Shown piece by piece: positions 1 through 64,000 of a stretch of 64,000 nucleotides of DNA; the stretch's first letter is position 1, and each line of letters begins with the position of its first letter. The position numbers and the translations under genes were made by a program. Below the pieces are notes generated by a model. It was not told the DNA's origin. It did no database searches and worked only from the letters and a program-made list of their open reading frames with translations. This DNA is from Niveispirillum irakense DSM 11586 (GTDB lineage: Bacteria; Pseudomonadota; Alphaproteobacteria; Azospirillales; Azospirillaceae). The DNA lies in NCBI RefSeq assembly GCF_000429645.1, contig NZ_AUCG01000022.1, forward strand, positions 248,001 to 312,000, written 5' to 3'.

Positions 1-603
1 TGCGTCTGTGCCAACCGGATCCTGGTGCAGGATGGCGTGCATGATGCTTTTGTGGAAAAGCTGGGCCGCGCCGTGGCGGCGCTGAAGGTGGGGCCGGGCG
101 ACCAGCCGGGTGTCACCACCGGCCCGCTGATCAACCGCGCTGCGGTGGAGAAGGTGCAGACCCATCTGGACGACGCGCTATCGCGCGGCGCCCGCGTCAG
201 TGCGCAGGCAAAGGCCTATAAGGGCGACCGTTTCGCAGCACCGGTGCTGCTGACCGGGGCCGATCCCACCATGCGGCTGGCGTCGGAGGAAACGTTCGGC
301 CCCGTCGCCCCGATCTTCCGCTTCCAGGCGGAGGAAGAGGCGATCCACATCGCCAATGACACGCCCTTCGGTCTGGCCAGCTATTTCTATACCGAAAACC
401 TGCACCGCGCCTTCCGGGTGGCGGAGGCGTTGGAAACCGGCATGGTGGCGCTGAATACCGGCTCCATCGCCATGGAGATGGCGCCCTTCGGGGGCATCAA
501 GCAATCCGGTCTGGGCCGCGAGGGCGGGCCGACCGGCATTGACGAATATCTGGAAACCAAGACCTTCCACATTGGTGGTCTGAAGCTGGGGCACAGCGCA
601 TGA
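1..603 (+). CDS. Aldehyde dehydrogenase, succinate-semialdehyde type (C-terminal part)
   Basis: The frame is open from the first base, so the gene begins before the window. The first residues (CVCANRILVQDG) match the region at and just after the catalytic cysteine of GabD-type succinate-semialdehyde dehydrogenases (GQTCVCANR), so the nucleophile is probably the first Cys. The C-terminal motif PFGGIKQSGLGREGG is typical of the family. The expected reaction is NAD(P)-dependent oxidation of a small semialdehyde in the cytoplasm. The stop overlaps the next start by 4 bp (ATGA), so the two genes are probably translationally coupled. Substrate assignment within the superfamily is tentative. Confidence 0.88.
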   Translation, partial: CVCANRILVQDGVHDAFVEKLGRAVAALKVGPGDQPGVTTGPLINRAAVEKVQTHLDDALSRGARVSAQAKAYKGDRFAAPVLLTGADPTMRLASEETFGPVAPIFRFQAEEEAIHIANDTPFGLASYFYTENLHRAFRVAEALETGMVALNTGSIAMEMAPFGGIKQSGLGREGGPTGIDEYLETKTFHIGGLKLGHSA

Positions 604-1676
604 GCAGCAAGCGCAGCTATAACATTGCCATCATCCCCGGCGACGGGATCGGCAACGAAGTGATGCCGGAAGGCGTGCGCGTGCAGGAACGCGCTGCCAG
701 CCTCTATGGCTTCACCATCAATCAGCAATGGCATGATTTCGCCAATTGCGACTACTACGCCCGCCATGGAAGGATGATGCCGGAGGACTGGAAGGCGCAG
801 ATCGGCAAGCCTGACGCGATTTTCTTTGGTGCCGTCGGCTGGCCGGCCACGGTGCCGGACCATATTTCGCTCTGGGGTTCGCTGCTGCAGTTCCGCCGCG
901 AATATGACCAATATGTCAACCTACGCCCGGTGCGGCTGATGCCGGGCGTGCCCTGCCCGCTGGCGGGCCGCCAGCCGGGCGACATTGATTTCTGGATCGT
1001 GCGGGAGAATACGGAGGGTGAATATTCCTCCGTCGGCGGCCATATGTTCCCCGGCACGGAGCGGGAAATCGTCATCCAGGAAACGGTGATGACCCGCCAT
1101 GGCGTGGACCGGGTGCTGCGCTATGCGTTTGAACTGGCCAACCGCCGGCCCAACCGGCACCTGACCTCGGCCACCAAGTCCAACGGCATCTCCATCTCCA
1201 TGCCCTTCTGGGATGCGCGGGTGGAGGCGATGGCAGCGCACTATCCGGATGTGCGCTGGGACAAGTACCATATCGACATTCTGACCGCCCAGTTCGTGCT
1301 GAACCCGGACCGGTTCGATGTGGTGGTGGGCTCCAACCTGTTCGGCGATATCCTGTCCGACCTGGGCCCGGCCTGCACCGGCACCATCGGCATCGCCCCT
1401 TCCGGCAATATCAACCCGAAAGGCACCGGCCCGTCCTTGTTTGAGCCGGTGCACGGGTCGGCCCCGGATATTGCCGGCAAGGGCATCGCCAACCCGATCG
1501 GCCAGATCTGGTCGGCCGCCATGATGCTGGACCATCTGGGCGAAGCGGAAGCCGCCGCCGGCATCATGCGCGCAGTGGAAAGCGTGCTGGCCGAACCGGA
1601 CTTACGCACCGGCGACCTGAAGGGCAAGGCCAATACCATCACCTGCGGCAAGGCGGTGGAAGTGGCATTGGGGTAA
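600..1676 (+). CDS. Tartrate/D-malate dehydrogenase-like oxidative decarboxylase
   Basis: This 358-aa protein belongs to the isocitrate/isopropylmalate dehydrogenase superfamily. It opens with the usual N-terminal strand and glycine turn (IAIIPGDGIGNEV). The middle has ENTEGEYSSVGG, and the metal-binding part GDILSDLGPACTGTIGIAPSGN is followed by the NAD-site segment EPVHGSAPDIAGKGIANP. These features fit the TtuC/DmlA group, which oxidises and decarboxylates tartrate or D-malate with NAD and Mn/Mg. Length is normal. The start overlaps the upstream aldehyde dehydrogenase, so they form one operon. The exact 2-hydroxyacid substrate cannot be read from sequence. Confidence 0.88.
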   Translation: MSSKRSYNIAIIPGDGIGNEVMPEGVRVQERAASLYGFTINQQWHDFANCDYYARHGRMMPEDWKAQIGKPDAIFFGAVGWPATVPDHISLWGSLLQFRREYDQYVNLRPVRLMPGVPCPLAGRQPGDIDFWIVRENTEGEYSSVGGHMFPGTEREIVIQETVMTRHGVDRVLRYAFELANRRPNRHLTSATKSNGISISMPFWDARVEAMAAHYPDVRWDKYHIDILTAQFVLNPDRFDVVVGSNLFGDILSDLGPACTGTIGIAPSGNINPKGTGPSLFEPVHGSAPDIAGKGIANPIGQIWSAAMMLDHLGEAEAAAGIMRAVESVLAEPDLRTGDLKGKANTITCGKAVEVALG

Positions 1677-1730
1677 AAGCCCTGAGAGCACCGCCACCGG
1701 TCAGACGGTCGAACGCTTCAGGTCCCCTAC

Positions 1731-1770
1731 AGACAGGCTGCACCGCACAATTCCGCGGCGCAGCCTGTCT
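1731..1770 (+). terminator. Intrinsic terminator after the dehydrogenase gene
   Basis: Perfect 11-bp inverted arms (AGACAGGCTGC at 1731-1741 and its complement at 1760-1770) are separated by 18 nt that can pair further. A T-rich run (TTCTATTT) follows. It lies 55 bp after the stop of the tartrate/D-malate dehydrogenase-like gene. Confidence 0.75.
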
Positions 1771-1967
1771 TTCTATTTGGTGATTACTTTAATCAGACTG
1801 GGTCTTCTCGTGACCGGGCGGCAACCAAGCGGGCGCCCTGTGTCCTCAATCTTGAAGAGAGGCCCTTGTCGGCCTCTCTATCAGCCGCGATGCCGCCATC
1901 CCGGAACGGCCAGTCAAAATCAAGATACGTACGATCAAAGCCAGGCGGTCCAACATCAACTCGCTTA

Positions 1968-2072
1968 GAGTTTGTCCGGGTTAGGTTGGATCAACCTACA
2001 CTGTCACCCCGGCGCAGGCCGGGGTGACGGTAGTGAGAACCATGTCCGTTTCCAACTAAACCGGACACACTC
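1968..2072. mobile_element. MITE-like element, IS630/Tc1-mariner type ends
   Basis: A 105-bp non-coding element has imperfect inverted ends of about 23 bp: GAGTTTGTCCGGGTTAGG at the left and GAGTGTGTCCGGTTTAG as the complement of the right end. TA dinucleotides flank it (1966-1967 and 2073-2074), as expected for IS630-family target duplication. The centre holds a perfect hairpin with 11-bp arms GTCACCCCGGC (2003-2013 and 2018-2028). No ORF is present, so it would need a transposase in trans. The rest of 1777-1965 holds nothing recognisable. Confidence 0.6.
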
Positions 2073-2116
2073 TAGAAGTGGGCGTCAGCCCAATCCTGGC
2101 GCCGTTCAGCATCTGG

Positions 2117-3319
2117 TCAGAAATATTTGAGCCAGGCGATGTCCTTGCGCCGCGCCTTCAACCGCGCGAACCAGGCCGTTGGTATGTAGAGCGGAATGAT
2201 CAGGCCCAGATACCAGGCGAACACCCATCCATAGCTGTCGAAGCCGAACAGTGTTCCATGGGTCGGCCCCCACACCGCCAGGGCCGTGTGGTACAGCAGG
2301 CGCAGCATGCACAGATGGAAGATGTAGAAAAACATCGGGGCGCCGCCGAACACCGCCAGGGCGCTGGTGAGATCGGCCTCACGGATGCGTTCGAAAAGGG
2401 CCAGCAGCAGCGATCCAACACCCAGCGTAAACAGCAGGAAGTCCAGCGACGGCGGATATTTGGTGAGCGACATGAAGCTCATCATCGTCCGCGCCGGATC
2501 ACCTTCAATGACGAACCAGGGCTTGTCGCCATAGAGGTTGAGCAGGCGCAGGCCAATGAATAAGGCGATCATGCCGACACCCAGCAGCAACAACCGGCGC
2601 TGCCGAACCTGTGGAGATACATGCGGCAGGAACCACGGCCCGATCCCAAAGCCAAGCAGGATCACGCCGATCCAGGCCAGGACGGGATAGGTGGTCTTCG
2701 CCACCAGCCCGAGGGGCAAGGTGATCAGGTCACGCTGATGCAGCATGGCCCAGAGCCAGTGGAGCGGTGCATCCGGGGTCAGGCGGATGGGATCAAGCAG
2801 ATTGTGGCCGAAGACAATCACCAGACCCAGCACGATTAGCGTAGCCAGCGGCAGCCGGAACAGGCCGGCCAGCACGATCATGCACACCCCGATACACCAG
2901 ATGACCTGCAGCCATAGCGTCGGCTGTGCAATTCCCCAGTAAAGCGGTGACAGGAAAAATACCTCAATCGCCATCAGCAGCAGGCCGCGCTTCAGCAGGT
3001 AGGAGGTTGTTTCCTGGGCTGTGTGGTTGCGGGCGTAGAGAAAGACCCCAAGACCGGTCAGGGCCACGAAGATCGGCGCGCACAGGCTGGCGGCCAGCCG
3101 GGCGAAAAACAGAGCCGGCATGACCGTGCTCGCGTCCACCGGATCGGCAATATCGACATGCAGGAACCATGTCTCCCGGACATGGTCCAGCAGCATCACC
3201 ACCATGACGAAGCCACGCAGCGCATCAATGCTGCGCAGACGCGCGCCCGCCGATCTGACGGCGGTTCCGATCATGCCGGATTGCTGCTGTCCGGAAGCGG
3301 CCATAGCGATCGTGCCCAT
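2117..3319 (-). CDS. DUF1624 (heparan-alpha-glucosaminide N-acetyltransferase-like) membrane protein
   Basis: This polytopic membrane protein of 400 aa has about ten hydrophobic segments. Near the N-terminus it carries the family signature IDALRG (about 31-36) and DHVRE (about 45-49), with the His on the first membrane helix as in DUF1624/YeiB-like acyltransferases. I chose the ATG at 3319 because a GGGGG ribosome-binding site sits 7 nt upstream and the longer frame would overlap the neighbouring oxidase. It is the last gene of the minus-strand catabolic run. The acyl donor and acceptor are unknown. Confidence 0.8.
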   Translation of the reverse strand: MGTIAMAASGQQQSGMIGTAVRSAGARLRSIDALRGFVMVVMLLDHVRETWFLHVDIADPVDASTVMPALFFARLAASLCAPIFVALTGLGVFLYARNHTAQETTSYLLKRGLLLMAIEVFFLSPLYWGIAQPTLWLQVIWCIGVCMIVLAGLFRLPLATLIVLGLVIVFGHNLLDPIRLTPDAPLHWLWAMLHQRDLITLPLGLVAKTTYPVLAWIGVILLGFGIGPWFLPHVSPQVRQRRLLLLGVGMIALFIGLRLLNLYGDKPWFVIEGDPARTMMSFMSLTKYPPSLDFLLFTLGVGSLLLALFERIREADLTSALAVFGGAPMFFYIFHLCMLRLLYHTALAVWGPTHGTLFGFDSYGWVFAWYLGLIIPLYIPTAWFARLKARRKDIAWLKYF

Positions 3320-3353
3320 GTTGTGCCCCCTGGAATTGTTATTATGGGATGTC

Positions 3354-4676
3354 CTAAAGCGAGCCGACCTTGATGGCCGACCCATCAACCAGCCGCGACA
3401 GGTTGAAATGGGTGGGATCGATGGAAGGCGTTTCATTGGCGATCAACTGCGCCATCAGATAACCGATACCCGGCCCAAGGCCGAACCCGTGCCCCGAACA
3501 GCCGGCCGCCAGAAACAAGCCACCGACCGCATCAATGCCGGATGCGACCGGCACCGCATCCGGCGTGCAATCGACATAGGCACCCCAGACATGGTCGATC
3601 TCGATCCCCGCCAGTTCAGGGTAGGTGCCCTTCACATTATCCATGATGGCCTGAACCAGCCGCCGGTTCGGGGCCGGGTCCAGCACGCGCTGACGCTCAA
3701 ACATCCGGTCATCACTGCCAAACCAGGATGGAAGCGATTCCGGTCCGCTGACCAGGGATTTGCCAACCCCGATCTGCACCGCTTTCAGACGCTTGATGAA
3801 TTGGGGCAGGAATTGGCGCGCGAAACGCATGCCCTGCGCCGTCAGTTCCAGCGTCGCCCGGCCACTGATCGCCAGGGTGTAGCTGCCATCCAGACGCCGC
3901 GTCATCGCCAGATCGGGGCAATAGACCACATCGCCGACATCCCGGGTCGGCTTTGTGCGCAACGCCGTCTGGCGCACGCTGGCCTGAGGAAACACCACGC
4001 CATGGCGGGCCAGGAAGGTGGAGGCCCAGGCCCCGGCGGCGCACAGGACCGCATCCGCGCGGATACTGCCCTTTTCGGTATGAACGCCCGTCACACGGCC
4101 ATTGGTAATGTCCAGGCCCCGCACGGCGCAGTTCTGATGGATGGTGGCGCCCCGCGCGCGTGCTCCTTCGGCCAGGGCCGGTGCGGCCCAGGCGGGTTCC
4201 GCCTTTCCATCCGCGACGGAGTGCAGGCCGCCTAGCCATTTGCGGCGGGTTTCCGGGATGCGCTGTGCCGCCTGCGCCCCGGTCAGCATATAGGTTTCAA
4301 CGCCAAACGCCTGCGCCGTCGGCCCCCAGGCCTCCCACCCGGCCAGCATCGCGGCATCGTCGGTCGCATAGACCAGACCGGTGCGGCGAAAGCCCAGATC
4401 CTGACCGATTTCAGCCGCCAGCCCATCCCAAAGCGACATGGACAGGATCGACAGCGGCATTTCGCGGGGGTCGCGGTTCTGCTGCCGGCACCAGCCCCAG
4501 GTCCGGCTCGATTGCTCACAGGCGATGTGGCCCTTCTCCAGAAGGGCCACGGAAAGGCCGCGCTTGGCGAGATAATAGGCCGAAGCGGTGCCGACAATGC
4601 CGCCGCCGATCACCACGACATCGACAGATTGGGGAAGGATTTCATCGCTGGCAACGGTTCGGACGGCGGGAACCAT
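3354..4676 (-). CDS. FAD-dependent amino acid/opine-type oxidoreductase (DadA-like)
   Basis: This 440-aa protein has an N-terminal FAD-binding fold, VVIGGGIVG at 21-29, followed by an acidic strand end (LLEKG). The C-terminal FAD/substrate segment contains GCSGHGFGLGPGIG, the layout of the DAO/DadA family (D-amino acid dehydrogenases, sarcosine, glycine and opine oxidases). It should oxidise a C-N bond to an imine. The RidA gene two places upstream fits this, since RidA hydrolyses reactive imines. The gap to the upstream cupin gene is 54 bp. The substrate is not determined. Confidence 0.85.
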   Translation of the reverse strand: MVPAVRTVASDEILPQSVDVVVIGGGIVGTASAYYLAKRGLSVALLEKGHIACEQSSRTWGWCRQQNRDPREMPLSILSMSLWDGLAAEIGQDLGFRRTGLVYATDDAAMLAGWEAWGPTAQAFGVETYMLTGAQAAQRIPETRRKWLGGLHSVADGKAEPAWAAPALAEGARARGATIHQNCAVRGLDITNGRVTGVHTEKGSIRADAVLCAAGAWASTFLARHGVVFPQASVRQTALRTKPTRDVGDVVYCPDLAMTRRLDGSYTLAISGRATLELTAQGMRFARQFLPQFIKRLKAVQIGVGKSLVSGPESLPSWFGSDDRMFERQRVLDPAPNRRLVQAIMDNVKGTYPELAGIEIDHVWGAYVDCTPDAVPVASGIDAVGGLFLAAGCSGHGFGLGPGIGYLMAQLIANETPSIDPTHFNLSRLVDGSAIKVGSL

Positions 4677-4730
4677 GGAGAGGCCTCAAGGGGGGAGGGT
4701 CAGGTATCGATACCGGTCAGGCGCCGTGCG

Positions 4731-5444
4731 TCACGCGGCCGGCTTGAATTGCGCATAGATTTTGGCGACATGCACGAAGCTGGCCCAGCTACAGCGGGCA
4801 CCCTGCTCGATGATGAAAGTGTCGCCCTTACGGAAGGTACCCGTCCGCCCGGCTTCGTCGGTGAAGGTCACCTCGCCTTCCAGCAGATGCATCAGTTCGC
4901 TGTGGCGGAAAAAGATGGGTATGCGCTGATAAGGCGTGGAATCCCAGGTGCCGCACTGGAACTCCCCGCTGGCGGAACGGAAGACATTGTGCGAACGGCA
5001 GGATGGTTTTTCGCTGGTCAGGACGTCGTCAGCCGGCGGGTTGGAGGCCGTCAGGGGAGCGGCATTGTCGATCACGCTGATCCCCTTGCCCTCCTCCGCC
5101 GCGTTCAAATAACGCATGCCGATGATGGATAAGGGCTGGGCGGCATGCCAGCGCAATGCCGTACCTTTGGCGATCACCGCACTGGTCCCCGGCCCGATCA
5201 CCGTCCGCTGCGATCCGACCTCAAGGGTGAGCGTGCCATCCCTGACGAATATCCAGGTATCACCGCCATCCTCGACATGTGTTCCCTCGCCGGCCGCGAC
5301 CGTTGTGACGAAGACTTCGCAGGGGCCGGCGCGCACGGGAACCATCCGTGCGCCGGATCCGAAGGGCTCCGTCCCGGCATCCGGTGCCAGCTTTGCGGCC
5401 AAGGCCACAAGGTCCACAAAGGAGGGGCAGTCGGTGCTGGTCAT
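4731..5444 (-). CDS. Two-domain cupin protein
   Basis: This 237-aa protein has two tandem cupin barrels. The first (about 40-120) includes GEGTHVEDGGDTWIFVRDG. The second (about 160-230) is of the cupin_3/DUF861 type, with FQCGTWDSTPYQR, HLLEGEVTFTDEAG and GDTFIIEQGARCSW. Cupins of this kind include ureidoglycine aminohydrolase-like enzymes and small-molecule sensors. The start has a good ribosome-binding site (AAAGGA). It sits 19 bp after ridA and upstream of the FAD oxidase, so it is probably in the same operon. Whether it is an enzyme or a regulator cannot be said. Confidence 0.8.
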   Translation of the reverse strand: MTSTDCPSFVDLVALAAKLAPDAGTEPFGSGARMVPVRAGPCEVFVTTVAAGEGTHVEDGGDTWIFVRDGTLTLEVGSQRTVIGPGTSAVIAKGTALRWHAAQPLSIIGMRYLNAAEEGKGISVIDNAAPLTASNPPADDVLTSEKPSCRSHNVFRSASGEFQCGTWDSTPYQRIPIFFRHSELMHLLEGEVTFTDEAGRTGTFRKGDTFIIEQGARCSWASFVHVAKIYAQFKPAA

Positions 5445-5463
5445 CGTCGATTTCCTTTAAGGA

Positions 5464-5868
5464 TCAAGGCGTAGGGACAGGAACGGGTAAATACGCGATG
5501 GCGTCGATTTCCACCAGAAAACCGTAATGCAATTCAGGTACCGGCACGACGGTGCGGGCCGGCCGCGCATCGGGCAGCATTTCGGCATAGATGCGGTTGA
5601 AGTCCGGCCAGTTGGCGACGCCCACGATATAGGCGGTCACCCGGGCGAGATGCGCCGGTGTTCCACCTGCCGCCTTCAGGATTTCCAGCATGTTGGCAAG
5701 GGCCTGACGGGTCTGCGTCTCAAAATCGGTATCAGGCAAGGGCTGGCGATCCGCCCGGATCGGCAACTGCCCGGAGATGTAGAGCATATCCCCGGCGCGC
5801 ACTGCCTGCACATAATGGCCGGCGGGTGCCGGAGCGGCATCGGTCAGGATGGTTTCCATGCCGGACAT
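5464..5868 (-). CDS. RidA family (YjgF/UK114) imine deaminase
   Basis: This 134-aa protein has the RidA fold signature. YISGQLPI lies near the start and the conserved Arg of PARTVVPV and VEIDAIAY lie near the end. RidA proteins hydrolyse 2-aminoacrylate and related enamines/imines released by PLP or flavin enzymes. The stop of the upstream PLP gene and this start share a base (TGATG), so the two are probably coupled. Lying between a PLP enzyme and an FAD amine oxidase is the usual context for imine clearance. The ATG at 5868 is preferred over a GTG one codon earlier. Confidence 0.9.
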   Translation of the reverse strand: MSGMETILTDAAPAPAGHYVQAVRAGDMLYISGQLPIRADRQPLPDTDFETQTRQALANMLEILKAAGGTPAHLARVTAYIVGVANWPDFNRIYAEMLPDARPARTVVPVPELHYGFLVEIDAIAYLPVPVPTP

Positions 5869-7049
5869 CACCAGCCCCCGAAACGCGGCCAGCTTGCCTC
5901 GACGATATCAGATGTGCCGCGCACGACCTGATAGCCGCTATGCTGCGCGCCGGTGGCACAGGCATGGTTGGGCAGGATACGCACCCGGTCACCGATCTTC
6001 AGGTCGGGCAATATCGCTCCGGAGCCGGGCCGGACAGACACGATCCCATGTTCCTGGTTGGCATCGGCCAGGATGATGTCGGCATAGGGCCTGCCGCTGC
6101 TGTCACAGACCAGCCCGTACCCCTGGCTGACCGGCTGTTTGGATGTCCCGCGATCCTGCGACATCGCCATCCAGCCGGCATCGACAAGCACCCAGCCCTT
6201 CTCCCGCTGGTGCCCGATCACCGTGGCCAGCACCGACAGGGCGATATCATCCACCGTGCAGACACCGATGCCCGCCATCACCAGATCGAAGAAGACGAAC
6301 ACGCCGGCCCGCACTTCCGTGACGCCGGCAAGGTCGGTGGCGAAATGGGCCGTGGGGGTGGAGCCCACACTGACCACGGGGCACGGCAGACCGGCATCAC
6401 GCAGTGTCTGCGCCGCCTGGACCACGGCGCGACGCTCCTGGGATGCCGCCTCAATCAGCGCCTGTTCGGTGCGGGCACCATAGCTGGCACCGGCATGGGT
6501 CAGCACACCGCGAAGCGCCGCCCCCTGGACAAGCGCCCGCCCGATGGCCACCAGACGGGCCGCATCACCGGGCAGCACGCCCGACCGATGGCCGTCGCAA
6601 TCAATTTCGATCAGGGCCGGGATGGCATGGCCCGCCGCCTTTGATGCGGCCGCCACGGCCTCGGCCTGCTCCACCGTATCCAGGACCACCGCGATATCAA
6701 CGCCGTCCAGGCGAAGCTGCAGCACCTTGGCAAGTTTGGCCGGCGCGATGCCGACGGCATAGATCATGTCCCTGACGCCGGCCGCGGCGAAATAGGCGGC
6801 CTCCTTCAAGGTGGAGACCGTGGCCGGACCTTCAGCACTTGTCATCACCCGACGTGCCACTTCGACCGATTTTGCGGTCTTCAGATGCGGGCGCAGCGAA
6901 ACACCCAAGGAAGCCAGCCGCTGCCGCAGACGCGCAATGTTGCGCTCCATACGGTCGGCATCCAGGATCAGACAGGGCGTTTCAAGATCTGCCAGCCGTA
7001 CCGGCCCCGTGGCCGTATCAGGGTTCGTCAGAGTGTCAGCGTGCGTCAC
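5868..7049 (-). CDS. DSD1-like PLP enzyme (D-serine/3-hydroxyaspartate dehydratase or D-threonine aldolase family)
   Basis: This 393-aa protein has an alanine-racemase-type N-terminal barrel with the PLP lysine in RPHLKT (K57). The C-terminal metal site is HAC (H362, C364) in LPNHACATGAQH, as in eukaryotic-type D-serine dehydratases, D-threo-3-hydroxyaspartate dehydratases and D-threonine aldolases. These enzymes need PLP plus a divalent metal. The start is GTG with AGGA upstream. It heads the block DSD1-RidA-cupin-oxidase. Dehydratase activity would release an enamine, the substrate class of the coupled RidA. Which D-amino acid is used is unknown. Confidence 0.85.
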   Translation of the reverse strand: MTHADTLTNPDTATGPVRLADLETPCLILDADRMERNIARLRQRLASLGVSLRPHLKTAKSVEVARRVMTSAEGPATVSTLKEAAYFAAAGVRDMIYAVGIAPAKLAKVLQLRLDGVDIAVVLDTVEQAEAVAAASKAAGHAIPALIEIDCDGHRSGVLPGDAARLVAIGRALVQGAALRGVLTHAGASYGARTEQALIEAASQERRAVVQAAQTLRDAGLPCPVVSVGSTPTAHFATDLAGVTEVRAGVFVFFDLVMAGIGVCTVDDIALSVLATVIGHQREKGWVLVDAGWMAMSQDRGTSKQPVSQGYGLVCDSSGRPYADIILADANQEHGIVSVRPGSGAILPDLKIGDRVRILPNHACATGAQHSGYQVVRGTSDIVEASWPRFGGW

Positions 7050-7130
7050 AGATAGGTCCTCGCAGATAGGGTCGTCTTATTCTTGCGTCCGCGACCAACG
7101 CGGCACAATTAACGATTTCTGTATGTTTGG

Positions 7131-7154
7131 ATAAGGCTGGCATTAATGCCTTAT
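7131..7154. promoter_or_regulatory. Nested palindrome upstream of the DSD1-like operon
   Basis: A perfect 12-bp palindrome GGCATTAATGCC (7139-7150) sits inside a wider inverted pair ATAAGGC (7131-7137) / GCCTTAT (7148-7154), 82 bp before the GTG start at 7049. This AT-centred dyad looks like a regulator site. The nearby LysR protein is a candidate binder, but this is inference. Confidence 0.4.
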
Positions 7155-7186
7155 GCAGGCGCGCAAGCAGAAGGGAGCGCCGCCGG

Positions 7187-8626
7187 TCATGGTGGGAAAT
7201 AGCCAAGGACCGCCTTGGTCTCCAGATATTCCTCCATGCCGAACGCCCCATATTCACGACCATTTCCGGACTGTTTGTAGCCGCCGAAGGCGGCGTGGGC
7301 GTCCCAGGCCGGATGGTTGATATGGACCTGCCCTGCCCTGATCCGCGATGCGATCCGCCGGGCGCGGTCAAGATCAGCGGACTGGATGTGCGATCCCAGA
7401 CCGTAAACCGTGTGATTGGCGATGGCGACCGCCTCTTCCTCATCGGCATAGGGGATCAGGCACAGGACAGGCCCGAAAATTTCCTCCTGGGCGATGCGCA
7501 TGTCGGATCGGACCTGGGAAAAGATCGTCGGGCGGACGAAATAGCCTTGCTCCAGCCCCTCGGGCCGACCCGGCCCGCCACAGACAAGCTTCGCCCCTTC
7601 CGCCAGACCGATGGCGATCATGGCCTGCACCTTGTCGAACTGGGCCGGGGTGGAAACGGGGCCGAGAACCGTGCCCTCCTCCATCGGATCACCCACCGTC
7701 ATGGCGGCGGCAGCCTTCGCCGCCAGTTCCTCAACCTGTGCCAACCGATTGGCCGGAACCAGCATGCGGGTGGGGGCGCTGCAGGACTGCCCGACATTGC
7801 GAAAGGCCGATGCCACGCCCAACGGCACGACACGCTCGAAATCGGCATCGTCCAGCAGGATGTTGGGCGATTTGCCGCCCAGTTCCTGGGTGACCCGTTT
7901 CACCGTCGGGGCCGCGGCTTGCGCAACCAGAATGCCGGCACGGGTTGATCCGGTGATGGAGATCATATCCACATCCGGGTGTGCTGCCAGCGGTGCCCCC
8001 ACCTGCGGGCCGGTGCCATGGACAAGGTTGAACACGCCCGGTGAGGTCCCGGCATCATGCATGATCCGGGCGAAGAGATTGGCGCTGAGCGGCGACATCT
8101 CACTCGGCTTCAACACGATCGTGCATCCCGCCGCGATGGCCGGCGCAACCTTGGCAGTGACCTGATATAGCGGCCAGTTCCAGGGCGCGATCAACCCGCA
8201 GACGCCGATGGCCTCCTTGATGATCGCCGTCGTTCCCTGCTGGCGGATGAAGGCATAGGTCCCCAGCACCTCGATGGCAGCGCGGACATGCGCGATACCA
8301 AAGGGAACCTGCGACGCCCGCGAGAAGGTGATCGCCGCACCCATTTCGGCGCTGATCGCGCGGGCCAGTTCCTCCGACCGCTCCTCCATCAATCCCAGTA
8401 TGCGGGTGAGAAGCGCGGCGCGGTCGGCCACCGAACTGGTCGAGAATGAAGGAAAGGCAGCGCGCGCCACGGCAACGGCATGATCGACATCCTCGCCGCT
8501 GCCACACGCGACCCGGCCCAACGGCATCCCTGTTGCCGGATTGATCACCGGCAGGCTGTCCCCGGCCTTTGACGGGGCGGTCCAGCGCCCGCCGATATAA
8601 TGCTTATCGCAGACCGTGAACTCCAT
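7187..8626 (-). CDS. NAD(P)-dependent aldehyde dehydrogenase
   Basis: This 479-aa protein is a full-length ALDH superfamily member. It has APWNWPL (148-154), the general-base Glu in QELGGKSPN (E248), the catalytic Cys in GQSCSAPTR (C282), and the C-terminal EIFGPVL and GGYKQSGNGREYG. I chose the ATG at 8626 because AGGAAGG lies just upstream and the protein then starts at the usual family position; the frame is open to 8737. It is divergent from a LysR gene and 137 bp upstream of the DSD1-like gene. It probably oxidises an aldehyde made in the same pathway. Confidence 0.9.
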   Translation of the reverse strand: MEFTVCDKHYIGGRWTAPSKAGDSLPVINPATGMPLGRVACGSGEDVDHAVAVARAAFPSFSTSSVADRAALLTRILGLMEERSEELARAISAEMGAAITFSRASQVPFGIAHVRAAIEVLGTYAFIRQQGTTAIIKEAIGVCGLIAPWNWPLYQVTAKVAPAIAAGCTIVLKPSEMSPLSANLFARIMHDAGTSPGVFNLVHGTGPQVGAPLAAHPDVDMISITGSTRAGILVAQAAAPTVKRVTQELGGKSPNILLDDADFERVVPLGVASAFRNVGQSCSAPTRMLVPANRLAQVEELAAKAAAAMTVGDPMEEGTVLGPVSTPAQFDKVQAMIAIGLAEGAKLVCGGPGRPEGLEQGYFVRPTIFSQVRSDMRIAQEEIFGPVLCLIPYADEEEAVAIANHTVYGLGSHIQSADLDRARRIASRIRAGQVHINHPAWDAHAAFGGYKQSGNGREYGAFGMEEYLETKAVLGYFPP

Positions 8627-8705
8627 GACCGACCTTCCTGCGACCGCCATTGTTAGATGGAACCATAGGTCCCAGGGCATTGCACCAATAGAAGGATCGT
8701 GCAAA

Positions 8706-8740
8706 AACATGAAGACTTCCATTAAGCATATCTTCATGTT
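8706..8740. promoter_or_regulatory. Divergent promoter operator candidate (aldehyde dehydrogenase / LysR)
   Basis: Perfect 10-bp inverted arms AACATGAAGA (8706-8715) and TCTTCATGTT (8731-8740) are separated by 15 AT-rich nt. They lie in the 131-bp gap between the two divergent starts. LysR regulators commonly bind such dyads to control a divergent target and themselves. Confidence 0.5.
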
Positions 8741-8757
8741 TAATTAAGGTCTGCCTT

Positions 8758-9669
8758 ATGATCTCTACCGATGATCTGACCTTCTTCGCCATGATTGCCG
8801 CTTCCCAATCATTGGCGGAGGCAGCGCGAAGACTGAATGTCACGGCGCCTGCGGTAACCCAGCGCCTTCGTGCGCTGGAGGCACGTGTGGGCGTGATTCT
8901 GGTCGATCGGACGTCACGCGGCCTCACTCTCACCGATGAAGGGGAACTGCTCGCATCGGAGGGAAGCGTCATTATCGAAGCGATGGACGATTTGTCCGAA
9001 CGCCTTGCCCGCCGGACGACCCAGGTGCGTGGGCATCTCAGGATCGCCGCACCCCACGGCTTCGGCCGGCGGTATGTTGCCCCCATCGTGCAGGATTTTG
9101 CCCAGCGCCACCCCGCCGCCACCGTGACGTTGGAGTTGTCGGACAGTCCGATACGGCAGATGTCGGAGAGTTGGGACATCGTGGTCCATATCGGCACCCT
9201 GCCGGAAAGCGATCGGTTGGTGACGACCCTTGCCACCAATCGCCGCATTCTCTGTGCCGCGCCCCATTATCTGGAAAACAACCCGCCTATCGACAAACCA
9301 GAGGATCTGACACTCCACCGTTGTCTTGCCCTTCGTGAAAATAACGAGGATGTAACGCTGTGGCGGTTCACGCACCCCACACAGGGCAGTGCAACGGTAA
9401 GGATCAAGCCGACCATGTCGACCAATGACGGTGAAGTCATTCGCGACTGGGCGCTTTCGGGCGCCGGCATCATCATAAGAAGCGAATGGGACGTGGCCCA
9501 CCACCTTGCCGCAGGCCGGCTCCACGAGGTGCTGCCGCAATGGTCGCCCCCTGCGGCCGATGTCGTGGCATTGCTCCATGCTCGCCGGGGCCGCAGCAGC
9601 CGGGCCAATGTATTTCTTCAAACATTGCGGGAGGCACTTTCTTCGCCACCCTGGCTATTTGGGGAATGA
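8758..9669 (+). CDS. LysR family transcriptional regulator
   Basis: This 303-aa protein has an N-terminal winged helix-turn-helix (about 1-60; AEAARRLNVTAPAVTQRLRALE is the recognition part) and a periplasmic-binding-protein-like effector domain (about 90-295). Length is typical. The start ATG has AAGG just upstream. Divergent orientation to the aldehyde dehydrogenase and a clear inverted repeat between them suggest it controls the minus-strand catabolic genes. The effector is unknown. Confidence 0.92.
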   Translation: MISTDDLTFFAMIAASQSLAEAARRLNVTAPAVTQRLRALEARVGVILVDRTSRGLTLTDEGELLASEGSVIIEAMDDLSERLARRTTQVRGHLRIAAPHGFGRRYVAPIVQDFAQRHPAATVTLELSDSPIRQMSESWDIVVHIGTLPESDRLVTTLATNRRILCAAPHYLENNPPIDKPEDLTLHRCLALRENNEDVTLWRFTHPTQGSATVRIKPTMSTNDGEVIRDWALSGAGIIIRSEWDVAHHLAAGRLHEVLPQWSPPAADVVALLHARRGRSSRANVFLQTLREALSSPPWLFGE

Positions 9670-9702
9670 ACATGACTTATACCATTCTGCATTATTTAGA
9701 GC

Positions 9703-10804
9703 CTATATGCCCACGAACGTCGGCCGATGGTCATGACGCGCCAGGGCTGACCGACGCGCTTGTTCAAGGCTTTGCAGCAGTGGTCGGTAGTACTGGCCAG
9801 TCGCAGCCTCCACCCCGATCACCGGCGTGAAAGAGATGGCATAGGCGATATAGGGGGCCACACCGAAATCGGTGACATAGGAAAGACCGGTACGGCAGGA
9901 GGTGCGCGACGGCTCCCCCTCCGTCGTCCCCCGGTCGCAGCCGTCGCGCTTATATCCACGCAATACCGGGCGCCGACAACAGCGCCACCAGGGGCCAAGT
10001 TGGCCCGTTCCTGCTTATAAACCCCGTCTGTTCCAGACGCTGACGCGTCGTGCCGGCGGCTCCCAGAGCGGGGATCGCCACATTGTATTGGGGATCAAAG
10101 ATATCCAGGCGCGTTGCCGTACCGGTACGCTGGGCGCTGACAGTGCTGGACCGGCTATAATCAACACCGGTCAGCACCTCATGGCAGATGGCATCGATCA
10201 CGAACTAGCCGATCAGGTGATTATCCGCCGTGACATTGTCCAGCAAGGCATCCAGCGCCGAATTGACCGTGCCGCCGGGATTGGGGTCGGTGCCCATCAG
10301 CATGCCGGCCGTGCCCCGCAGCACCTCCACCCGGTCATAGATGGACAGGTCGAACTGCTGGTTACCGCTCAAGGCATTTTAGGACGGGATGGCGTTATAC
10401 ATGGCATTCATGCCATAGCCGCGGGAATTGTACTGGGCCTGCGTGCCATCATTGGGAATGGCGGTGACGCCGGTCGCCTGCGACAGCGCGTCATAGAGCG
10501 TGACCATGTTCCAGTCATCCATCACCTGACGGGTGATGACGGAAACGGAACTGGGGATTTCCTTGATCGATACGGCTTCCTTGCCCATCAGAGTGGCGGC
10601 GGAACTGGTGTAGGAACCGGTCCCGTCCGTTTCGGCCGCCGTCGGTGCGCCCCCTGAACGGACGCTGTCGGTAACGGAGATCCGCGGCAGCGCCACGGTC
10701 TCGTCCGTCTTGTCCTGCGCCGCCGCCAGGGTCGCATGCGCCATCAGGGCGGACAGCGACAGGCCGGCCAGGATCATCCGGCGGAAAGAAAATAGGTTAT
10801 TCAT
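9703..10804 (-). pseudogene. Decayed TonB-dependent siderophore receptor
   Basis: Pieces of one receptor read in order on the minus strand. A signal peptide and plug (10804-10379) contain IPSSVSVITRQ and YNSRGYGMNAMYN, then a TAA replaces an expected Tyr codon. The same frame continues with YDRVEVLRGTAGMLMG and PGGTVNS, then jumps directly to mid-barrel sequence (HEVLTGVDYSRS), showing an internal deletion near 10260. A second in-frame TAG follows. A frameshift near 9960 leads to GLSYVTDFGVAPYIAYAISFTP (9703-9963), after which the C-terminal barrel is missing. It is not functional. It lies just downstream of the MbnP/MbnH genes. Confidence 0.88.
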
Positions 10805-10858
10805 GATGCCCCAGGGGATTGTTCTGATTGATTGGTTGGTCAGGTGCCGGCCTTGCCG

Positions 10859-11980
10859 TCACCGCGCGAACGGGTCGGCGAAGCGGGGATTGGTCAGCAA
10901 TTCCCGGTCGGTCAGGGTTTTCAAAAAGGCGATGATGTCGGCACGTTCGGCGGGTGTCAGGTCGATGGCGGCGATCAGGTCGCTTTTGTGCGGATTCAGC
11001 CGCCCATCCCCGGCATCCGGACCGCTTTGCGTGACGCGGCCCCCGGCGGCGTAATTGTCCAGCACCTGTTCCAGGCTGGGCACACCGCCATCATGCATAT
11101 AGGGGCCGGTCACCTCGACATTGCGCAGGCTCGGCGCGCGGAAGGCACCGTGATCGGCCTGCTTGCCCGTATGCTCGAACAAGCCTTCATTGCCCAGCGG
11201 ATAGGCGCCCTTGCCGTCAACGTTGAACTGTCCGGTATTGTGGAAGGGCAGATCGACGACGCGGCTTCTGACATGCCGGATCTGGTCATTGAAATTGAAG
11301 CTGCCATGGCAGTGGAAACATTCCGCCTTCTCCCCAAAGAACAAGGTCAGGCCCCGTTCCTCGGCGGCACTCAATTCCGCCTCCCCGCGCAGATACTGGT
11401 CATAGCGGGAATTGAAGGAGGTAATGGCCCGCTGGAAGCTGGCGATGGCCTTGATGATGGTGGCGAAACCCAGCGGCTCTCCCGGATAGGCATCGGCAAA
11501 GCCCGCCTGATAGAGCGGGTCGGCCTTTATCCTTTCCAGGATTTCCGGGCGGTTGGCATCGTTGATGCCCATCTCCACGGGATGCTCCCCGAATAACGGC
11601 ACCTCCATCTGGCGTTCCAGCGTGACCAGGGCCGGGTTCGCCCAGGTCAGGGTCGGCAACCATGCGACATTGGCCAATCCCTGCGGGTTACGGGCCGTCG
11701 CCTCCCCCGTCGTGCCGATGCCCAGCACCTTGCCATCGGTGAAGGCCAGATGCTGGAGATGGCAACTGGCGCAGGACAGGTTGCCTCCGCCCGACAGCCG
11801 CACGTCATAGAACAGGCGGCGGCCAAGCTGGAACCGGGCCTCGCTCATCGCATTGTCGTCGGGCACCACCGGCGGCGGCACATCGGCCGGCAGGTTCCAG
11901 ACCCAGGCCGGTTCCGCCGCCGGTGCCGGGGACGCCATCGCCGCCATCACCAGCAGAAGGACCGCCGCCAGCCACCTCAC
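10859..11980 (-). CDS. MbnH-like di-haem peroxidase (MauG/CcpA superfamily)
   Basis: This 373-aa protein has a signal peptide (about 1-22) and two haem c sites, CASCH (70-74) and CFHCH (221-225), in the MauG/bacterial cytochrome c peroxidase layout. Pairing with an MbnP-like gene identifies it as MbnH-type. Characterised MbnH enzymes oxidise a Trp of MbnP to kynurenine, creating a copper site. I chose GTG at 11980 because it overlaps the upstream stop as GTGA and starts directly at a signal peptide; the longer frame to 12121 lies inside mbnP. It acts in the periplasm and needs cytochrome c maturation. Confidence 0.87.
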   Translation of the reverse strand: MRWLAAVLLLVMAAMASPAPAAEPAWVWNLPADVPPPVVPDDNAMSEARFQLGRRLFYDVRLSGGGNLSCASCHLQHLAFTDGKVLGIGTTGEATARNPQGLANVAWLPTLTWANPALVTLERQMEVPLFGEHPVEMGINDANRPEILERIKADPLYQAGFADAYPGEPLGFATIIKAIASFQRAITSFNSRYDQYLRGEAELSAAEERGLTLFFGEKAECFHCHGSFNFNDQIRHVRSRVVDLPFHNTGQFNVDGKGAYPLGNEGLFEHTGKQADHGAFRAPSLRNVEVTGPYMHDGGVPSLEQVLDNYAAGGRVTQSGPDAGDGRLNPHKSDLIAAIDLTPAERADIIAFLKTLTDRELLTNPRFADPFAR

Positions 11981-12864
11981 GGCCGCACCGCCTTGATGAA
12001 GCGTTGCCCTTCCGGCAGCGGCTGCCCGCCATCGGTGCCACCCTCCACCGTCGGCTTCAGGCGCAGGCCCATCGCCTGGAAGAGGACGGTGCAATCGGGA
12101 TCGCTGGGGCCGCTCATGCAACCGACAGCCCCGCCGCCGTCGCGCGTCAGATCGGTGCCGGCGAACAGGGCCTTCAGGTCGATATCGATCACATCGCGCG
12201 CCGGGTCGAACCTTTCCAGCCGCACGGGGATGCGGTTGGATGCGGCGCAGGTGACGGTTTCCCCCTTTACCGGGTCACCCTTGCAGCCACTGGACCCCAG
12301 ATGCACGTTCCAGGCGCCGGTCGGCGTGCCGTTGGGGCGCTGCACCCCGCCTTGGGGCAGCAATTCGATCTTGATGAACTTGCGGCCCGCCTGCCAGCTC
12401 CACCCCATGGCCGTCAGGTCGAACGGCGCCGGCGCCTGTTCGTAAGCGCTGTGGTTCAGGGCCGGTGGCACGCCGATGGTGAAAGCCACCCCCGTATAAT
12501 CACCCGCCTTCACCGTGCCGGTGATCCGGTCGTTAAGGTCCGGTGTGCCGGTGCAGCCCTGCGTCGCATCCTCGAAATCCAGCAGCGCCGTGCCCTGATG
12601 CTGCCAGACATTCTGGTCCAGCGTGACCGGCACCGCCCGCCCCGCCCTGTCGATCAGCGCCACCTCCGACACAAACAGCCGCGCATCACGCACCTGCACC
12701 GGCACGGGGGCGATACCGGCAAGGTCCCGGCCACAGGCTGCGTCCATCGCGAAGCGCAGCGCAACGGGCCGGTCGCCCTCGGGCGGCGGGGTGGCGCAAC
12801 CGGCCAGGGCCAGGGCAAGCATCAGGGGGGCGGCCAACCGCCGCCCCTTCATCATGGTCCACAT
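11977..12864 (-). CDS. MbnP-like copper-binding periplasmic lipoprotein
   Basis: This 295-aa protein has a lipobox LAGC (C23). Family-typical parts are seen: NVWQHQGTALLDFED, the PPALNH segment, MGWSWQAGRKFIKIE (W155, W157) and WNVHLGSSGC. MbnP proteins bind copper after their partner MbnH modifies a tryptophan; W155 or W157 are candidates by position, not proven. It is coupled to the MbnH gene (GTGA overlap) and starts 14 bp after a TonB-dependent receptor, an arrangement that suggests receptor-to-periplasm copper transfer. No methanobactin biosynthesis genes are seen in the window. Confidence 0.87.
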   Translation of the reverse strand: MWTMMKGRRLAAPLMLALALAGCATPPPEGDRPVALRFAMDAACGRDLAGIAPVPVQVRDARLFVSEVALIDRAGRAVPVTLDQNVWQHQGTALLDFEDATQGCTGTPDLNDRITGTVKAGDYTGVAFTIGVPPALNHSAYEQAPAPFDLTAMGWSWQAGRKFIKIELLPQGGVQRPNGTPTGAWNVHLGSSGCKGDPVKGETVTCAASNRIPVRLERFDPARDVIDIDLKALFAGTDLTRDGGGAVGCMSGPSDPDCTVLFQAMGLRLKPTVEGGTDGGQPLPEGQRFIKAVRP

Positions 12865-12878
12865 GGTTTGACCCTTTC

Positions 12879-14882
12879 TCAGAAACGCAGGGTCGCGGTG
12901 GCGTTCACGCTGCGGCCCTCCTCATAGGTGAAGGTGTCCGTCTGGGCCTGCTGATAGGTGACATAGGCCTTGTCCAGCAGGTTGCTGACGCCCAGGTCCA
13001 GACGCAGCCAGCCCTGATCCCAACTGATCCCCAGATCCTGCACGACATAGCCATCGCGGCGGCGCAGGACCGTGGCGTCGCGCTGCTGCTTGTCCACGAA
13101 TTGCGTGGCGCTGACGGCCCGCCAGCCCTGGCCCAGATCATAGGCCAGCGTCAGCACAGCTTTGTCCGGCGGGGCGAACAGGCCCGCCCCCGTCGCCTTG
13201 TCCTTGGCCCGCAGGCGCGACAGGGCCAGCCCCAGATCGACAGGGCCGACGCCATAGGCGATCTCGACCTCCGCCCCTTCCCGTTCAGCCCGCGATACAT
13301 TCTGGCTCTGGAAAATCAGGCCCGTGCCGACAAACGGCGTCTGCCGGACATAGGTGCCGACCGTGCGCCGGTCGATCAGATCCTTCACATCCTCCGTGAA
13401 CCAGCTGGCCTTGACGCGCAGCACATCGCCGTCAAAGGCCAGATCGGTCAGGTTCAGGCTGCCGCCCAACTCGTAATCCTGGCTGGATTCCGGACGCAGC
13501 GCGGGATTGGGGCGGAAATTGAACAGGGCCTGACGGGTGGACAGGTTGCTGAACGCCTCCCCGAAGCCCGGCAGACGGTAGCCCTTGCCATAGGCGCCAT
13601 ACAGGCTGAAGGCCGGGTTGATCCGCCATTGCAGACTGACCTTCGGGGTCAGCCGGTCCTTATCGGTCTTGGTCTGGCCCTTGGGCGACAGGGTGTAGCT
13701 GTCATAGCGCAGCGCCCCCGTCAGGGTCCATTGCTCGGCAATGCGCAATTCATCCTGAACGAAGGCGGCGACGGTGCCGGCCTTGCCATCGGGATTGACG
13801 GCATTGGGCTGGCCACCCGTGCGATCCCGATACCGGTCCTCATACCCGTCGACGCCATAGGTCAGGCGGTGCGACAGCAACGATCCGGTATCGAAATGAT
13901 TACTGTTTTGCAGGCTGCCGCCCAGCGTCTCCACCCGGATGGCGGTGGGGGAAACGGGTGTGGCGGCCCGGCTTTCCGTGTCGATGCGCAGGTCGTTGTA
14001 ATAGGCGGTGGCGGTAGCGTCCAGCCAGTCGCCCTGGCGCAGAACCAGACTGGCCACCGCCTCTTCCTGATCGCGCTTCAGAAGCTGGCGAAGCTGGAAG
14101 CTGTTGTTTCCAGAGGGATTGTTCGGCCCCAGCAGGTGATCGTCCTGGCGCTTGTAGGACAGTTCGACCCGGCTGTCCTGGCCGAAATCATAGGTGCCCT
14201 TCAACAGGCCGGCATAAAGCCGCCCGTCATTCAGCAGCGTTCCACCCTCACCTGTTTCGATATCATTATAATTGCGATAGGTGCCGCTGGCGATGATGCC
14301 GGCCCCGTCGGCCTTGGCACCGGCCGTCAGATTGCCCGACAGGCTGTCATTGCCATCGCGATAGCCCAGCTTGATCCGGCCGCCGGTCGTGGCCCCCTCC
14401 TTCAGCACATCTTCCGGATCCAGCGTCGTGAAGGCCAGCACGCCGCCCATGCCGCCACTGCCATAGGAGGCCGAGGCCGCACCGCGCACCAGTTCCACCC
14501 GCTGGATCATGTCCGGGTCCAGGGCCAGCGGGCTATAGACACCGCCGGCATAATTACGCCGCGCCCCATCCACGGACAGGATGATGCGGGTACCGCTCTG
14601 CCCCCTGATGGCGGGAATTTGCCCGGCGGGACGCGGGCCGCCGCCGAAATTCAGGCCCGGCACCCGGCGCAGAACCGTGGCAAGGTCGTTCGCCTGCGCA
14701 TCCTGAAACTGCGCCGCCGTGACGACGCTGGCCGATGCCGGCACATCCAGGAGGGGCACAGGCGTGCGGGTGGCAGTGACGATGATCTCGTCCAGCATAT
14801 CCTGGGCCTGGGTGGGAAGGCTCAGCGCCACCAGGGACAGGCCGGCCAGCAGCAGGCTGCGGCCGGAAATTCGCATGGTCAT
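12879..14882 (-). CDS. TonB-dependent outer membrane receptor (copper or haem-like)
   Basis: This 667-aa protein has a signal peptide (cleavage near AQA/QD), a TonB box-like DEIIVTATRT, a plug domain with VRGAASASYGSGGMGGVL, and a beta-barrel ending in NATATLRF with the usual C-terminal Phe. Length is typical. It begins 15 bp after the DUF2244 stop and is followed by mbnP after 14 bp, so it is probably the outer membrane port of the MbnP/MbnH module. The closest look is of haem/iron-type receptors, so the cargo (copper complex, iron or haem) is inferred from neighbours only. Confidence 0.9.
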   Translation of the reverse strand: MTMRISGRSLLLAGLSLVALSLPTQAQDMLDEIIVTATRTPVPLLDVPASASVVTAAQFQDAQANDLATVLRRVPGLNFGGGPRPAGQIPAIRGQSGTRIILSVDGARRNYAGGVYSPLALDPDMIQRVELVRGAASASYGSGGMGGVLAFTTLDPEDVLKEGATTGGRIKLGYRDGNDSLSGNLTAGAKADGAGIIASGTYRNYNDIETGEGGTLLNDGRLYAGLLKGTYDFGQDSRVELSYKRQDDHLLGPNNPSGNNSFQLRQLLKRDQEEAVASLVLRQGDWLDATATAYYNDLRIDTESRAATPVSPTAIRVETLGGSLQNSNHFDTGSLLSHRLTYGVDGYEDRYRDRTGGQPNAVNPDGKAGTVAAFVQDELRIAEQWTLTGALRYDSYTLSPKGQTKTDKDRLTPKVSLQWRINPAFSLYGAYGKGYRLPGFGEAFSNLSTRQALFNFRPNPALRPESSQDYELGGSLNLTDLAFDGDVLRVKASWFTEDVKDLIDRRTVGTYVRQTPFVGTGLIFQSQNVSRAEREGAEVEIAYGVGPVDLGLALSRLRAKDKATGAGLFAPPDKAVLTLAYDLGQGWRAVSATQFVDKQQRDATVLRRRDGYVVQDLGISWDQGWLRLDLGVSNLLDKAYVTYQQAQTDTFTYEEGRSVNATATLRF

Positions 14883-14897
14883 TGTTGGTCTTTCTTT

Positions 14898-15437
14898 TTA
14901 ATAGGGCTGAACGGGCATGGCGATGGCAAAGCCGGCGCGATGCAGGCTGCGGCCCAGCGCCTCGGCAAAGGCCTCCCGCTCCTTGGGTGTCAGGTCAGCG
15001 GCGAAACACAGGCGCTGTGAGCGGCTGTGCAATTCCAGGCGGCGGCAATGGCCGGCACCGTCGCGCACCCGCACCAGCCGCAACCCGAACAGAGGCAGCG
15101 TGTCGGCACAGCCCGGCCCGCCCTTCCAATGGCGTTCCAGCCGCAATTGCCCGCTTTCCACCACCACCCGCTCCGACCGCTCGCGTACCCTGCGGATGGC
15201 GATGAAGGCGGCCAGCAGGAAGACAAGGTTCCCGGTCAGGAACAGGATCGCCCACCAGAGGCCGGCGGCCATCAGGGCCAGATCGACCAGACAGACGACG
15301 GCGAGCGTGACAGCCATAAAGGTGGAGAAACCACGCTCGCCCAGGGAGGCCGGCGGGGTGATGATGGCATCAAACAAGGGCCGTTCGTCCGCCGGCTCTG
15401 CAGCGGCGGAGAAAGGCAGCGACATTCCAGGGGTCAT
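14898..15437 (-). CDS. DUF2244 membrane protein
   Basis: This 179-aa protein matches the DUF2244 layout: PLFDAIITPPASL near the start, two hydrophobic helices (about 45-90), then a soluble beta-rich tail ending in a LTPKEREAFAEALGRSL helix. The family is common in alphaproteobacteria and often lies near respiratory oxidase genes; its role is unknown. I chose ATG at 15437 with GGGA upstream over a GTG at 15449. It lies directly upstream of the TBDR-MbnP-MbnH block on the same strand, so a role in copper or haem handling is possible. Confidence 0.75.
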   Translation of the reverse strand: MTPGMSLPFSAAAEPADERPLFDAIITPPASLGERGFSTFMAVTLAVVCLVDLALMAAGLWWAILFLTGNLVFLLAAFIAIRRVRERSERVVVESGQLRLERHWKGGPGCADTLPLFGLRLVRVRDGAGHCRRLELHSRSQRLCFAADLTPKEREAFAEALGRSLHRAGFAIAMPVQPY

Positions 15438-15490
15438 GATGGATCCCACAGTCGAAAGGATGGAACGATCCCCCGCCCATCCCCTTGGGA

Positions 15491-15910
15491 TCAGACGTTG
15501 GAACCCTGAAGCGACGACGGGGAGGAAAGGGCCGGCGGCCCGCGCGCATGGGCGCGATCAGGACCGAAAGGGGCCGGATCGGCGGCGATGATCCAGACCA
15601 GCCCGGACAGCACCCATTCGACCGGTACGGACAGGGTGGGCGCTGTCACCGCCCCCAGGTTGGCGAAGCCGGCCGCCGCGAACAGGCAAGGCGCCTGGGC
15701 ATGCGTGGTGTGACCACCCTGCCCGACGTCCGGTGACAGGGCGCGTTCGCCCTGCGGGGTGCAGATGGTGACCAGCGATCCGGCATCAGCGGCAAAATCC
15801 GGCATGATGCCCGGTGCCAGCAGGGCGCGCAGGCCAAACGCCAGCAACAGCAGCCATGCCATGGCTGCGGCCGCTCCCCCTTCGCCTTTCTCTCGCCTCC
15901 GCCGGATCAT
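15491..15910 (-). CDS. DUF2946 family protein
   Basis: This 139-aa protein has a hydrophobic N-terminal helix, then LLAPGIMPDF, a VTICTP cysteine motif, a His/Cys stretch (GGHTTHAQAPCLF) and the C-terminal ARGPPAL hallmark. This is the DUF2946 pattern seen near TonB receptors and copper genes in proteobacteria. Function is unknown; the paired Cys and His suggest metal binding in the periplasm, which is inference. It lies 53 bp before the DUF2244 gene, same strand. The start is preceded by AAGAAG. Confidence 0.78.
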   Translation of the reverse strand: MIRRRREKGEGGAAAAMAWLLLLAFGLRALLAPGIMPDFAADAGSLVTICTPQGERALSPDVGQGGHTTHAQAPCLFAAAGFANLGAVTAPTLSVPVEWVLSGLVWIIAADPAPFGPDRAHARGPPALSSPSSLQGSNV

Positions 15911-16223
15911 CGCTTCTTTCTATAGTCTCTGGCCGTCCGCCACCTTGCGGCACATCAATGGCGTCACACGAAATCGGGGCCTGCCACTTGCCTTTCCCGC
16001 CATTCAGGCCGTTTTCCGACCGCAACGACGCAACCGGAAGCCTGACCTGCGGGCGATCAGAAGGATGCCGTTCCCTTGACACCGAGGGTGCGGGGAACGG
16101 CACGGGTGGCAATAGCGGCGCAGGTCGCTGTGAACCTGTCCATCAACAGCGGACGAGGGTCATAGCGATGTCCGTGACACGAGCACCGATGCCGTACATG
16201 GAAATTGAGGAGAAAAGCCCGTA
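15911..16223. other. Intergenic region with an inverted repeat between two DUF2946 genes
   Basis: No gene is seen here. A 10-bp perfect inverted repeat TGCCGTTCCC (16066-16075) / GGGAACGGCA (16093-16102) with a 17-nt spacer lies about 150 bp before the downstream DUF2946 start. No T-run follows on either strand, so an operator is at least as likely as a terminator. The region probably contains the promoter for the DUF2946-DUF2244-TBDR-MbnP-MbnH set. Confidence 0.4.
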
Positions 16224-16619
16224 TCAGGCCAGGGCGGGCGGTGCCCGCGCGGCAGGCAATGCGCAGGCAAGACGCCTGGTGCCCTGCACAATGTCCGGCA
16301 GCCGGTACAGCACATTCCGGGGCGACAGCCAGAGCAGCAGCACTATAGCGGCCAACAATGGCAACGCGTTTGCCAGCATGGCAAAGGCGCAGAGACCGTC
16401 CTGATGCGTGTTGGCGGGCGCCTGTCCGCCATCGGGATCAACGATGGTCAGGTCACCAGTGCCCGAACAGACGATCAGAAAGCCTGTACCTTCCCCCATG
16501 CCGAAATCAGGCATGTAACCGCCGGGGACCATACCGCGCAGCAAAAGGGCGCACAGCAGCATCATGCCGGCCAGCCGCCGCATGCCGAACGCTCCGCCCC
16601 TGTGTCCGCGCGTGTCCAT
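16224..16619 (-). CDS. DUF2946 family protein
   Basis: This second copy of the family, about 131 aa, has one hydrophobic helix at each side of a Cys-bearing core: LLRGMVPGGYMPDF, LIVCSGTGD, DGLCAFA and the terminal ARAPPAL. The start ATG at 16619 has AAGAGG just upstream; the frame is open to 16712, immediately after the CopD::PCuAC stop. It lies downstream of the copC/copD genes on the same strand. Function is unknown; context suggests copper handling. Confidence 0.75.
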   Translation of the reverse strand: MDTRGHRGGAFGMRRLAGMMLLCALLLRGMVPGGYMPDFGMGEGTGFLIVCSGTGDLTIVDPDGGQAPANTHQDGLCAFAMLANALPLLAAIVLLLWLSPRNVLYRLPDIVQGTRRLACALPAARAPPALA

Positions 16620-16713
16620 ACGCCTCTTGTGATGGCATTTGTCAGCAGGGTCAACAACCCCACCTGCGGCATTTGCTTCCATCACCGCCGGACCCTGTGA
16701 AGAACGATCCATC

Positions 16714-17964
16714 TCAATGCTCGTGCCCCGGCAGCCGCTGTCGGGTCAGGGGATGAACTGTAAGCACCACATCGACCCTGCCAGCCTGTTCAAACGTGAG
16801 CGTCACTGGCACGCTGTCACCCGCCACGAAGGGAGCGTAAAGGCCGCTGAACATCAGGTGAAAGGTGCCCGGTTCCAGCACCACCCTGCCGCCATGCGGG
16901 ATCGGCAGTGCCTCCAGCCGGCGCATGCGGGCGATCTCATCCTCCATGATCGATGCATGCAGCGTCACACGCTCGGCCCAGGGGCTGCTGACAGCCACCA
17001 GCCTGTCATCAACCGGCTGATTGTTGACGATCACCATGTATCCGGCACCGGTCGCGGCACTGCCGGGCATTGCCGGTGCCCAGGGATCAGCGATGCCGAT
17101 CGGGCCTTCCACCTGGAACTGCCCTTGATGAGTATGCATGGCGGCGCTTGCCGCATGCGGCGACAGATAGGTGGTGACATAGGCCGTCGTCGCGATGATA
17201 CCGACAAACAGCAGCAGGTCCGCCGCGATCATCCATCGCAGCCAGACACGCGCCTTTGGCCTGACGGCCAGACGCGGCGTGAGGATCAGCTTGTTGATCC
17301 CGGCCAGCATGAGCAGGCCGCCGGTCAGGGCCAGCTTGGTCAGCAAGCCGCGCGGATAGGCAAGCGTCGGCACCAACCGGAACTCCAGCAGCAAGGCGCT
17401 GGTCATCAGGGCAGCGGCAAGGAGAAGGCACACGACCACCATGGCCTGACGGCTGAACCGGCCGACCAGATCGGCGAACCTATCGGCCGGAAGCGTGCGC
17501 CCGGCGACCAGCAACACCCATAATCCGCCGAACCACCAGGCGGCTGCCGTCACATGCAGAACCACCGTCACCGATGTCTGCAAGCCATGCGATGCGGAAT
17601 GGCCGACAACGCCGAATGCGCCAAGGATCAGCAGCGCACCGGCCAATGCGACGGCACGTTTCGCGTATACCGCCACCCACAATCCGCCGATCATTTGCAG
17701 ACCCAGCGCCGCACCCAGCGGCGACAGAAATATGGCCTTCAGGGTCGCGGAACTCCCGTCGCCACCCAGACGCAGAAAGAACAGCAGCGCCGTGGCCCAG
17801 GCGGTGACCGAGAGCACCACCCCGGCCCACCGCGTCAACCCGAGGGTCGTCGGTACCGCCGGCAGGCCGCGCGCGAGCGATGCGCGTGCCATCACAGTCC
17901 CAGCAGCGGTCAGCGCCGCAGCATAGCCCACAGCCTTGAAGAGGGCGGCAACCGTGTGGAACAT
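16714..17964 (-). CDS. CopD copper-import domain fused to a PCuAC copper chaperone domain
   Basis: This 416-aa fusion has an N-terminal CopD-like membrane domain of eight or so helices (about 1-265; HSASHG at 122-127 and HVTAAAWWFGG are CopD-typical). A periplasmic PCuAC (DUF461) domain follows (about 285-410). The PCuAC site is complete and correctly spaced: H336, M347, H369, M371, exactly H-X10-M-X21-H-X-M. PCuAC proteins bind Cu(I) and pass it to cytochrome oxidase or other targets; CopD is linked to copper import. The start follows the copC stop by 1 bp. The two parts are normally separate genes. Confidence 0.9.
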   Translation of the reverse strand: MFHTVAALFKAVGYAAALTAAGTVMARASLARGLPAVPTTLGLTRWAGVVLSVTAWATALLFFLRLGGDGSSATLKAIFLSPLGAALGLQMIGGLWVAVYAKRAVALAGALLILGAFGVVGHSASHGLQTSVTVVLHVTAAAWWFGGLWVLLVAGRTLPADRFADLVGRFSRQAMVVVCLLLAAALMTSALLLEFRLVPTLAYPRGLLTKLALTGGLLMLAGINKLILTPRLAVRPKARVWLRWMIAADLLLFVGIIATTAYVTTYLSPHAASAAMHTHQGQFQVEGPIGIADPWAPAMPGSAATGAGYMVIVNNQPVDDRLVAVSSPWAERVTLHASIMEDEIARMRRLEALPIPHGGRVVLEPGTFHLMFSGLYAPFVAGDSVPVTLTFEQAGRVDVVLTVHPLTRQRLPGHEH

Positions 17965-17965
17965 G

Positions 17966-18322
17966 TCAGGGCTTGGGCGCGCGCATTATCAGAATGATGC
18001 TGCCTTCGATGACATTTCCATCGCGCGACAGCGCCCGCCAGCACACTTCGTTGCGGCCACGGATGAATTCCGGCTTCGGCGCTTCGAATGTCAGCGCGCT
18101 GCCCGACGGTGTGAAGGGCAGGCCGCGCTCGCCGTCGGTATTGACCAGGGTCAGCGACGTCAGCGATGCCGCTTCCAGGAAGGTCAGCGTCAATATTGGC
18201 GGCGACTGGGTCAGGACGCTGCCGCTTGCGGGATCGGAGCTGCGCAGCGTGGTATGCGCTTCAACGGCCAAGGGGATTGCCAGCAACAGGGCGGCAACCG
18301 CTATCTTGAACAGTTTCGTCAT
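17966..18322 (-). CDS. copC: CopC-like periplasmic copper-binding protein
   Basis: This 118-aa protein has a signal peptide ending AVEA/HTT, so the mature N-terminus is His (H23), the copper-binding His brace residue of CopC. The fold is the usual small beta-barrel (LRSSDPASGS, then LTLTFLEA). The usual Asp-x-His near the end is D101-G-N103 here, so one of the Cu(II) ligands of classical CopC appears replaced by Asn. It overlaps the PepSY gene (ATGA) and is followed after 1 bp by the CopD fusion, supporting one transport unit. Confidence 0.87.
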   Translation of the reverse strand: MTKLFKIAVAALLLAIPLAVEAHTTLRSSDPASGSVLTQSPPILTLTFLEAASLTSLTLVNTDGERGLPFTPSGSALTFEAPKPEFIRGRNEVCWRALSRDGNVIEGSIILIMRAPKP

Positions 18323-19656
18323 TTGCCTCGTCCTTTCGGGATCAGGAAACCGGTGATGGTGGGGGGGCTGAAACGGCGGACCAGCCGATCAATGGCCAGC
18401 ACAAGCAGCAGCGAAGCGCCGAACAGCGGCAGCAGCAGCGCCAGCACAATGAGCGTGATGATCATCCAGCGCTGGGTGGCGCCCGCGATGGCCTTTGGGG
18501 CGCCCGATGTGCCGCGCGGCCGGCGCTTCAGCCACATGGTGACACCCAGGATGCTGACCGTGATGAGCGCGATTGCGGTCAGGACGCCGATCAACTGGTT
18601 GATCCAGCCGAACAACTGCCCCTCATGCCAGGCCACGCCCGTATTCACGATCCGGTCGATGATATGCTGGTCGGCGAAACCGCGCCGTCCCGTCTCCAGG
18701 CCTGTCACCGGGTCATAGGTCACCTGCCGCCCCAGCCAGCGGTTCTGCGCCTCGGACTTGACCGTCCAGACATCGCCGGTCGGCGGCCCGAAACGCTGCG
18801 GCGCGTGCGGTGGCAACACCACCACGGGGAAAGCCATCTGCTCCGCTTCTGCCCTGGCAATAAAGCTGGACAAGGACAGGCCCGGCTGTTCCGGAGCGGG
18901 CGGCATCGCGGACGGTGCCGCGTCATGATGGCCGGCGTGGCCGCCACCGGCACCGACCTTCCAGTCCTGTGGCCCCTTGGTCAGGCCAAGCTCGGTTCGC
19001 GCCCAGGTGAAGGCCCCGCCCCATGCGCCGGCCCAGGGCAGACCGCTGGCCAGCATGACCAGGACGAGCCCCGCGATCCAGAAGCCGGTGACGCGATGGA
19101 TATCCTTGAACAGCGCCCGTCCCTTCAGCGACAACCGGGGATAGAGCGTGCCCGCCGCGCTGAACGGGCGGGGCCACCAAAGATAAAGCCCGGTCAGGAT
19201 CATCACGATGGTCCAGCTCGCGGCCAGTTCGACCAACCAGTCGCCCCAGCGGCCCAGCAGCAGGCTGCCATGGATGCGCGACACGATGTCGGCCAGACGC
19301 GCACCGGGTTCAAGGCTGCCCAGCACCGCACCCTGCGGCGACACGAAAACCTGCCGCTTGCCGCCATCCGTTGTGGCGATCTGGATCATGGCGGCGTCGC
19401 CAGCCTGGCGCGGCAGGCGATAATTCTCGAACAGGGCACCCGGGCTCGCGGCCAGCACGGCCGCGAGCTGGGCATCGGGCGACACCGCCCCCTGCGTGCC
19501 CAGCCCCAGCCAGGCCCTTTCCTCCCACCGCTCAATCTGCGGCTTGAACAGATAGATAGCACCGGTGAGCGACAGGATGAGTATGAAGGGCAGCACGAAC
19601 AGGCCGGCATAGAAATGCCAGCGCCAGATCGTGGCATAGGACCGGGGCCCGCTCAT
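18319..19656 (-). CDS. PepSY-associated transmembrane protein (putative membrane reductase)
   Basis: This 445-aa protein begins IWRWHFYAGLFVLPFILILSLTGAIYLF, the standard first helix of PepSY-TM proteins. It has further helices near 145-165, 190-215, 345-365 and 395-425 and PepSY-like periplasmic loops. The conserved His residues in HFYAGL, IHGSLLLG, IHRVTG and WHEGQLFG fit haem or metal binding. Such proteins accompany TonB receptors and are thought to reduce imported metal complexes. It overlaps both the receptor upstream (ATGA) and copC downstream (ATGA). The specific metal is inferred as copper from CopC/CopD. Confidence 0.88.
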   Translation of the reverse strand: MSGPRSYATIWRWHFYAGLFVLPFILILSLTGAIYLFKPQIERWEERAWLGLGTQGAVSPDAQLAAVLAASPGALFENYRLPRQAGDAAMIQIATTDGGKRQVFVSPQGAVLGSLEPGARLADIVSRIHGSLLLGRWGDWLVELAASWTIVMILTGLYLWWPRPFSAAGTLYPRLSLKGRALFKDIHRVTGFWIAGLVLVMLASGLPWAGAWGGAFTWARTELGLTKGPQDWKVGAGGGHAGHHDAAPSAMPPAPEQPGLSLSSFIARAEAEQMAFPVVVLPPHAPQRFGPPTGDVWTVKSEAQNRWLGRQVTYDPVTGLETGRRGFADQHIIDRIVNTGVAWHEGQLFGWINQLIGVLTAIALITVSILGVTMWLKRRPRGTSGAPKAIAGATQRWMIITLIVLALLLPLFGASLLLVLAIDRLVRRFSPPTITGFLIPKGRGK

Positions 19657-21743
19657 CGGCCATCCGCCCCGAAGCGATAGGCAATCCGCAGGCTGATGGT
19701 GCGCGGCTCCCCGACCAGCACCCGGTTCTCGGTGTTGAGCGAGTAACGCGAGGCGTTGTCAGTGAAGTAGTAGGTCCTGTCGAACAGGTTGGTCAGCGTG
19801 GCATCGATACGGAATGCCCCGATCTCGGTACCGGCCCCCAGGTCGAACACGGCATAGTCAGGCAGCGTCACCGCACCGCCATTGATCATCTTGCGCGCGC
19901 CCACGTAATTGCCGGAGGCACGAAACTCAACTTCCCCGATCTGCACGCGGGTCGTCCCGGTGAAAGTGTGTTTCGGCGTTTCGGCAAGGCGCCCACCCAC
20001 GGCGGCCGGATCGCTGGATTTGGAGATTTCCGCGTCAAGATAGGCATAGCCGCCCTGGAGGTACCAGCCTGCCACCGGCGACCATTCCCCCTCCAGCTCG
20101 AACCCGCGCGTGCGGAACTGGCCATCCTGCACGGAGAAGCCGGCATTGGCGGGATCGGTAACGCCAACATTGTCGCGCCGGACCTGAAAGGCCGAGATGC
20201 TGGCGCGGACATTGTCGCGCACGACGCGCAGGCCGGCCTCGGCCTGATCCGACGTCTCGGGCTTGAATGGCGTACCATCGACCTTGCGGTTGCCGGTGAC
20301 GGCACCCAGGTCGTAGCCGGTATTATAGCCGCCAAATAGCGAAACCCCGCCGCCCAGGGCATAGGTCGTGCCAAGGTGCCAGCTCGTGTTCTTCAGCTTC
20401 ATCCTGTCGGACGTGCTGGAGAAGGCGGTAGTGAAGCTGTTATCATTGGTGGAATCGGAATAGCGGATGCCGGCCACCACATGCCAGGCATCGGTCAGCG
20501 CGATCTGGTCCTGCGCGTAAAGGGCTGCACCCTCAAGCTGCGCGCGTGCTGTGAAGCCGAAATTGCTGGTCGGCGCGCCGCAGCCATGGACCGGCGCGAA
20601 CACATCGATGGGCCCCACGCCACAGGGCACCACCGGTTGCATCGTGAACGGCACGTCATCATGATTATATTCGATGCCGAACAGCGGCGTGTGGCGGATG
20701 CCACCGGTCATCACCTCCCCCGCCAGATCAAGCTGGGCAACGTAGAATTTGTCATTCTCGCCGGCATTGCGACCGGTGCGGGGGATCAGCGTCAGACTGC
20801 CGGCGGCCGGTTGGCCCAATTCCGTCGAGCGGCTGGTATTGTTCCACTCGCTATATTGAAAACGCGGCGTCAGGGTCCATGACCCGCCCAAATCCACATC
20901 GACCCAGGCCTGGACCAGCGGTGCATCATTTTCCTGCAGATTGTAGGAGGGTTCGCCCAGGAAGGTCGAACGCTTGACCCTGGCGACACCATTGCCGATC
21001 ACGGTGCCGACCGTGGGCAGGCCCGGATTGTTCAGCGTCTCGCGATGCAGATATTCGGCGACGAGGTGCGCCGAAACCGAATTCCAGGGCTTCCAGGCCA
21101 GTGCCAGCCCGACATTCTCGCGATCCAGGTCGAGATGATCGACGAACGAGCCGGAGCGTTCGATCTCCCCGGTCAGGCGGATGGCCAGCGTGTCGGTGAG
21201 GGGGCCGCTGACATCGGCGGTAACCATCTTCTGATCATACATGCCGCCGGTCAGCGCCACCGTGCTTTCAAAGGTATCCGTCGGCTGCTTGGTGATGATG
21301 GAGATGATGCCGCCCACCCCGGACTGGCCATACAGCACCCCCGACGGTCCCTTCAGCACCTCAATCCGCCCGATATTGGACAGTGCCGACGGGTCGGTGC
21401 CATCATAGAAGCGCTGGTAGATGCCATTGCGGATCTGCTGCGGTGAAAACCCCCGGATGCGGAGCGTGTTGCCGCCATAGCCGGAGACACGATTGCGTGC
21501 GACGGTCGCTGACGGAACGGCACGCAACGCATCCTCAACGCTGCGGGCACCGCTGCTGATAAGGTCTTCAGCATCGATCACCTGGATGCTCTGCGGCACC
21601 TGATCAATCGGGATGCCGGACTTGACGCCGAAACCCGTGACCTTGGTACCGGTGACGACAATCTCGTCATCGCCCAGACGGTCCTGCGCAATGGCGGGCG
21701 GTACGACAAGACATCCGACAAGGGCGAGACAAGAGACTCTCAT
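19653..21743 (-). CDS. TonB-dependent siderophore-type receptor (metal complex uptake)
   Basis: This 696-aa protein has a signal peptide (cleavage near AIAQ), plug motifs VPQSIQVIDAEDL and IEVLKGPSGVLYGQSGVGGIISIITK, and a long beta-barrel. The terminal sequence RISLRIAYRFGADGR lies just past the usual aromatic end. AAGGAA precedes the start. It heads a tightly coupled operon with PepSY, CopC and CopD::PCuAC (overlaps of 4, 4 and a 1-bp gap), so the cargo is probably a copper complex although the sequence class is siderophore-type. Confidence 0.92.
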   Translation of the reverse strand: MRVSCLALVGCLVVPPAIAQDRLGDDEIVVTGTKVTGFGVKSGIPIDQVPQSIQVIDAEDLISSGARSVEDALRAVPSATVARNRVSGYGGNTLRIRGFSPQQIRNGIYQRFYDGTDPSALSNIGRIEVLKGPSGVLYGQSGVGGIISIITKQPTDTFESTVALTGGMYDQKMVTADVSGPLTDTLAIRLTGEIERSGSFVDHLDLDRENVGLALAWKPWNSVSAHLVAEYLHRETLNNPGLPTVGTVIGNGVARVKRSTFLGEPSYNLQENDAPLVQAWVDVDLGGSWTLTPRFQYSEWNNTSRSTELGQPAAGSLTLIPRTGRNAGENDKFYVAQLDLAGEVMTGGIRHTPLFGIEYNHDDVPFTMQPVVPCGVGPIDVFAPVHGCGAPTSNFGFTARAQLEGAALYAQDQIALTDAWHVVAGIRYSDSTNDNSFTTAFSSTSDRMKLKNTSWHLGTTYALGGGVSLFGGYNTGYDLGAVTGNRKVDGTPFKPETSDQAEAGLRVVRDNVRASISAFQVRRDNVGVTDPANAGFSVQDGQFRTRGFELEGEWSPVAGWYLQGGYAYLDAEISKSSDPAAVGGRLAETPKHTFTGTTRVQIGEVEFRASGNYVGARKMINGGAVTLPDYAVFDLGAGTEIGAFRIDATLTNLFDRTYYFTDNASRYSLNTENRVLVGEPRTISLRIAYRFGADGR

Positions 21744-21994
21744 GGAGACTATTTCCTTGAAACATTCATGATGGAAACCGTCTGGCGGTCACCATGCTGA
21801 TGGTCGGTGCGCAGACGAAGGTCGATACCTCGCCCGGCAGCGCCACGCCGACCCGCAATGCCATTGAATCCAGGCTGAAGCGCCTTGTGGCAGACGGTCG
21901 GATTGAAATGTGGGGAATATGGGACAGAGCCCTGATTGGTCGGACCGGGGCCTACGCCTGCCCGGCAGCCGATAACCGCCCCGTACAGCCGCGA

Positions 21995-22390
21995 TCAGTC
22001 GCGCGCTGGCGGCCCCCTGGTCGGCGGCCAAAGATAGGCCGGGGCTAAGGGCATAAGCACCAAAACCGGGCGCAGGCCAAGCGCCAAGATGAACAGGATG
22101 GCCGCAGCCAGCACAACCGGATCGGCCGCCGCGAGAGACGAAGCCGACAAGCCGGTGAACGCGCAAGGCTGTTCGCTCTTGCCGGAATGCCCGCTGTCGT
22201 CCGTTTTGCTTTGCCCCGGAACGGAAAGCACCATCGGCCCCGTCCCTGAACAGATGCTGATGATCATCCGTCCATTATCGGCCACAGGCATGAATCCAGC
22301 CGGCACCACAAGCTTCATCAGCAGTGCCAACAGCAAAAAGGCTGTGGCGCTCAAGCGGTTGTTCTGGATAAGGCTGCGTAGCGAATGCAC
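21995..22390 (-). CDS. DUF2946 family protein
   Basis: This third copy, 131 aa, has a GTG start (AAGG upstream), a hydrophobic helix LLALLMKLVVPAGFMP, then ISICSGTGP, a polar loop with His, QPCAFTGLS, a second hydrophobic stretch and RGPPARD at the end. The Cys pattern matches the two copies at 15.5-16.6 kb. It lies 251 bp upstream of the receptor gene on the same strand. No gene is visible in 21744-21994. Function is unknown; a periplasmic metal role is inferred from context. Confidence 0.75.
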   Translation of the reverse strand: MHSLRSLIQNNRLSATAFLLLALLMKLVVPAGFMPVADNGRMIISICSGTGPMVLSVPGQSKTDDSGHSGKSEQPCAFTGLSASSLAAADPVVLAAAILFILALGLRPVLVLMPLAPAYLWPPTRGPPARD

Positions 22391-22963
22391 GGTTGTCGCC
22401 TTACCTTCTCTTCAGCCTTCTGTCATGCGGGTCGCAGAATGCCTACGGCAGCAACCCAACGCAAGCGTTCCAGATCACAGGGCCGCCGCGAACTCCTGAT
22501 CTGCGAGATCCGCCCACGACGACATCACCTACTCGAATTTTCCAGCAATGCCCGACCCATCGTCGTTTGTCGCTTTTGGCTCAGGACAATTCGGCCGCAG
22601 CGCTTGTGACGGCGCCACCATGCAGCCGTTCTGCCCTGAGCAAATACCCCCGGGAAATTTACCAGACGGGCGGTCTAAAAATGGGGGGCATGTCAGAAAT
22701 ACGCCGCCTCCATAAGGACCTCTAGTGTAACGAGCGTCGGAAACCATAATCTGGAAACCAACCATCCCCAGCTGAAGGGGCATCCACACCATCAGTTCAA
22801 AGTCCTCTTCGAGCGGCCTTGAAGTGGAAGCGGGATTGGCCCCAATACAGTAGAAACTCTCTTACAGATTAATAAAGATTTGTGATATTTACGGTCCGCT
22901 TGCTGGGACGGGCATTTGTTGTCATCCCTGCAAAAGACGAACAGGTGGGGTCGGTATCCGACT
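22391..22963. other. Intergenic region between the copper locus and the efflux operon
   Basis: This 573-bp stretch separates divergent genes. Frames read through it but show no family motif, no biased composition and no ribosome-binding site. It must hold the promoters of the DUF2946 gene (minus) and of the MacA-like gene (plus). AT-rich sequence near 22860-22895 is a plausible promoter area for the efflux operon. Nothing else is recognised. Confidence 0.4.
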
Positions 22964-24136
22964 ATGCGTAAGTATCTGATCGCAGGCGGAGGCGGCCTTA
23001 CAATCGCCGCCCTGTTGGTTTTGCGCCCTTGGCACAGCCCGGAACCGATCCATGATTTAACAGCACCTGTCCGCCGCGGGGCCATCAGCGATACAGTTTC
23101 CGCCACCGGCACGTTGGAACCATCCAAGCTGGTGCAGGTGGGTGCCCAGGTGACGGGGCAGTTGAAGACCCTGCATGTCGCCCTGGGTGACAAGGTTGCC
23201 AAGGGTGACCTGATCGCCGAAATCGACTCCATTCAGCAACGCAATGATCTGCGCGTTGCCCGCGCTGCCCTGGCGGAGGCAGAGGCCACGCTGAAAACGC
23301 GCCAGTACCAGTTGGAAAAGGCCGAACGCACGTTGAAGCGCCAGCGCACCCTTTACACCGGCAATGCCGGATCGGGAGCCGATTTCGACGATGCCGAAAT
23401 TGCCGTCGATGTCGCCCGCGCCGATCTGGCCCAATCCAAGGCACAGATCGACCGCAGCACGGTTGAGGTGGAAAAGGCGGAGGCCAATCTGGGCTATACC
23501 CGCATTGAGGCCCCCATGGATGGGCGGGTACTGGCCCTGGCGGTAAAGCCGGGTCAAACCTTGAGTGCGGCCCAGACCATTCCCGTCATTGGCGTTATTG
23601 CCGATACCGACACAATGACCGTGCGCGCCCAGGTCTCCGAAGCCGATGTCGCCAAGATCAAGCCGGGACAGGCCCTGTGGTTCAACACGCTGGGCGACCG
23701 CAAAACCCGGCACGAAAGCACGGTTCGCATGGTGGAGCCGGCCCCAACCTCCATCCTGACCGCTGGCCAGGAAGGGCTCAGCAGCGCCAGCAGCCAAGGC
23801 AGCACCGGGCAGGCGGTCTATTTCAACGTGCTGTTCGACGCGCCCAACCAGGGTGGCAGCTTGATGCCCATGATGACGGCAGAGGTGCATATCACCACAC
23901 AATCAGCGGAAAACGCCCTGATTGCACCGCTCAGCGCCTTTACCGGCCCCGACGAGCAGGGGCTTTACCGCGCCATGGTGCGCGGGGCCGACGGCAAGCC
24001 CGTGGAACGCAAGGTCAAGCTGGGTCTGGTCAGCCAAGTGGAAAGCCAGATCGTGGAAGGCTTGAAGGAAGGCGATGTATTGTTGCTGTCAACCGGCATG
24101 GACATGCCGATGGCTGACCCCGCGGGGGCGGAATGA
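22964..24136 (+). CDS. macA: MacA-like periplasmic adaptor (membrane fusion protein)
   Basis: This protein of about 390 aa has an N-terminal membrane anchor (about 6-20). Next are the barrel-sandwich part VSATGTLEPSKLVQVGAQVTG, a coiled-coil hairpin (about 95-165), and beta-barrel and membrane-proximal domains. This is the MacA/HlyD arrangement. It links an inner membrane MacB pump to an outer membrane channel. I chose ATG at 22964; the frame is open to a TTG at 22916. The stop overlaps macB by 4 bp. Confidence 0.9.
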   Translation: MRKYLIAGGGGLTIAALLVLRPWHSPEPIHDLTAPVRRGAISDTVSATGTLEPSKLVQVGAQVTGQLKTLHVALGDKVAKGDLIAEIDSIQQRNDLRVARAALAEAEATLKTRQYQLEKAERTLKRQRTLYTGNAGSGADFDDAEIAVDVARADLAQSKAQIDRSTVEVEKAEANLGYTRIEAPMDGRVLALAVKPGQTLSAAQTIPVIGVIADTDTMTVRAQVSEADVAKIKPGQALWFNTLGDRKTRHESTVRMVEPAPTSILTAGQEGLSSASSQGSTGQAVYFNVLFDAPNQGGSLMPMMTAEVHITTQSAENALIAPLSAFTGPDEQGLYRAMVRGADGKPVERKVKLGLVSQVESQIVEGLKEGDVLLLSTGMDMPMADPAGAE

Positions 24137-26076
24137 CGGCAAGGCTGGAGCTGTCCGGCATCACCCGCCTGTACCAAACCGGTGCAGAAACCGTGGCCGC
24201 CTTGGGCGGTATCGATCTGGTAATCGAGCCGGGGGAAATGCTGGCCATTGTCGGAACATCAGGTTCCGGCAAATCCACCTTGATGAATATCTTGGGCTGC
24301 CTGGATCGGCCCAGCGGGGGGCAATATTGTGTCGGGGGGGAGGATGTATCCACGCTCAGCCCCGACGGCTTGGCCCGGCTGCGGCGGGAACATTTCGGCT
24401 TTGTCTTTCAACGCTATCACCTGATTTCCGGGCTGACGGCGGCGGGCAATGTGGAACTGCCCGCAATTTACACGGGCGAACGTTCGGATAGCCGGCATGG
24501 GCGCGCCAAGGCCATTCTGGCCCGGTTGGGGCTGGGGGATCGTTTGTCCCATCGGCCCAACCAGCTTTCCGGGGGCCAGCAGCAGCGGGTGGCCATCGGT
24601 CGGGCCTTGATGAATGGCGGCGGCATCATCCTGGCCGATGAACCAACCGGCGCGCTGGACAGCCGCACCGGCGAAACCGTACTGGCCTTGTTGAAGGAAC
24701 TGAACGCAGAGGGACGCACCGTCATCATCGTCACCCATGATCATGGTGTGGCGGCCCATGCTGATCGCGTGGTGGAAATCGCCGATGGTCGCATTCTGTC
24801 CGACAGCCGGCGACCGGCGGAAAAGCGTGTCATTCCGGTGTCGACACCGCATAAAGCGGAAAGCCCCTTCCGCCCTTTGGCAGCCATCGGATTCAGCATC
24901 ATTGGTGCCATATCGATGTCGCTGCGGGCCATGGCCGCCCAGAAACTGCGCACCGCCCTGACTGTTCTGGGCATTGTCATCGGCATCACCGCCGTGGTGG
25001 CGGTGGTGGGGCTTGGCGAAGGGGCCCAGCGGCGCGTTACGGAAGAATTGAGCGGACTTGGCACCAATACCCTGACCATCTATCGCGGTCGGGATATGGG
25101 GGACATGAATGCGGCCCGCCTGTCAAAACTGACATTGGAAGATGCGGATGCCTTGGCGGCCCAACCCTACACCGATGGGGTGACACCAGAAATGGCCGGC
25201 TCTGTCATTGCGCGTTACGCATCCAGATCGATCAATATGCAGATCCAGGGCGTGGGGCTGGACTATTTCCGCGTCAACGCAATGAAGTTGAAGGCCGGAC
25301 GGCTATTGACCGCCGACGATCTCAATCGCGTGCGCCCCAGCATCGTGCTGGCGGACAAGACGGCGGAAAGCCTGTTCAAGGATGGTGGTGACCCGATCGG
25401 ACGGATCATCCTGGCGGGCAAGGCACCGGCCACCGTGGTTGGCATTGTGGAAGCGGAGCATATGCGGGGCAGCAACGGCATGGGCTACATGCCCCATACC
25501 GCCTTGCGTACCCGCCTGACCGGTGACAGCAACCTGTCTGCCATCACCGTGCGTTTGAAGAACGGGGTGGACAGCAAGTTGGCCGAAAAGGCCCTGGGCG
25601 AGTTGCTGGAACGGCGGCACGGCAGCCGGGATTTCAATATTTTCAACAGCGACCAAATCCGCAAATCCATCGAACGCACCACATCCATGTTTGCGCTGAT
25701 GATATCGGCGTTGGCTGGTGTGGCCCTGGTGGTCGGGGGGATCGGGGTGATGAACATCATGTTGATCGCGGTGACGGAACGCACGCGGGAAATCGGCCTG
25801 CGCATGGCGGTCGGTGCCCGCCAATCCGACATCATGATTCAGTTCCTGATCGAAGCCGTGGCCGTCTGCATGGTGGGTGGTGCGGCGGGGCTGGGCATCG
25901 CCTTCGGCCTGTCGGCCCTGTTCAACGCGATGCAGTTCGGCCTGTCGCTGATCATTACCCCCGGTGCCATCCTGCTGGCCCTGCTTTCCACCATGCTGAT
26001 TGGCTTAATCTTCGGTTTCCTGCCAGCGCGCAAGGCCGCGCGGCTGGACCCGGTTGATGCCCTGTCGCGGGATTGA
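24133..26076 (+). CDS. macB: MacB-like ABC transporter (ATPase fused to permease)
   Basis: This 647-aa protein has an N-terminal ATPase: Walker A GTSGSGKST (41-49), Q-loop FQRYH, signature LSGGQQQR (145-152) and Walker B IILADEPTGALD (165-176). A first membrane helix (about 265-295), a large periplasmic domain with ALTVLGIVIGITAVVAVVG and IGVMNIMLIAVTERTREIGLRMAVGAR, and three C-terminal helices follow. This is the MacB design for mechanotransmission export of peptides, macrolides or siderophores. It sits between the adaptor (4-bp overlap) and the outer membrane factor. The cargo is unknown. Confidence 0.93.
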   Translation: MTARLELSGITRLYQTGAETVAALGGIDLVIEPGEMLAIVGTSGSGKSTLMNILGCLDRPSGGQYCVGGEDVSTLSPDGLARLRREHFGFVFQRYHLISGLTAAGNVELPAIYTGERSDSRHGRAKAILARLGLGDRLSHRPNQLSGGQQQRVAIGRALMNGGGIILADEPTGALDSRTGETVLALLKELNAEGRTVIIVTHDHGVAAHADRVVEIADGRILSDSRRPAEKRVIPVSTPHKAESPFRPLAAIGFSIIGAISMSLRAMAAQKLRTALTVLGIVIGITAVVAVVGLGEGAQRRVTEELSGLGTNTLTIYRGRDMGDMNAARLSKLTLEDADALAAQPYTDGVTPEMAGSVIARYASRSINMQIQGVGLDYFRVNAMKLKAGRLLTADDLNRVRPSIVLADKTAESLFKDGGDPIGRIILAGKAPATVVGIVEAEHMRGSNGMGYMPHTALRTRLTGDSNLSAITVRLKNGVDSKLAEKALGELLERRHGSRDFNIFNSDQIRKSIERTTSMFALMISALAGVALVVGGIGVMNIMLIAVTERTREIGLRMAVGARQSDIMIQFLIEAVAVCMVGGAAGLGIAFGLSALFNAMQFGLSLIITPGAILLALLSTMLIGLIFGFLPARKAARLDPVDALSRD

Positions 26077-26083
26077 CATCAAG

Positions 26084-27466
26084 ATGCGCGCCACCCTTTT
26101 GCCCTGCCTGATTGTACCCTTGGTGCTGACCGGCTGTTTGACCAAACCGGCGGAATATCAACGCCCACCCCTGCCGGGTGGACTAGATTGGCAGAATGGC
26201 CAGAATGCTGGCAAACAGGCAGCAGATAGCCAGGCGACCGACATATGGTGGTCGGCCTTTGGTGACAAGGGACTGGATGCGGTGGTGCCGGTGGTGCTGT
26301 CGGCCAATAATGATATTTTCAGCGCGGCCCTGAAAGCCCGCATCGCCCTGTTGAATGCCGGACTGGCGGACGTGGCTGCCATTCCCACCCTGTCGGGTTC
26401 ACTAGGGGCCGGACGCACCATGCCGCTATCCGGGGCCGGCACGGCGCGTAACAATGCCAGCACCAATCTAAGCCTCTCCTATGATGTGGATCTGTGGGGG
26501 CGCATTGCCGCCAACCGTGCCGCCGCCGGCATGGAGGCCATGGCCTCGGCGGAAGATGTGGAAGCAGCACGCCTGACCGTGATCGCGGCCACGCTTTCCA
26601 CTTGGTGGCAACTAGCCCATGCCAACCATTCCATCGCCAGTGCGCGGGCCAGCCTGGAAACCACCTATCGCACGCGCGACATCGTGGCCACCATGTTGCG
26701 AGCCCGTACCGCGTCGGAGTTGGACAGGTTGCAGGTCGAACAGACCATCGAAAGTCAGCTTTCGACCCTTGCCGCCCTGGAACGGGAACGGGACAGCCAG
26801 CGCGCCGCCCTGGCCGTGCTCCTTAACGGTGCCGCCAGCCCCGTGCCGGAACCACAGATTTTGCCGGAAGGCAGCATTCCGGCCTTGGCCCCCGGCCTGC
26901 CCGCCAGCCTGCTTTCCCGCCGTCCGGACCTGCGGGCGGCGGAATTGCGCTTGCGGGCCACCCTGCGCAGCACCGATGAGAAGAAAGCCAGTTATTTCCC
27001 CACCCTCAGCCTGTCCGGCAGCCTGGGCACCGGCGGGCAGGCACTGGCTGACATCCTGTCCAATCCAATCGGATCGCTGGCCAGCCAGATCGCCCTGCCC
27101 TTCCTGAACCTGAAGCAGATGGGTCTCACCCTGCAGGTGTCGGAAGTGCAATATCAAGCGGCAGTCGCCGGCTTCCAAGGAACGGTGCTGACCGCCTTGT
27201 CAGAGGTGGTGACGGGCCTGTCGGCACGCGAAACGCTGATGCGTCAAGAACAGCACCTGTCCCGTTCATTAGCCCTGCAACGGCAGGTACAGGCGCTCTA
27301 CGAGGTGCAATTGCGGGCTGGCAGCATCCCGCTGCGCACCCTTCTGGATGCACAGGAACGCACCCGCCAGTCGGAAAATGCGCTGATCGACAATCGCCTG
27401 ACCCGGCTACGCAACGAGGCAACCCTCTATCGCGCCCTGGGCGGCAGCCCGACTGTTGGGTCTTGA
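26084..27466 (+). CDS. Outer membrane efflux lipoprotein (NodT/OprM-like, TolC family)
   Basis: This 460-aa lipoprotein has the lipobox LTGC (C18) and the two-repeat OEP coiled-coil barrel plan. Family motifs are WWSAFGDKGLDAVV at the N-terminal part, LSYDVDLWGRIAANRAAAG in the first repeat and SLLSRRPDLRAAELRLRA in the middle. ATG at 26084 gives a normal lipoprotein signal. It follows macB by 7 bp, completing a tripartite pump. It forms the outer membrane exit duct. Confidence 0.92.
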   Translation: MRATLLPCLIVPLVLTGCLTKPAEYQRPPLPGGLDWQNGQNAGKQAADSQATDIWWSAFGDKGLDAVVPVVLSANNDIFSAALKARIALLNAGLADVAAIPTLSGSLGAGRTMPLSGAGTARNNASTNLSLSYDVDLWGRIAANRAAAGMEAMASAEDVEAARLTVIAATLSTWWQLAHANHSIASARASLETTYRTRDIVATMLRARTASELDRLQVEQTIESQLSTLAALERERDSQRAALAVLLNGAASPVPEPQILPEGSIPALAPGLPASLLSRRPDLRAAELRLRATLRSTDEKKASYFPTLSLSGSLGTGGQALADILSNPIGSLASQIALPFLNLKQMGLTLQVSEVQYQAAVAGFQGTVLTALSEVVTGLSARETLMRQEQHLSRSLALQRQVQALYEVQLRAGSIPLRTLLDAQERTRQSENALIDNRLTRLRNEATLYRALGGSPTVGS

Positions 27467-27705
27467 AAAGGCGTTTCTCATTGATATCCACAGCCCCGGC
27501 AGTCGGAACACCAAGCCAGGAGCCGTCCACTTCCTGACCCTTGGCCCTGGATTAACTTGTTTTGCTCTCCGTCAAACAGGTATCAAGTGATCAAGCACTC
27601 TGATGGATAGTCTAGCGCATCAACTCTGACAGGGGATTCGCCTCTGTCGACCGGCGTCCCTCGATATTTCAATAGGTTAAACTTGGATCCGGGCCAGTGC
27701 ACTAG

Positions 27706-28096
27706 GGTCTGTGGGGATTCGGCGCGAATTGATGACAGCAGCGGCGAGATAGATCATGGCTTCGAAGCTTTTGTCTGTTTTGCAAGCTCTCATGGCGATG
27801 CGCTTGAACTCCTTGAGTTTGCAGAAGAAGTTCTCGATGAGGTGCCGCCATTTTTAGATGTCGGCGTCGATGTCGAGCTTCTGCTTTCGCCTGGAATGTT
27901 GGGAGATGACGACTTTGGCACCGCGTTGATCGAGTTCCTTCCATGAACAGCCGGTTGTCTCGACCGCTCCGGCCAGGGCCGGTGCGCTTGCCAAGGCAGT
28001 ACGGCTCCATCTTCGCCCATTGGGCGTCCGTCAGAAGATTCCTATCCATCCAGAGCTTGAATCACATCCAGACCCCTTTGTGAATCCCCACAGTCC
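27706..28096. mobile_element. IS5-family (IS427-type) remnant
   Basis: A 391-bp element has matching ends GGTCTGTGGGGATTC (27706-27720) and its near-perfect complement (28082-28096). It is flanked by the direct repeat CTAG (27702-27705 and 28097-28100), a target duplication consistent with the IS427 group. The element is less than half the usual length because the middle of the transposase is gone. It borders a truncated nuclease gene on its right. The 239 bp to its left hold no gene. Confidence 0.85.
27710..28049 (-). pseudogene. Truncated IS5-family transposase
   Basis: The N-terminal 35 residues (MDRNLLTDAQWAKMEPYCLG and on) are joined to C-terminal sequence in another frame: KVVISQHSR, then a TAA in place of a Tyr codon, then KWRHLIENFFCKLKEFKR and MIYLAAAVINSRRI. 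The central part with the first catalytic Asp residues is deleted. It has one deletion, one frameshift and one nonsense codon, so it is inactive. Confidence 0.85.
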
Positions 28097-28101
28097 CTAG
28101 T

Positions 28102-29196
28102 CGGCAACCAACCGCCAAACCCGACGGGCGCGGCGGCGGGCTGGCCCGCCTGCTGTGCCGGATCGCGCAGGACCCGCATCAACAATTGAAAGAGGTGCTG
28201 TGGGACATGCCCACGGCGCGGGCGCGGCGCATCGGTCCCCGGCAATTGCGCGAGGCCCTTTATCGGGACCACAAGCCTGATGATGACGGCACCCCCCTGC
28301 GCATCCAGGACCGACGGGTGGAGACGACCTGCGACGTGCCGGAGAACCGGCTGCTTCGCCATCTGCATGACATGGTCACCCGGCGGCTGCCCGCCTGTCG
28401 CCACGTCTTGCCCCGGAGGAAGAGCGTTGTAAGGCCCTGATCCAGACCCTGGCGGATGCACGCCGTCGGGCCCGGTTCCTGGATGGGGTCGGGCCGTTGG
28501 CGCATCTGCCGACGCAGATCAGCCACGTGATGATCCACCGGCCTGATTATGCGCGTGTCCTGTCGCTGTGGGCAACTGACCGACGGGTTGACGGTGCAAT
28601 TAGCCGACAGCGTCCTGGATACGGGCCTGAAGGATGTGCCGGCCCTCTACGAGCTGTGGGGGTGCCTGTCCGTCATCCAGACCGTGATTGATGCGGCATT
28701 GGAACAGGGGTTACAGGTGGTGGCACAGGGCCTTGTCCGCCCCGTGCCGGGGTGCCTGCTGGTGGCGCTGTCGCCCGGCGGGGGCAGTGCCGTGGCCCTG
28801 GCCCATGCCGATGGGCGGCGCATCGACCTGACCCAACAACGCCCCTTCACCGACCGGGGCCTATGGCAGAGCGTCAGTTTCACGCAGAGGCCCGATCTGG
28901 TGCTGGAATGCACGGCCCCTGGCACCCGGCCCCGCCTGATGATCTTTGATCCGAAATACAAGCGGGATGATGGCAACGGTCCGCAGAAGGCGGATATCGA
29001 CAAAATGCACGCCTATCGTGACGCCATCATCCATGCCGATGGCGGCCGCATCGTGCGCCATGCGACTATCCTTTATCCCGGCCCCACCCGTTGCTTTGGC
29101 CCCGGCCTGTCGGCCATTAGTGCCCTGCCGGGGGAGGATGCGGCCCTGGCAGATGGCATCCGCCGCCTGCTGGCCGATCACCTGTTCGGGGCCTGA
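28102..29196 (+). pseudogene. Truncated and frameshifted DUF2357/PD-(D/E)XK nuclease gene
   Basis: The 5' part is missing at the IS remnant. Three frames read in order: from 28102 (LARLLCRIAQDPHQQLKEVLW, VPENRLLRHLHDMV), then near 28400 into a second frame (KALIQTLADARRRARFLDGVGPL, ISHVMIHRPDYARVLSLW), then near 28570 into a third (QLTDGLTVQL, ALYELWGCLSVIQ, to the end). The last part carries the nuclease site LMIFDPKYKRD and DIDKMHAYRDAI. This is the C-terminal layout of DUF2357 proteins that partner McrB-like GTPases in modification-dependent restriction. No partner gene remains. It is probably dead, though the last 216 codons are open. Confidence 0.8.
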
Positions 29197-29198
29197 CC

Positions 29199-30149
29199 TC
29201 ACCCGCCCTCATAGGCACGTTGGATCAGAGGTTCGGCTTTGCGCAGATCATCCAGGCTGGACAAGATCACCTCCACATCGCCGGTGCCATAATGGCCGAC
29301 GGCGCGCATGTCGCGGGTGAAGCCGGGTTCCAGCACCACACTGTCGGGGTTCAGTTTCAGGTACAGAACCGTCGTACCATAGCTGGGAAACGCCTCCAGA
29401 CAGCAGAAATTGCGCAGGCGTTTGAAGGCGATGTAATGCATCAGCTCCTTCACCTGCACATCATCGCCCAGCGCCAGCAGATGGGCCCGCACCGCCTCAT
29501 ACAGATCCGCCGCGGGCGGAGACAGTTTGGCGACGCGATAGGCGATGCTCCTCACCGCCCCTGCCGCTGCCCCACCCGCCAGAGGTGCCGTTTCCGTCAA
29601 CGGGGGTGCCGCCGTAGCGGCGACGGGCAACGCGGCCTGCGTGGCATTGACCAGTTCCAGCAGCAACAGGTCATCGCCATAATGGCGATAGCGGATCAGT
29701 TCGATATTGCGGTTGATCTGCTTCACCGCATGTTCGTCATAGCGGGTGAAGTCGCCAGCGATGCACAGCAGGCGCGGGCCCGACCAGTCCACCGCCTTGG
29801 CGGCGTCCGCCCCCAGCCTTTCCATCACCAGCCACTGGAATTCCTTGCGGTGGTCCAACAGCCATTCCAGATAGAACAGGCCCTGGTTGATGACATTCTC
29901 GTTCAGCGCCCGCTTATACTCAATGATGACCGGGCAGCCATTCTCATCCAGGCCCAGCGTATCAATCCGCCCGCCATGCACCTTTCCCGTCCCATATTCC
30001 GACGCCAGGAACCGCACGCCCAGCAAGCCTTCCAGGTTCGCCTCGAACAGCACCTGCAGCGATTTCTCCACCTGCGCCGCCTTGGCGGTCAGTTCTGTGG
30101 GGCCGGCGGGGGAGAGGCGGAAGAGTTTCAGGTCAGGCATGGGGTCCAT
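29199..30149 (-). CDS. DUF5655 protein with PD-(D/E)XK nuclease-like N-terminal domain
   Basis: This 316-aa protein has an N-terminal part (about 1-170) that looks like a NucS/PD-(D/E)XK fold: FLASEYGTG, then the core GGRIDTLGLDENGCPVIIEYKR with Asp and Glu-x-Lys spaced as in nucleases. An Ala-rich linker (about 178-200) leads to a DUF5655 domain (about 205-316; VKELMHYIAFKRLRNFCCLEAF). An AGAGG site precedes the start. It is the last gene of the long type I restriction operon. DNA cleavage or binding is plausible but not shown. Confidence 0.8.
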   Translation of the reverse strand: MDPMPDLKLFRLSPAGPTELTAKAAQVEKSLQVLFEANLEGLLGVRFLASEYGTGKVHGGRIDTLGLDENGCPVIIEYKRALNENVINQGLFYLEWLLDHRKEFQWLVMERLGADAAKAVDWSGPRLLCIAGDFTRYDEHAVKQINRNIELIRYRHYGDDLLLLELVNATQAALPVAATAAPPLTETAPLAGGAAAGAVRSIAYRVAKLSPPAADLYEAVRAHLLALGDDVQVKELMHYIAFKRLRNFCCLEAFPSYGTTVLYLKLNPDSVVLEPGFTRDMRAVGHYGTGDVEVILSSLDDLRKAEPLIQRAYEGG

Positions 30150-30178
30150 AAGCCTCTAATTGCTTCTACCAAAATTAG

Positions 30179-30661
30179 TCAATCCACAGACACCCACTGC
30201 CAATCATGAGCTTCGATAGTGCCGCTTGTCCTATGACCGACATATCGACCTTCGCAGCAATCTTTTGACGGATTTATTTTGACCATGAATCCACCCATAT
30301 AACCTAATCCATCCACATCAGACCATGTTCCGACGATATAGCTTTCCCTATGCACCACCCCAACCAGACTGTATTTACTACTCCTTCCATTTTTACTAAT
30401 TGAATGCCAATACCCCACTACCCATTGACGAAATTGATAAATTTCCATATCAGAAATATTTTCGTCTGGCCAGCTTTCACTACCCCTTATTTCCCACTTT
30501 TGCGACCAATTCCCTGTAAGAGGGCCACGCCATTTATCGCGACTTCGTGCCAATACGCGAATCATCCACCCGGCGGGCACGCTGGAGAGCAACGGCTGCA
30601 CCCATGCGCCAGCAATAGCAGAACCAACGACACCAAGCAGAAAGCCGATCAGCAATTCCAT
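30179..30661 (-). CDS. Small membrane-anchored protein of unknown function
   Basis: This protein of about 160 aa has one N-terminal membrane helix (LLIGFLLGVVGSAIAGAWV) and a soluble beta-rich domain with many Trp and Gly (WVVGYWHSI, VGTWSDVDGLGYMGGFMVKI). The ATG at 30661 has a perfect AAGGAG 5 nt upstream; a GTG one codon earlier is less likely. Its base composition is more AT-rich than its neighbours, a sign of transfer. It sits between hsdS and the DUF5655 gene, same strand. A membrane-bound effector or sensor is possible. I do not recognise the family. Confidence 0.7.
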   Translation of the reverse strand: MELLIGFLLGVVGSAIAGAWVQPLLSSVPAGWMIRVLARSRDKWRGPLTGNWSQKWEIRGSESWPDENISDMEIYQFRQWVVGYWHSISKNGRSSKYSLVGVVHRESYIVGTWSDVDGLGYMGGFMVKINPSKDCCEGRYVGHRTSGTIEAHDWQWVSVD

Positions 30662-30795
30662 CACATCTCCTTGAACATTCGATCATATTTATCATCGGGT
30701 AGCACAGTCGCTGAAATTATCGGTAGGTCGCGTCCATATGGATACAGAAGCCAGGCCGTTTCAATGCAAGACAAAATTTCACTGAACTTTCCCAC
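30661..30795 (-). CDS. Possible 44-aa ORF downstream of hsdS
   Basis: A GTG-started frame overlaps the end of hsdS by 17 bp and ends TGA exactly at the start of the next gene. Its last codons (AAG GAG ATG TGA) supply that gene's ribosome-binding site. The peptide has mixed composition (FSEILSCIETAWLLYPYGRD and on). Fit between two genes is suggestive, but there is no strong start signal. It could be only the 116-bp spacer. Confidence 0.25.
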   Translation of the reverse strand: MGKFSEILSCIETAWLLYPYGRDLPIISATVLPDDKYDRMFKEM

Positions 30796-32194
30796 GCCGC
30801 GATCGCTTCGGCATTTGCACCCGCTCCGCCCGGATACGTTCCAACAGCACCGACGCCGCTTCATCCGCCGGGTCCTGGGGGACCAGTTCGCCGCGGAAGG
30901 CTTTGGCGAGGATGGATTGGGTGAGGGTGGTGTGTTGGGAGGTGGTTCTCTCGATAGTAGATTCCAGCTTCGCCATTCGTTCCATCCCATACTGAATCGC
31001 ATTCAGTAGGAGGTGTTGTTCTGCCATGGGCGGAACGGGAACAAAGACGTTACTCAAAACTTCCAGATTGATGTTCTTCTGAGCTGTTGCAGGAGCAAAA
31101 CGCTCAAGATCAGCTTTGGCAGTTCTGATGAAAAACTCCACTAGACCAACCAGAATTGTATCTTTTCTGGGGAAAAATCCGACCACGCTATCCGGAAAAC
31201 AGGCACTAAAATTCAGGATTCCTGTCTCAGCAATATTTGCAGCGATGGTGATACATAATGTCCCACGAGGCCAAAGTTTGCTTTGACGAAGCCCGAATTC
31301 GCTATATGTCTGAGTATAGGACGTCACCAACCCGCCCGATGCGGCCACTTCACCCGTCTGTAAGAACGGATAAGGGCCACCAAAAAGCTGCGGATCATTT
31401 CTGGGGCGATGCTTCGACTTCCCTCGCCCCAACTCGCCGAGGGCAGGCAGTCTCACCCAAACCCAAGAATCAGGAATTAGGGGCAGTCCTGATTCGATTC
31501 CCTCCGATGCCGTCCGCAAATCAGCGTCATTAACTTCGCCATTCAATTCATAAACTGCGGAATCCTCATTCGCCGCCCGCCAATCCGCCGTCAAATCCCC
31601 CCGGAAGGCGGCGGCGAGGAGGGATTGGCGGTAGCGGTCGAGCAGGGGGGGCAGGGCGTCCAAAGCCGCCTTGGCCCGCGCACCCTTGGCCAACAACGCC
31701 TCTATCCGCTCCACGATCCGATGTTGTTCGGGCAGCGGTGGCAGGGGGACGGTGAGCTGAGCCAAAACGCTCGCATTGACCCCTGGCTGCGCCGTCCCCT
31801 TGCTATCACTAGCGATCTGGCTCCAGTACGAAGGAGACTTCATATAAAGCGACAAATAATGGGGAGAAACCCCAGAAGTCGGACGAACACGAATTAGATA
31901 TGATGCGAATACTGAAGGTGGTGGCTCAAAGTCTATTAAATATGACTTGCCGGTAGTTGCACCGGTTCTCGCAAAGAGAATATCATTTTGCCGAACTCCA
32001 AAACGGGCAATGTTTTCGCACTCGCAATATGGAACAGCAGACCAATCAACATTACCATCTTGTATGTCGGTAATACGAATAAACTTCGGCCCCACATCAG
32101 CGGTTTTAGCTGATGCTGTATAGCCGTAATCAATTTGACTAGATAGCTCCCCCAACTCAACCTCAACCCACCCCGGCGGCAATTCCCAGTTCAT
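30779..32194 (-). CDS. hsdS: Type I restriction-modification specificity subunit
   Basis: This 471-aa protein has two target-recognition domains, each followed by a long conserved helix. The first begins LPPGWVEVELGEL and includes ILFARTGATTGK; its helix region is LPPLPEQHRIVERIEALLAKG. The second begins LPLIPDSWVWVRLPALGELG, and its helix region is PPMAEQHLLLNAI. It chooses the DNA site for HsdM/HsdR. The recognition domains are more AT-rich than the helices, as usual for exchangeable parts. I chose ATG at 32194, which overlaps the 57-aa ORF stop (ATGA); an ATG two codons upstream is possible. Confidence 0.93.
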   Translation of the reverse strand: MNWELPPGWVEVELGELSSQIDYGYTASAKTADVGPKFIRITDIQDGNVDWSAVPYCECENIARFGVRQNDILFARTGATTGKSYLIDFEPPPSVFASYLIRVRPTSGVSPHYLSLYMKSPSYWSQIASDSKGTAQPGVNASVLAQLTVPLPPLPEQHRIVERIEALLAKGARAKAALDALPPLLDRYRQSLLAAAFRGDLTADWRAANEDSAVYELNGEVNDADLRTASEGIESGLPLIPDSWVWVRLPALGELGRGKSKHRPRNDPQLFGGPYPFLQTGEVAASGGLVTSYTQTYSEFGLRQSKLWPRGTLCITIAANIAETGILNFSACFPDSVVGFFPRKDTILVGLVEFFIRTAKADLERFAPATAQKNINLEVLSNVFVPVPPMAEQHLLLNAIQYGMERMAKLESTIERTTSQHTTLTQSILAKAFRGELVPQDPADEAASVLLERIRAERVQMPKRSRRGKVQ

Positions 32195-32364
32195 GCCCAT
32201 GTCTCCTGCGCCATCACAAACGCCATCGGGCAGACTTGACCGAGTGCCAAAACATCTTCATTAACGAGGATGGAGGTTCGGCTTCGGCGTGACTTTACTC
32301 GGGTTAGCCGAGCAAGTGATGACCCTGGCATGACCTCCTTCAACTCAACGCAAATGGCACTCAT
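32191..32364 (-). CDS. 57-aa ORF between hsdM and hsdS
   Basis: This short frame (MSAICVELKEVMPGSSLARL and on, ending MAFVMAQETWA) overlaps the hsdM stop by 4 bp (ATGA) and the hsdS start by 4 bp (ATGA). It fills the whole gap between them. Such double overlap is what a real translationally coupled gene gives; a random gap would rarely stay open with both overlaps. The centre is basic (TRVKSRRSRT), followed by a hydrophobic part (ILVNEDVLALGQVCPMAFV). I do not recognise a family. It could modulate the methyltransferase complex or act as a small toxin/antitoxin partner; both are speculation. Confidence 0.6.
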   Translation of the reverse strand: MSAICVELKEVMPGSSLARLTRVKSRRSRTSILVNEDVLALGQVCPMAFVMAQETWA

Positions 32365-33809
32365 TCCCCCGCCCCCGCACTCTCCGGTTCCAGCAGGGCG
32401 GCCAGTTCTTCCATCTCTTCCAGTGCGGTGCGCAACTGGTCGATGATCTCGGCGGCCAGGGTTTCGGGTGGGGGCAGGTCTTCGCTGCCGCTGCCTTCCT
32501 CGCGCAGCCAGGTGATGTCCAGATTGTCGCCGCGTGCCGCGATCTGGTCGCGGGTGAAGGGGCGGAAGCGGGCGGTTTCGCCATCATCCACGCGCGGGGA
32601 TTGGCCATGCGGGTCGGGGCCATAGGCTTCCTCGAACGCCGCGAAATGCGCCCGTGTCAGGGGGCGGGTCTTGCCAAAGGGCGGCTGACCCGTCCGCATG
32701 TCATAAATCCAGGTGGTCTGTGTATTGCCCCGGTCGCTGCGGCCACGGGTGAAGAACAGCACATTGGTCTTCACCCCCTGGGCATAGAAAATGCCGGTGG
32801 GCAGGCGCAGGATGGTATGCAGGTCGCATTTTTCCATCAGGTCGCGGCGCACATCGCGGCCCACCCCATCCTCAAACAACACATTATCGGGCAACACCAC
32901 GGCAGCGCGCCCGCCGGGCTTCACCCCGCGATAGATATGCTGCAAGAAACAAAGCTGTTTATTGCTGGTGGGAAAGGTCAGGTCATCGCGTGTGGGCAGG
33001 CCCCCGCCCTTCTTGGTGCCAAAGGGCGGGTTGGTCAGGATCAGGTCGGCCCGTTCCAGCGCCGATCCATCTGGCGACAGGGCATCGCCCACATGCACCG
33101 GCCCTTCAATCCCATGCAGGATCAGGTTCATCAGGCCCAGACGCTGGGCATCCTGCACCAGTTCCAGCCCCTGAAAGGCGCGCACCCGCTGAAAATACTG
33201 CATGGATTCGGGCAGGGTGAACAGATCATCCGTCTGGCCCTTGATGTACCGGTCGGCGGCAATCAGGAAGCCGCCGGTGCCGGCGGCGGGGTCCTGCACC
33301 ACCTCCCCCGCCTGTGGCCGCATCAGGGCCACCATGCTGTCAATCAGGCAACGCGGGGTGAAATATTGCCCGGCCCCGGACTTCTTCTCCTCCGCGTTCT
33401 TCTGCAACAACCCTTCATACAGATCGCCCAGCCCCTCTGTGCGGGCGGAGTACCAGTCCAGCCCATCCAGACTGTCGACCAGCGTTTTCAGGTTGGTCGG
33501 GCGTTTCAGGAAGGTCTGCGCATTGGCATAAATCTCCTGCACCCGCTCACTGCCCTCCGACCCCAGGCGGATCAGCATCTGCCGGTAGAAATTAAGCTGC
33601 TCCGTCCCCGTCTGCCGCTTCAGGTCCGCCCAGCGCAGGCCGGGCGGAATGTTGGGCGCATGCTTGCCCTCCTCCGCCCCCGTCTCCTCCGCCATTTTCA
33701 GGAACAGCAGATAGGTCAGCTCTGTCACATACTGATGATAGGTGATGCCGTCATCGCGCAGGACATTGCAGAGGTTCCAGAGTTTTGCAACGATGTCATT
33801 GGTATTCAT
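32361..33809 (-). CDS. hsdM: Type I restriction-modification DNA methyltransferase subunit
   Basis: This 482-aa protein has an N-terminal HsdM helical domain (about 1-130). The N6-adenine methyltransferase domain has AdoMet motif DPAAGTGGFLI (173-183) and catalytic NPPFG (260-264). It methylates adenine in the HsdS-specified site and protects host DNA. It overlaps the upstream 115-aa gene (ATGA) and the downstream 57-aa ORF (ATGA). Length is normal. Confidence 0.95.
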   Translation of the reverse strand: MNTNDIVAKLWNLCNVLRDDGITYHQYVTELTYLLFLKMAEETGAEEGKHAPNIPPGLRWADLKRQTGTEQLNFYRQMLIRLGSEGSERVQEIYANAQTFLKRPTNLKTLVDSLDGLDWYSARTEGLGDLYEGLLQKNAEEKKSGAGQYFTPRCLIDSMVALMRPQAGEVVQDPAAGTGGFLIAADRYIKGQTDDLFTLPESMQYFQRVRAFQGLELVQDAQRLGLMNLILHGIEGPVHVGDALSPDGSALERADLILTNPPFGTKKGGGLPTRDDLTFPTSNKQLCFLQHIYRGVKPGGRAAVVLPDNVLFEDGVGRDVRRDLMEKCDLHTILRLPTGIFYAQGVKTNVLFFTRGRSDRGNTQTTWIYDMRTGQPPFGKTRPLTRAHFAAFEEAYGPDPHGQSPRVDDGETARFRPFTRDQIAARGDNLDITWLREEGSGSEDLPPPETLAAEIIDQLRTALEEMEELAALLEPESAGAGE

Positions 33810-34150
33810 TGCGCCCGTTTAATGCCGTGTGAATAATAAAATGAAGATGTATCGAAGGTTACCCGATCAATCATCACCGATCCGGATTTCATGTGACCTT
33901 CTATCGTTGCCGGGAAGACGTCACTCATCTCATCATCCGGGTACGACAAGGTCACATAGACGTTAACAAGTATTGAGAATTTCTCGCCATCCCAGATGAT
34001 TTCATCATCAAATATTTCGACCAGATCAATGACAGTGTCACCAGACAGCTCGGCCATTTCCGACCAGGCCGGGAACAAGCGCAAATCCAGGGATTCGATC
34101 TTGGCACGGATGGCCTGCCGCCGCGCCGCTGTTTGGTCGCCCGTGGTCAT
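33806..34150 (-). CDS. Unknown 115-aa protein in the type I restriction operon
   Basis: This acidic soluble protein of about 114 aa (first ATG at 34153; the second, at 34150, is better spaced from the AGGAGG site) starts with a basic helix (ARRQAIRAKIESLDLRLF). An acidic beta-rich body follows: VDLVEIFDDEIIWDGEKF, VYVTLSYPDDE, HMKSGSVMIDRVTF. It overlaps hsdM by 4 bp and lies 7 bp after the FRG gene, so it is co-translated with the restriction genes. I do not recognise the family. A regulator or accessory subunit is possible. Confidence 0.72.
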   Translation of the reverse strand: MTTGDQTAARRQAIRAKIESLDLRLFPAWSEMAELSGDTVIDLVEIFDDEIIWDGEKFSILVNVYVTLSYPDDEMSDVFPATIEGHMKSGSVMIDRVTFDTSSFYYSHGIKRAQ

Positions 34151-34160
34151 CATGCCCTCC

Positions 34161-34898
34161 TCAGTAGCTGACGTCGCCGACAGCGATGCCGCGCCGATAT
34201 TGCCAGCTCAGCGTTTCACAGAGACCGTCCAGGTCCGCCATTATATGGGAGGGGTCAATACCAAGATAGAAGAGCTTTTTGCGGAAATAAGGGACATGTT
34301 GGGGCGGAATCTCGAAGCGGTTCTCCTCCATCTTGGTGAGAGGCCAATCCTCGTCCGGTTTGCCATGTATGGTGAAAAAGCCCCGTTGCGAAACGAGGCG
34401 GGCATCGCTGGTCGACGGGACGACGAACTTCACATCCTCGACCAGAAACGGATCCGGTTCGTCTTCCGTCCGCAGGATCAGTGCCTTACCGATCTTGATA
34501 GCGTGAATGGCCGCCGCCTCCGTCAATCCAGCATCATCGTGCGACTTGACAGCAAAATAGGCTGCGACCAAGGGGTTGCTGGTCCAGTCCAGTAAGCGGG
34601 TCGGCAGGCCATGGTGCTGGGCGATAGCCAGCATTTCCCAGTCACTGGCGACGCTGATATTGCCATAGCCCCGCGCCCGCCGCTTAAACGTATCGAAAAT
34701 GCGTTTTTCATACAGGGGATTGTATTTGCCCACTGGACAGGATTGCGCCCGCCCAACCTTCGGACGAAGGGGCCATGACACGGCCCCCTGCCCCCTGAAC
34801 ATCCAGTTGGAAGTTTCACGCTTGCCAATGAAAGCCATGAAGCTGGCCCAGCAGTCCTTCTGCTCACTCATCAGTTTTGTGTTAAATTTTACAGCCAT
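34161..34898 (-). CDS. FRG domain protein
   Basis: This 245-aa protein has the FRG signature near the N-terminus (NWMFRGQGAVSWPLRPKVGR) and the matching second block AIAQHHGLPTRLLDWTSNPLVAAYFAV. FRG domains occur in phage-defence and toxin contexts and resemble ADP-ribosyltransferase-type folds, but their activity is not settled. It starts 1 bp after the hsdR stop and precedes the 115-aa gene by 7 bp, placing it inside the restriction operon between hsdR and hsdM. Confidence 0.88.
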   Translation of the reverse strand: MAVKFNTKLMSEQKDCWASFMAFIGKRETSNWMFRGQGAVSWPLRPKVGRAQSCPVGKYNPLYEKRIFDTFKRRARGYGNISVASDWEMLAIAQHHGLPTRLLDWTSNPLVAAYFAVKSHDDAGLTEAAAIHAIKIGKALILRTEDEPDPFLVEDVKFVVPSTSDARLVSQRGFFTIHGKPDEDWPLTKMEENRFEIPPQHVPYFRKKLFYLGIDPSHIMADLDGLCETLSWQYRRGIAVGDVSY

Positions 34899-34899
34899 A

Positions 34900-37800
34900 T
34901 CAGCCTGCCTGTTGCCACAAGCCGTTTACCATCCGGGAGAGAACATTCAGCAACTCGCCCCCAAACACCCTATCCAGCCGCGCAAATCCACCCCCGGTGG
35001 CCTTGAACTGCCCCGTATCCAAGCTCTCGCGGTCTACCACCACTTCTCGCTTCATTTGAAGCGCAATCCGCTCCAGCCATTGCCGTTGTACCGTTGTCCA
35101 CGCCCGTTCGGCCAGGATTGCCGCCAAGACCCGGTCCACCCGCATCTCATAGGGGATCAGCGGGTCGCCCAAGGCGGCTTGCCGGATATAGCCGATGATA
35201 CCGGCGGCGACGTCGACATGGCGGGCATCGCGGAAGGCGGCGCGCAGGTCGGCTTCCTTGAAGCCCTTTTCCTCCAGCAGTAACCGTATCTCCCGCAACT
35301 GTGCGCGGGTCAGGTCGCGCGGGCGTTGGGCGATGATGGTCAGGGCCGGGATGGCGTTGATCTGGGTCTTCAGGAAATTCTCAAACGCCGACAGGTAATC
35401 CTCCGGCCGGGTGAAGCCGGGGCCATAGCCCTGGGCCATGCCCAGATAGGTGTCTTCATGGTCCGACACGGGCAGGCGCACCGGTCCCATCTCCCCTGCC
35501 CGGTCCAGCCAATCGATCAGGGGCGTCAGGCCGGACAGCATCTGTGCCGCCTCCACCGGTGTGGCGTGGCGCAGACGATCGACCAGCGCCGTCGGCGTCA
35601 GGCCGCCGGCCAGATGGTTGAACCGTTCGGCCCGCGCCTCCTCCCCCTCATACCGGCGACGGCGACGCTGCATCTTGGCGATGATCTGGTCCAACAGGTA
35701 GCGGGCCTTCTCCGTCCGATGCTGCGCCTCGGGATCGATGCCAGGCGGCGGGCCGCTGTCGAAGCCCTCACCCTCTTCTGCCATGCCGCCCTCTGTACCG
35801 GGCAGGGGTTCTGGCGTGGTCGCGGCCATGCCCACCGTTTCGGTCAATTCCTCCAGCAACTGCCCGAACCGGATGTTCGGATTGGCCACCACCGGCTTCA
35901 CGGCGCTGACCGCCTGCATGTCGCGGTACAGACCAACGGCATCGAAAATACGAAAGGCGGTCTTGCCGATCTCCGGGCACAGGCGGGTGGCGCGGCCGAT
36001 CATCTGTTCGTACAGAATGCGGCTGGACACCTTGCGCACGAAAACCAAGTTCACAATCTCCGGCACATCGATGCCCGTGGTCAGCAGGTCCACCGTCACC
36101 ACGATGCTGGGCAGGCGTTCATTCTTGAAGGCGCGGATACGCTGTCCGGGCCGGTCCACCGCGCCGGTGATCTTCTCCACCGCCGCTTCCTCCAACCCGC
36201 CATAGCGGGCGCGCAGGGCGGTGCGGATTTCATCGACCAGGATATCGGCATGTTGGTCGGTGGCGGCGAAGACCAGGGTCTTGCCGGGAAGGGCCGGATC
36301 GACATGTTCGGCCAGCGCCTGTGCCACGGCAGCATTATAGGGCCGGGTAATGACCTGGCGGTTGAACTGCTCCACCTCGAACCCCAGATCGTCCGGCAAT
36401 TCATGGTCGGTCAGGGTGCCCGCCTCCCGGTCGAACATGCCGACCGTGTCACCGGCCTGCCAATGGATGCCGCTGTCACGCAATTGGGTCAGCACCTGTT
36501 GCGGCGGCTCATGATCCACCAGCCAGCCATCAATCACCGCTTCACGCAAACTGTAGCGGAAGACAGGGGGGCCGAAGATGTCCGTGGTGTGCAGGGCGGG
36601 CGTGGCGGTCAGGCCAATACGCACGGCATCAAAACGATCCAGGACTGCCTTATATTTGGACCGGTAATCATTCTCATTACGGAACGATAATTCCTCATCC
36701 GTCGCCTCCCGGTCCAACAGATAGCCGCGATGGCATTCATCGACGATGATGCAGTCATACTGGTCCACGGGCGGCGGGCTGCTGCCCTCGGGGGCAAACA
36801 TGATGCGCTTCACCATGGCCTGGACCGTGGCGATATGCACCTTGGTGCTGGCGTCAGGCACAGTGTCGCCGATGGCCTTCACCTCAAAAATATCGGCGAA
36901 GGGCTGCATCTGCACGATGCGGGTGTCGCGGAACGCACCTTCGGCCTGTTCGCCCAGGGCCGTCCGATCCACCAGGAACAGGATGCGGCGGAAGCGGTTG
37001 GCGGCCAGCAGCCGGTACAGCATGGCAATGCAGGTCTTGGTCTTGCCCGTGCCCGTGGCCATGGCGACCAACAGGCTGCGCCGTCCTGCCGCCAAATTGC
37101 GCTCCACCGCCTGGATGGCCCGCACCTGATAATCCCGCAGGCCGAAATTATAGGTGAAACTCTGGCGCGCCAGATCCGCCTGTGCCGCCGCCACATCCAT
37201 GGACGCAAGGTCCAGCAGTCCCTGCGGACTGTACCAGCCCTCCAAGGGACGGGCCGCATTCTCCGCCCGCCTTGCGTCGCGGAACCAGATGCCGCTGGCG
37301 GTGCGCAGTTGCGGCAGAAAGGCCCGGCCGTTGGTGGCGAACAGGAACGGGATATGATGCCCATCCCAGGGGCCGCCGGTGACCGGAACCTCCTCCCCCT
37401 GCACCCGGAAATGGCTGCTATACCGCGCGGCCTGAACCAGGGCACCGGGCACATCGGACGCCCGGCGCTTGGCCTCCACCACGGCCAGCGGCGTCAGGCC
37501 CGCGAACAGCACATAATCGGCGGGGCCGTCCGCCGTCGGCCATTCGGCAATAGCCCGGTTGGCTCCGCGCGCGGGGCGGGCGCCGGCGGCATGGGTCAGG
37601 CTGGCGGTATCCACCTCCCACCCCGCTTCCGCCAGTTGCGCGTCGATCAGCTTGCGGGTTTCAAACTCATCCAGCGACAGTTCGCGGGCCGCCGCCTCCG
37701 CTGCTTCGGCCAGGGCCGGGGTATCGGCGGCGGCAGTGGCCGCCTGCAGGGACAGCGCCTGTTCCAACGCAGCCTGCCGTCCAGCCTCCGCCTCCGCCGC

Positions 37801-38403
37801 CAAAGCCGCCAGCTGCGCGCGCGCTTCCTCCGCTACCAGGGCACGTTCCTCGGCGCTCAGCCGGGCTTGCGCGGCGGCTTCTGCTTCGGCCTGCGCCTTC
37901 TCGGCGGTACTGCGGCTGGCCGCCACCTCGGCCCGCAGCCGTTCCAGTTCCCGCTGCAAGGCGGCGGTTTCGGCGCGCGGGTCGGGTGGCGGTACAAAAG
38001 GACCGGGCTGGAACGCGCGATCACCCAGGGAGCGGTGAAACCAGATGGCCAGTTGATGCGCGATCTTCAGGTGGGCCAGCGCCTGCTGATGGTCGCCATC
38101 CAGAGCGTGAACAGCGGCATTCCCCGCCCGGCGCAACTGATGAAACAGGTCTGCAACCTGCCGGGGCAGGACGCCCCGGTCAGCCAGACGCCGCAGCCGC
38201 TCCACCTGCGGCTCTTCGGTTGTGCCCAGGATACGGGCGCGGGCGGCCAGAAGCTGCGCCATCAGTTCCCCAAACTGCCGCAGCTTCACCAGCGTCGTGG
38301 ACGGATCTTCCACGAAATTCCGCTCCGCCACCGCGCCCAGCCGCACCAACTGAGCCGAATGCACAGCCAGAAACGCGAAATTGGGGGTTTGGGGAACAGT
38401 CAA
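34900..38403 (-). CDS. hsdR: Type I restriction endonuclease/translocase subunit
   Basis: This protein of about 1167 aa is of the EcoEI-like HsdR group. The N-terminal helical DUF4145-like part (NFAFLAVHSAQLVRLGAVAERNF) leads into an Ala/Glu-rich coiled coil (about 145-235). The nuclease domain has VLFAGLTPLAVVEAKR. The SF2 motor has Walker A ATGTGKTKT (near 450), DECHRG (near 550), LTATPAL and QMIGRATR. I place the start at TTG 38403 because family members begin just before this motif; the frame is open to an ATG at 38550. It is the first gene of the minus-strand operon. Confidence 0.93.
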   Translation of the reverse strand: MTVPQTPNFAFLAVHSAQLVRLGAVAERNFVEDPSTTLVKLRQFGELMAQLLAARARILGTTEEPQVERLRRLADRGVLPRQVADLFHQLRRAGNAAVHALDGDHQQALAHLKIAHQLAIWFHRSLGDRAFQPGPFVPPPDPRAETAALQRELERLRAEVAASRSTAEKAQAEAEAAAQARLSAEERALVAEEARAQLAALAAEAEAGRQAALEQALSLQAATAAADTPALAEAAEAAARELSLDEFETRKLIDAQLAEAGWEVDTASLTHAAGARPARGANRAIAEWPTADGPADYVLFAGLTPLAVVEAKRRASDVPGALVQAARYSSHFRVQGEEVPVTGGPWDGHHIPFLFATNGRAFLPQLRTASGIWFRDARRAENAARPLEGWYSPQGLLDLASMDVAAAQADLARQSFTYNFGLRDYQVRAIQAVERNLAAGRRSLLVAMATGTGKTKTCIAMLYRLLAANRFRRILFLVDRTALGEQAEGAFRDTRIVQMQPFADIFEVKAIGDTVPDASTKVHIATVQAMVKRIMFAPEGSSPPPVDQYDCIIVDECHRGYLLDREATDEELSFRNENDYRSKYKAVLDRFDAVRIGLTATPALHTTDIFGPPVFRYSLREAVIDGWLVDHEPPQQVLTQLRDSGIHWQAGDTVGMFDREAGTLTDHELPDDLGFEVEQFNRQVITRPYNAAVAQALAEHVDPALPGKTLVFAATDQHADILVDEIRTALRARYGGLEEAAVEKITGAVDRPGQRIRAFKNERLPSIVVTVDLLTTGIDVPEIVNLVFVRKVSSRILYEQMIGRATRLCPEIGKTAFRIFDAVGLYRDMQAVSAVKPVVANPNIRFGQLLEELTETVGMAATTPEPLPGTEGGMAEEGEGFDSGPPPGIDPEAQHRTEKARYLLDQIIAKMQRRRRRYEGEEARAERFNHLAGGLTPTALVDRLRHATPVEAAQMLSGLTPLIDWLDRAGEMGPVRLPVSDHEDTYLGMAQGYGPGFTRPEDYLSAFENFLKTQINAIPALTIIAQRPRDLTRAQLREIRLLLEEKGFKEADLRAAFRDARHVDVAAGIIGYIRQAALGDPLIPYEMRVDRVLAAILAERAWTTVQRQWLERIALQMKREVVVDRESLDTGQFKATGGGFARLDRVFGGELLNVLSRMVNGLWQQAG

Positions 38404-38589
38404 GGCAGCAGGGACCGAACGCTGTTGGTTGGATAAGGATGATGCAGCAATTGCCAGCAGACGTGCAAGGAGGCAGAGCCAGCACTGAAAAATTGCAGAT
38501 GCTGCACGTTTACCCTGCCCAACTTCAACCGCCAAAGGGTAAGATGCCACGATTAGCTTTATCTGGTTAGAATCGGATCGGAGGCCTGC

Positions 38590-40749
38590 GTGTTTTCGTG
38601 GTTAGCGTCATTCCATGTAACGGTTGGGGGTTATCAGTTTGGCTTTGTATGGATCACTGTTCTGCTTTTGTTGTTCATTTTCTTTATCTTCTATGCGCTC
38701 CCAGCAATTTGGTCGCTCGTTGACCTGTATAGATTGTCTTCGCGAATCAATGCCGCCAAGGCGACGTCGCCCCCCCTGACTAAGGGTGCAATGTCCGATG
38801 TCTTCCAGCCATTCGGCCATTTCAACCATCGCTGGAATGAATATGCCGAAACGCTGCATGAACAATTCACCAACGTCGATGGTGAAAAACGGCTGTACCG
38901 TATCCGGGCGACTGTCCCGGCAGAGGTCTATTTCAACGCCGCTACTATTATTGACGGCCGTACCCATGCGGAGTTTTTCCGGCATCTTCCCGGCATACTT
39001 ACAGGGGTGGGGATCATCGGCACGTTCATCGGACTGATCTCCGGCTTGCAGGAGTTCAACCTGAAGCTGGACGATCCGGCGATGCTGACAGCGGCGCTGG
39101 ACAAACTGATCTACAGCGTCAAGGAAGCCTTCATCGCGTCGGCCATTGCCATCATCGCGGCGATGCTGGTGACCTTGATCGAAAAGGGCCTCGTTAACTG
39201 GAACCATAATTGCCTGGATAAGCTGGTCCAGACCATTGACGGGCTGTATGAGGCGGGTGCCGGTGAGGAATATCTGGCGCAACTGGTGCGATCGTCGGAG
39301 GAAGGGGCCACCCATTCAAGGCAGTTGAAAGACAGCCTTGTCGAGGACTTGAAGCATCTGCTGACTGAGTTGACGGAACGGCAGGTACAGGCCACGCATC
39401 AGGCCAGCGCTGCCATGGCCAGCCAGATCGGCGACAGCATCGCCGGCAGCCTTCAGGCCCCGCTGGACAAGATCGCCAGTGTTGTGGAGGTGGCCAGCGG
39501 CAAGCAGGGCGACGCCGTCCATGGCATGCTTGAGAACCTGATGACGGCTTTCATGGCAAAGCTGGAAGACACAATGGGCGACCAGATGAAGGGGCTGGCC
39601 GCCATGCTGACCGAGAGCGCGGGTTCGATGCGGGAGATGCAGGCCGGCTTTGGCCGTCTGGTCAGCGAGTTGTCGCAGGCCGGCGACACTGCCAGCCGCA
39701 GCATGTCCGATCAGTTGGCCAGCATGATGGCCGAGGCAGAGGCAAGACAAACCCGCATGGCCGAAGCCCTTGACCGCGCCGTCACCTCTATGCAGGGCCA
39801 GATCAGCGGCGGACAGGAGGAAATGCAGCAGCGCCTAGGTGACGCCATCGCCGGGATCAAGGATGCCGTCGGCCAGATGATGGCCGACATGGCCGAACAG
39901 CGCCGCCATCTTGCCGCCAGCGGCGACGAAGAGGCCCAGCGCCTACGCGAAGCGATGACGTCCCTTCTGGATGAAGTGCGAAGCGCCAGCCAGCACACCG
40001 CCAACCGCTATGGCGATGAACTGTCCGCGACCCTGGCCAAGGTTCAAGGTGCCTTGGATACGACGCTGGGCAGCCTTTCCGACAGCCAGCGCGCCAATGA
40101 TGAACGCAGCCAGCAGCTTCTGGAGGCATTGGAGGCCCGGCTGGCGGTTCTGATCGACAGCAGCAAGGGGGCCGCCGACAGCCTGCGAGAGAATATCGGC
40201 CGGCTGAATCAGACCTCCATGGAAGCCATTAACGGCATGAACCGGGGGGCCGAAACCATGCGCAAGGCAGCGGAAGGTTTTGCGACCGCCGGCGACACTG
40301 TCACCGGCGCTGTGGCGAAGGGTGGCGAGCTGTTTGAGCGGGTTTCGACAGTGGCCAAGGGCCTGGAAGCAACCGCCGACACAATGCGCGACACCATCAC
40401 CGCCTATGCCCAGACGCGTGGCAGCCTGGAGGCCATGGCCGAAACCCTGCGCACCACGGTGCAGGAAGCCGATCAGCGGGCCGGTTTGAGCCGGACCCTG
40501 GTCACCGACATGGAACGGCTGGTGGCCAGATTCAGCGAAAGCCAGACCCAGGCCCGCGAGTATCTGGACGAGATCACCAGCGTCCTGGGCAAAGCCTTCG
40601 ATGATTTTGGCACCTCTATGACCAGGAGCCTGGACAGGAGCCGCAGCGAGTTCGATGTGTCCCTGTCCAAGGCCGTCGGGATGCTGGATAGCGAGATTCA
40701 GGAACTGGCGGACGTGCTGGAGAATTTTCGTGTCCGGGTGTCCAACTGA
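38590..40749 (+). CDS. zorA: Zorya defence protein ZorA (MotA-like with long coiled-coil tail)
   Basis: This 719-aa protein has a GTG start with GGAGG 6 nt upstream. Three membrane segments lie near 18-42, 133-152 (GVGIIGTFIGLISG) and 180-200 (FIASAIAIIAAMLVTLIEKG), as in MotA/ExbB/TolQ proton-channel subunits. A tail of about 480 aa, rich in Ala, Met, Glu and Gln and predicted helical, reaches into the cytoplasm. With ZorB it forms the proton-driven rotary motor of Zorya that senses phage invasion. It diverges from hsdR across a 186-bp gap. Confidence 0.93.
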   Translation: MFSWLASFHVTVGGYQFGFVWITVLLLLFIFFIFYALPAIWSLVDLYRLSSRINAAKATSPPLTKGAMSDVFQPFGHFNHRWNEYAETLHEQFTNVDGEKRLYRIRATVPAEVYFNAATIIDGRTHAEFFRHLPGILTGVGIIGTFIGLISGLQEFNLKLDDPAMLTAALDKLIYSVKEAFIASAIAIIAAMLVTLIEKGLVNWNHNCLDKLVQTIDGLYEAGAGEEYLAQLVRSSEEGATHSRQLKDSLVEDLKHLLTELTERQVQATHQASAAMASQIGDSIAGSLQAPLDKIASVVEVASGKQGDAVHGMLENLMTAFMAKLEDTMGDQMKGLAAMLTESAGSMREMQAGFGRLVSELSQAGDTASRSMSDQLASMMAEAEARQTRMAEALDRAVTSMQGQISGGQEEMQQRLGDAIAGIKDAVGQMMADMAEQRRHLAASGDEEAQRLREAMTSLLDEVRSASQHTANRYGDELSATLAKVQGALDTTLGSLSDSQRANDERSQQLLEALEARLAVLIDSSKGAADSLRENIGRLNQTSMEAINGMNRGAETMRKAAEGFATAGDTVTGAVAKGGELFERVSTVAKGLEATADTMRDTITAYAQTRGSLEAMAETLRTTVQEADQRAGLSRTLVTDMERLVARFSESQTQAREYLDEITSVLGKAFDDFGTSMTRSLDRSRSEFDVSLSKAVGMLDSEIQELADVLENFRVRVSN

Positions 40750-40764
40750 TCGGGAGGGGCGGTG

Positions 40765-41472
40765 ATGCTGGGTCGGATCGTTCTTTCCAAAAGGTCGAAG
40801 GATGAAGCCGAAAAGCCGTTCTGGATCAGCTTTTCTGACCTGATGACGGCCTTGATGGTGCTGTTCCTGGTGGTGATGGCCATTTCGCTTCTGTCGGTGA
40901 CGCAGAAACTGCGCGATGTACAGATGGAGGAGGCCGAACGGGCCGACGCCATCGACCGGATCGTCAGCTCCCTGCAGGAAGCGGCGGCCAAACATGGCGA
41001 TGTGTCGGTCACCGGCAGCCGCGACCGGGTGGTGATCGAGTTTGGCGAGGCCGCACGCTTTGCCAGCAACGACCACCGGATCGGCACGCCGGGCGCGGAA
41101 CGGCTGCGGCGGTTCGCACCGGAAATCTTGAACATGGCAGAAAGCGAGGATGGCCGCCGCTGGTTCAAGCGGGTGGTTGTGGAGGGTTTTACCGATCCGC
41201 GCGGCACCTATCTGCATAACCTGCATCTCAGCCTGATGCGGGCGGAAAGCGTGGTCTGCAACCTGTTGGCCCCCGGCGGGGCCGAACTGACCGATGCGCA
41301 GAAACAGGCGGTGCGGCGGCTGTTCCTTGTGGGTGGCTTCTCCTCCAACTCCACCCGCACCACGGACGAGGAAAGCCGCCGGGTCGAGCTGCGGCTGGAT
41401 TTCCGGACAGTGCGGGAGAGGCCGGAGGCACCGGCACTGCTGGATGTTCCCTTGGGACAATGCCGGATCTGA
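40765..41472 (+). CDS. zorB: Zorya defence protein ZorB (MotB-like stator with OmpA domain)
   Basis: This 235-aa protein has a short cytoplasmic N-terminus and one membrane helix (SFSDLMTALMVLFLVVMAI) with the proton-carrying Asp (D25). An OmpA/MotB peptidoglycan-binding domain follows (about 90-225; VVVEGFTDPRGTY, LSLMRAESVVCNLL). The ATG at 40765 follows GGAGGGG; a GTG directly before it is less likely. It lies 15 bp after zorA and 4 bp before zorC. It anchors the ZorA motor to the cell wall. Confidence 0.93.
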   Translation: MLGRIVLSKRSKDEAEKPFWISFSDLMTALMVLFLVVMAISLLSVTQKLRDVQMEEAERADAIDRIVSSLQEAAAKHGDVSVTGSRDRVVIEFGEAARFASNDHRIGTPGAERLRRFAPEILNMAESEDGRRWFKRVVVEGFTDPRGTYLHNLHLSLMRAESVVCNLLAPGGAELTDAQKQAVRRLFLVGGFSSNSTRTTDEESRRVELRLDFRTVRERPEAPALLDVPLGQCRI

Positions 41473-41476
41473 CGCC

Positions 41477-43108
41477 ATGACCATCGCCGCGTTGAAGCGC
41501 CATCTGGAACAATCGCTGGCCCGATTACAGCAGAACCCGCCCCGCCTGGGGCGGCCCGACCAAATGGCGGCTGTTGCTGAACGGCTGCTGCGCGGACAAG
41601 CGTCGGATCAGCAGCAGCGGGCCAGGGCGAACAAGGTGCTGCAGGCCCTGACGGCCTTTCTGAGCCACGGGACGGTTGCGGGCACGCTGCGGCATCTATG
41701 CTGGGGGCTGACGGAGCCGCTGCCGACAGGGGCGCTGCTGACGCGACCACAATGCAAGGCCCTGCTGACCGAGATAGAGCGAGCGCTGGCCGGCGGCAGC
41801 CTGACGGCCAGCGCTTGGCGCGGACTGTTGCAAGGCTATTTCACGGCGGACCCGGCCACCATTGATGGGGCCGGGCGGGAAAACTGGCTGGCACTACGCG
41901 CCTTTCTGGCCCGCAGCCTGCCGGTGCTTCAACAGCGGATGAAGGCCATGCCGGTCTGGCTGGCGACGATCCTGGATCATGCGGCGGTACTGTCAGACAA
42001 TCCCTGTGCGGGTTATGCGGCGGCATTGCTGTCGGGAGACCGGTCCGATCTTGAGCGGCTGCGGGACGATCTCGGCATCCCGCCGCAAAGCTGGTTCTGG
42101 CGGGAAACGGTCCTGGCGCAGGTCCGCGCGGCCTGCGCCATGGCGGATGGCGATTTCCGCGCCAACCTGTCAACCGTCCTCACAGCGCTGAAGGATTATC
42201 CGTTGCTGGTCAATGAGGGGCTGACTTTGCTGCTACCCCGCTATCACTTAGCGGCGGATAGCCGGCATGACGGTCTGTGCGCGTTGGCAGTGGCGCATTG
42301 GGGGAGCCCCAATATCTTCGCCCAGGCGAAATGGGCGCAAGTGTCTCCCGATGTGAAAAAGATGGTGCAGGTCTGGTTGGCCTTCCAGGACCTGCAAACC
42401 TTTTTTGAGATTTTGCAGGCCGACAAGACCGTCGATACAAGACGGTTTGAGTTCTGGCTGCGCTATCACCGGCAAATGGATTACGTGCGCATCGCCCTGG
42501 GCGCACAGGCCTGGCACTCCAATGATCCCGACCTGCGCGAATTGCGAAAAAAGGGCCGGGACCGCGTCTGTCGCCTGGAAGGGGGCCCTGGCAATCTGAA
42601 CGCCATCATCATGAAGATCGGTGACTTTCTGCTGGTGGAATTCAGCCATACCGGCAATGCGGCCTATGGGTATCCGCATTTTTCACCTCCCTTTCCACTC
42701 GACCAGGAGAGCGTTCGGTTGTTCAACTTGAAGAGTGTGGCGAAATCTGTTTTTCAAGAATCCCACAATGGATCATGGGAGGATAAGTTTGACCGTATTC
42801 TTTCCACCGAGTTGAAGATCCATGCGGACAGCCGGCAACGGCCCATGCCGAGCCCACTACGCGCGCCATTACCGCCCCCGCCCTTTGTCTACCAGCAGCC
42901 AGCACTGACGCCCACGCCTGCCAAGCCAGTATTTGACATGGTCTGGCTGCGGGAAGAGTGCCGACGAAGGTCAATTGCGGTGATTGATAACCGGGATAAG
43001 AAGGGCGCGCTCTGGGTTCGGCACAAGGAACAATCCGATGCGTTTGGTCGTGACCTTGCCGCCCAAGGTTTCAGATTTGTACCCGGTAATGGCTGGTGGC
43101 TGAAATGA
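41477..43108 (+). CDS. zorC: Zorya defence protein ZorC (EH signature domain)
   Basis: This 543-aa helical protein starts MTIAALKRHLEQSLARLQ. Near 345-400 it carries the EH-signature region with WLRYHRQMDYVRIALG and KKGRDRVCRLEGG followed by FLLVEFSHTGNAAYGY. The last 60 residues form a separate small domain (DMVWLREECRRRSI, RFVPGNGWWLK). ZorC marks type I Zorya and binds DNA in the cytoplasm as an effector partner of ZorD. The ATG at 41477 lies 4 bp after zorB; its stop overlaps zorD (ATGA). Confidence 0.92.
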   Translation: MTIAALKRHLEQSLARLQQNPPRLGRPDQMAAVAERLLRGQASDQQQRARANKVLQALTAFLSHGTVAGTLRHLCWGLTEPLPTGALLTRPQCKALLTEIERALAGGSLTASAWRGLLQGYFTADPATIDGAGRENWLALRAFLARSLPVLQQRMKAMPVWLATILDHAAVLSDNPCAGYAAALLSGDRSDLERLRDDLGIPPQSWFWRETVLAQVRAACAMADGDFRANLSTVLTALKDYPLLVNEGLTLLLPRYHLAADSRHDGLCALAVAHWGSPNIFAQAKWAQVSPDVKKMVQVWLAFQDLQTFFEILQADKTVDTRRFEFWLRYHRQMDYVRIALGAQAWHSNDPDLRELRKKGRDRVCRLEGGPGNLNAIIMKIGDFLLVEFSHTGNAAYGYPHFSPPFPLDQESVRLFNLKSVAKSVFQESHNGSWEDKFDRILSTELKIHADSRQRPMPSPLRAPLPPPPFVYQQPALTPTPAKPVFDMVWLREECRRRSIAVIDNRDKKGALWVRHKEQSDAFGRDLAAQGFRFVPGNGWWLK

Positions 43109-46100
43109 GCCTGTTTGACCGCTGGCGTGGGCGGCGCCCCTCCCAACCGCCCACCGCCTCCCTGATCCGGACATTTGAAGAGGCCGGCATATGTTTCCGC
43201 CCCACCGGTGCCCTGTCGGCTCAGGACGCCATCGACTGGCTGGCCAATCCGGCCCCGTTCGATGATTGGGAACTTGCCTGCTATCTGGCGCAACTGCATC
43301 AGGAAGGCTGGGGCCCAGACCTGGATGATGCGTTCATCCTGCCCTGGGATCAGCTCTACACATTATGTGAGCAGGAAGAACACAGGGACAGTATCGGCCT
43401 TCTCCGTCTGCCACCCGCCTGCCCTTATACCGCCAGCCTGGACGCAACGGGCAGCTTCACCGACATCAGCTTCGCCATCCATCTGAGCTGGCTCGACCCG
43501 CAGGCACGGGTGATGACAGGGGTGACCCGCATCGGCGGCATCATGCGGCAGGCCGATGGCGACCGGCTTTTGCCGCCATCCGCTTGGATGCTGGCCGAGG
43601 AGGTCAGGCAGTTTGCCCGGCGACAGGACAGGTCAGCACGCGCCAACCGGCAGGCCTGGGCCCATCTGCGCGCCCTGGCCGTGAAGGCCGGGGCCAGGAT
43701 GGATGACTTCCTGCGCCGTTCAGTGGTCATCAGCCTGGATAAGCTGGACCTGAATATGAATCTGGTGTCGGTAGAAGGTACGCCCGTTGTGGAATTACGC
43801 CCCGGCGCACCCGATATCCCCATGGCCCCCTGGCTGAATATCTTTGATAAGTACACCCAAGTCCAGGACCAGTATGACCTGGTCCTGGATGACGGTACGG
43901 TCATGCGCATCATTCCGGACGAGCCCGTAAAACAGGTGCTGCGCGAAATCCGCGACATGCCGGGCCGCCGGGTCGCGGGCCGCCGTGCTAATACCTTTCT
44001 GCGCAACCCCTACGCCGTCCTCGGCCCGGCTATGGAGAAGGTCGTGGCACCCGCGCGGTTTGAGGCACTACGCCGCGCGGCGGGTATCCATTTCAACAGC
44101 TTCAGTATTCACCCGCATCGCGATAAGGATGGCCGGGTAACGCAGGTCGATATCCAGATTTCGCCCGATGATGAAGCGGCCCCACCGATACCGCCCCTTG
44201 TGCTGACTGGCAAGCCAGACGTCGCACGCTTTGCCAATCGGTTGGCGCAGGCCCATAGTCGGGGCGATCCTTGCCTGAACTTCCAAGACCAGGAACTTGA
44301 CCTGCGCGGCGACGTCGATCAACAACTGGCAACGCTGTCCGCCCTGATCGCCGACCGCTGGTCATCTCGCCAGCCAGTGCCCAGCCTGGCGGAGATCATG
44401 GATCTTTCCCGTTATTCGGCGCGCATCACCGGCTTTGACATCTATCGCCCCGTCTATTCCCCCTATATCCAGAAAACGGAGAAGGGAGAGAGCTGGTTGC
44501 CGGACAGCATCCAACCCGTGATCGCCTGCCACCCGCCCGGTGCCGACGCGCCAGTGCATTTCACGATGGAGACCGCACAGCTGGACGAAATGTCCCGCAG
44601 GGTGCAGGACGCGCAAGCCAGTGGACAGGGCATGATACAGATGGAGGGCTGGCCGGGACCGGTATCCGTGCCAGAGGCATTGGGCATCCTCAAGGCCTAT
44701 CAGCCGTTGCTGACGCCCTCACAAGCTCCCCTGCCCCTTGAAAGCTTCGGCAGTGGCATGGCCGAGGAGATGGCCACCTTTGACCATGGACCGGCGACGG
44801 GAGAGATCGGGCAGGAACCCGGACCGCCGATCCAACTGACCATTGCCGAGAATATTGAGCGGGACGATTACGCAGAGAAGCGCGGAGAACTTCTGGCTTT
44901 TGATGAAGGGACCGCCCCGTCCTTGCCCAAGGCCCTGGCCTCGCATGTGCGCCTGTTGCCGCATCAGATCAGCGGGGTGGCCTGGCTGCAGAACCTGTGG
45001 CGTCACCCGGCCCATGCCCGCGGGTGTGTGTTCGCCGACGATATGGGCCTGGGCAAAACGCTGCAGTTACTGACCTTCATCCATTGGTATCTTGAAAATG
45101 CCCCGGAAGCGGCACCCGTTCTGGTAGTGGCCCCTGTCAGCCTTCTGGAGAATTGGCAGAACGAAATCCGCAAATTCTTTACGGCGGGCGCGGCACGAAC
45201 GCTGACCCTATACGGCAAGGATCTGGACAGGGTGCGGCTCCCAGCCAGCGCCTTGACGGAGGAGTATCGGGCCGCCGGTGTTGGAAAGCTGTTGAGCGAC
45301 GGGTGGCGGGGTGCCGCGCAGATCGTGCTGACCACCTATGAAACCCTGCGCGACCAGGAATTGTCCCTGGCCCGTGAACGCTGGGGCATCATGGTCTGCG
45401 ACGAGGCGCAGAAGATCAAAACGCCCAACGCGCTGGTCACACGCGCCGCCAAGAAACAGAATGTCCGCTTCCGCATCGCTTGTACCGGCACGCCGGTTGA
45501 AAATTCGTTGACCGACCTCTGGTGTCTGTTTGACTTCATTCAGCCGGGATTGCTGCCCCCGCTGAATGCGTTCGCCAGCACCTATGTGCGGCCGATCGAG
45601 GCCAAGACGGATGAACAGCGCACCAAAGTGGAGGCGTTGCGCGCCCTGGTCACACCGCAGATATTGCGGCGGACCAAGGCCGATGTCGCCCAGTTACCCC
45701 GCAAGCACCAGGAAACCTGCGAACTCCCCATATCGCCCCGGCAGCGGCACCTCTATGGTCAGGCCGTGAACAATCTGGCCAGCAGACGCGACGCGCAGGA
45801 GGCCGGAAAGGGTGGGAATGTCGGCAACCTGATCCTGACGCTGCTGCATGATATCAGGATGATCTGCGCCCACCCACACCATACCAAGTTCACCGACCAG
45901 GGGGAAAAGGCCCTGGGACCCGAGCGGGTAGACTCACCAAAGCTGGATTGGTTGCACCGCTATCTTGAACAGGTTCACGCCAAAGGCGAGAAGGCCATTG
46001 TCTTCACCGAATTCCGCGACATTCAACGCCTGCTGCAACGAACCCTGTCACGACAATTCGGTCTGCCTGTTCAGGTGATCAATGGTGACAACAAGGCGCA

Positions 46101-46503
46101 GACCGTGGGCGACAGCCTGTCACGGCAACGGCTGATTGATGCATTCCAGGACCGTCCGGGCTTCAACGTGATCATCCTGTCAACCACGGCCATCGGATTT
46201 GGCGTCAATATCCAGGCGGCCAACCATGTCATCCATTTCACGCGCCCCTGGAACCCCGCGAAGGAAGATCAGGCGACCGACCGTGCCTATCGCATTGGCC
46301 AGGAACGGGAAGTCCATGTCAAATACCCCACCATCACGTCGCCCGACTTCGTGACTTTTGAGGCAAAGCTGGCCAAGCTGCTGGACGCTAAGCGGCAGTT
46401 GGCCGACGATATCCTAAATGGATATGAAGATATTTCCTTAGCCGAGTTTCTCCGCTCTGATGGGCCCAGACGGGGCCGGTTTGATGCAGGATGGTCCGAT
46501 TGA
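43105..46503 (+). CDS. zorD: Zorya defence protein ZorD (SNF2-type helicase/nuclease)
   Basis: This protein of about 1132 aa has an N-terminal half of roughly 600 aa without common motifs and a C-terminal SNF2 motor: Walker A ADDMGLGKTLQ (near 645), DEAQ (near 767), LTTYETLRDQ, and motif VI with HFTRPWNPAKEDQATDRAYRIGQ-type residues. ZorD degrades invading DNA once the motor signals infection. The start ATG overlaps zorC by 4 bp. Gene order A-B-C-D and full lengths mark an intact type I Zorya. Confidence 0.93.
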   Translation: MSLFDRWRGRRPSQPPTASLIRTFEEAGICFRPTGALSAQDAIDWLANPAPFDDWELACYLAQLHQEGWGPDLDDAFILPWDQLYTLCEQEEHRDSIGLLRLPPACPYTASLDATGSFTDISFAIHLSWLDPQARVMTGVTRIGGIMRQADGDRLLPPSAWMLAEEVRQFARRQDRSARANRQAWAHLRALAVKAGARMDDFLRRSVVISLDKLDLNMNLVSVEGTPVVELRPGAPDIPMAPWLNIFDKYTQVQDQYDLVLDDGTVMRIIPDEPVKQVLREIRDMPGRRVAGRRANTFLRNPYAVLGPAMEKVVAPARFEALRRAAGIHFNSFSIHPHRDKDGRVTQVDIQISPDDEAAPPIPPLVLTGKPDVARFANRLAQAHSRGDPCLNFQDQELDLRGDVDQQLATLSALIADRWSSRQPVPSLAEIMDLSRYSARITGFDIYRPVYSPYIQKTEKGESWLPDSIQPVIACHPPGADAPVHFTMETAQLDEMSRRVQDAQASGQGMIQMEGWPGPVSVPEALGILKAYQPLLTPSQAPLPLESFGSGMAEEMATFDHGPATGEIGQEPGPPIQLTIAENIERDDYAEKRGELLAFDEGTAPSLPKALASHVRLLPHQISGVAWLQNLWRHPAHARGCVFADDMGLGKTLQLLTFIHWYLENAPEAAPVLVVAPVSLLENWQNEIRKFFTAGAARTLTLYGKDLDRVRLPASALTEEYRAAGVGKLLSDGWRGAAQIVLTTYETLRDQELSLARERWGIMVCDEAQKIKTPNALVTRAAKKQNVRFRIACTGTPVENSLTDLWCLFDFIQPGLLPPLNAFASTYVRPIEAKTDEQRTKVEALRALVTPQILRRTKADVAQLPRKHQETCELPISPRQRHLYGQAVNNLASRRDAQEAGKGGNVGNLILTLLHDIRMICAHPHHTKFTDQGEKALGPERVDSPKLDWLHRYLEQVHAKGEKAIVFTEFRDIQRLLQRTLSRQFGLPVQVINGDNKAQTVGDSLSRQRLIDAFQDRPGFNVIILSTTAIGFGVNIQAANHVIHFTRPWNPAKEDQATDRAYRIGQEREVHVKYPTITSPDFVTFEAKLAKLLDAKRQLADDILNGYEDISLAEFLRSDGPRRGRFDAGWSD

Positions 46504-46996
46504 CAGCATGTTCCTGCGGTCCATCCCGGATTTGTCGCCGGCTGCTCGCATTTTTCCGGATTTATGTTTGATAACAAGTAACTACCATTATTTTGGAGCG
46601 GTTAAGAATTTACAGGGTGTTTTTCGGGATGCGGTTTACGGATCATGGCCGGCGGGTGGTCATGGGGGCGTTTGACGGGGGAGAAATCACCTCGGATGCG
46701 GGCGGTTTGCTGCCGCGTGAGGTTGCCGGTCTGGCTGCCGAAATCGCCCCCAACATCGGCACCCTGCCCGCCAATCTGGCAACCATGATCCGCCGGCACC
46801 TGCGCAACAACCCGGACAGATTCGAAGCCAGCCGGGTGAAGTCCGCACAACGTTACCGGTTCATCGAATAAACGCGGCAAGCCGATAGGGAAAAAAGGGC
46901 GCTTGACGGTGTGGGCAAGCCTATGGGGCTGGCATCGGCCCCACCCGGCGGGATACAAGAAAACCCGTATTTTGTTCGTCCTTTGTAGAGCCACCC
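46504..46996 (+). pseudogene. IS1380-family transposase fragment and unrecognised tail
   Basis: From about 46589 the sequence GGAGCGGTTAAGAATTTACA resembles an IS1380-type end. The N-terminal transposase start MRFTDHGRRVV and FDGGEITSDAGGLLPREV follows (46630-46723). The match stops abruptly, and the frame runs on into an unrelated segment (LATMIRRHLRNNPDRFEASR, ending 46871) that I cannot assign. No rest of the IS is present. The remaining bases to 46996 hold no other gene; a promoter for the mod gene must lie here. Confidence 0.65.
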
Positions 46997-48562
46997 ATGC
47001 CCATCCTGAATTGGTTGAACCGCGACCAGGACATCAAGGCCGCCACCCGCGTTCCCTATCGCCTGTTGGAGGAAGTGCCGGACCTGTCAGCCGGCGATGC
47101 CCAGACGGGGAACATGTTAATCCAGGGGGACAATCTGGACGCGCTGAAGGCACTGCTGCCGTTCTATGCAGGACAGGTGAAGTGTATCTATATCGACCCG
47201 CCATATAATACAAAATCGGCTTTTGAGCATTACGACGACAATCTTGAACATTCGCAGTGGCTGTCGATGATGTGGCCGCGTCTGGAGATTTTGCGGGAGC
47301 TTCTCTCGGAAGATGGTTCTATATGGGTTTCGATTGATGATAATGAAGGACATTATCTTAAGGTATTAATGGATGAAGTGTTTGGCAGAAAATCTTTTAT
47401 TTCAAATGTAGTTTGGCAAAAATCGTACACATCAAATCAAACTGCGAAATTTATATCAGATACACATGATCATATTTTTTTATACGCAAAAAATACTGAT
47501 AAATTTTCTTTAGGTAAAATTTCCCGCACCCAAGATCAAAAAAACAGCTTTAAAAACCCCGATAACGACCCAAGAGGACCTTGGAAAGCTGAGAACCTCT
47601 CGGCAGGAAAATTTTATGCCGCAGGACAATTTGAAATTGAAGGCCCAACAGGGCTGAAATTTCTACCTCCTCCTAACAGGTACTGGCGCTGCAATGAAGA
47701 AACTTATCTAAGCTGGCTTGCCGACGGTCGCATCACGTTTGGTCAAAAAAGCACTGGCAGACCAATGTTAAAAAAATATCTATCGGAAATGAAAGATGAA
47801 CTTACAGCAAACACTTGGTGGCAACATCAAGATGTAGGGAGCAATAAACAAGCCAGTATCGACTTGAAATCCTTATTTCCAGGCCAGACCGTTTTTGGAA
47901 CACCAAAGCCGGAGACACTTTTAAATAGAATTATTGAATTGTCCACGAACCCCGGCGACCTCGTGCTTGATTCCTTTCTCGGATCGGGCACGACAGCCGC
48001 TGTCGCCCACAAGATGGGCCGGCGCTATATCGGGATTGAAATGGGTGACCATGCGGTGACGCATTGCGCACCCCGGCTGCGCAAGGTGATTGAGGGGGAA
48101 CAGGGCGGCATTTCGGATAATGTGGGCTGGAAAGGCGGTGGCGGCTTCCGCTTCTATCGGCTTGGGCCGCCCGTCTTTGACGAAGATGGCCAAATCCGCC
48201 GCGATATCCGCTTTCCCACCCTGGCCGCCCATATCTGGTTCAGCGAGACGGGGCAGCCCTGGCAGGCAGCCGCCACCCCCTATGCCCATGGCCCCTTCCT
48301 GGGGCTGGGGGTGGATGGGCGGGCCTATGCGCTGCTGTATAATGGCATTCTGGGGGATAAGAAGCCCGATGGCGGCAATGTGCTGACCCGTGCCACCCTG
48401 GCCTTGATCCGGGATGCCATCACCGCCACCCATCCCACCTTGGCAGAAACGCCCTATGACCTGACCATCTATGGTGAGCAATCCCGCCTGTCCGGAACCA
48501 CATTGGCAGCGGAACGGATCAGCTTTAAACAGACCCCCTATGATGTGAAGGCGCGGGCGTAA
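46997..48562 (+). CDS. mod: Type III restriction-modification DNA methyltransferase
   Basis: This 521-aa beta-class N6-adenine methyltransferase has catalytic DPPY (67-70) before the AdoMet motif DSFLGSGTT (near 324-332), the order expected of type III Mod. The central recognition domain (about 47340-47940) is clearly AT-rich against GC-rich flanks, as in exchangeable specificity domains. It both recognises and methylates the site and guides Res. Its TAA stop shares a base with the res ATG, so the pair is coupled. Confidence 0.93.
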   Translation: MPILNWLNRDQDIKAATRVPYRLLEEVPDLSAGDAQTGNMLIQGDNLDALKALLPFYAGQVKCIYIDPPYNTKSAFEHYDDNLEHSQWLSMMWPRLEILRELLSEDGSIWVSIDDNEGHYLKVLMDEVFGRKSFISNVVWQKSYTSNQTAKFISDTHDHIFLYAKNTDKFSLGKISRTQDQKNSFKNPDNDPRGPWKAENLSAGKFYAAGQFEIEGPTGLKFLPPPNRYWRCNEETYLSWLADGRITFGQKSTGRPMLKKYLSEMKDELTANTWWQHQDVGSNKQASIDLKSLFPGQTVFGTPKPETLLNRIIELSTNPGDLVLDSFLGSGTTAAVAHKMGRRYIGIEMGDHAVTHCAPRLRKVIEGEQGGISDNVGWKGGGGFRFYRLGPPVFDEDGQIRRDIRFPTLAAHIWFSETGQPWQAAATPYAHGPFLGLGVDGRAYALLYNGILGDKKPDGGNVLTRATLALIRDAITATHPTLAETPYDLTIYGEQSRLSGTTLAAERISFKQTPYDVKARA

Positions 48563-51219
48563 TGGCGATGCAACTGAAGCAATATCAACAGGACACAATT
48601 GCCACGCTGCGCCGTTTTTTTGAGGAAGCGCGGGTGGGTGGTGCCCGCAATGCCTTTCAACAGGTAACGTCGGCCCCGGATCAGGCCAAGCGGCTGGGCC
48701 GCAATGCCGGTGCCTATGTGCCGTTGGAAGCCTTACCGGACGTGCCCTATGTCTGCGTGCGTCTGCCCACCGGTGGCGGCAAAACCATCCTGGGTGCCCA
48801 TGCCGTAGGCGTGGCGCGCGATACCTGGGTGGAAAAGGACTTCCCGACCGTGCTGTGGCTGGTGCCAACCAACACAATTCGGTTGCAGACAGCAGAGGCA
48901 TTGAAGAACCCCCGCCACCCCTATCGGCAGGTTCTGGATGACGCCTTCGGGGGCCGGGTGCGGGTGTTCGACATTGCCGATTTCCCGCAGGTGCGCCCGC
49001 ATGACCTGCGGGACCATTGCTGCATCATTGTCGGCACCATCCAGACGCTGCGTGTATCCAGCACCGATGGGCGCAAGGTCTATGCCCATCATGAGGAGAT
49101 GGAACCGCATTTCACCCGTATCCATGCCGCCGATCATCCCGGCCTGGAAAAGCTGCCTGACGGCGGGGTGAAATTCTCTTTTGCCAATCTGCTGCATGTG
49201 CATCGCCCCTTGATGATCGTGGATGAAGCGCACAACGCCGTGACCGGCTTGACGCGCGACATGCAGGCGCGGGTAAACCCCTGCGCCATCATCGAACTGA
49301 CAGCCACCCCCCGCGACCAGAAGGGCCACCGCGTCAATAATATCCTGCACAGCGTCAGCGCACAGGAACTGAAGCGGGAAGAAATGGTGAAGCTGCCAAT
49401 CATGCTGTCGGAGCATGATAATTGGCAGAATGCGGTGAACGGGGCCATTGCCAGCCGCGCGGCACTGGCAGAGGCCGCCAAGGACGATAAGGACTATATC
49501 CGCCCCATCGTGCTGTTCCAGGCGCAGGACAAGAGCCAGGAGGTGACGGTTGAGGTGCTGAAAAAGCACCTGATGGAGGTGGAACAGATCCCGGAAGCCA
49601 AGATTGCCGTTGCGACGGGGGATCAACGCGGCCTTGATGGGGTTGACCTGTTCGACCGGGCCTGCCCTATCGAATATGTCATCACTGTTGAAGCCTTGAA
49701 GGAAGGCTGGGACTGTTCCTTTGCCTATGTGTTCTGTTCGGTCTCCCGCATTCAAAGCGCCGTTGACGTGGAACAGTTGCTGGGCCGCGTGCTGCGGATG
49801 CCCTATGCCAAGCGTCGCAAAGACCCGGTGCTGAACAAAGCCTATGCCCATCTGTCGGAGCCGGATTTCGGCATGGCCGCCCGTGCCCTGACCGATAAGC
49901 TGGTGGCCATGGGGTTTGAGGAAGAGGAAGCGGCGGACAATATCGAACCCGCCCAACCGGCCTTGGTTTTGGATAGCGACCTGTTCGCCGCACGCGCCAA
50001 GCCGCCACCCGTCTTGCGGCACGCGGTGCAGCTTGATGCGGCGGCCCTGTCAGCATTGGCAGGCACGCGGCTGGATGGCGTCACCGTGCAGGCTGGTGAT
50101 GGTGGGGAGGTTGAAATCACCATTGCCGGGCGGATATCCGGTCCGGTCGAAGAAAAGATACTGGCGGCATTGCCGGCGACGGCACGGTCGGGCTTCATGG
50201 AAGCCGTAAAGCATTACCGGTTGGGGATGCAGGATCAGCTTTCACCGGCGGAGCGGGGGGAGGTTTTCACCGCCCCACGCTTGACGGCTGAAATCCAGGG
50301 GCATTTGCAGTTTGCCGATATCGACCTGTTCATGGAATGGCATGACTGGTCCATCACCTCTCACCCGGCCCGATTGGAACCGGCGGAATTTTCTGTCCGG
50401 GAGAGCGCCCGATCGTTCGAGATTGATTTGGACGGCAAGCAGGTGACCTATCATTTCGCCGATGAAGCCGAACAATTGAGCCTGGATGTGGCCGTAGATG
50501 GTTGGACGCCGGAAGCCCTGACCATCTGGTTGGAACGGCAGGTGCGCCAGCCTGATATCCATCCCAGTGATTTGCTGCGCTGGTTACGGGATATCGTGGC
50601 CAACCTGGCGGGGCCAAGGGGCATTCATATTTCCGCCCTGATGCGGGCCAAGTTCATTCTTGCCCGCAAGCTGCGGGAAAAGATCGCCGCTATCCGGCAG
50701 GGCCATCGCAACAGCGCCTATCAGCAATATCTGTTTGCCCCTACGGCCAAGGTCGGCTTCGACTTCAAGAACGGCTTCAGCTTCCGCGATGGCATGTATT
50801 GGGATCAGGCGCGCTATCGGGGGCGGTGGAAGCCGCGCAAACACTTCCTCGGGCCGGACAATGTTCCGGCCTTCGATGGCAACGAAGATGGGGAAGAATT
50901 CAAATGCGCGCAGGCGTTGGATAGTTTGCCAGCCGTCAGCTTCTGGATACGCAACGTCGCCAGGCACCCCAATTCATTCTGGCTGCCGACCGCCACCGAT
51001 AAATTCTATCCCGACTTTGTGGCGAAGCTGGAAAGCGGGAAGCTGCTGGTGGTGGAATATAAGGGTGAACATTTAGCCGACAATGCCGATACCGCAGAGA
51101 AGCGCACAATCGGCGCCCTGTGGGAGAGGACCACGGGCAACCTGTTTATGGTGGCAGAGAAAAAAGTCGGCGATGCCGATGTGCGTAAGCAGTTGATCAG
51201 TAAATTGGAACTGGCATAG
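48562..51219 (+). CDS. res: Type III restriction enzyme, helicase-nuclease subunit
   Basis: This 885-aa protein has an SF2 motor with Walker A LPTGGGKTIL (near 69-78), DEAHN (near 220), ELTATP and a QLLGRVLRMPY motif. A C-terminal PD-(D/E)XK nuclease, FYPDFVAKLESGKLLVVEYKG (near 816-836), has Asp and Glu-x-Lys in place. Together with Mod it cleaves unmethylated DNA after translocation. Length and order are normal; it looks intact. Confidence 0.93.
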   Translation: MAMQLKQYQQDTIATLRRFFEEARVGGARNAFQQVTSAPDQAKRLGRNAGAYVPLEALPDVPYVCVRLPTGGGKTILGAHAVGVARDTWVEKDFPTVLWLVPTNTIRLQTAEALKNPRHPYRQVLDDAFGGRVRVFDIADFPQVRPHDLRDHCCIIVGTIQTLRVSSTDGRKVYAHHEEMEPHFTRIHAADHPGLEKLPDGGVKFSFANLLHVHRPLMIVDEAHNAVTGLTRDMQARVNPCAIIELTATPRDQKGHRVNNILHSVSAQELKREEMVKLPIMLSEHDNWQNAVNGAIASRAALAEAAKDDKDYIRPIVLFQAQDKSQEVTVEVLKKHLMEVEQIPEAKIAVATGDQRGLDGVDLFDRACPIEYVITVEALKEGWDCSFAYVFCSVSRIQSAVDVEQLLGRVLRMPYAKRRKDPVLNKAYAHLSEPDFGMAARALTDKLVAMGFEEEEAADNIEPAQPALVLDSDLFAARAKPPPVLRHAVQLDAAALSALAGTRLDGVTVQAGDGGEVEITIAGRISGPVEEKILAALPATARSGFMEAVKHYRLGMQDQLSPAERGEVFTAPRLTAEIQGHLQFADIDLFMEWHDWSITSHPARLEPAEFSVRESARSFEIDLDGKQVTYHFADEAEQLSLDVAVDGWTPEALTIWLERQVRQPDIHPSDLLRWLRDIVANLAGPRGIHISALMRAKFILARKLREKIAAIRQGHRNSAYQQYLFAPTAKVGFDFKNGFSFRDGMYWDQARYRGRWKPRKHFLGPDNVPAFDGNEDGEEFKCAQALDSLPAVSFWIRNVARHPNSFWLPTATDKFYPDFVAKLESGKLLVVEYKGEHLADNADTAEKRTIGALWERTTGNLFMVAEKKVGDADVRKQLISKLELA

Positions 51220-51235
51220 TCAACGGGGATTGAAC

Positions 51236-52582
51236 ATGAGATTCATAATGAACGGCATAAATGGAAATTACTTACAATACATTACAGAAAATCATTCAGC
51301 CGATACTGAAGAAGTTATTGCAGCCGTGGCATATGCGACGGAGTCATCTTTATTATTTGATTGGTGCTTAGAACGAGAGATACCGCTTACTTTTTATGGA
51401 CGCCTAGATGAAGATGTTCCAGTATCGTACGCAATACTGGATAAATTTCTTAAGAAGAAGTCTCCCAATTTTGCTTGCTTCCTGGTTCAACATCATCATG
51501 CGAAAATTATCTGGTGGAAGGGGGTGGGAGTCTATGTTGGTTCCGCCAATCTAACTCAAAGTGCATGGAATAAAAATATAGAAGCAGGTTGTTTCTTTGA
51601 TGAAGCTGAAATTTCTGAAGAAATGGAAGCTGATCTAAATAAGATATTCGAAAAGCTGACTGAAAATTCAACACCTCTTACAGAGGAATTGGCAAACATT
51701 ATGAAAGATAGGGAACGCTCTATCTATAGAAATCATCCAAAACCTGACGCCTTCTGGAAGGAATCTTCATTGAAAACCTGGGGAGGGCTAACTCACGTAA
51801 GCCGTCTAGCAGCGGAGAAAGTTAGGAAAAATGCCTTTCTCGAAGAGTGGTATTCAACATTGCAGGTTCTCCGCGATATTGCTGACACCGTAAGCACCTC
51901 TGATTATAGGCCGATCTGGGTGAATGCTTCAGCCCCCAAGGGGTCGCAAGCAGACCAATTCTTACACGCTTACTATTATCAGCGTACCTTTGATGGTCGA
52001 AAAGCAAATTACAGGAAGCACTTTGAAGACAATAAAACTCGTAAATTGGACGCATTACAAGAAGCAATGAAATGGTGGCATAAATTGCCATCGCCGCCGC
52101 AAAACGAAGATATTGTTGTTAATGAGAAAGCCCCTCTTATCCAGGCCCTTCTATCTAAGGAAAAATTATCTAGTATGAGTTACGAGGATTTTCATATGCT
52201 TTGTTCGACCGTCCACGCCTTCATTGACTACTCAAGGCGCGTAAAAAATAAGTCCGTAAAATTAAAGACAGATGGAACAAAGTATACAATTCCTCAGAAG
52301 ATCGATGCCCTTTCCCATAGAATATGGAACGATCAAACGGAGAACGGCTTAACCGTTAGGGATGTGTTATCCTTTATTCTCTACGGTGGAAGTCAGGACC
52401 AACTTCCGGAACGCCTTTGGAAGTGCATTTCCGACCCGCAATGGAAGCTAGAAGGGCTCGGAGTTAGTGCATTGGGGGAGATTGTTGGTTGGGCACTCCC
52501 TGAGCGCTTTCCGCCACGCAATGGCCGCACTTCCAAGGCCCTTAGGTCGCTTGGATTTCCGGTAAAAATCCATGTTCAATAG
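51236..52582 (+). CDS. Phospholipase-D-like (HKD) protein
   Basis: This protein of about 448 aa has an N-terminal PLD-type domain. A single HKD-like site reads HHHAKIIWW then YVGSANLTQSAWNKN (about 85-117), with the His, Lys and GSANLT of PLD nucleases. The C-terminal 280 residues have no motif I know (HMLCSTVHAFIDYS). It follows res by 16 bp, probably in the same operon. Base composition is strikingly AT-rich against res and the downstream genes, so it was gained separately. PLD proteins in restriction loci often act as nucleases; a dimer would complete the active site. Confidence 0.78.
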   Translation: MRFIMNGINGNYLQYITENHSADTEEVIAAVAYATESSLLFDWCLEREIPLTFYGRLDEDVPVSYAILDKFLKKKSPNFACFLVQHHHAKIIWWKGVGVYVGSANLTQSAWNKNIEAGCFFDEAEISEEMEADLNKIFEKLTENSTPLTEELANIMKDRERSIYRNHPKPDAFWKESSLKTWGGLTHVSRLAAEKVRKNAFLEEWYSTLQVLRDIADTVSTSDYRPIWVNASAPKGSQADQFLHAYYYQRTFDGRKANYRKHFEDNKTRKLDALQEAMKWWHKLPSPPQNEDIVVNEKAPLIQALLSKEKLSSMSYEDFHMLCSTVHAFIDYSRRVKNKSVKLKTDGTKYTIPQKIDALSHRIWNDQTENGLTVRDVLSFILYGGSQDQLPERLWKCISDPQWKLEGLGVSALGEIVGWALPERFPPRNGRTSKALRSLGFPVKIHVQ

Positions 52583-52632
52583 CTTCCACTGCGCTTCCAC
52601 GCCTTGCGTCGCTTCCATGTCCCAGAAACGGC

Positions 52633-52669
52633 AACACCCGCCAAGCCATTGGCCTAGCGGGTGTTTTTT
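52633..52669 (+). terminator. Strong intrinsic terminator after the PLD-like gene
   Basis: Arms AACACCCGC (52633-52641) and GCGGGTGTT (52657-52665) enclose an inner stem GCCAA/TTGGC. T residues follow immediately to 52669 on the plus strand. On the minus strand it directly follows the tRNA fragment's CCA end, so it could also have served the tRNA gene. Confidence 0.85.
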
Positions 52670-52713
52670 GGATGCGGGGGCAGGATTTGAACCTGCGGCC
52701 TTCAGGTTATGAG
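52669..52713 (-). repeat. 3' fragment of initiator tRNA-fMet (integration site remnant)
   Basis: Read on the minus strand, these 45 nt give the anticodon loop CTCATAA, the 3' anticodon stem CCTGA, the variable loop, a perfect T stem-loop (GCAGG TTCAAAT CCTGC), the acceptor strand CCCCGCA and the terminal CCA. This is the 3' part of initiator tRNA-fMet, with CAU anticodon. The 5' half is absent; AT-rich sequence replaces it. Partial 3' tRNA copies are the usual attachment-site product of tyrosine integrases, and one lies 194 bp away. Confidence 0.85.
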
Positions 52714-52907
52714 TTTGAAAAGTATTTATACGACGATGCACTCTCGAATACGCCAAAATCACATAAATACCTGATAACACTTTTGATATTTTGACTTACT
52801 TGTACGATCAGATACCATCATCTGCGCTTCGACTTTATCTCATCTGGTAGCTATATGGTAGCTGATACCAAGCACCAGGAAGGCGTTTCCGGTGTTTCTG
52901 GAGATGG

Positions 52908-54143
52908 ATGATGGCAAAGCTCTCCAAACGTTCCGTAGATTCGGCGGCTGCCGGTCCAACCCTGAAAGTGGTCTGGGATGACGAGTTGCGGGGGTTCGGC
53001 GTCCGCATCCATCCGACTGGCCGCAAGGTCTATATCGTAAAATGCCGGATCAACGGGCAACAGCGGTTCATCACGATTGGCCAACATGGCCCTGTAACCG
53101 CCGACCATGCGCGGGCACGCGCCTATGAAATCCTGTCCGAAGCGAAGAATGGGCGCGATCCGGCACAGGAACTCGATCAGGCGCGGAAGGCCCCAACCAT
53201 GAAGGCGCTGGGAGAGCGGTTTCTGGAAGAGCATGTTGCTGTACGCTGCAAGCCTTCGACCCAGTATGAATATCGACGGTCGGTGAAGCTGTTCATCAAT
53301 CCCAAGATCGGGACCCGCCGGGTCACGGACATCCAGCGCCGGGATATTGCGGAACTGCACCATTCGCTGCGGCACATCCCGTATCAAGCCAACAGAACCC
53401 TTGGCGTGTTATCCAAGATGTTCAATTTGGCTGAAGTCTGGGGCCTTCGACCTGACGGCAGCAATCCCTGTCTGCACGTAAAGAAGTTCCCGGAGGAGAA
53501 GCGGGAGCGCTTCCTCAGCGCGGACGAATATGCGGCACTGGGGCGGACACTGGCCGAGTTGGAAGCAGCGAAATCGGAGCCGGTTTCCGTCATCGCTGCC
53601 ATCCGGTTGCTGATGCTGACGGGTTGTCGGCTTAGCGAAATCATGACCTTGAAGTGGGCCTATATCGACTGGCAGGCCAAGGCGTTCAGGCTGCCGGATT
53701 CCAAAACGGGGGCCAAAGTCGTTCTGTTTGGAGAGGCTGTCGCTGCCGTCCTCCGTGCCATCCCAAAGCTGCCGGATAATCCATGGGTCATAACGGGCAC
53801 AATGGAGGGAGCCAGACTGACAGACCTGCAACCACCGTGGCGGCGCATTCGGCATCTGGCGGGGCTGAACGATGTCCGCATTCATGATTTGCGACATTCG
53901 TTTGCCAGTGGTGCGCTGTTCTTGGGCGAAGGGTTGCCGATGATCGGGAAATTACTGGGCCATACGCAGGTGCAGACCACTGCCCGGTATGCCCATCTGG
54001 CGCTTGATCCGGTCAGGAATGCGGCCGAAAAGGTGTCCGGATTAATTGCAAAGCAGGCCGCTGGCCTTCAAGTGCTCGATTCAGGTCGAGGACGCCGGTT
54101 CAGAATCACGGGGCGACACTTAATCAATGCCAGCTGTTCTTGA
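52908..54143 (+). CDS. int: Tyrosine recombinase/integrase (phage or island type)
   Basis: This 411-aa protein has an N-terminal arm-binding DUF4102-like part (LRGFGVRIHPTGRKVYIV), a core-binding SAM-like domain (about 90-170) and the catalytic domain. The active-site residues are visible: Arg in TGCRLSEI, His-x-x-Arg in HDLRHSF, His in LLGHTQVQTTARYAH and the Tyr in ARYAH. TGGAG precedes the start. The C-terminal tail after the catalytic Tyr is longer than usual. It faces away from the tRNA-fMet fragment. AT-rich upstream DNA has two close copies of TGGTAGCT (about 52845-52863). Confidence 0.92.
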   Translation: MMAKLSKRSVDSAAAGPTLKVVWDDELRGFGVRIHPTGRKVYIVKCRINGQQRFITIGQHGPVTADHARARAYEILSEAKNGRDPAQELDQARKAPTMKALGERFLEEHVAVRCKPSTQYEYRRSVKLFINPKIGTRRVTDIQRRDIAELHHSLRHIPYQANRTLGVLSKMFNLAEVWGLRPDGSNPCLHVKKFPEEKRERFLSADEYAALGRTLAELEAAKSEPVSVIAAIRLLMLTGCRLSEIMTLKWAYIDWQAKAFRLPDSKTGAKVVLFGEAVAAVLRAIPKLPDNPWVITGTMEGARLTDLQPPWRRIRHLAGLNDVRIHDLRHSFASGALFLGEGLPMIGKLLGHTQVQTTARYAHLALDPVRNAAEKVSGLIAKQAAGLQVLDSGRGRRFRITGRHLINASCS

Positions 54144-54152
54144 AGCACAGGC

Positions 54153-55474
54153 GGGGACTGTCAGGAATTCCGTGCTTGTCGGGGCGGTTTCAAATCAGGC
54201 GATCATCGCCTTTGTGAACCTTTCGCCGAACAGGACGGCCATCTGCGCCTTTGCGGCGGCCCATTCCCTGGGGGGCATTTTCCACTCTTTCTCGGCCCTG
54301 TTCAAGACCAGGAACAGCAGCTTCAGCGCTGCGTCGTCATTGGGGAAATGCCCCCTGGCGCGAACCGCTCGGCGGAGCTTTGAATTCAGGGCCTCGATGG
54401 CGTTTGTCGTATAGAGGATGCGCCTGACCTCGCGGGGAAAGGCAAAGAACGGGATGATCTCCTGCCAGGCTCGGCGCCAGGCCTTGCCGATGGCGGCATA
54501 TTTCCGGCTCCATGGACCCTCCTCGAATGCGGCCAGGGCCTTCTCGGCCTCCTTGTCGTCAAGCGCGTCGTAGACCTGCTTGAGCGCGACAGCGACCGGC
54601 TTGCGGTCCTTCCAGGAGGCGAATTCCATGCTGTGGCGCAGGAGATGGACGATGCAGGTCTGCACAGCTGTCTCCGGAAAGGCGGCGGCAATCGCTTCGG
54701 GAAAGCCCTTCAGCCCATCGACCACGGCCAGCAGGATGTCCTCCACGCCCCGGTTCTTCAGTTCGTTCAGGACCCGCAGCCAGAACTTCGCCCCCTCGTT
54801 CTGCTCGATCCACAGGCCCAGCACCTCCTTGGCGCCGTCCGCCCGCACGCCGATGGCGATGTGGATCGCCTTGTTACGCACCAGGCTTTCGTCCCGGATC
54901 TTGACCCGCAGCGCATCCAGGAAAACCAGCGGATAGACGGCTTCCAGAGGTCGGTTCTGCCAGGCCGCCACCTCTTCCAGCACCGCATCCGTCACCGCCG
55001 AGATCAGGTCCGCCGACACCTCGATCCCGTACAATTCCCGCAGGTGACCGGTGATCTCCCGCGTCGACATGCCTCACGCGTACATCGAGATGATCTTCTC
55101 GTCGAACCCGGGGAACCGCCGCTGGTACTTGCCGATCAACTGCGGATCAAACGTCGAGGCCCGGTCGCGCGGAATCGACAGATCCACAGAGCCCGTGTCC
55201 GTCAGCACCGTCTTGCGCCCATACCCGTTGCGACGGTTGCCGCTCTCATCGCCGGCAAGATGGTGATCCATCTCTGCCTTCAGCACCCGCTCAGCAAGCG
55301 CCTTCTTCAGCTGGTCAAGCAGACCGTTCTGGTCAAACGCCGTTTTCGCCTCACCTCCAGCCAGCAACTGGTCCAGAAGCGCGTCCGGGATAATAGGGTC
55401 CTTGCGTCGTGCCATTGTGAAGCTCCTTTCGCCTCAGTATGGCCCCGACAAGCACGGAATTCCTGACAGTCCCC
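54153..55474. mobile_element. IS256-family insertion sequence
   Basis: A 1322-bp element has perfect 33-bp inverted ends (54153-54185 and 55442-55474, beginning GGGGACTGTCAGG). A direct repeat ACAGGC (54147-54152 and 55475-55480) flanks it, so this copy arrived by simple insertion. It lies 9 bp after the integrase stop and 22 bp before the end of a truncated PepSY gene. Its single transposase frame has a nonsense codon. Confidence 0.92.
54195..55415 (-). pseudogene. IS256-family transposase with in-frame TGA
   Basis: Two parts lie in one frame: 55415-55077 (MARRKDPIIPDALLDQLL to IISMYA) and from 55073 on (GMSTREITGHLRELYG to FTKAMIA). Between them is a single TGA (55074-55076) at a position where family members usually carry Arg, consistent with a one-base change CGA to TGA. 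The DDE region is intact (VVDGLKGFPEAI, CIVHLLRHSM). Without readthrough it makes no full transposase; total length would be 406 codons. Confidence 0.9.
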
Positions 55475-55496
55475 ACAGGCGCGACGCGAAGAACGC

Positions 55497-56147
55497 CTAG
55501 CGTCGCCGCCACCACAGCCATAGCCCTGTGATGCACAGCCCGGCGGTGGCCAACCCCGCCAGGAGCACCAGAATCCGGCCGGGCAGACCCAAGCCTTTGC
55601 CGGAATGCAGCGGGTATTGCCAGGCAAAGAACAGATCGCCCATCCCTTCCCCCCGGTCGTGCCGGCTTCCCAGAAGGCTGCCATCAGTCATCGACACATA
55701 AACCCACAATCGACCATAGCCATCCATGTCACGTTCGTCGAAACGGCGAACGCCATAGACGCCATAGCGATGCAGCAGCACCACGCTGTCCGCCACGCCA
55801 CCGGCCAGGGCGACCGCCTGCTCCACCCCGATCGTGGGCGCTGCAACCGGCTGCGGTGGAAACGCGTCATGCAGACGCTCCGAAACCGGTACCAGCAGCC
55901 GGGCCGCAGCCCGTGCTTCTTCGTGCCAGGTCAGGGGCAGGGATGAGACGGCCAGGATCAGGGTGATCGCAAACAGCCACAAGCCCCCGGCACGGTGCAG
56001 ATCGAACAGCCATTTCAGGCTGAAACCCCGCCCGGCCACGGCAAAGGACGCGCGCCATTTGGCCAAGGCGGGGAAGGAAAGGGCTGTCGCGATGATATGG
56101 TCGATGATCCAGAACAAGGCCATCAACCCCAGAATCCAGACCATCAC
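55497..56147 (-). pseudogene. PepSY-associated membrane protein, 5' truncated
   Basis: About 216 residues of the C-terminal half remain: LMALFWIIDHIIATALSFPALAKWR, FSLKWLFDLHRAGGLWLFAITLILAVSS, a PepSY-like loop and a final membrane helix ending WLWWRRR. Full family members have about 380-450 aa, so the first helices and loop are missing. It joins directly to a truncated TonB receptor at about 56148, the scar of a deletion. It is unlikely to work. Confidence 0.8.
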
Positions 56148-56149
56148 CG

Positions 56150-56722
56150 GCCCCCGCCGACCGAGACGGAGGGCACCTGCCGGAACAGGTCCGACAGGTC
56201 GGATGCCTGCCGCATCTCGATCTCCTGCTGGTCGATGGCAATATCGGTCAGCACACCGACAACCACGATTTCAGCCACATCACCCGCCGCTTCCTGCTCG
56301 CGCGTGGCGGGCCGGACAGAAGCCGGTTGCGGCGACAGGCTGTAGGTGCCGCCCGGCCCCGCCTGCCCCCGCAGGCCAGTGCCGGCCAGAAGACGCTCCA
56401 GCGCGACCGCGGGCGTGAGGCGGCCGGAAAGTCCCGGTGTCTGCTTTCCGCGCAGGAGGTCAGGATCGGCAGTGATGATGATCCCCGCGAACAATCCTGA
56501 ACCACCGTCTCGACACATTCCCACTCCGACTTCGGAAAACCGTGAACGCAGCAATTCCGGGCTTTCCGACAGCCCCGCTGCAATCAGGCCCGGAACGTCG
56601 AACACCTTCTCCACACTCAATATGGCCATCCGCGCATAGGCGGATGGCGGCGCGATATTGACCATGACGTCAACCTGTCCACGGATGGCATCACCTGCCC
56701 CGTCACGCCGGTTCGGCGCCAC
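56150..56722 (-). pseudogene. TonB-dependent receptor N-terminal fragment (STN signalling domain and start of plug)
   Basis: The reading frame gives an STN/secretin-type domain (FDVPG, ITADPDLLRGKQTPGLSGRLTP, ALERLLAGTGL). The plug start EIVVVGV and IEMRQASDLSDLFRQVPSVSVGGG follow, then the receptor ends abruptly. The plug remainder and the whole barrel are missing and PepSY sequence follows. The early part of the STN domain also looks scrambled. STN domains mark FecA-like receptors that signal to sigma/anti-sigma pairs; none is seen nearby. Confidence 0.8.
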
Positions 56723-57091
56723 CTCCTGTATGCCATGTCACGGCAGATCGGCGGTTTTCGAGGGTGTCCACCTTGCACTCACGACCATGCCCCTCATCGC
56801 GTCAGGATAATTCCCAATAGGGGGATTTGTAGACGGGTTCGGGGAGCAGACTTGGTGGTCCCGAAAATAATTATCATTCCTAGTAATCATCCACTGCTGG
56901 TTCTCCCAGCTACGGTAGCCGGGTCGAGGGATAATGCCTTGATTGAACAGGGAATCTGCACCGATCCCACCGATATCGTCACAGAAATCGGGTGGTTGGG
57001 TGTTGGCCGCCTGGTTCGCTGGGCATCCGGGGGAATTATGACCCTTCCCCCCACCCCACAACCGCTTCATCCATCAGAAAGCATCCTTCCC
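56723..57091. other. Intergenic region with regulatory signals
   Basis: This 369-bp region separates the receptor fragment (minus) from the intact TBDR (plus). No gene is recognised. It contains a Fur-box-like site (56863-56881). An alternative TBDR start, ATG at 57038, has GGGGG upstream. Confidence 0.5.
56863..56881. promoter_or_regulatory. Possible Fur box
   Basis: GAAAATAATTATCATTCCT matches the Fur consensus GATAATGATAATCATTATC at 13 of 19 positions, with the central AATTATCATT strongest. It stands out in GC-rich DNA and lies between divergent TonB receptor genes, where iron control is expected. Binding is not shown. Confidence 0.45.
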
Positions 57092-59236
57092 ATGTCCACG
57101 CGCCTGTACAGCCCACGCTGCCTGACCGCCATCTCCATTGTCCTGGCCCTGACCGGCACCGCCGGCGCGCAACAGGCCACCAGCACCGCCGCCCAGGTGG
57201 CGGACATGGCCAGCGTGGGGGAAGAGATTGTCGTCACCGCCCGCCGCAGTGCTGAAAAGGCCGTGGAAGTGCCCTTCGCCGTCAGTGTGATCGGCGGGCA
57301 GGATATTACCGAGGCTCGGCTGCAGAACCTGTCGGAAACCCTGCTGTCGGTGCCGGGGTTGGATATCAACGCCTCTGGCGGGCCGATCGATTATAATGTC
57401 CGCATCCGGGGTGTCGGCTCGCTCTACAAGGTCAGCGCCGATGACAATTCCGTGGTGCTGAATATTGACGGGGTGGCCCTGTCCACCGCCTTCCTGTCGC
57501 TGGGCACGCTGGATATTGAACGGGTGGAGGTGCTGAAAGGCCCGCAAGGCACCCTGTTCGGCCGCAACAGCGAAGCCGGCGCCATCAACGTCATCACAGC
57601 CAAGCCGACGCAGAATACCGAAGGCTATGTGCGGGGGGAGATCGGGCAGGAAGGGCATCGGCTGGGTGAGGCCGCCGTGGGTGGTGCCATCAGCGATCAA
57701 TTGAGCGCCCGCATCGCCGTCCGCTATAACGAGGCTGACAATTGGGTGGACAATGCCCGCGATGGCAAGCCGCTGACCAAGATGTCCGATCTGGCGGGGC
57801 GTTTCAGCCTGGCCTGGGACAATGGCAATGGCACCGACGCCCTGCTGACCGTGGAGGGGCAGCAGGCCAAAGGCTATCTGAACATGATCCTGCTGCGCCC
57901 CTATGGCGATGATCCGTCGCTGGATATCACACCCGGTGCCTTTGATGAGAATAAGCGCACGGCAGGGCGTTATTCGGCTGAAATCAATCATGATTTCAGC
58001 TTTGCCCGCCTCACCTCCGTCACGGCGGCCACCACATTGGATTATGTGGGCTGGAAGGCCTATGACACGGTCACCTACCAGACCATGTACGGGATGCCGA
58101 TGGAATATCTGGTGCGCGACAGTTCCAAGGAAACGGGCTTGAGCCAGGAATTGCGGTTGGCTTCCCTGCCGGATTCACGTCTGTTCTGGGTGGCGGGGGT
58201 GCTTGGCACCCATAGCGACCTGTCCTTCGACACGCGCGACCCTTTGCAGGGCCAGCAGCGTTTCCGTGATTTCACCTCCAAGAGCATCGGCGTCTTTGCG
58301 GAAGCGACATATCCGCTGACCGAAGCGCTGAAACTGACAGGCGGTATCCGCCAGTCGCATGAAAGCAAGGATTACGACGCGCGCTACATCAACACCAATA
58401 CGAAGGCCACCACGCCGGATAAGCGTGACCTGTCCGACAGCTACACCACCGGACGGCTGGCCCTGTCCTATGAACTGGCTAAGGATACCAACCTTTATAC
58501 CACGCTGGCACGCGGCTATAAGTCGGGTGGTATTTCCTATATGGCCACCAGCGTTTCGGACAGTGAGCCCTACAAGGCCGCATCCGTGAACAGTCTGGAA
58601 ATCGGCTTCAAAACCGCCCCGGTCGGGGGCGATTTCAGCCTGAATGGTGCCTTCTTCCTGAACCAGATCAAGGATGACCATATCCTGAAATATGACAGCG
58701 CCACCTTTGCCATGTCGGTGGTGAATGCCGATGTGCGCAGCATCGGCGCGGAACTGGAAGGAAGCTGGCGCATCACCGAAGGGTTGGTGCTGACCGCCGG
58801 GCTGGTGCGGGTGAATTCGGAAATCCGCGATGATGTGCTGGGCCTGACGGCAGGCGATATCCATGCCGGCAACAAAGTTCCCGATGTGCCGGGCTGGAGT
58901 GCCAATAGCAGCCTTGCCTATGAAGGGCATGTTTCTGACGCCGGTCTGGCGGGGCAGCCCACTTTGCTGAATGCGCGCATCGGCTATCGCTGGGTGGATA
59001 GCCGCCCCGCCGATGCCCAGAATAATTTCGACTTGGACGCCTATGGGGAGGTGGATGCCCGTATCGGTCTGTCCAGCGGCGGCAGCGAATTCTACCTTTG
59101 GTCCTCCAACCTGTTCGACAGCAAGCATGATGTTTATGGCTATGGCGAATTGGCCTTCACCGATTTCAGCATCCACCAACTGGGTGCCCCGGCGCGGGGG
59201 CGGGTGATCGGCATCGGCGCGTCGCACAGCTTCTAA
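57092..59236 (+). CDS. TonB-dependent outer membrane receptor (siderophore/iron type)
   Basis: This protein of about 714 aa has a signal peptide (cleavage near TAGAQ), a TonB box-like EEIVVTARR, plug motifs (VPFAVSVIGGQDI, VLKGPQGTLFGRNSEAGAINVIT) and a full barrel ending in GIGASHSF with C-terminal Phe. I used ATG at 57092; ATG at 57038 (GGGGG upstream) would add 18 residues before the signal peptide. An MFS transporter 157 bp downstream could carry the cargo across the inner membrane. Cargo is inferred to be an iron chelate. Confidence 0.9.
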   Translation: MSTRLYSPRCLTAISIVLALTGTAGAQQATSTAAQVADMASVGEEIVVTARRSAEKAVEVPFAVSVIGGQDITEARLQNLSETLLSVPGLDINASGGPIDYNVRIRGVGSLYKVSADDNSVVLNIDGVALSTAFLSLGTLDIERVEVLKGPQGTLFGRNSEAGAINVITAKPTQNTEGYVRGEIGQEGHRLGEAAVGGAISDQLSARIAVRYNEADNWVDNARDGKPLTKMSDLAGRFSLAWDNGNGTDALLTVEGQQAKGYLNMILLRPYGDDPSLDITPGAFDENKRTAGRYSAEINHDFSFARLTSVTAATTLDYVGWKAYDTVTYQTMYGMPMEYLVRDSSKETGLSQELRLASLPDSRLFWVAGVLGTHSDLSFDTRDPLQGQQRFRDFTSKSIGVFAEATYPLTEALKLTGGIRQSHESKDYDARYINTNTKATTPDKRDLSDSYTTGRLALSYELAKDTNLYTTLARGYKSGGISYMATSVSDSEPYKAASVNSLEIGFKTAPVGGDFSLNGAFFLNQIKDDHILKYDSATFAMSVVNADVRSIGAELEGSWRITEGLVLTAGLVRVNSEIRDDVLGLTAGDIHAGNKVPDVPGWSANSSLAYEGHVSDAGLAGQPTLLNARIGYRWVDSRPADAQNNFDLDAYGEVDARIGLSSGGSEFYLWSSNLFDSKHDVYGYGELAFTDFSIHQLGAPARGRVIGIGASHSF

Positions 59237-59382
59237 AGCGGTTTTCGGCTGGCCGAAAGCCGCTTCGGCGGCGACTGCCGCCGCGCGGCACGTGCCGCGT
59301 TAGCCAAGCCGCGGATGCGGCGCCGGCGATTGAGGAAAACCTAAACGCAAGAGCGTGTTTCCGGTTATCGGGAACACGCTCT
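59236..59382. repeat. REP-like intergenic palindromes
   Basis: Two hairpins lie between the receptor and the MFS gene. One has 14-nt arms starting AAGCGGTTTTCGGC (59236-59249 / 59252-59265, one G-T pair). The other has 10-bp arms AGAGCGTGTT (59350-59359 / 59373-59382). A GC-rich stretch with CGGCACGTGCCG lies between. No T-run follows, so they look more like REP-type repeats than classic terminators; the first may still end transcription. Confidence 0.5.
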
Positions 59383-59393
59383 GTGAGGGCATC

Positions 59394-60602
59394 ATGACGA
59401 AAACCACGCCGTCGGCCTGGGCGCTGCTGGCCAGCCTTTACACCACGCAATATCTGGGTCTGGGCTTCCTGGTGGTGGCGCTGGTTGCCATCATGATGGA
59501 ACAGGGAGCCAGCCTGGAACAGGTGGGCATGGTCTATATGCTGGGTATGGTCTGGCCCTTCAAATTCATCTGGGCCCCCCTGGTGGACAAAATCAGTTTT
59601 GGCCGGCACGGCCATTACCGGGTCTGGCTGATCGTCACCCAGACGGCCTTGGCCCTGGTGCTGGCCCTGATGGGACAGGTGGATCTGAAGACGGAATTCA
59701 CCACCGTCTATCTGCTCGGCTTGGGCGTGGCGGTGATTTCCGCCACCCAGGATATCGCCGTGGATGGGCTGGCCTTCCGGCTGCTGGCCGCATCCGACCG
59801 GGGCCTGGGCAATGGCATCCAGATTTCCGGCAACCTGCTGGGCAATATGCTGGGTGGTGGGCTGGTGCTGCTGGCCTATCCATGGCTGGGCTGGCAGGGG
59901 GCGATGCTGCTGCTGGCCGGCGGTACGCTGATCTCCCTGGTGCAGCTTGTTTTCTTTAAGGAACCGGTGCAGGCGGCGGCGGGGGTGGTTCATGCCAACC
60001 CGTTCCGCTGTCTGGCTGCCTTCTGGCGGCGACCGGGCGGGCGGCGCTGGCTGGTGCTGCTGTTGATCTATCCGATCGGCAGCAGCCTGGGCTATGCGCT
60101 GATCACGCCCATTCTGGTAGATGCCGGCTGGGGCATGGATCGGATCGGTTTCTTCGTCAATGTCATCGGGTCGGCCCTGGGCATTGCGGCGGCCATGGCC
60201 ACCGGCTGGCTGCTGCAGAAATGGCCGCGCCGGCGGGTGATGCTGGGGGCGGCCCTGCTGCAGATACCGGGTGTGGCCGTCATCGCCGCCCCGGTGCTGG
60301 GCTGGAATGGCGATCTGGCCGTCAGTCTGGCCGCTGGCCTGTTTTTCCTGCTGTACAACCCGGCGGCGACCGTGCTGGCGACGCTGATGATGGATCACGT
60401 CTCCCCGGAAACGCCGGCGACGGACTACACCATGCAATATAGCGTGAACATGCTGTTCGCCATGGCGGCCATGTCGGCATCCGCCTGGCTGGCAGCATCA
60501 CTTGGCTATCTGGGCTTGCTGGGCATTGCCGTGCTGGCCGCGGTGGCGGCGGCGCTGCTGTCCCGGCATTATCGCGACGGGACGATGGCCGCCTTATCCT
60601 GA
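59394..60602 (+). CDS. MFS transporter, RhtX/FptX siderophore type
   Basis: This protein of about 402 aa has twelve hydrophobic helices. It begins WALLASLYTTQYLGLGFLVVALVAIMMEQGAS and has the MFS loop motif FKFIWAPLVDKISFGRHGHYR and a middle AVISATQDIAVDGLAFRLL. These features fit the AmpG-like RhtX/FptX group that imports siderophores without an ABC system. ATG at 59394 has GAGGG upstream. It lies behind a TonB receptor and converges with the ABC permease gene, overlapping it by 9 bp. Confidence 0.82.
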   Translation: MTKTTPSAWALLASLYTTQYLGLGFLVVALVAIMMEQGASLEQVGMVYMLGMVWPFKFIWAPLVDKISFGRHGHYRVWLIVTQTALALVLALMGQVDLKTEFTTVYLLGLGVAVISATQDIAVDGLAFRLLAASDRGLGNGIQISGNLLGNMLGGGLVLLAYPWLGWQGAMLLLAGGTLISLVQLVFFKEPVQAAAGVVHANPFRCLAAFWRRPGGRRWLVLLLIYPIGSSLGYALITPILVDAGWGMDRIGFFVNVIGSALGIAAAMATGWLLQKWPRRRVMLGAALLQIPGVAVIAAPVLGWNGDLAVSLAAGLFFLLYNPAATVLATLMMDHVSPETPATDYTMQYSVNMLFAMAAMSASAWLAASLGYLGLLGIAVLAAVAAALLSRHYRDGTMAALS

Positions 60603-63600
60603 AGCCTTGGCGGCGGCCAGCAACCGGGCCGCCCCTTCCCGCCCCAGCAATGTTTCCAGCGCTGCCGGCACCGTCGCCCCCTGGCGAACCTGATCCAACA
60701 GCCGGGTGATGCCGTCCGGCCCCTGCCCATCAAGCCAATCCAGCGCCGCCAGCGGGGCATAGGCAGACGCCCAGCCATTGGGGGCGGCCCTGTCCAGCGG
60801 GCCGACAGGCACATCGCTGCCGGCCACGGCCAGCCGGGCTTTTTCCTGCTGGCGGGCGAGCACCTGGGCGAAAGCGTCTGCCCCATCCGTTTCCCGCACA
60901 CAGGCAAGCCCGATAGCGCCGGCCACCCCATCGGCCAGCCAGACAGAACCTGGCCCCTGCCGCAGATCGGACCTTGCCAGCAGTTCAGCGCGGGCCAGGG
61001 CGGTGGCGATCTCCACCCGGCGCAACCGGCGCCCCGTGCCCTGATCGGCCACATCCCAGCCCGGTGCTTCGGCCAGCAGCAGCAGATCATCCGCCCGCGC
61101 CGTCTGGCTAAGGCCACGCGGCCATTGCGCCAAACGGGTGACAGGGGGCACCGTGCCCAACCAATGGGCCACACAGGCACGCATGGCCGCAACATCCTGC
61201 ACCAGGGCCGGCACCATGCCGCTGCGGCTGGTATCATGGCTGACCTCCACCCCATCCAGCCGCTGGGTGATGGCCCCGGGTGCCCATAGGCCGGCAAAGG
61301 CAAGCGGGCCATTGCTGCGCCCCTGACCGATCAGATTTTCCCCCTGTACCAGTTGCCAGCGCCAGTTGCCCGTCGGTGCCAGGCCCGCCGCCGGCACGGC
61401 AAGGGCGGCGGGCAACGACGGGATATCAGCGGGCAGGCCCTGGCGCTGGCGGGGCAAGGCGGCCCGCAGCAGCCGGGCCGGGTCCAGCCCCAGCCGGGGG
61501 GCGATATCGCTTTCACGCAGCCATAGGCCAGCCCCCGTCAGCCAAGTGGGTTTCCCTTCTGCCGACCATTGCGGCACCTGCACTGTCCAGCGGAGTTCCA
61601 GGCCGCAGTCTTTGCAATCCCCCAACTCCAGGATCAAATGGTCGGCCACCTGCGTTGCCGGCAGCGAACGGCCCCCGATACTGGCCGCCTGTAATTGGAA
61701 CCCATGCGGCAATTCCGCATCCAGCCGCTGGCCCTGCACCCCGTCCAGCCGCCATTCCCCCCGCACCACGCGGCTGGCGGGGTCGATGCTAAGGCGAAGG
61801 TCGCCGCCGGCCACATGCCAGGGTGGCAAATCGGCTGTCCATAGCCGTTCCCAGGCCGCCCCCTCCAACTCGGCACTATGCCGGGAATGGCCGCCATCAT
61901 CGGCATCCAGCCGGCTGGCAAAGGGCAGGCCGATGGCGGCCAGCAGCAGCAGCGCCACCGCCCCCGCCAGCCCCACCGGCCCGCGCAGGCGCGCGCCTGC
62001 CAGCGACAGGCGGCGTTCCTCCGTCCCGCGCGGCAGGGCCAGCCCGGCCAGCACCACCAGCAGCAGGCAGAGCGCCAGCTTGAACCCGTCCAGCGCCAGC
62101 AGGTAGGAGAGCCACGGTCCCCAGCCGGTCAGCCCGGACAGGCTGGCCTTGGGCGCAATGCCCATTTCCGCCAGCGGGAAGCTGACCAGTTCCAGCTCAT
62201 GGTTCAGCACCAGGAAGAAGGTCAGCAGCATGGAGGCGGCATAGGCCAGCCCGGCCCGCCGGCAGATGGCGTGCAGCAGCAGCGCCAGCATCGCCAGTTC
62301 CAGCAGCGGCGGAGCCAGCATCAACAAGGGGTACAGCAGCGCAAAACCGGGATCGACCGCAGCCCAGGGTGCCGCCAACAGCGCCACGATCAAGCCCGAC
62401 AGACCGGGCAGCAGCGACAGCACCAGCGTGACCGCCAGCACCGCCAGCGCGCGACCGAAAAGACGCACATAATCAGGGGCGGGCGCGGCATCCAGCATTT
62501 CGCCAAAGCCGGGCAGATCATCGGCCCGCGCCAGCAGACCGGCCAGGGCTGCCACGGCAAAGGCGATCACCAGGAAGATGGCGCTTTTCAACAGCGGCAA
62601 GGCCAGCTCCAGCCGGGGCACCATCGGCCCTTCGGCATGCCAGACACCATGAATAAAGGCCGACAGCACACCCAGCGCCAGCAACAGCAAGACCCCGGCC
62701 CGGAACGCCCGGCCCCGCAGCAGCCGGCCCGCCTGCCATGCCGCCTCTGCCAGCAAGGCGCGGCCCCAGTGCAGGCGGCCCGTCCCATCCAGCGCTGGGG
62801 GCCGTGGCCCGGCGGGCAGCAACAATGCCGCTTTCTTCACTTTCCGCTGGCGGGCGGTTCTTTCCAGCGCCAGATCCTCCCGCCCTGTGCGGGCCAGCGC
62901 CCAGCCCAGGGCCAGCAGCGGTAACAGGCACCAGAGTGCGCGGTTGACCAGCAGCGGCACATCCAGCGGCAACAGGCCGGTGGATTTCTGCGCCGGGCCC
63001 CAGCCCTCCACCGTCTGCAAGGCGTGGGTGAACAAAGACGGGTCGATGGAAGCCCCCAGTACCGGGTTGATATGCCCTTCCTTCAGCACCACCACGGCGA
63101 ACATCCAAAGCAGCATCAACCCCGCCGCCACGGCAAAGGGGGCGGCCAGCCCCCGCCCGCGCAGCGTTGCCAAAAAGTAAAGCGCACCCAAGCCACAGGC
63201 CGCCGGCAACAGCAGCCAGAGGAAGGCAAAGCCCAACGCCATCCAGGGCACCGGCCCGATGGCACCATCGGGCACCAGCGACAGCCATTCCAGCACCGGC
63301 GTCACCAGGAACCCGACCAGGATCGACGCCGACAGCAGCACCGCCAGCAAGGCGGCCCCCAGATAGCGGCCCCAGAGCAGGGCCGTCAGGTTCACCGGCA
63401 GGGCCAGCACCACCTCATGCAGGAACACCGCCCGGTCGCCCAGCAGGGGGCGGGCGAAGACCCAGGCCCAGGCGAAGAACAGAAAGAACATGCAGCCCGA
63501 TGCCATCAGATAGATCAGGCTGGCGGCATTGCGGGGGACTTCTCCACCGCCCATCTTCTCCACATAGCCGGCATTGGTCAGGCACATCAGCAGATAAAGC

Positions 63601-63695
63601 GTCAGGCCGATGAAGATCAGAGGCACGATGCCGCTGTGCAGGCCGGCGCAGAATTCCGCCACCGCTTCCCGCCACATGACCGCCCAGCCACTCAT
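60594..63695 (-). CDS. ABC transporter permease fused to a degenerate M1 peptidase-like domain
   Basis: This 1033-aa protein has two membrane blocks (about 20-260 and 330-560, about twelve helices in total) as in ABC-2-type permeases. A periplasmic domain of about 450 aa follows (DLRLSIDPASRVVRGEWRL onward) resembling M1 aminopeptidases. At the place of the zinc motif HEXXH I read VEIAT (near 892), followed by WLADGVAGA, so the metal ligands seem lost. The ATG at 63695 overlaps the ATPase gene stop (ATGA). Related permease-peptidase proteins accompany siderophore and peptide systems. Export or uptake cannot be told. Confidence 0.78.
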   Translation of the reverse strand: MSGWAVMWREAVAEFCAGLHSGIVPLIFIGLTLYLLMCLTNAGYVEKMGGGEVPRNAASLIYLMASGCMFFLFFAWAWVFARPLLGDRAVFLHEVVLALPVNLTALLWGRYLGAALLAVLLSASILVGFLVTPVLEWLSLVPDGAIGPVPWMALGFAFLWLLLPAACGLGALYFLATLRGRGLAAPFAVAAGLMLLWMFAVVVLKEGHINPVLGASIDPSLFTHALQTVEGWGPAQKSTGLLPLDVPLLVNRALWCLLPLLALGWALARTGREDLALERTARQRKVKKAALLLPAGPRPPALDGTGRLHWGRALLAEAAWQAGRLLRGRAFRAGVLLLLALGVLSAFIHGVWHAEGPMVPRLELALPLLKSAIFLVIAFAVAALAGLLARADDLPGFGEMLDAAPAPDYVRLFGRALAVLAVTLVLSLLPGLSGLIVALLAAPWAAVDPGFALLYPLLMLAPPLLELAMLALLLHAICRRAGLAYAASMLLTFFLVLNHELELVSFPLAEMGIAPKASLSGLTGWGPWLSYLLALDGFKLALCLLLVVLAGLALPRGTEERRLSLAGARLRGPVGLAGAVALLLLAAIGLPFASRLDADDGGHSRHSAELEGAAWERLWTADLPPWHVAGGDLRLSIDPASRVVRGEWRLDGVQGQRLDAELPHGFQLQAASIGGRSLPATQVADHLILELGDCKDCGLELRWTVQVPQWSAEGKPTWLTGAGLWLRESDIAPRLGLDPARLLRAALPRQRQGLPADIPSLPAALAVPAAGLAPTGNWRWQLVQGENLIGQGRSNGPLAFAGLWAPGAITQRLDGVEVSHDTSRSGMVPALVQDVAAMRACVAHWLGTVPPVTRLAQWPRGLSQTARADDLLLLAEAPGWDVADQGTGRRLRRVEIATALARAELLARSDLRQGPGSVWLADGVAGAIGLACVRETDGADAFAQVLARQQEKARLAVAGSDVPVGPLDRAAPNGWASAYAPLAALDWLDGQGPDGITRLLDQVRQGATVPAALETLLGREGAARLLAAAKASG

Positions 63696-64000
63696 GCCGC
63701 TTCCCCACAACCGGCCTGCGCCAGGGCCATGTAATAAATATCCTCCAGCCTTGGCGGATGGGGTGTGAAGGCGGGGTCGGGCGGGGTGTCGCCCAGCGCC
63801 ACCACCCGCGTGCCGGCACGGGTGGCCACCAGATGCAGGGCCGGTGGTACCGGCTCCCCGCGCGGCACCAGCCGGGACCAGAGGCGACCGGCGCAGCGGG
63901 CCGCCAGTTCATCCGGCGTGCCCTTTGCCAGGATGCGCCCCCCGGCCAGGATGGCCACACCAGCGCACAGATTCTCCACATCCTCCACAATATGGGTGGA
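63692..64000 (-). CDS. ABC transporter ATP-binding protein (C-terminal part)
   Basis: The frame is open to the window edge, so the N-terminal part with Walker A, signature and Walker B lies outside. The first residues STHIVEDVENLC contain the H-loop His of ABC ATPases, followed by the usual ILAGGRILAKGTPDEL. The last 60 residues form a regulatory tail (LWSRLVPRGEPVPPALHLVATRAGTRVV). It overlaps the permease gene by 4 bp, so the two form a transporter. Confidence 0.88.
   Translation of the reverse strand, partial: STHIVEDVENLCAGVAILAGGRILAKGTPDELAARCAGRLWSRLVPRGEPVPPALHLVATRAGTRVVALGDTPPDPAFTPHPPRLEDIYYMALAQAGCGEAA

What the first reader, a model, noticed from the sequence alone, without database searches (positions are those of the whole stretch)
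29199..38403. Expanded type I restriction operon with five extra genes
Reading order is hsdR, FRG gene, 115-aa gene, hsdM, 57-aa ORF, hsdS, small membrane protein, DUF5655/PD-(D/E)XK gene. The core from hsdR to hsdS is joined by overlaps or gaps of 1-7 bp, and the last two genes follow within 30 bp of each other. A plain type I system needs only R, M and S. The FRG, membrane and second nuclease-like genes suggest a built-in backup or abortive response triggered when restriction fails. This gene set is not one I know as a described system.
Basis: partly seen in the sequence, partly recalled or inferred. Interest (0 to 1): 0.75.

Follow-up and report, generated by a model that had tools for sequence, protein, structure and literature searches.

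The report
Restriction operon carrying embedded toxin-like gene pair
A bacterial DNA-restriction operon holds, between two of its core genes, a portable pair of genes that looks like an ADP-ribosylating toxin-like effector with a small partner; carrying extra defences inside such operons is a known habit, but I found no description of this pair.

Summary
The operon is real: hsdR, FRG, a 115-aa gene, hsdM, a 57-aa ORF and hsdS lie on the minus strand with 1-10 bp gaps or overlaps. Extra genes inside type I operons are a known kind. In 80 HsdM relatives the hsdR-hsdM gap exceeds 200 bp in 42 of 73 scored, and the cargo changes (Fic, PIN, HipA, Abi). TgvAB and DarTG2 inside type I operons are in print.

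New here is the cassette. FRG's model resembles ADP-ribosyltransferase (ART) folds, weakly by score. The 115-aa protein (p115) has three relatives, each directly downstream of an FRG gene, with no hsd gene seen in the stretches fetched. Its model is NTF2-like rather than nuclease-like.

The other extras are weaker. The 57-aa ORF sits where hsdS usually starts and has no homologue. The membrane gene is 114 bp past hsdS, with no relative found. The last gene is PADLOC candidate PDC-S18, found downstream of hsdS in 7 of 80 relatives.

Best reading: layered defence, an FRG enzyme plus partner inside a restriction operon. Activity is untested.

The parts
34900..38403 (-). hsdR, type I restriction subunit (1167 aa, TTG start), N-terminal DUF4145 region
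   Evidence: Pfam and PADLOC; start fits relatives' N-termini
34161..34898 (-). FRG gene (245 aa), ART-like protein, PADLOC PDC-S15; first half of the embedded cassette
   Evidence: PF08867 E 9e-27; PDLC04938 E 2e-69; AF2 model mean pLDDT 90.7; Foldseek ranks 1-17 bear titles of ART toxins or toxin complexes, none significant alone
33806..34153 (-). p115 (115 aa), NTF2-like small partner of FRG, distant PF18166 relative; second half of the cassette
   Evidence: relatives directly downstream of FRG in L226, L133, L129; sub-threshold PF18166 match, relative L133 above cut-off; model
32361..33809 (-). hsdM, type I methyltransferase (482 aa)
32191..32364 (-). 57-aa ORF, probably a displaced hsdS start (about 160 bp extra), not a gene of its own
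   Evidence: no family match, no homologue in 96 HsdM-relative stretches, single-copy in own genome, no plasmid match, hsdS of relatives often starts at this ATGA
30779..32200 (-). hsdS, specificity subunit (473 aa)
   Evidence: Methylase_S, 2 stretches
30179..30664 (-). 161-aa protein with hydrophobic N-terminus (judged by eye), no relative found
   Evidence: no Pfam or PADLOC match; no relative
29199..30149 (-). 316-aa DUF5655 protein, PADLOC PDC-S18
   Evidence: homologues downstream of hsdS in 7 of 80 relatives
38590..46503 (+). divergent neighbour, not part of the operon: type I Zorya genes (zorA 38590-40749, zorB 40762-41472, zorC about 41465-43108, zorD 43096-46503)
   Evidence: PADLOC ZorA1, ZorB1, ZorC1, ZorD1

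Best explanation
A type I restriction-modification operon (hsdR, hsdM, hsdS) that carries an embedded two-gene defence cassette, FRG + p115, between hsdR and hsdM. HsdMS would methylate and HsdR cut unmodified foreign DNA. FRG, a protein of the ADP-ribosyltransferase superfamily, most likely acts as a second layer against phages that escape restriction, by consuming NAD+, ADP-ribosylating a target or making an ADP-ribose signal. p115, a small NTF2-like protein, most likely binds FRG and restrains or triggers it. Close spacing keeps the layers expressed and inherited together. Shown: gene content and order, pairing of p115 with FRG elsewhere, turnover of cargo in this slot. Supported but weak: ART-like fold, NTF2-like fold. 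Inferred: that the R-M core is active, FRG's enzymatic activity, p115's role, trigger, single transcript, benefit against phage.
For: Core families intact. Gap of 1 bp at one edge of the cassette and an ATGA overlap at the other. Slot survey of 80 HsdM relatives (2 dropped, no separate hsdM call): R-M gap over 200 bp in 42 of 73, 60 bp or less in 24 of 73; M-S gap over 200 bp in 14 of 72. Cargo of the R-M slot, 52 proteins: Fic 8, PIN 5, AAA 4, HipA 1, Abi_2 1, Uma2 1; by PADLOC SoFic 8, AbiLi 4. FRG-p115 pairs with no hsd gene seen in L226, L133, L129. FRG model pLDDT 90.7; Foldseek ranks 1-17 ART toxins or their complexes by title. PMC9503650 places Frg in the ART superfamily and calls it a potential antiviral effector (passages). 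Precedents in print: DarTG2 and TgvAB inside type I operons. Neighbours include Zorya and type III genes.
Against: No activity shown. FRG fold matches are weak one by one: best E 0.096, TMq 0.23-0.31, rmsd 6-13 for ranks 1-17; for the toxin-immunity complexes I did not check which chain is the toxin. The FRG profile found no real match in the PDB. The presumed third catalytic position is Gln171, not Glu (invariant in A8; the assignment is mine). FRG was not found in any of 96 HsdM-relative stretches, so this placement is seen once. Only four p115-family proteins are known here, one remote (L129); the p115 model rests on two sequences and its matches have TMq at most 0.51 among the 50 listed. 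In the slot survey 9 of the 42 wide R-M gaps also hold an opposite-strand ORF of 120 aa or more, so some are not embedded operon cargo.
Confidence: 0.55

Rival explanations
1. FRG-p115 is a toxin-antitoxin (addiction) pair that stabilises the operon: FRG is a toxin constitutively neutralised by the NTF2-like p115, and its benefit is maintenance of the mobile island rather than phage defence.
For: The R-M slot often holds toxin-type genes: Fic in 8 of 52 cargo proteins, PIN in 5, HipA 1, Phd/YefM antitoxin 1. ParT and MbcT, from toxin-antitoxin complexes, are among the weak Foldseek matches. DarTG2, a toxin-antitoxin system, sits in a type I operon (passages). NTF2-fold immunity proteins of toxins exist (recalled).
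Against: DarTG2, the nearest precedent, is described as giving phage defence. FRG is followed by a GmrSD_N-type gene in 14 of 131 FRG stretches, which fits an enzyme with exchangeable partners better than a fixed toxin-antitoxin pair.
Confidence: 0.25
2. FRG and p115 are accessory subunits or regulators of the HsdRMS enzyme itself (for example control of restriction or its timing).
For: Tight spacing between hsdR and hsdM.
Against: The pair occurs with no hsd gene seen nearby in L226, L133 and L129, and neither gene was found in 96 HsdM-relative stretches.
Confidence: 0.07
3. Passenger genes: recent or decaying insertions with no function in this operon.
For: FRG and p115 have lower GC3 (0.68, 0.59) than hsdR and hsdM (0.79, 0.78), though hsdS is lower still (0.54); the placement is seen once.
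Against: Frames open, FRG motif residues kept, close spacing kept on both sides.
Confidence: 0.1

Closest known systems
DarTG2 embedded in a type I operon (RRDM island, PMC12255303; passages seen)
   Same: A toxin-antitoxin pair of ART type (ART nature of DarT recalled) inside a type I restriction operon
   Different: There between hsdS and hsdR with the repressor RptR; DarG is a macrodomain protein (recalled). Here between hsdR and hsdM; FRG is another clade and p115 models as NTF2-like.
TgvAB embedded in a type I operon (PMC11411939; passages seen)
   Same: Two genes inside a type I operon, both needed for protection, which did not depend on HsdR's activity
   Different: TgvAB is a GmrSD-like type IV restriction system; none of the eight window proteins has a GmrSD match
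Guilt-by-embedding (Payne et al. 2024, bioRxiv 10.1101/2024.01.29.577857; seen only as cited, not read) and PADLOC PDC-S15 / PDC-S18
   Same: FRG and the 316-aa protein match the PDC-S15 and PDC-S18 models
   Different: I take the S to mean single-gene candidate (recalled); p115 matches no PADLOC model
Frg clade of the ART superfamily (PMC9503650; passages seen)
   Same: Same domain; named as potential antiviral effector, perhaps NADase, and also listed among signal-generating enzymes
   Different: The three passages shown do not mention a p115-like partner or this placement
PF18166 pP_pnuc_2 (predicted pPIWI-associating nuclease)
   Same: The L133 relative of p115 passes the Pfam cut-off (37.1 against 25)
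   Different: Window p115 (19.7) and the L226 relative (15.5) are below it, and the p115 model is NTF2-like, so the nuclease label is doubtful

Membership tests
Type I restriction-modification system | HsdR with helicase motor and nuclease N-domain, HsdM N6-methylase, HsdS with two target-recognition stretches | tested here: met
   (ResIII, HSDR_N, EcoEI_R_C; N6_Mtase, HsdM_N; Methylase_S with 2 stretches)
Type I restriction-modification system | active methylation and restriction | not testable with these tools
   needs methylome and restriction assay
Embedded defence cassette | non-core genes inside the operon, same strand, in a slot that varies among relatives | tested here: met
Embedded defence cassette | cassette also exists outside such an operon | tested here: met
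   FRG-p115 in L226, L133, L129 with no hsd gene seen in the stretches held
Embedded defence cassette | protects against phage by itself | not testable with these tools
   no phage assay
FRG (PF08867) / PDC-S15 | profile match above cut-off, FRG and HHGxPTRLLDW motifs | tested here: met
   94.2 bits against cut-off 25; motifs kept
ART superfamily | ART fold | tested here: inconclusive
   ranks 1-17 are ART toxins or complexes by title but best E 0.096; literature places Frg there (passages)
ART superfamily | NAD+ cleavage or ADP-ribosylation | not testable with these tools
   biochemistry needed
DarTG toxin-antitoxin | macrodomain antitoxin (recalled definition) | tested here: not met
   p115 has no macrodomain match and an NTF2-like model
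PF18166 pP_pnuc_2 | profile match above 25 bits | tested here: not met
   window p115 19.7 bits; L133 relative 37.1, L226 relative 15.5
PF18166 pP_pnuc_2 | nuclease fold | tested here: inconclusive
   model matches NTF2-like proteins, best E 2.3e-3, none below 1e-3
GmrSD-like embedded system (TgvAB) | GmrSD (DUF262) domain | tested here: not met
   no such match in any of the eight proteins

The most novel reading that the evidence does not exclude
FRG + p115 is an undescribed two-gene immune system in which an NTF2-like protein holds an ART-type enzyme in check and, when embedded here, is tuned to the restriction operon so that phage anti-restriction releases FRG (a guard of the restriction enzyme).
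Probability: 0.12. Interest if true: 0.75.

Novelty: new variant of a known kind. Interest (0 to 1): 0.42.

Why it matters
If true, it adds a portable FRG + NTF2-like pair to the effectors that ride inside restriction operons, gives the PDC-S15 candidate a partner to test, and fits the view that the hsdR-hsdM gap of this type I clade is a loading site for toxin-like defences (gap over 200 bp in 42 of 73 relatives). FRG genes seem to pair with different partners (p115 here, a GmrSD_N-type gene in 14 of 131 stretches), so it becomes testable whether one ART-type enzyme is wired to different sensors.

Tried and rejected
Conserved five-gene system: rejected; no FRG, p115, p57 or p161 relative in 96 HsdM-relative stretches, some of which are short or cut.

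57-aa ORF as a gene: rejected for lack of homologues. Of 72 relatives with hsdM and hsdS scored, hsdS overlaps the hsdM stop by exactly 4 bp in 36, and a xPxxW motif lies within the first 20 residues in 50, both in 29. In the window the ATGA start at the hsdM stop reads the 57-aa frame instead, and LPPGW comes about 160 bp later. The region is single-copy in the genome and has no plasmid match.

p115 as nuclease: not accepted, though not excluded.

p115 searches that found nothing: window p115 in 288 other class genomes, plasmids, viral contigs, genome contigs; the L133 and L226 relatives in plasmids, the L133 relative in phages. These say little about rarity: single-sequence searches miss relatives at 27% identity, and G169, which holds such a relative, has a handle given out, so it was probably searched and missed there. 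PF18166 rang in 0 of 329 genomes, own genome included, so that search says nothing. A 4-row p115 profile in 19 FRG-bearing genomes hit the window and G169 only; in 137 class genomes it hit the window and one marginal 39-residue match, E 0.006, in a longer ORF, taken as chance. A two-row scan of viral contigs found only the contig already known, 1 of 238 candidate stretches.

FRG and p115 profiles against PDB sequences: no real match.

Papers: 'FRG domain' with 'phage defense' 0 papers; 'FRG domain' with embedding and type I terms 0; 'FRG domain' 8 listed, of which only PMC9503650 concerns antiviral systems by title or abstract; FRG/DUF262/ART combination 8 listed. The others were seen as listings only. 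bioRxiv is not held. PMC3702460 passages: no occurrence of FRG.

Full report
1. Observation. One search shows the eight ORFs on the minus strand at the stated place. From hsdR to hsdS the spacings are 1, 7, -4, -4 and -10 bp; the 161-aa gene starts 114 bp after hsdS and the 316-aa gene 29 bp after that. Pfam and PADLOC confirm HsdR, HsdM, HsdS, FRG and DUF5655. The hsdR start at 38403 fits N-termini of relatives. The promoter and terminator scan showed no excess over shuffles (4 against mean 3.4; 8 against mean 8.4), so a single transcript is inferred from spacing only.

2. Setting. Divergent from hsdR lie type I Zorya genes, then type III mod and res genes, a PLD-domain protein, a phage integrase and a Mutator-type transposase fragment. 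On the left is a PDDEXK_7 gene. It looks like a defence island.

3. The slot. Two (L051, L092) gave no separate hsdM call and were dropped. Of the other 78, R and M could be scored in 73, M and S in 72, all three in 68. The R-M gap was 60 bp or less in 24 of 73 and over 200 bp in 42 of 73, 36 of these with a same-strand ORF of 60 aa or more. Nine of the 42 also hold an opposite-strand ORF of 120 aa or more, so not every wide gap is operon cargo. The M-S gap was 60 bp or less in 58 of 72 and over 200 bp in 14. Nineteen of 68 were tight in both gaps and ten wide in both. ORFs were called by a simple script; small ones may be spurious, and related strains are not independent events. Cargo families at E 0.001: R-M slot, the 51 listed ORFs plus one from L004: Fic 8, PIN 5, AAA 4, RloB 2, glycosyltransferase 2, HipA 1, Abi_2 1, Uma2 1 of 52. 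M-S slot, the 19 listed plus one each from L004, L041 and L043: DUF559 3, YhcG 2, Uma2 1, HepT 1, PIN 1, Zeta 1 of 22. Downstream of hsdS, 58 of 82 listed plus L044 and L045: PtuA-type ATPase models match 9 of 60. Neither FRG nor p115 was found in 96 HsdM-relative stretches. So the window is one loading of a variable slot.

4. The cassette. FRG homologues are common: 30 of 398 phylum genomes at E 1e-8 and, with the PDC-S15 model, 13 of 337 class genomes at E 1e-25, own genome included in both; 30 plasmids at E 1e-10. hsd-like genes lie in 7 of 131 FRG-bearing stretches; at least 7 of the 131 repeat a locus already counted (six genomes plus G614), and only window- and plasmid-derived queries were used. 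p115 looked unique until FRG neighbours were read. L226 has FRG (37% identity) and, 27 bp on, a 27% p115 relative. The viral contig L133 has FRG (39%) and, 9 bp on, a 37% relative. Plasmid L129 has a remote relative as the end of a 193-aa protein 80 bp after FRG (E 5e-6 with a profile of the other three). Near the L226 pair are obg and a peptidase gene, near the L133 pair queC; no hsd gene was seen in these stretches of 15.5, 6.7 and 14.6 kb. All four p115 proteins follow an FRG gene, but three were found by looking beside FRG, so this is suggestive, not a fair test. Of the fairer tests, a viral-contig scan with two p115 sequences found only L133's contig again, and 137 class genomes gave no FRG-free case except one marginal short match.

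5. Structures. FRG: mean pLDDT 90.7, pTM 0.87 with 52 sequences. Foldseek ranks 1-17 are ART toxins or toxin complexes by title and my knowledge of them, E 0.096 to 1.3, TMq 0.23-0.31, rmsd 6-13: consistent as a group, weak singly. R35 lies in a predicted strand, as the arginine of ART enzymes does (recalled), and is at least 90% conserved; D104, W105 and Q171 are invariant in 52 sequences. PMC9503650 independently calls Frg an ART-superfamily domain that may be a NADase, and also lists it among signal-generating enzymes (passages). p115: mean pLDDT 84.2 with two sequences; the best of 1266 matches are NTF2-like or similar folds (PhzA/B, CaMKII hub, ARC6), best E 2.3e-3, TMq at most 0.51 among the 50 listed. 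The nuclease label of PF18166 is therefore not relied on.

6. The other extras. p57: see Tried and rejected. p161: no relative in 72,556 plasmid records, 189 other class genomes or the 96 stretches. The PDC-S18 protein has homologues in 7 of 80 loci (L063, L076, L082, L096, L104, L106, L107), same strand as hsdS, 1.3-2.6 kb downstream of it with other ORFs between, and in L007 one gene away from hsdM. It is recurrent near this operon type, not tightly part of it.

7. Reading. A known kind (defence embedded in a type I operon) with a pair, FRG + NTF2-like protein, for which I found no description. Mechanism beyond composition is inferred: an ART-type enzyme with a controlling partner, acting as a second layer. 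Rivals and refuting results are in their sections.

Noticed in passing
L229, L234, L164, L154, L024, L181, L175, L026, L167, L170, L029, L032, L196, L230: FRG genes directly followed (overlap of up to about 46 bp, to 3 bp apart) by a gene of about 350-380 aa related to the L229 protein, which has a GmrSD_N (DUF262) domain: 14 of 131 FRG stretches (only the L229 protein was scanned against Pfam). Looks like a recurrent FRG + GmrSD_N two-gene system.
   Followed up: partly
window 38590-46503; L101, L109: Type I Zorya genes beside the type I restriction operon; zorA, zorB and zorC relatives also follow hsdS in L101, and a zorA-like ORF lies downstream in L109, of 80 relatives.
   Followed up: no
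window 46997-52582, 52908-54143: Type III mod and res genes after Zorya, then a PLD-domain protein and a phage integrase.
   Followed up: no
window 32191-32364: hsdS start seems displaced by about 160 bp of single-copy sequence that keeps the ATGA overlap with hsdM.
   Followed up: partly
window 28549-29196: PDDEXK_7 nuclease-like gene of 215 aa on the plus strand, perhaps a remnant.
   Followed up: no
window 37777-38388: HsdR residues 6-209 match PADLOC PDC-M16A, with DUF4145 inside.
   Followed up: no
L133: FRG-p115 pair on a viral contig beside queC and a deoxyribosyltransferase-like gene, with a large ORF on the other strand.
   Followed up: no
L130, L131: Rhizobium plasmid FRG proteins (367 and 366 aa) near S8 peptidase genes, perhaps protease-linked FRG systems.
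   Followed up: no
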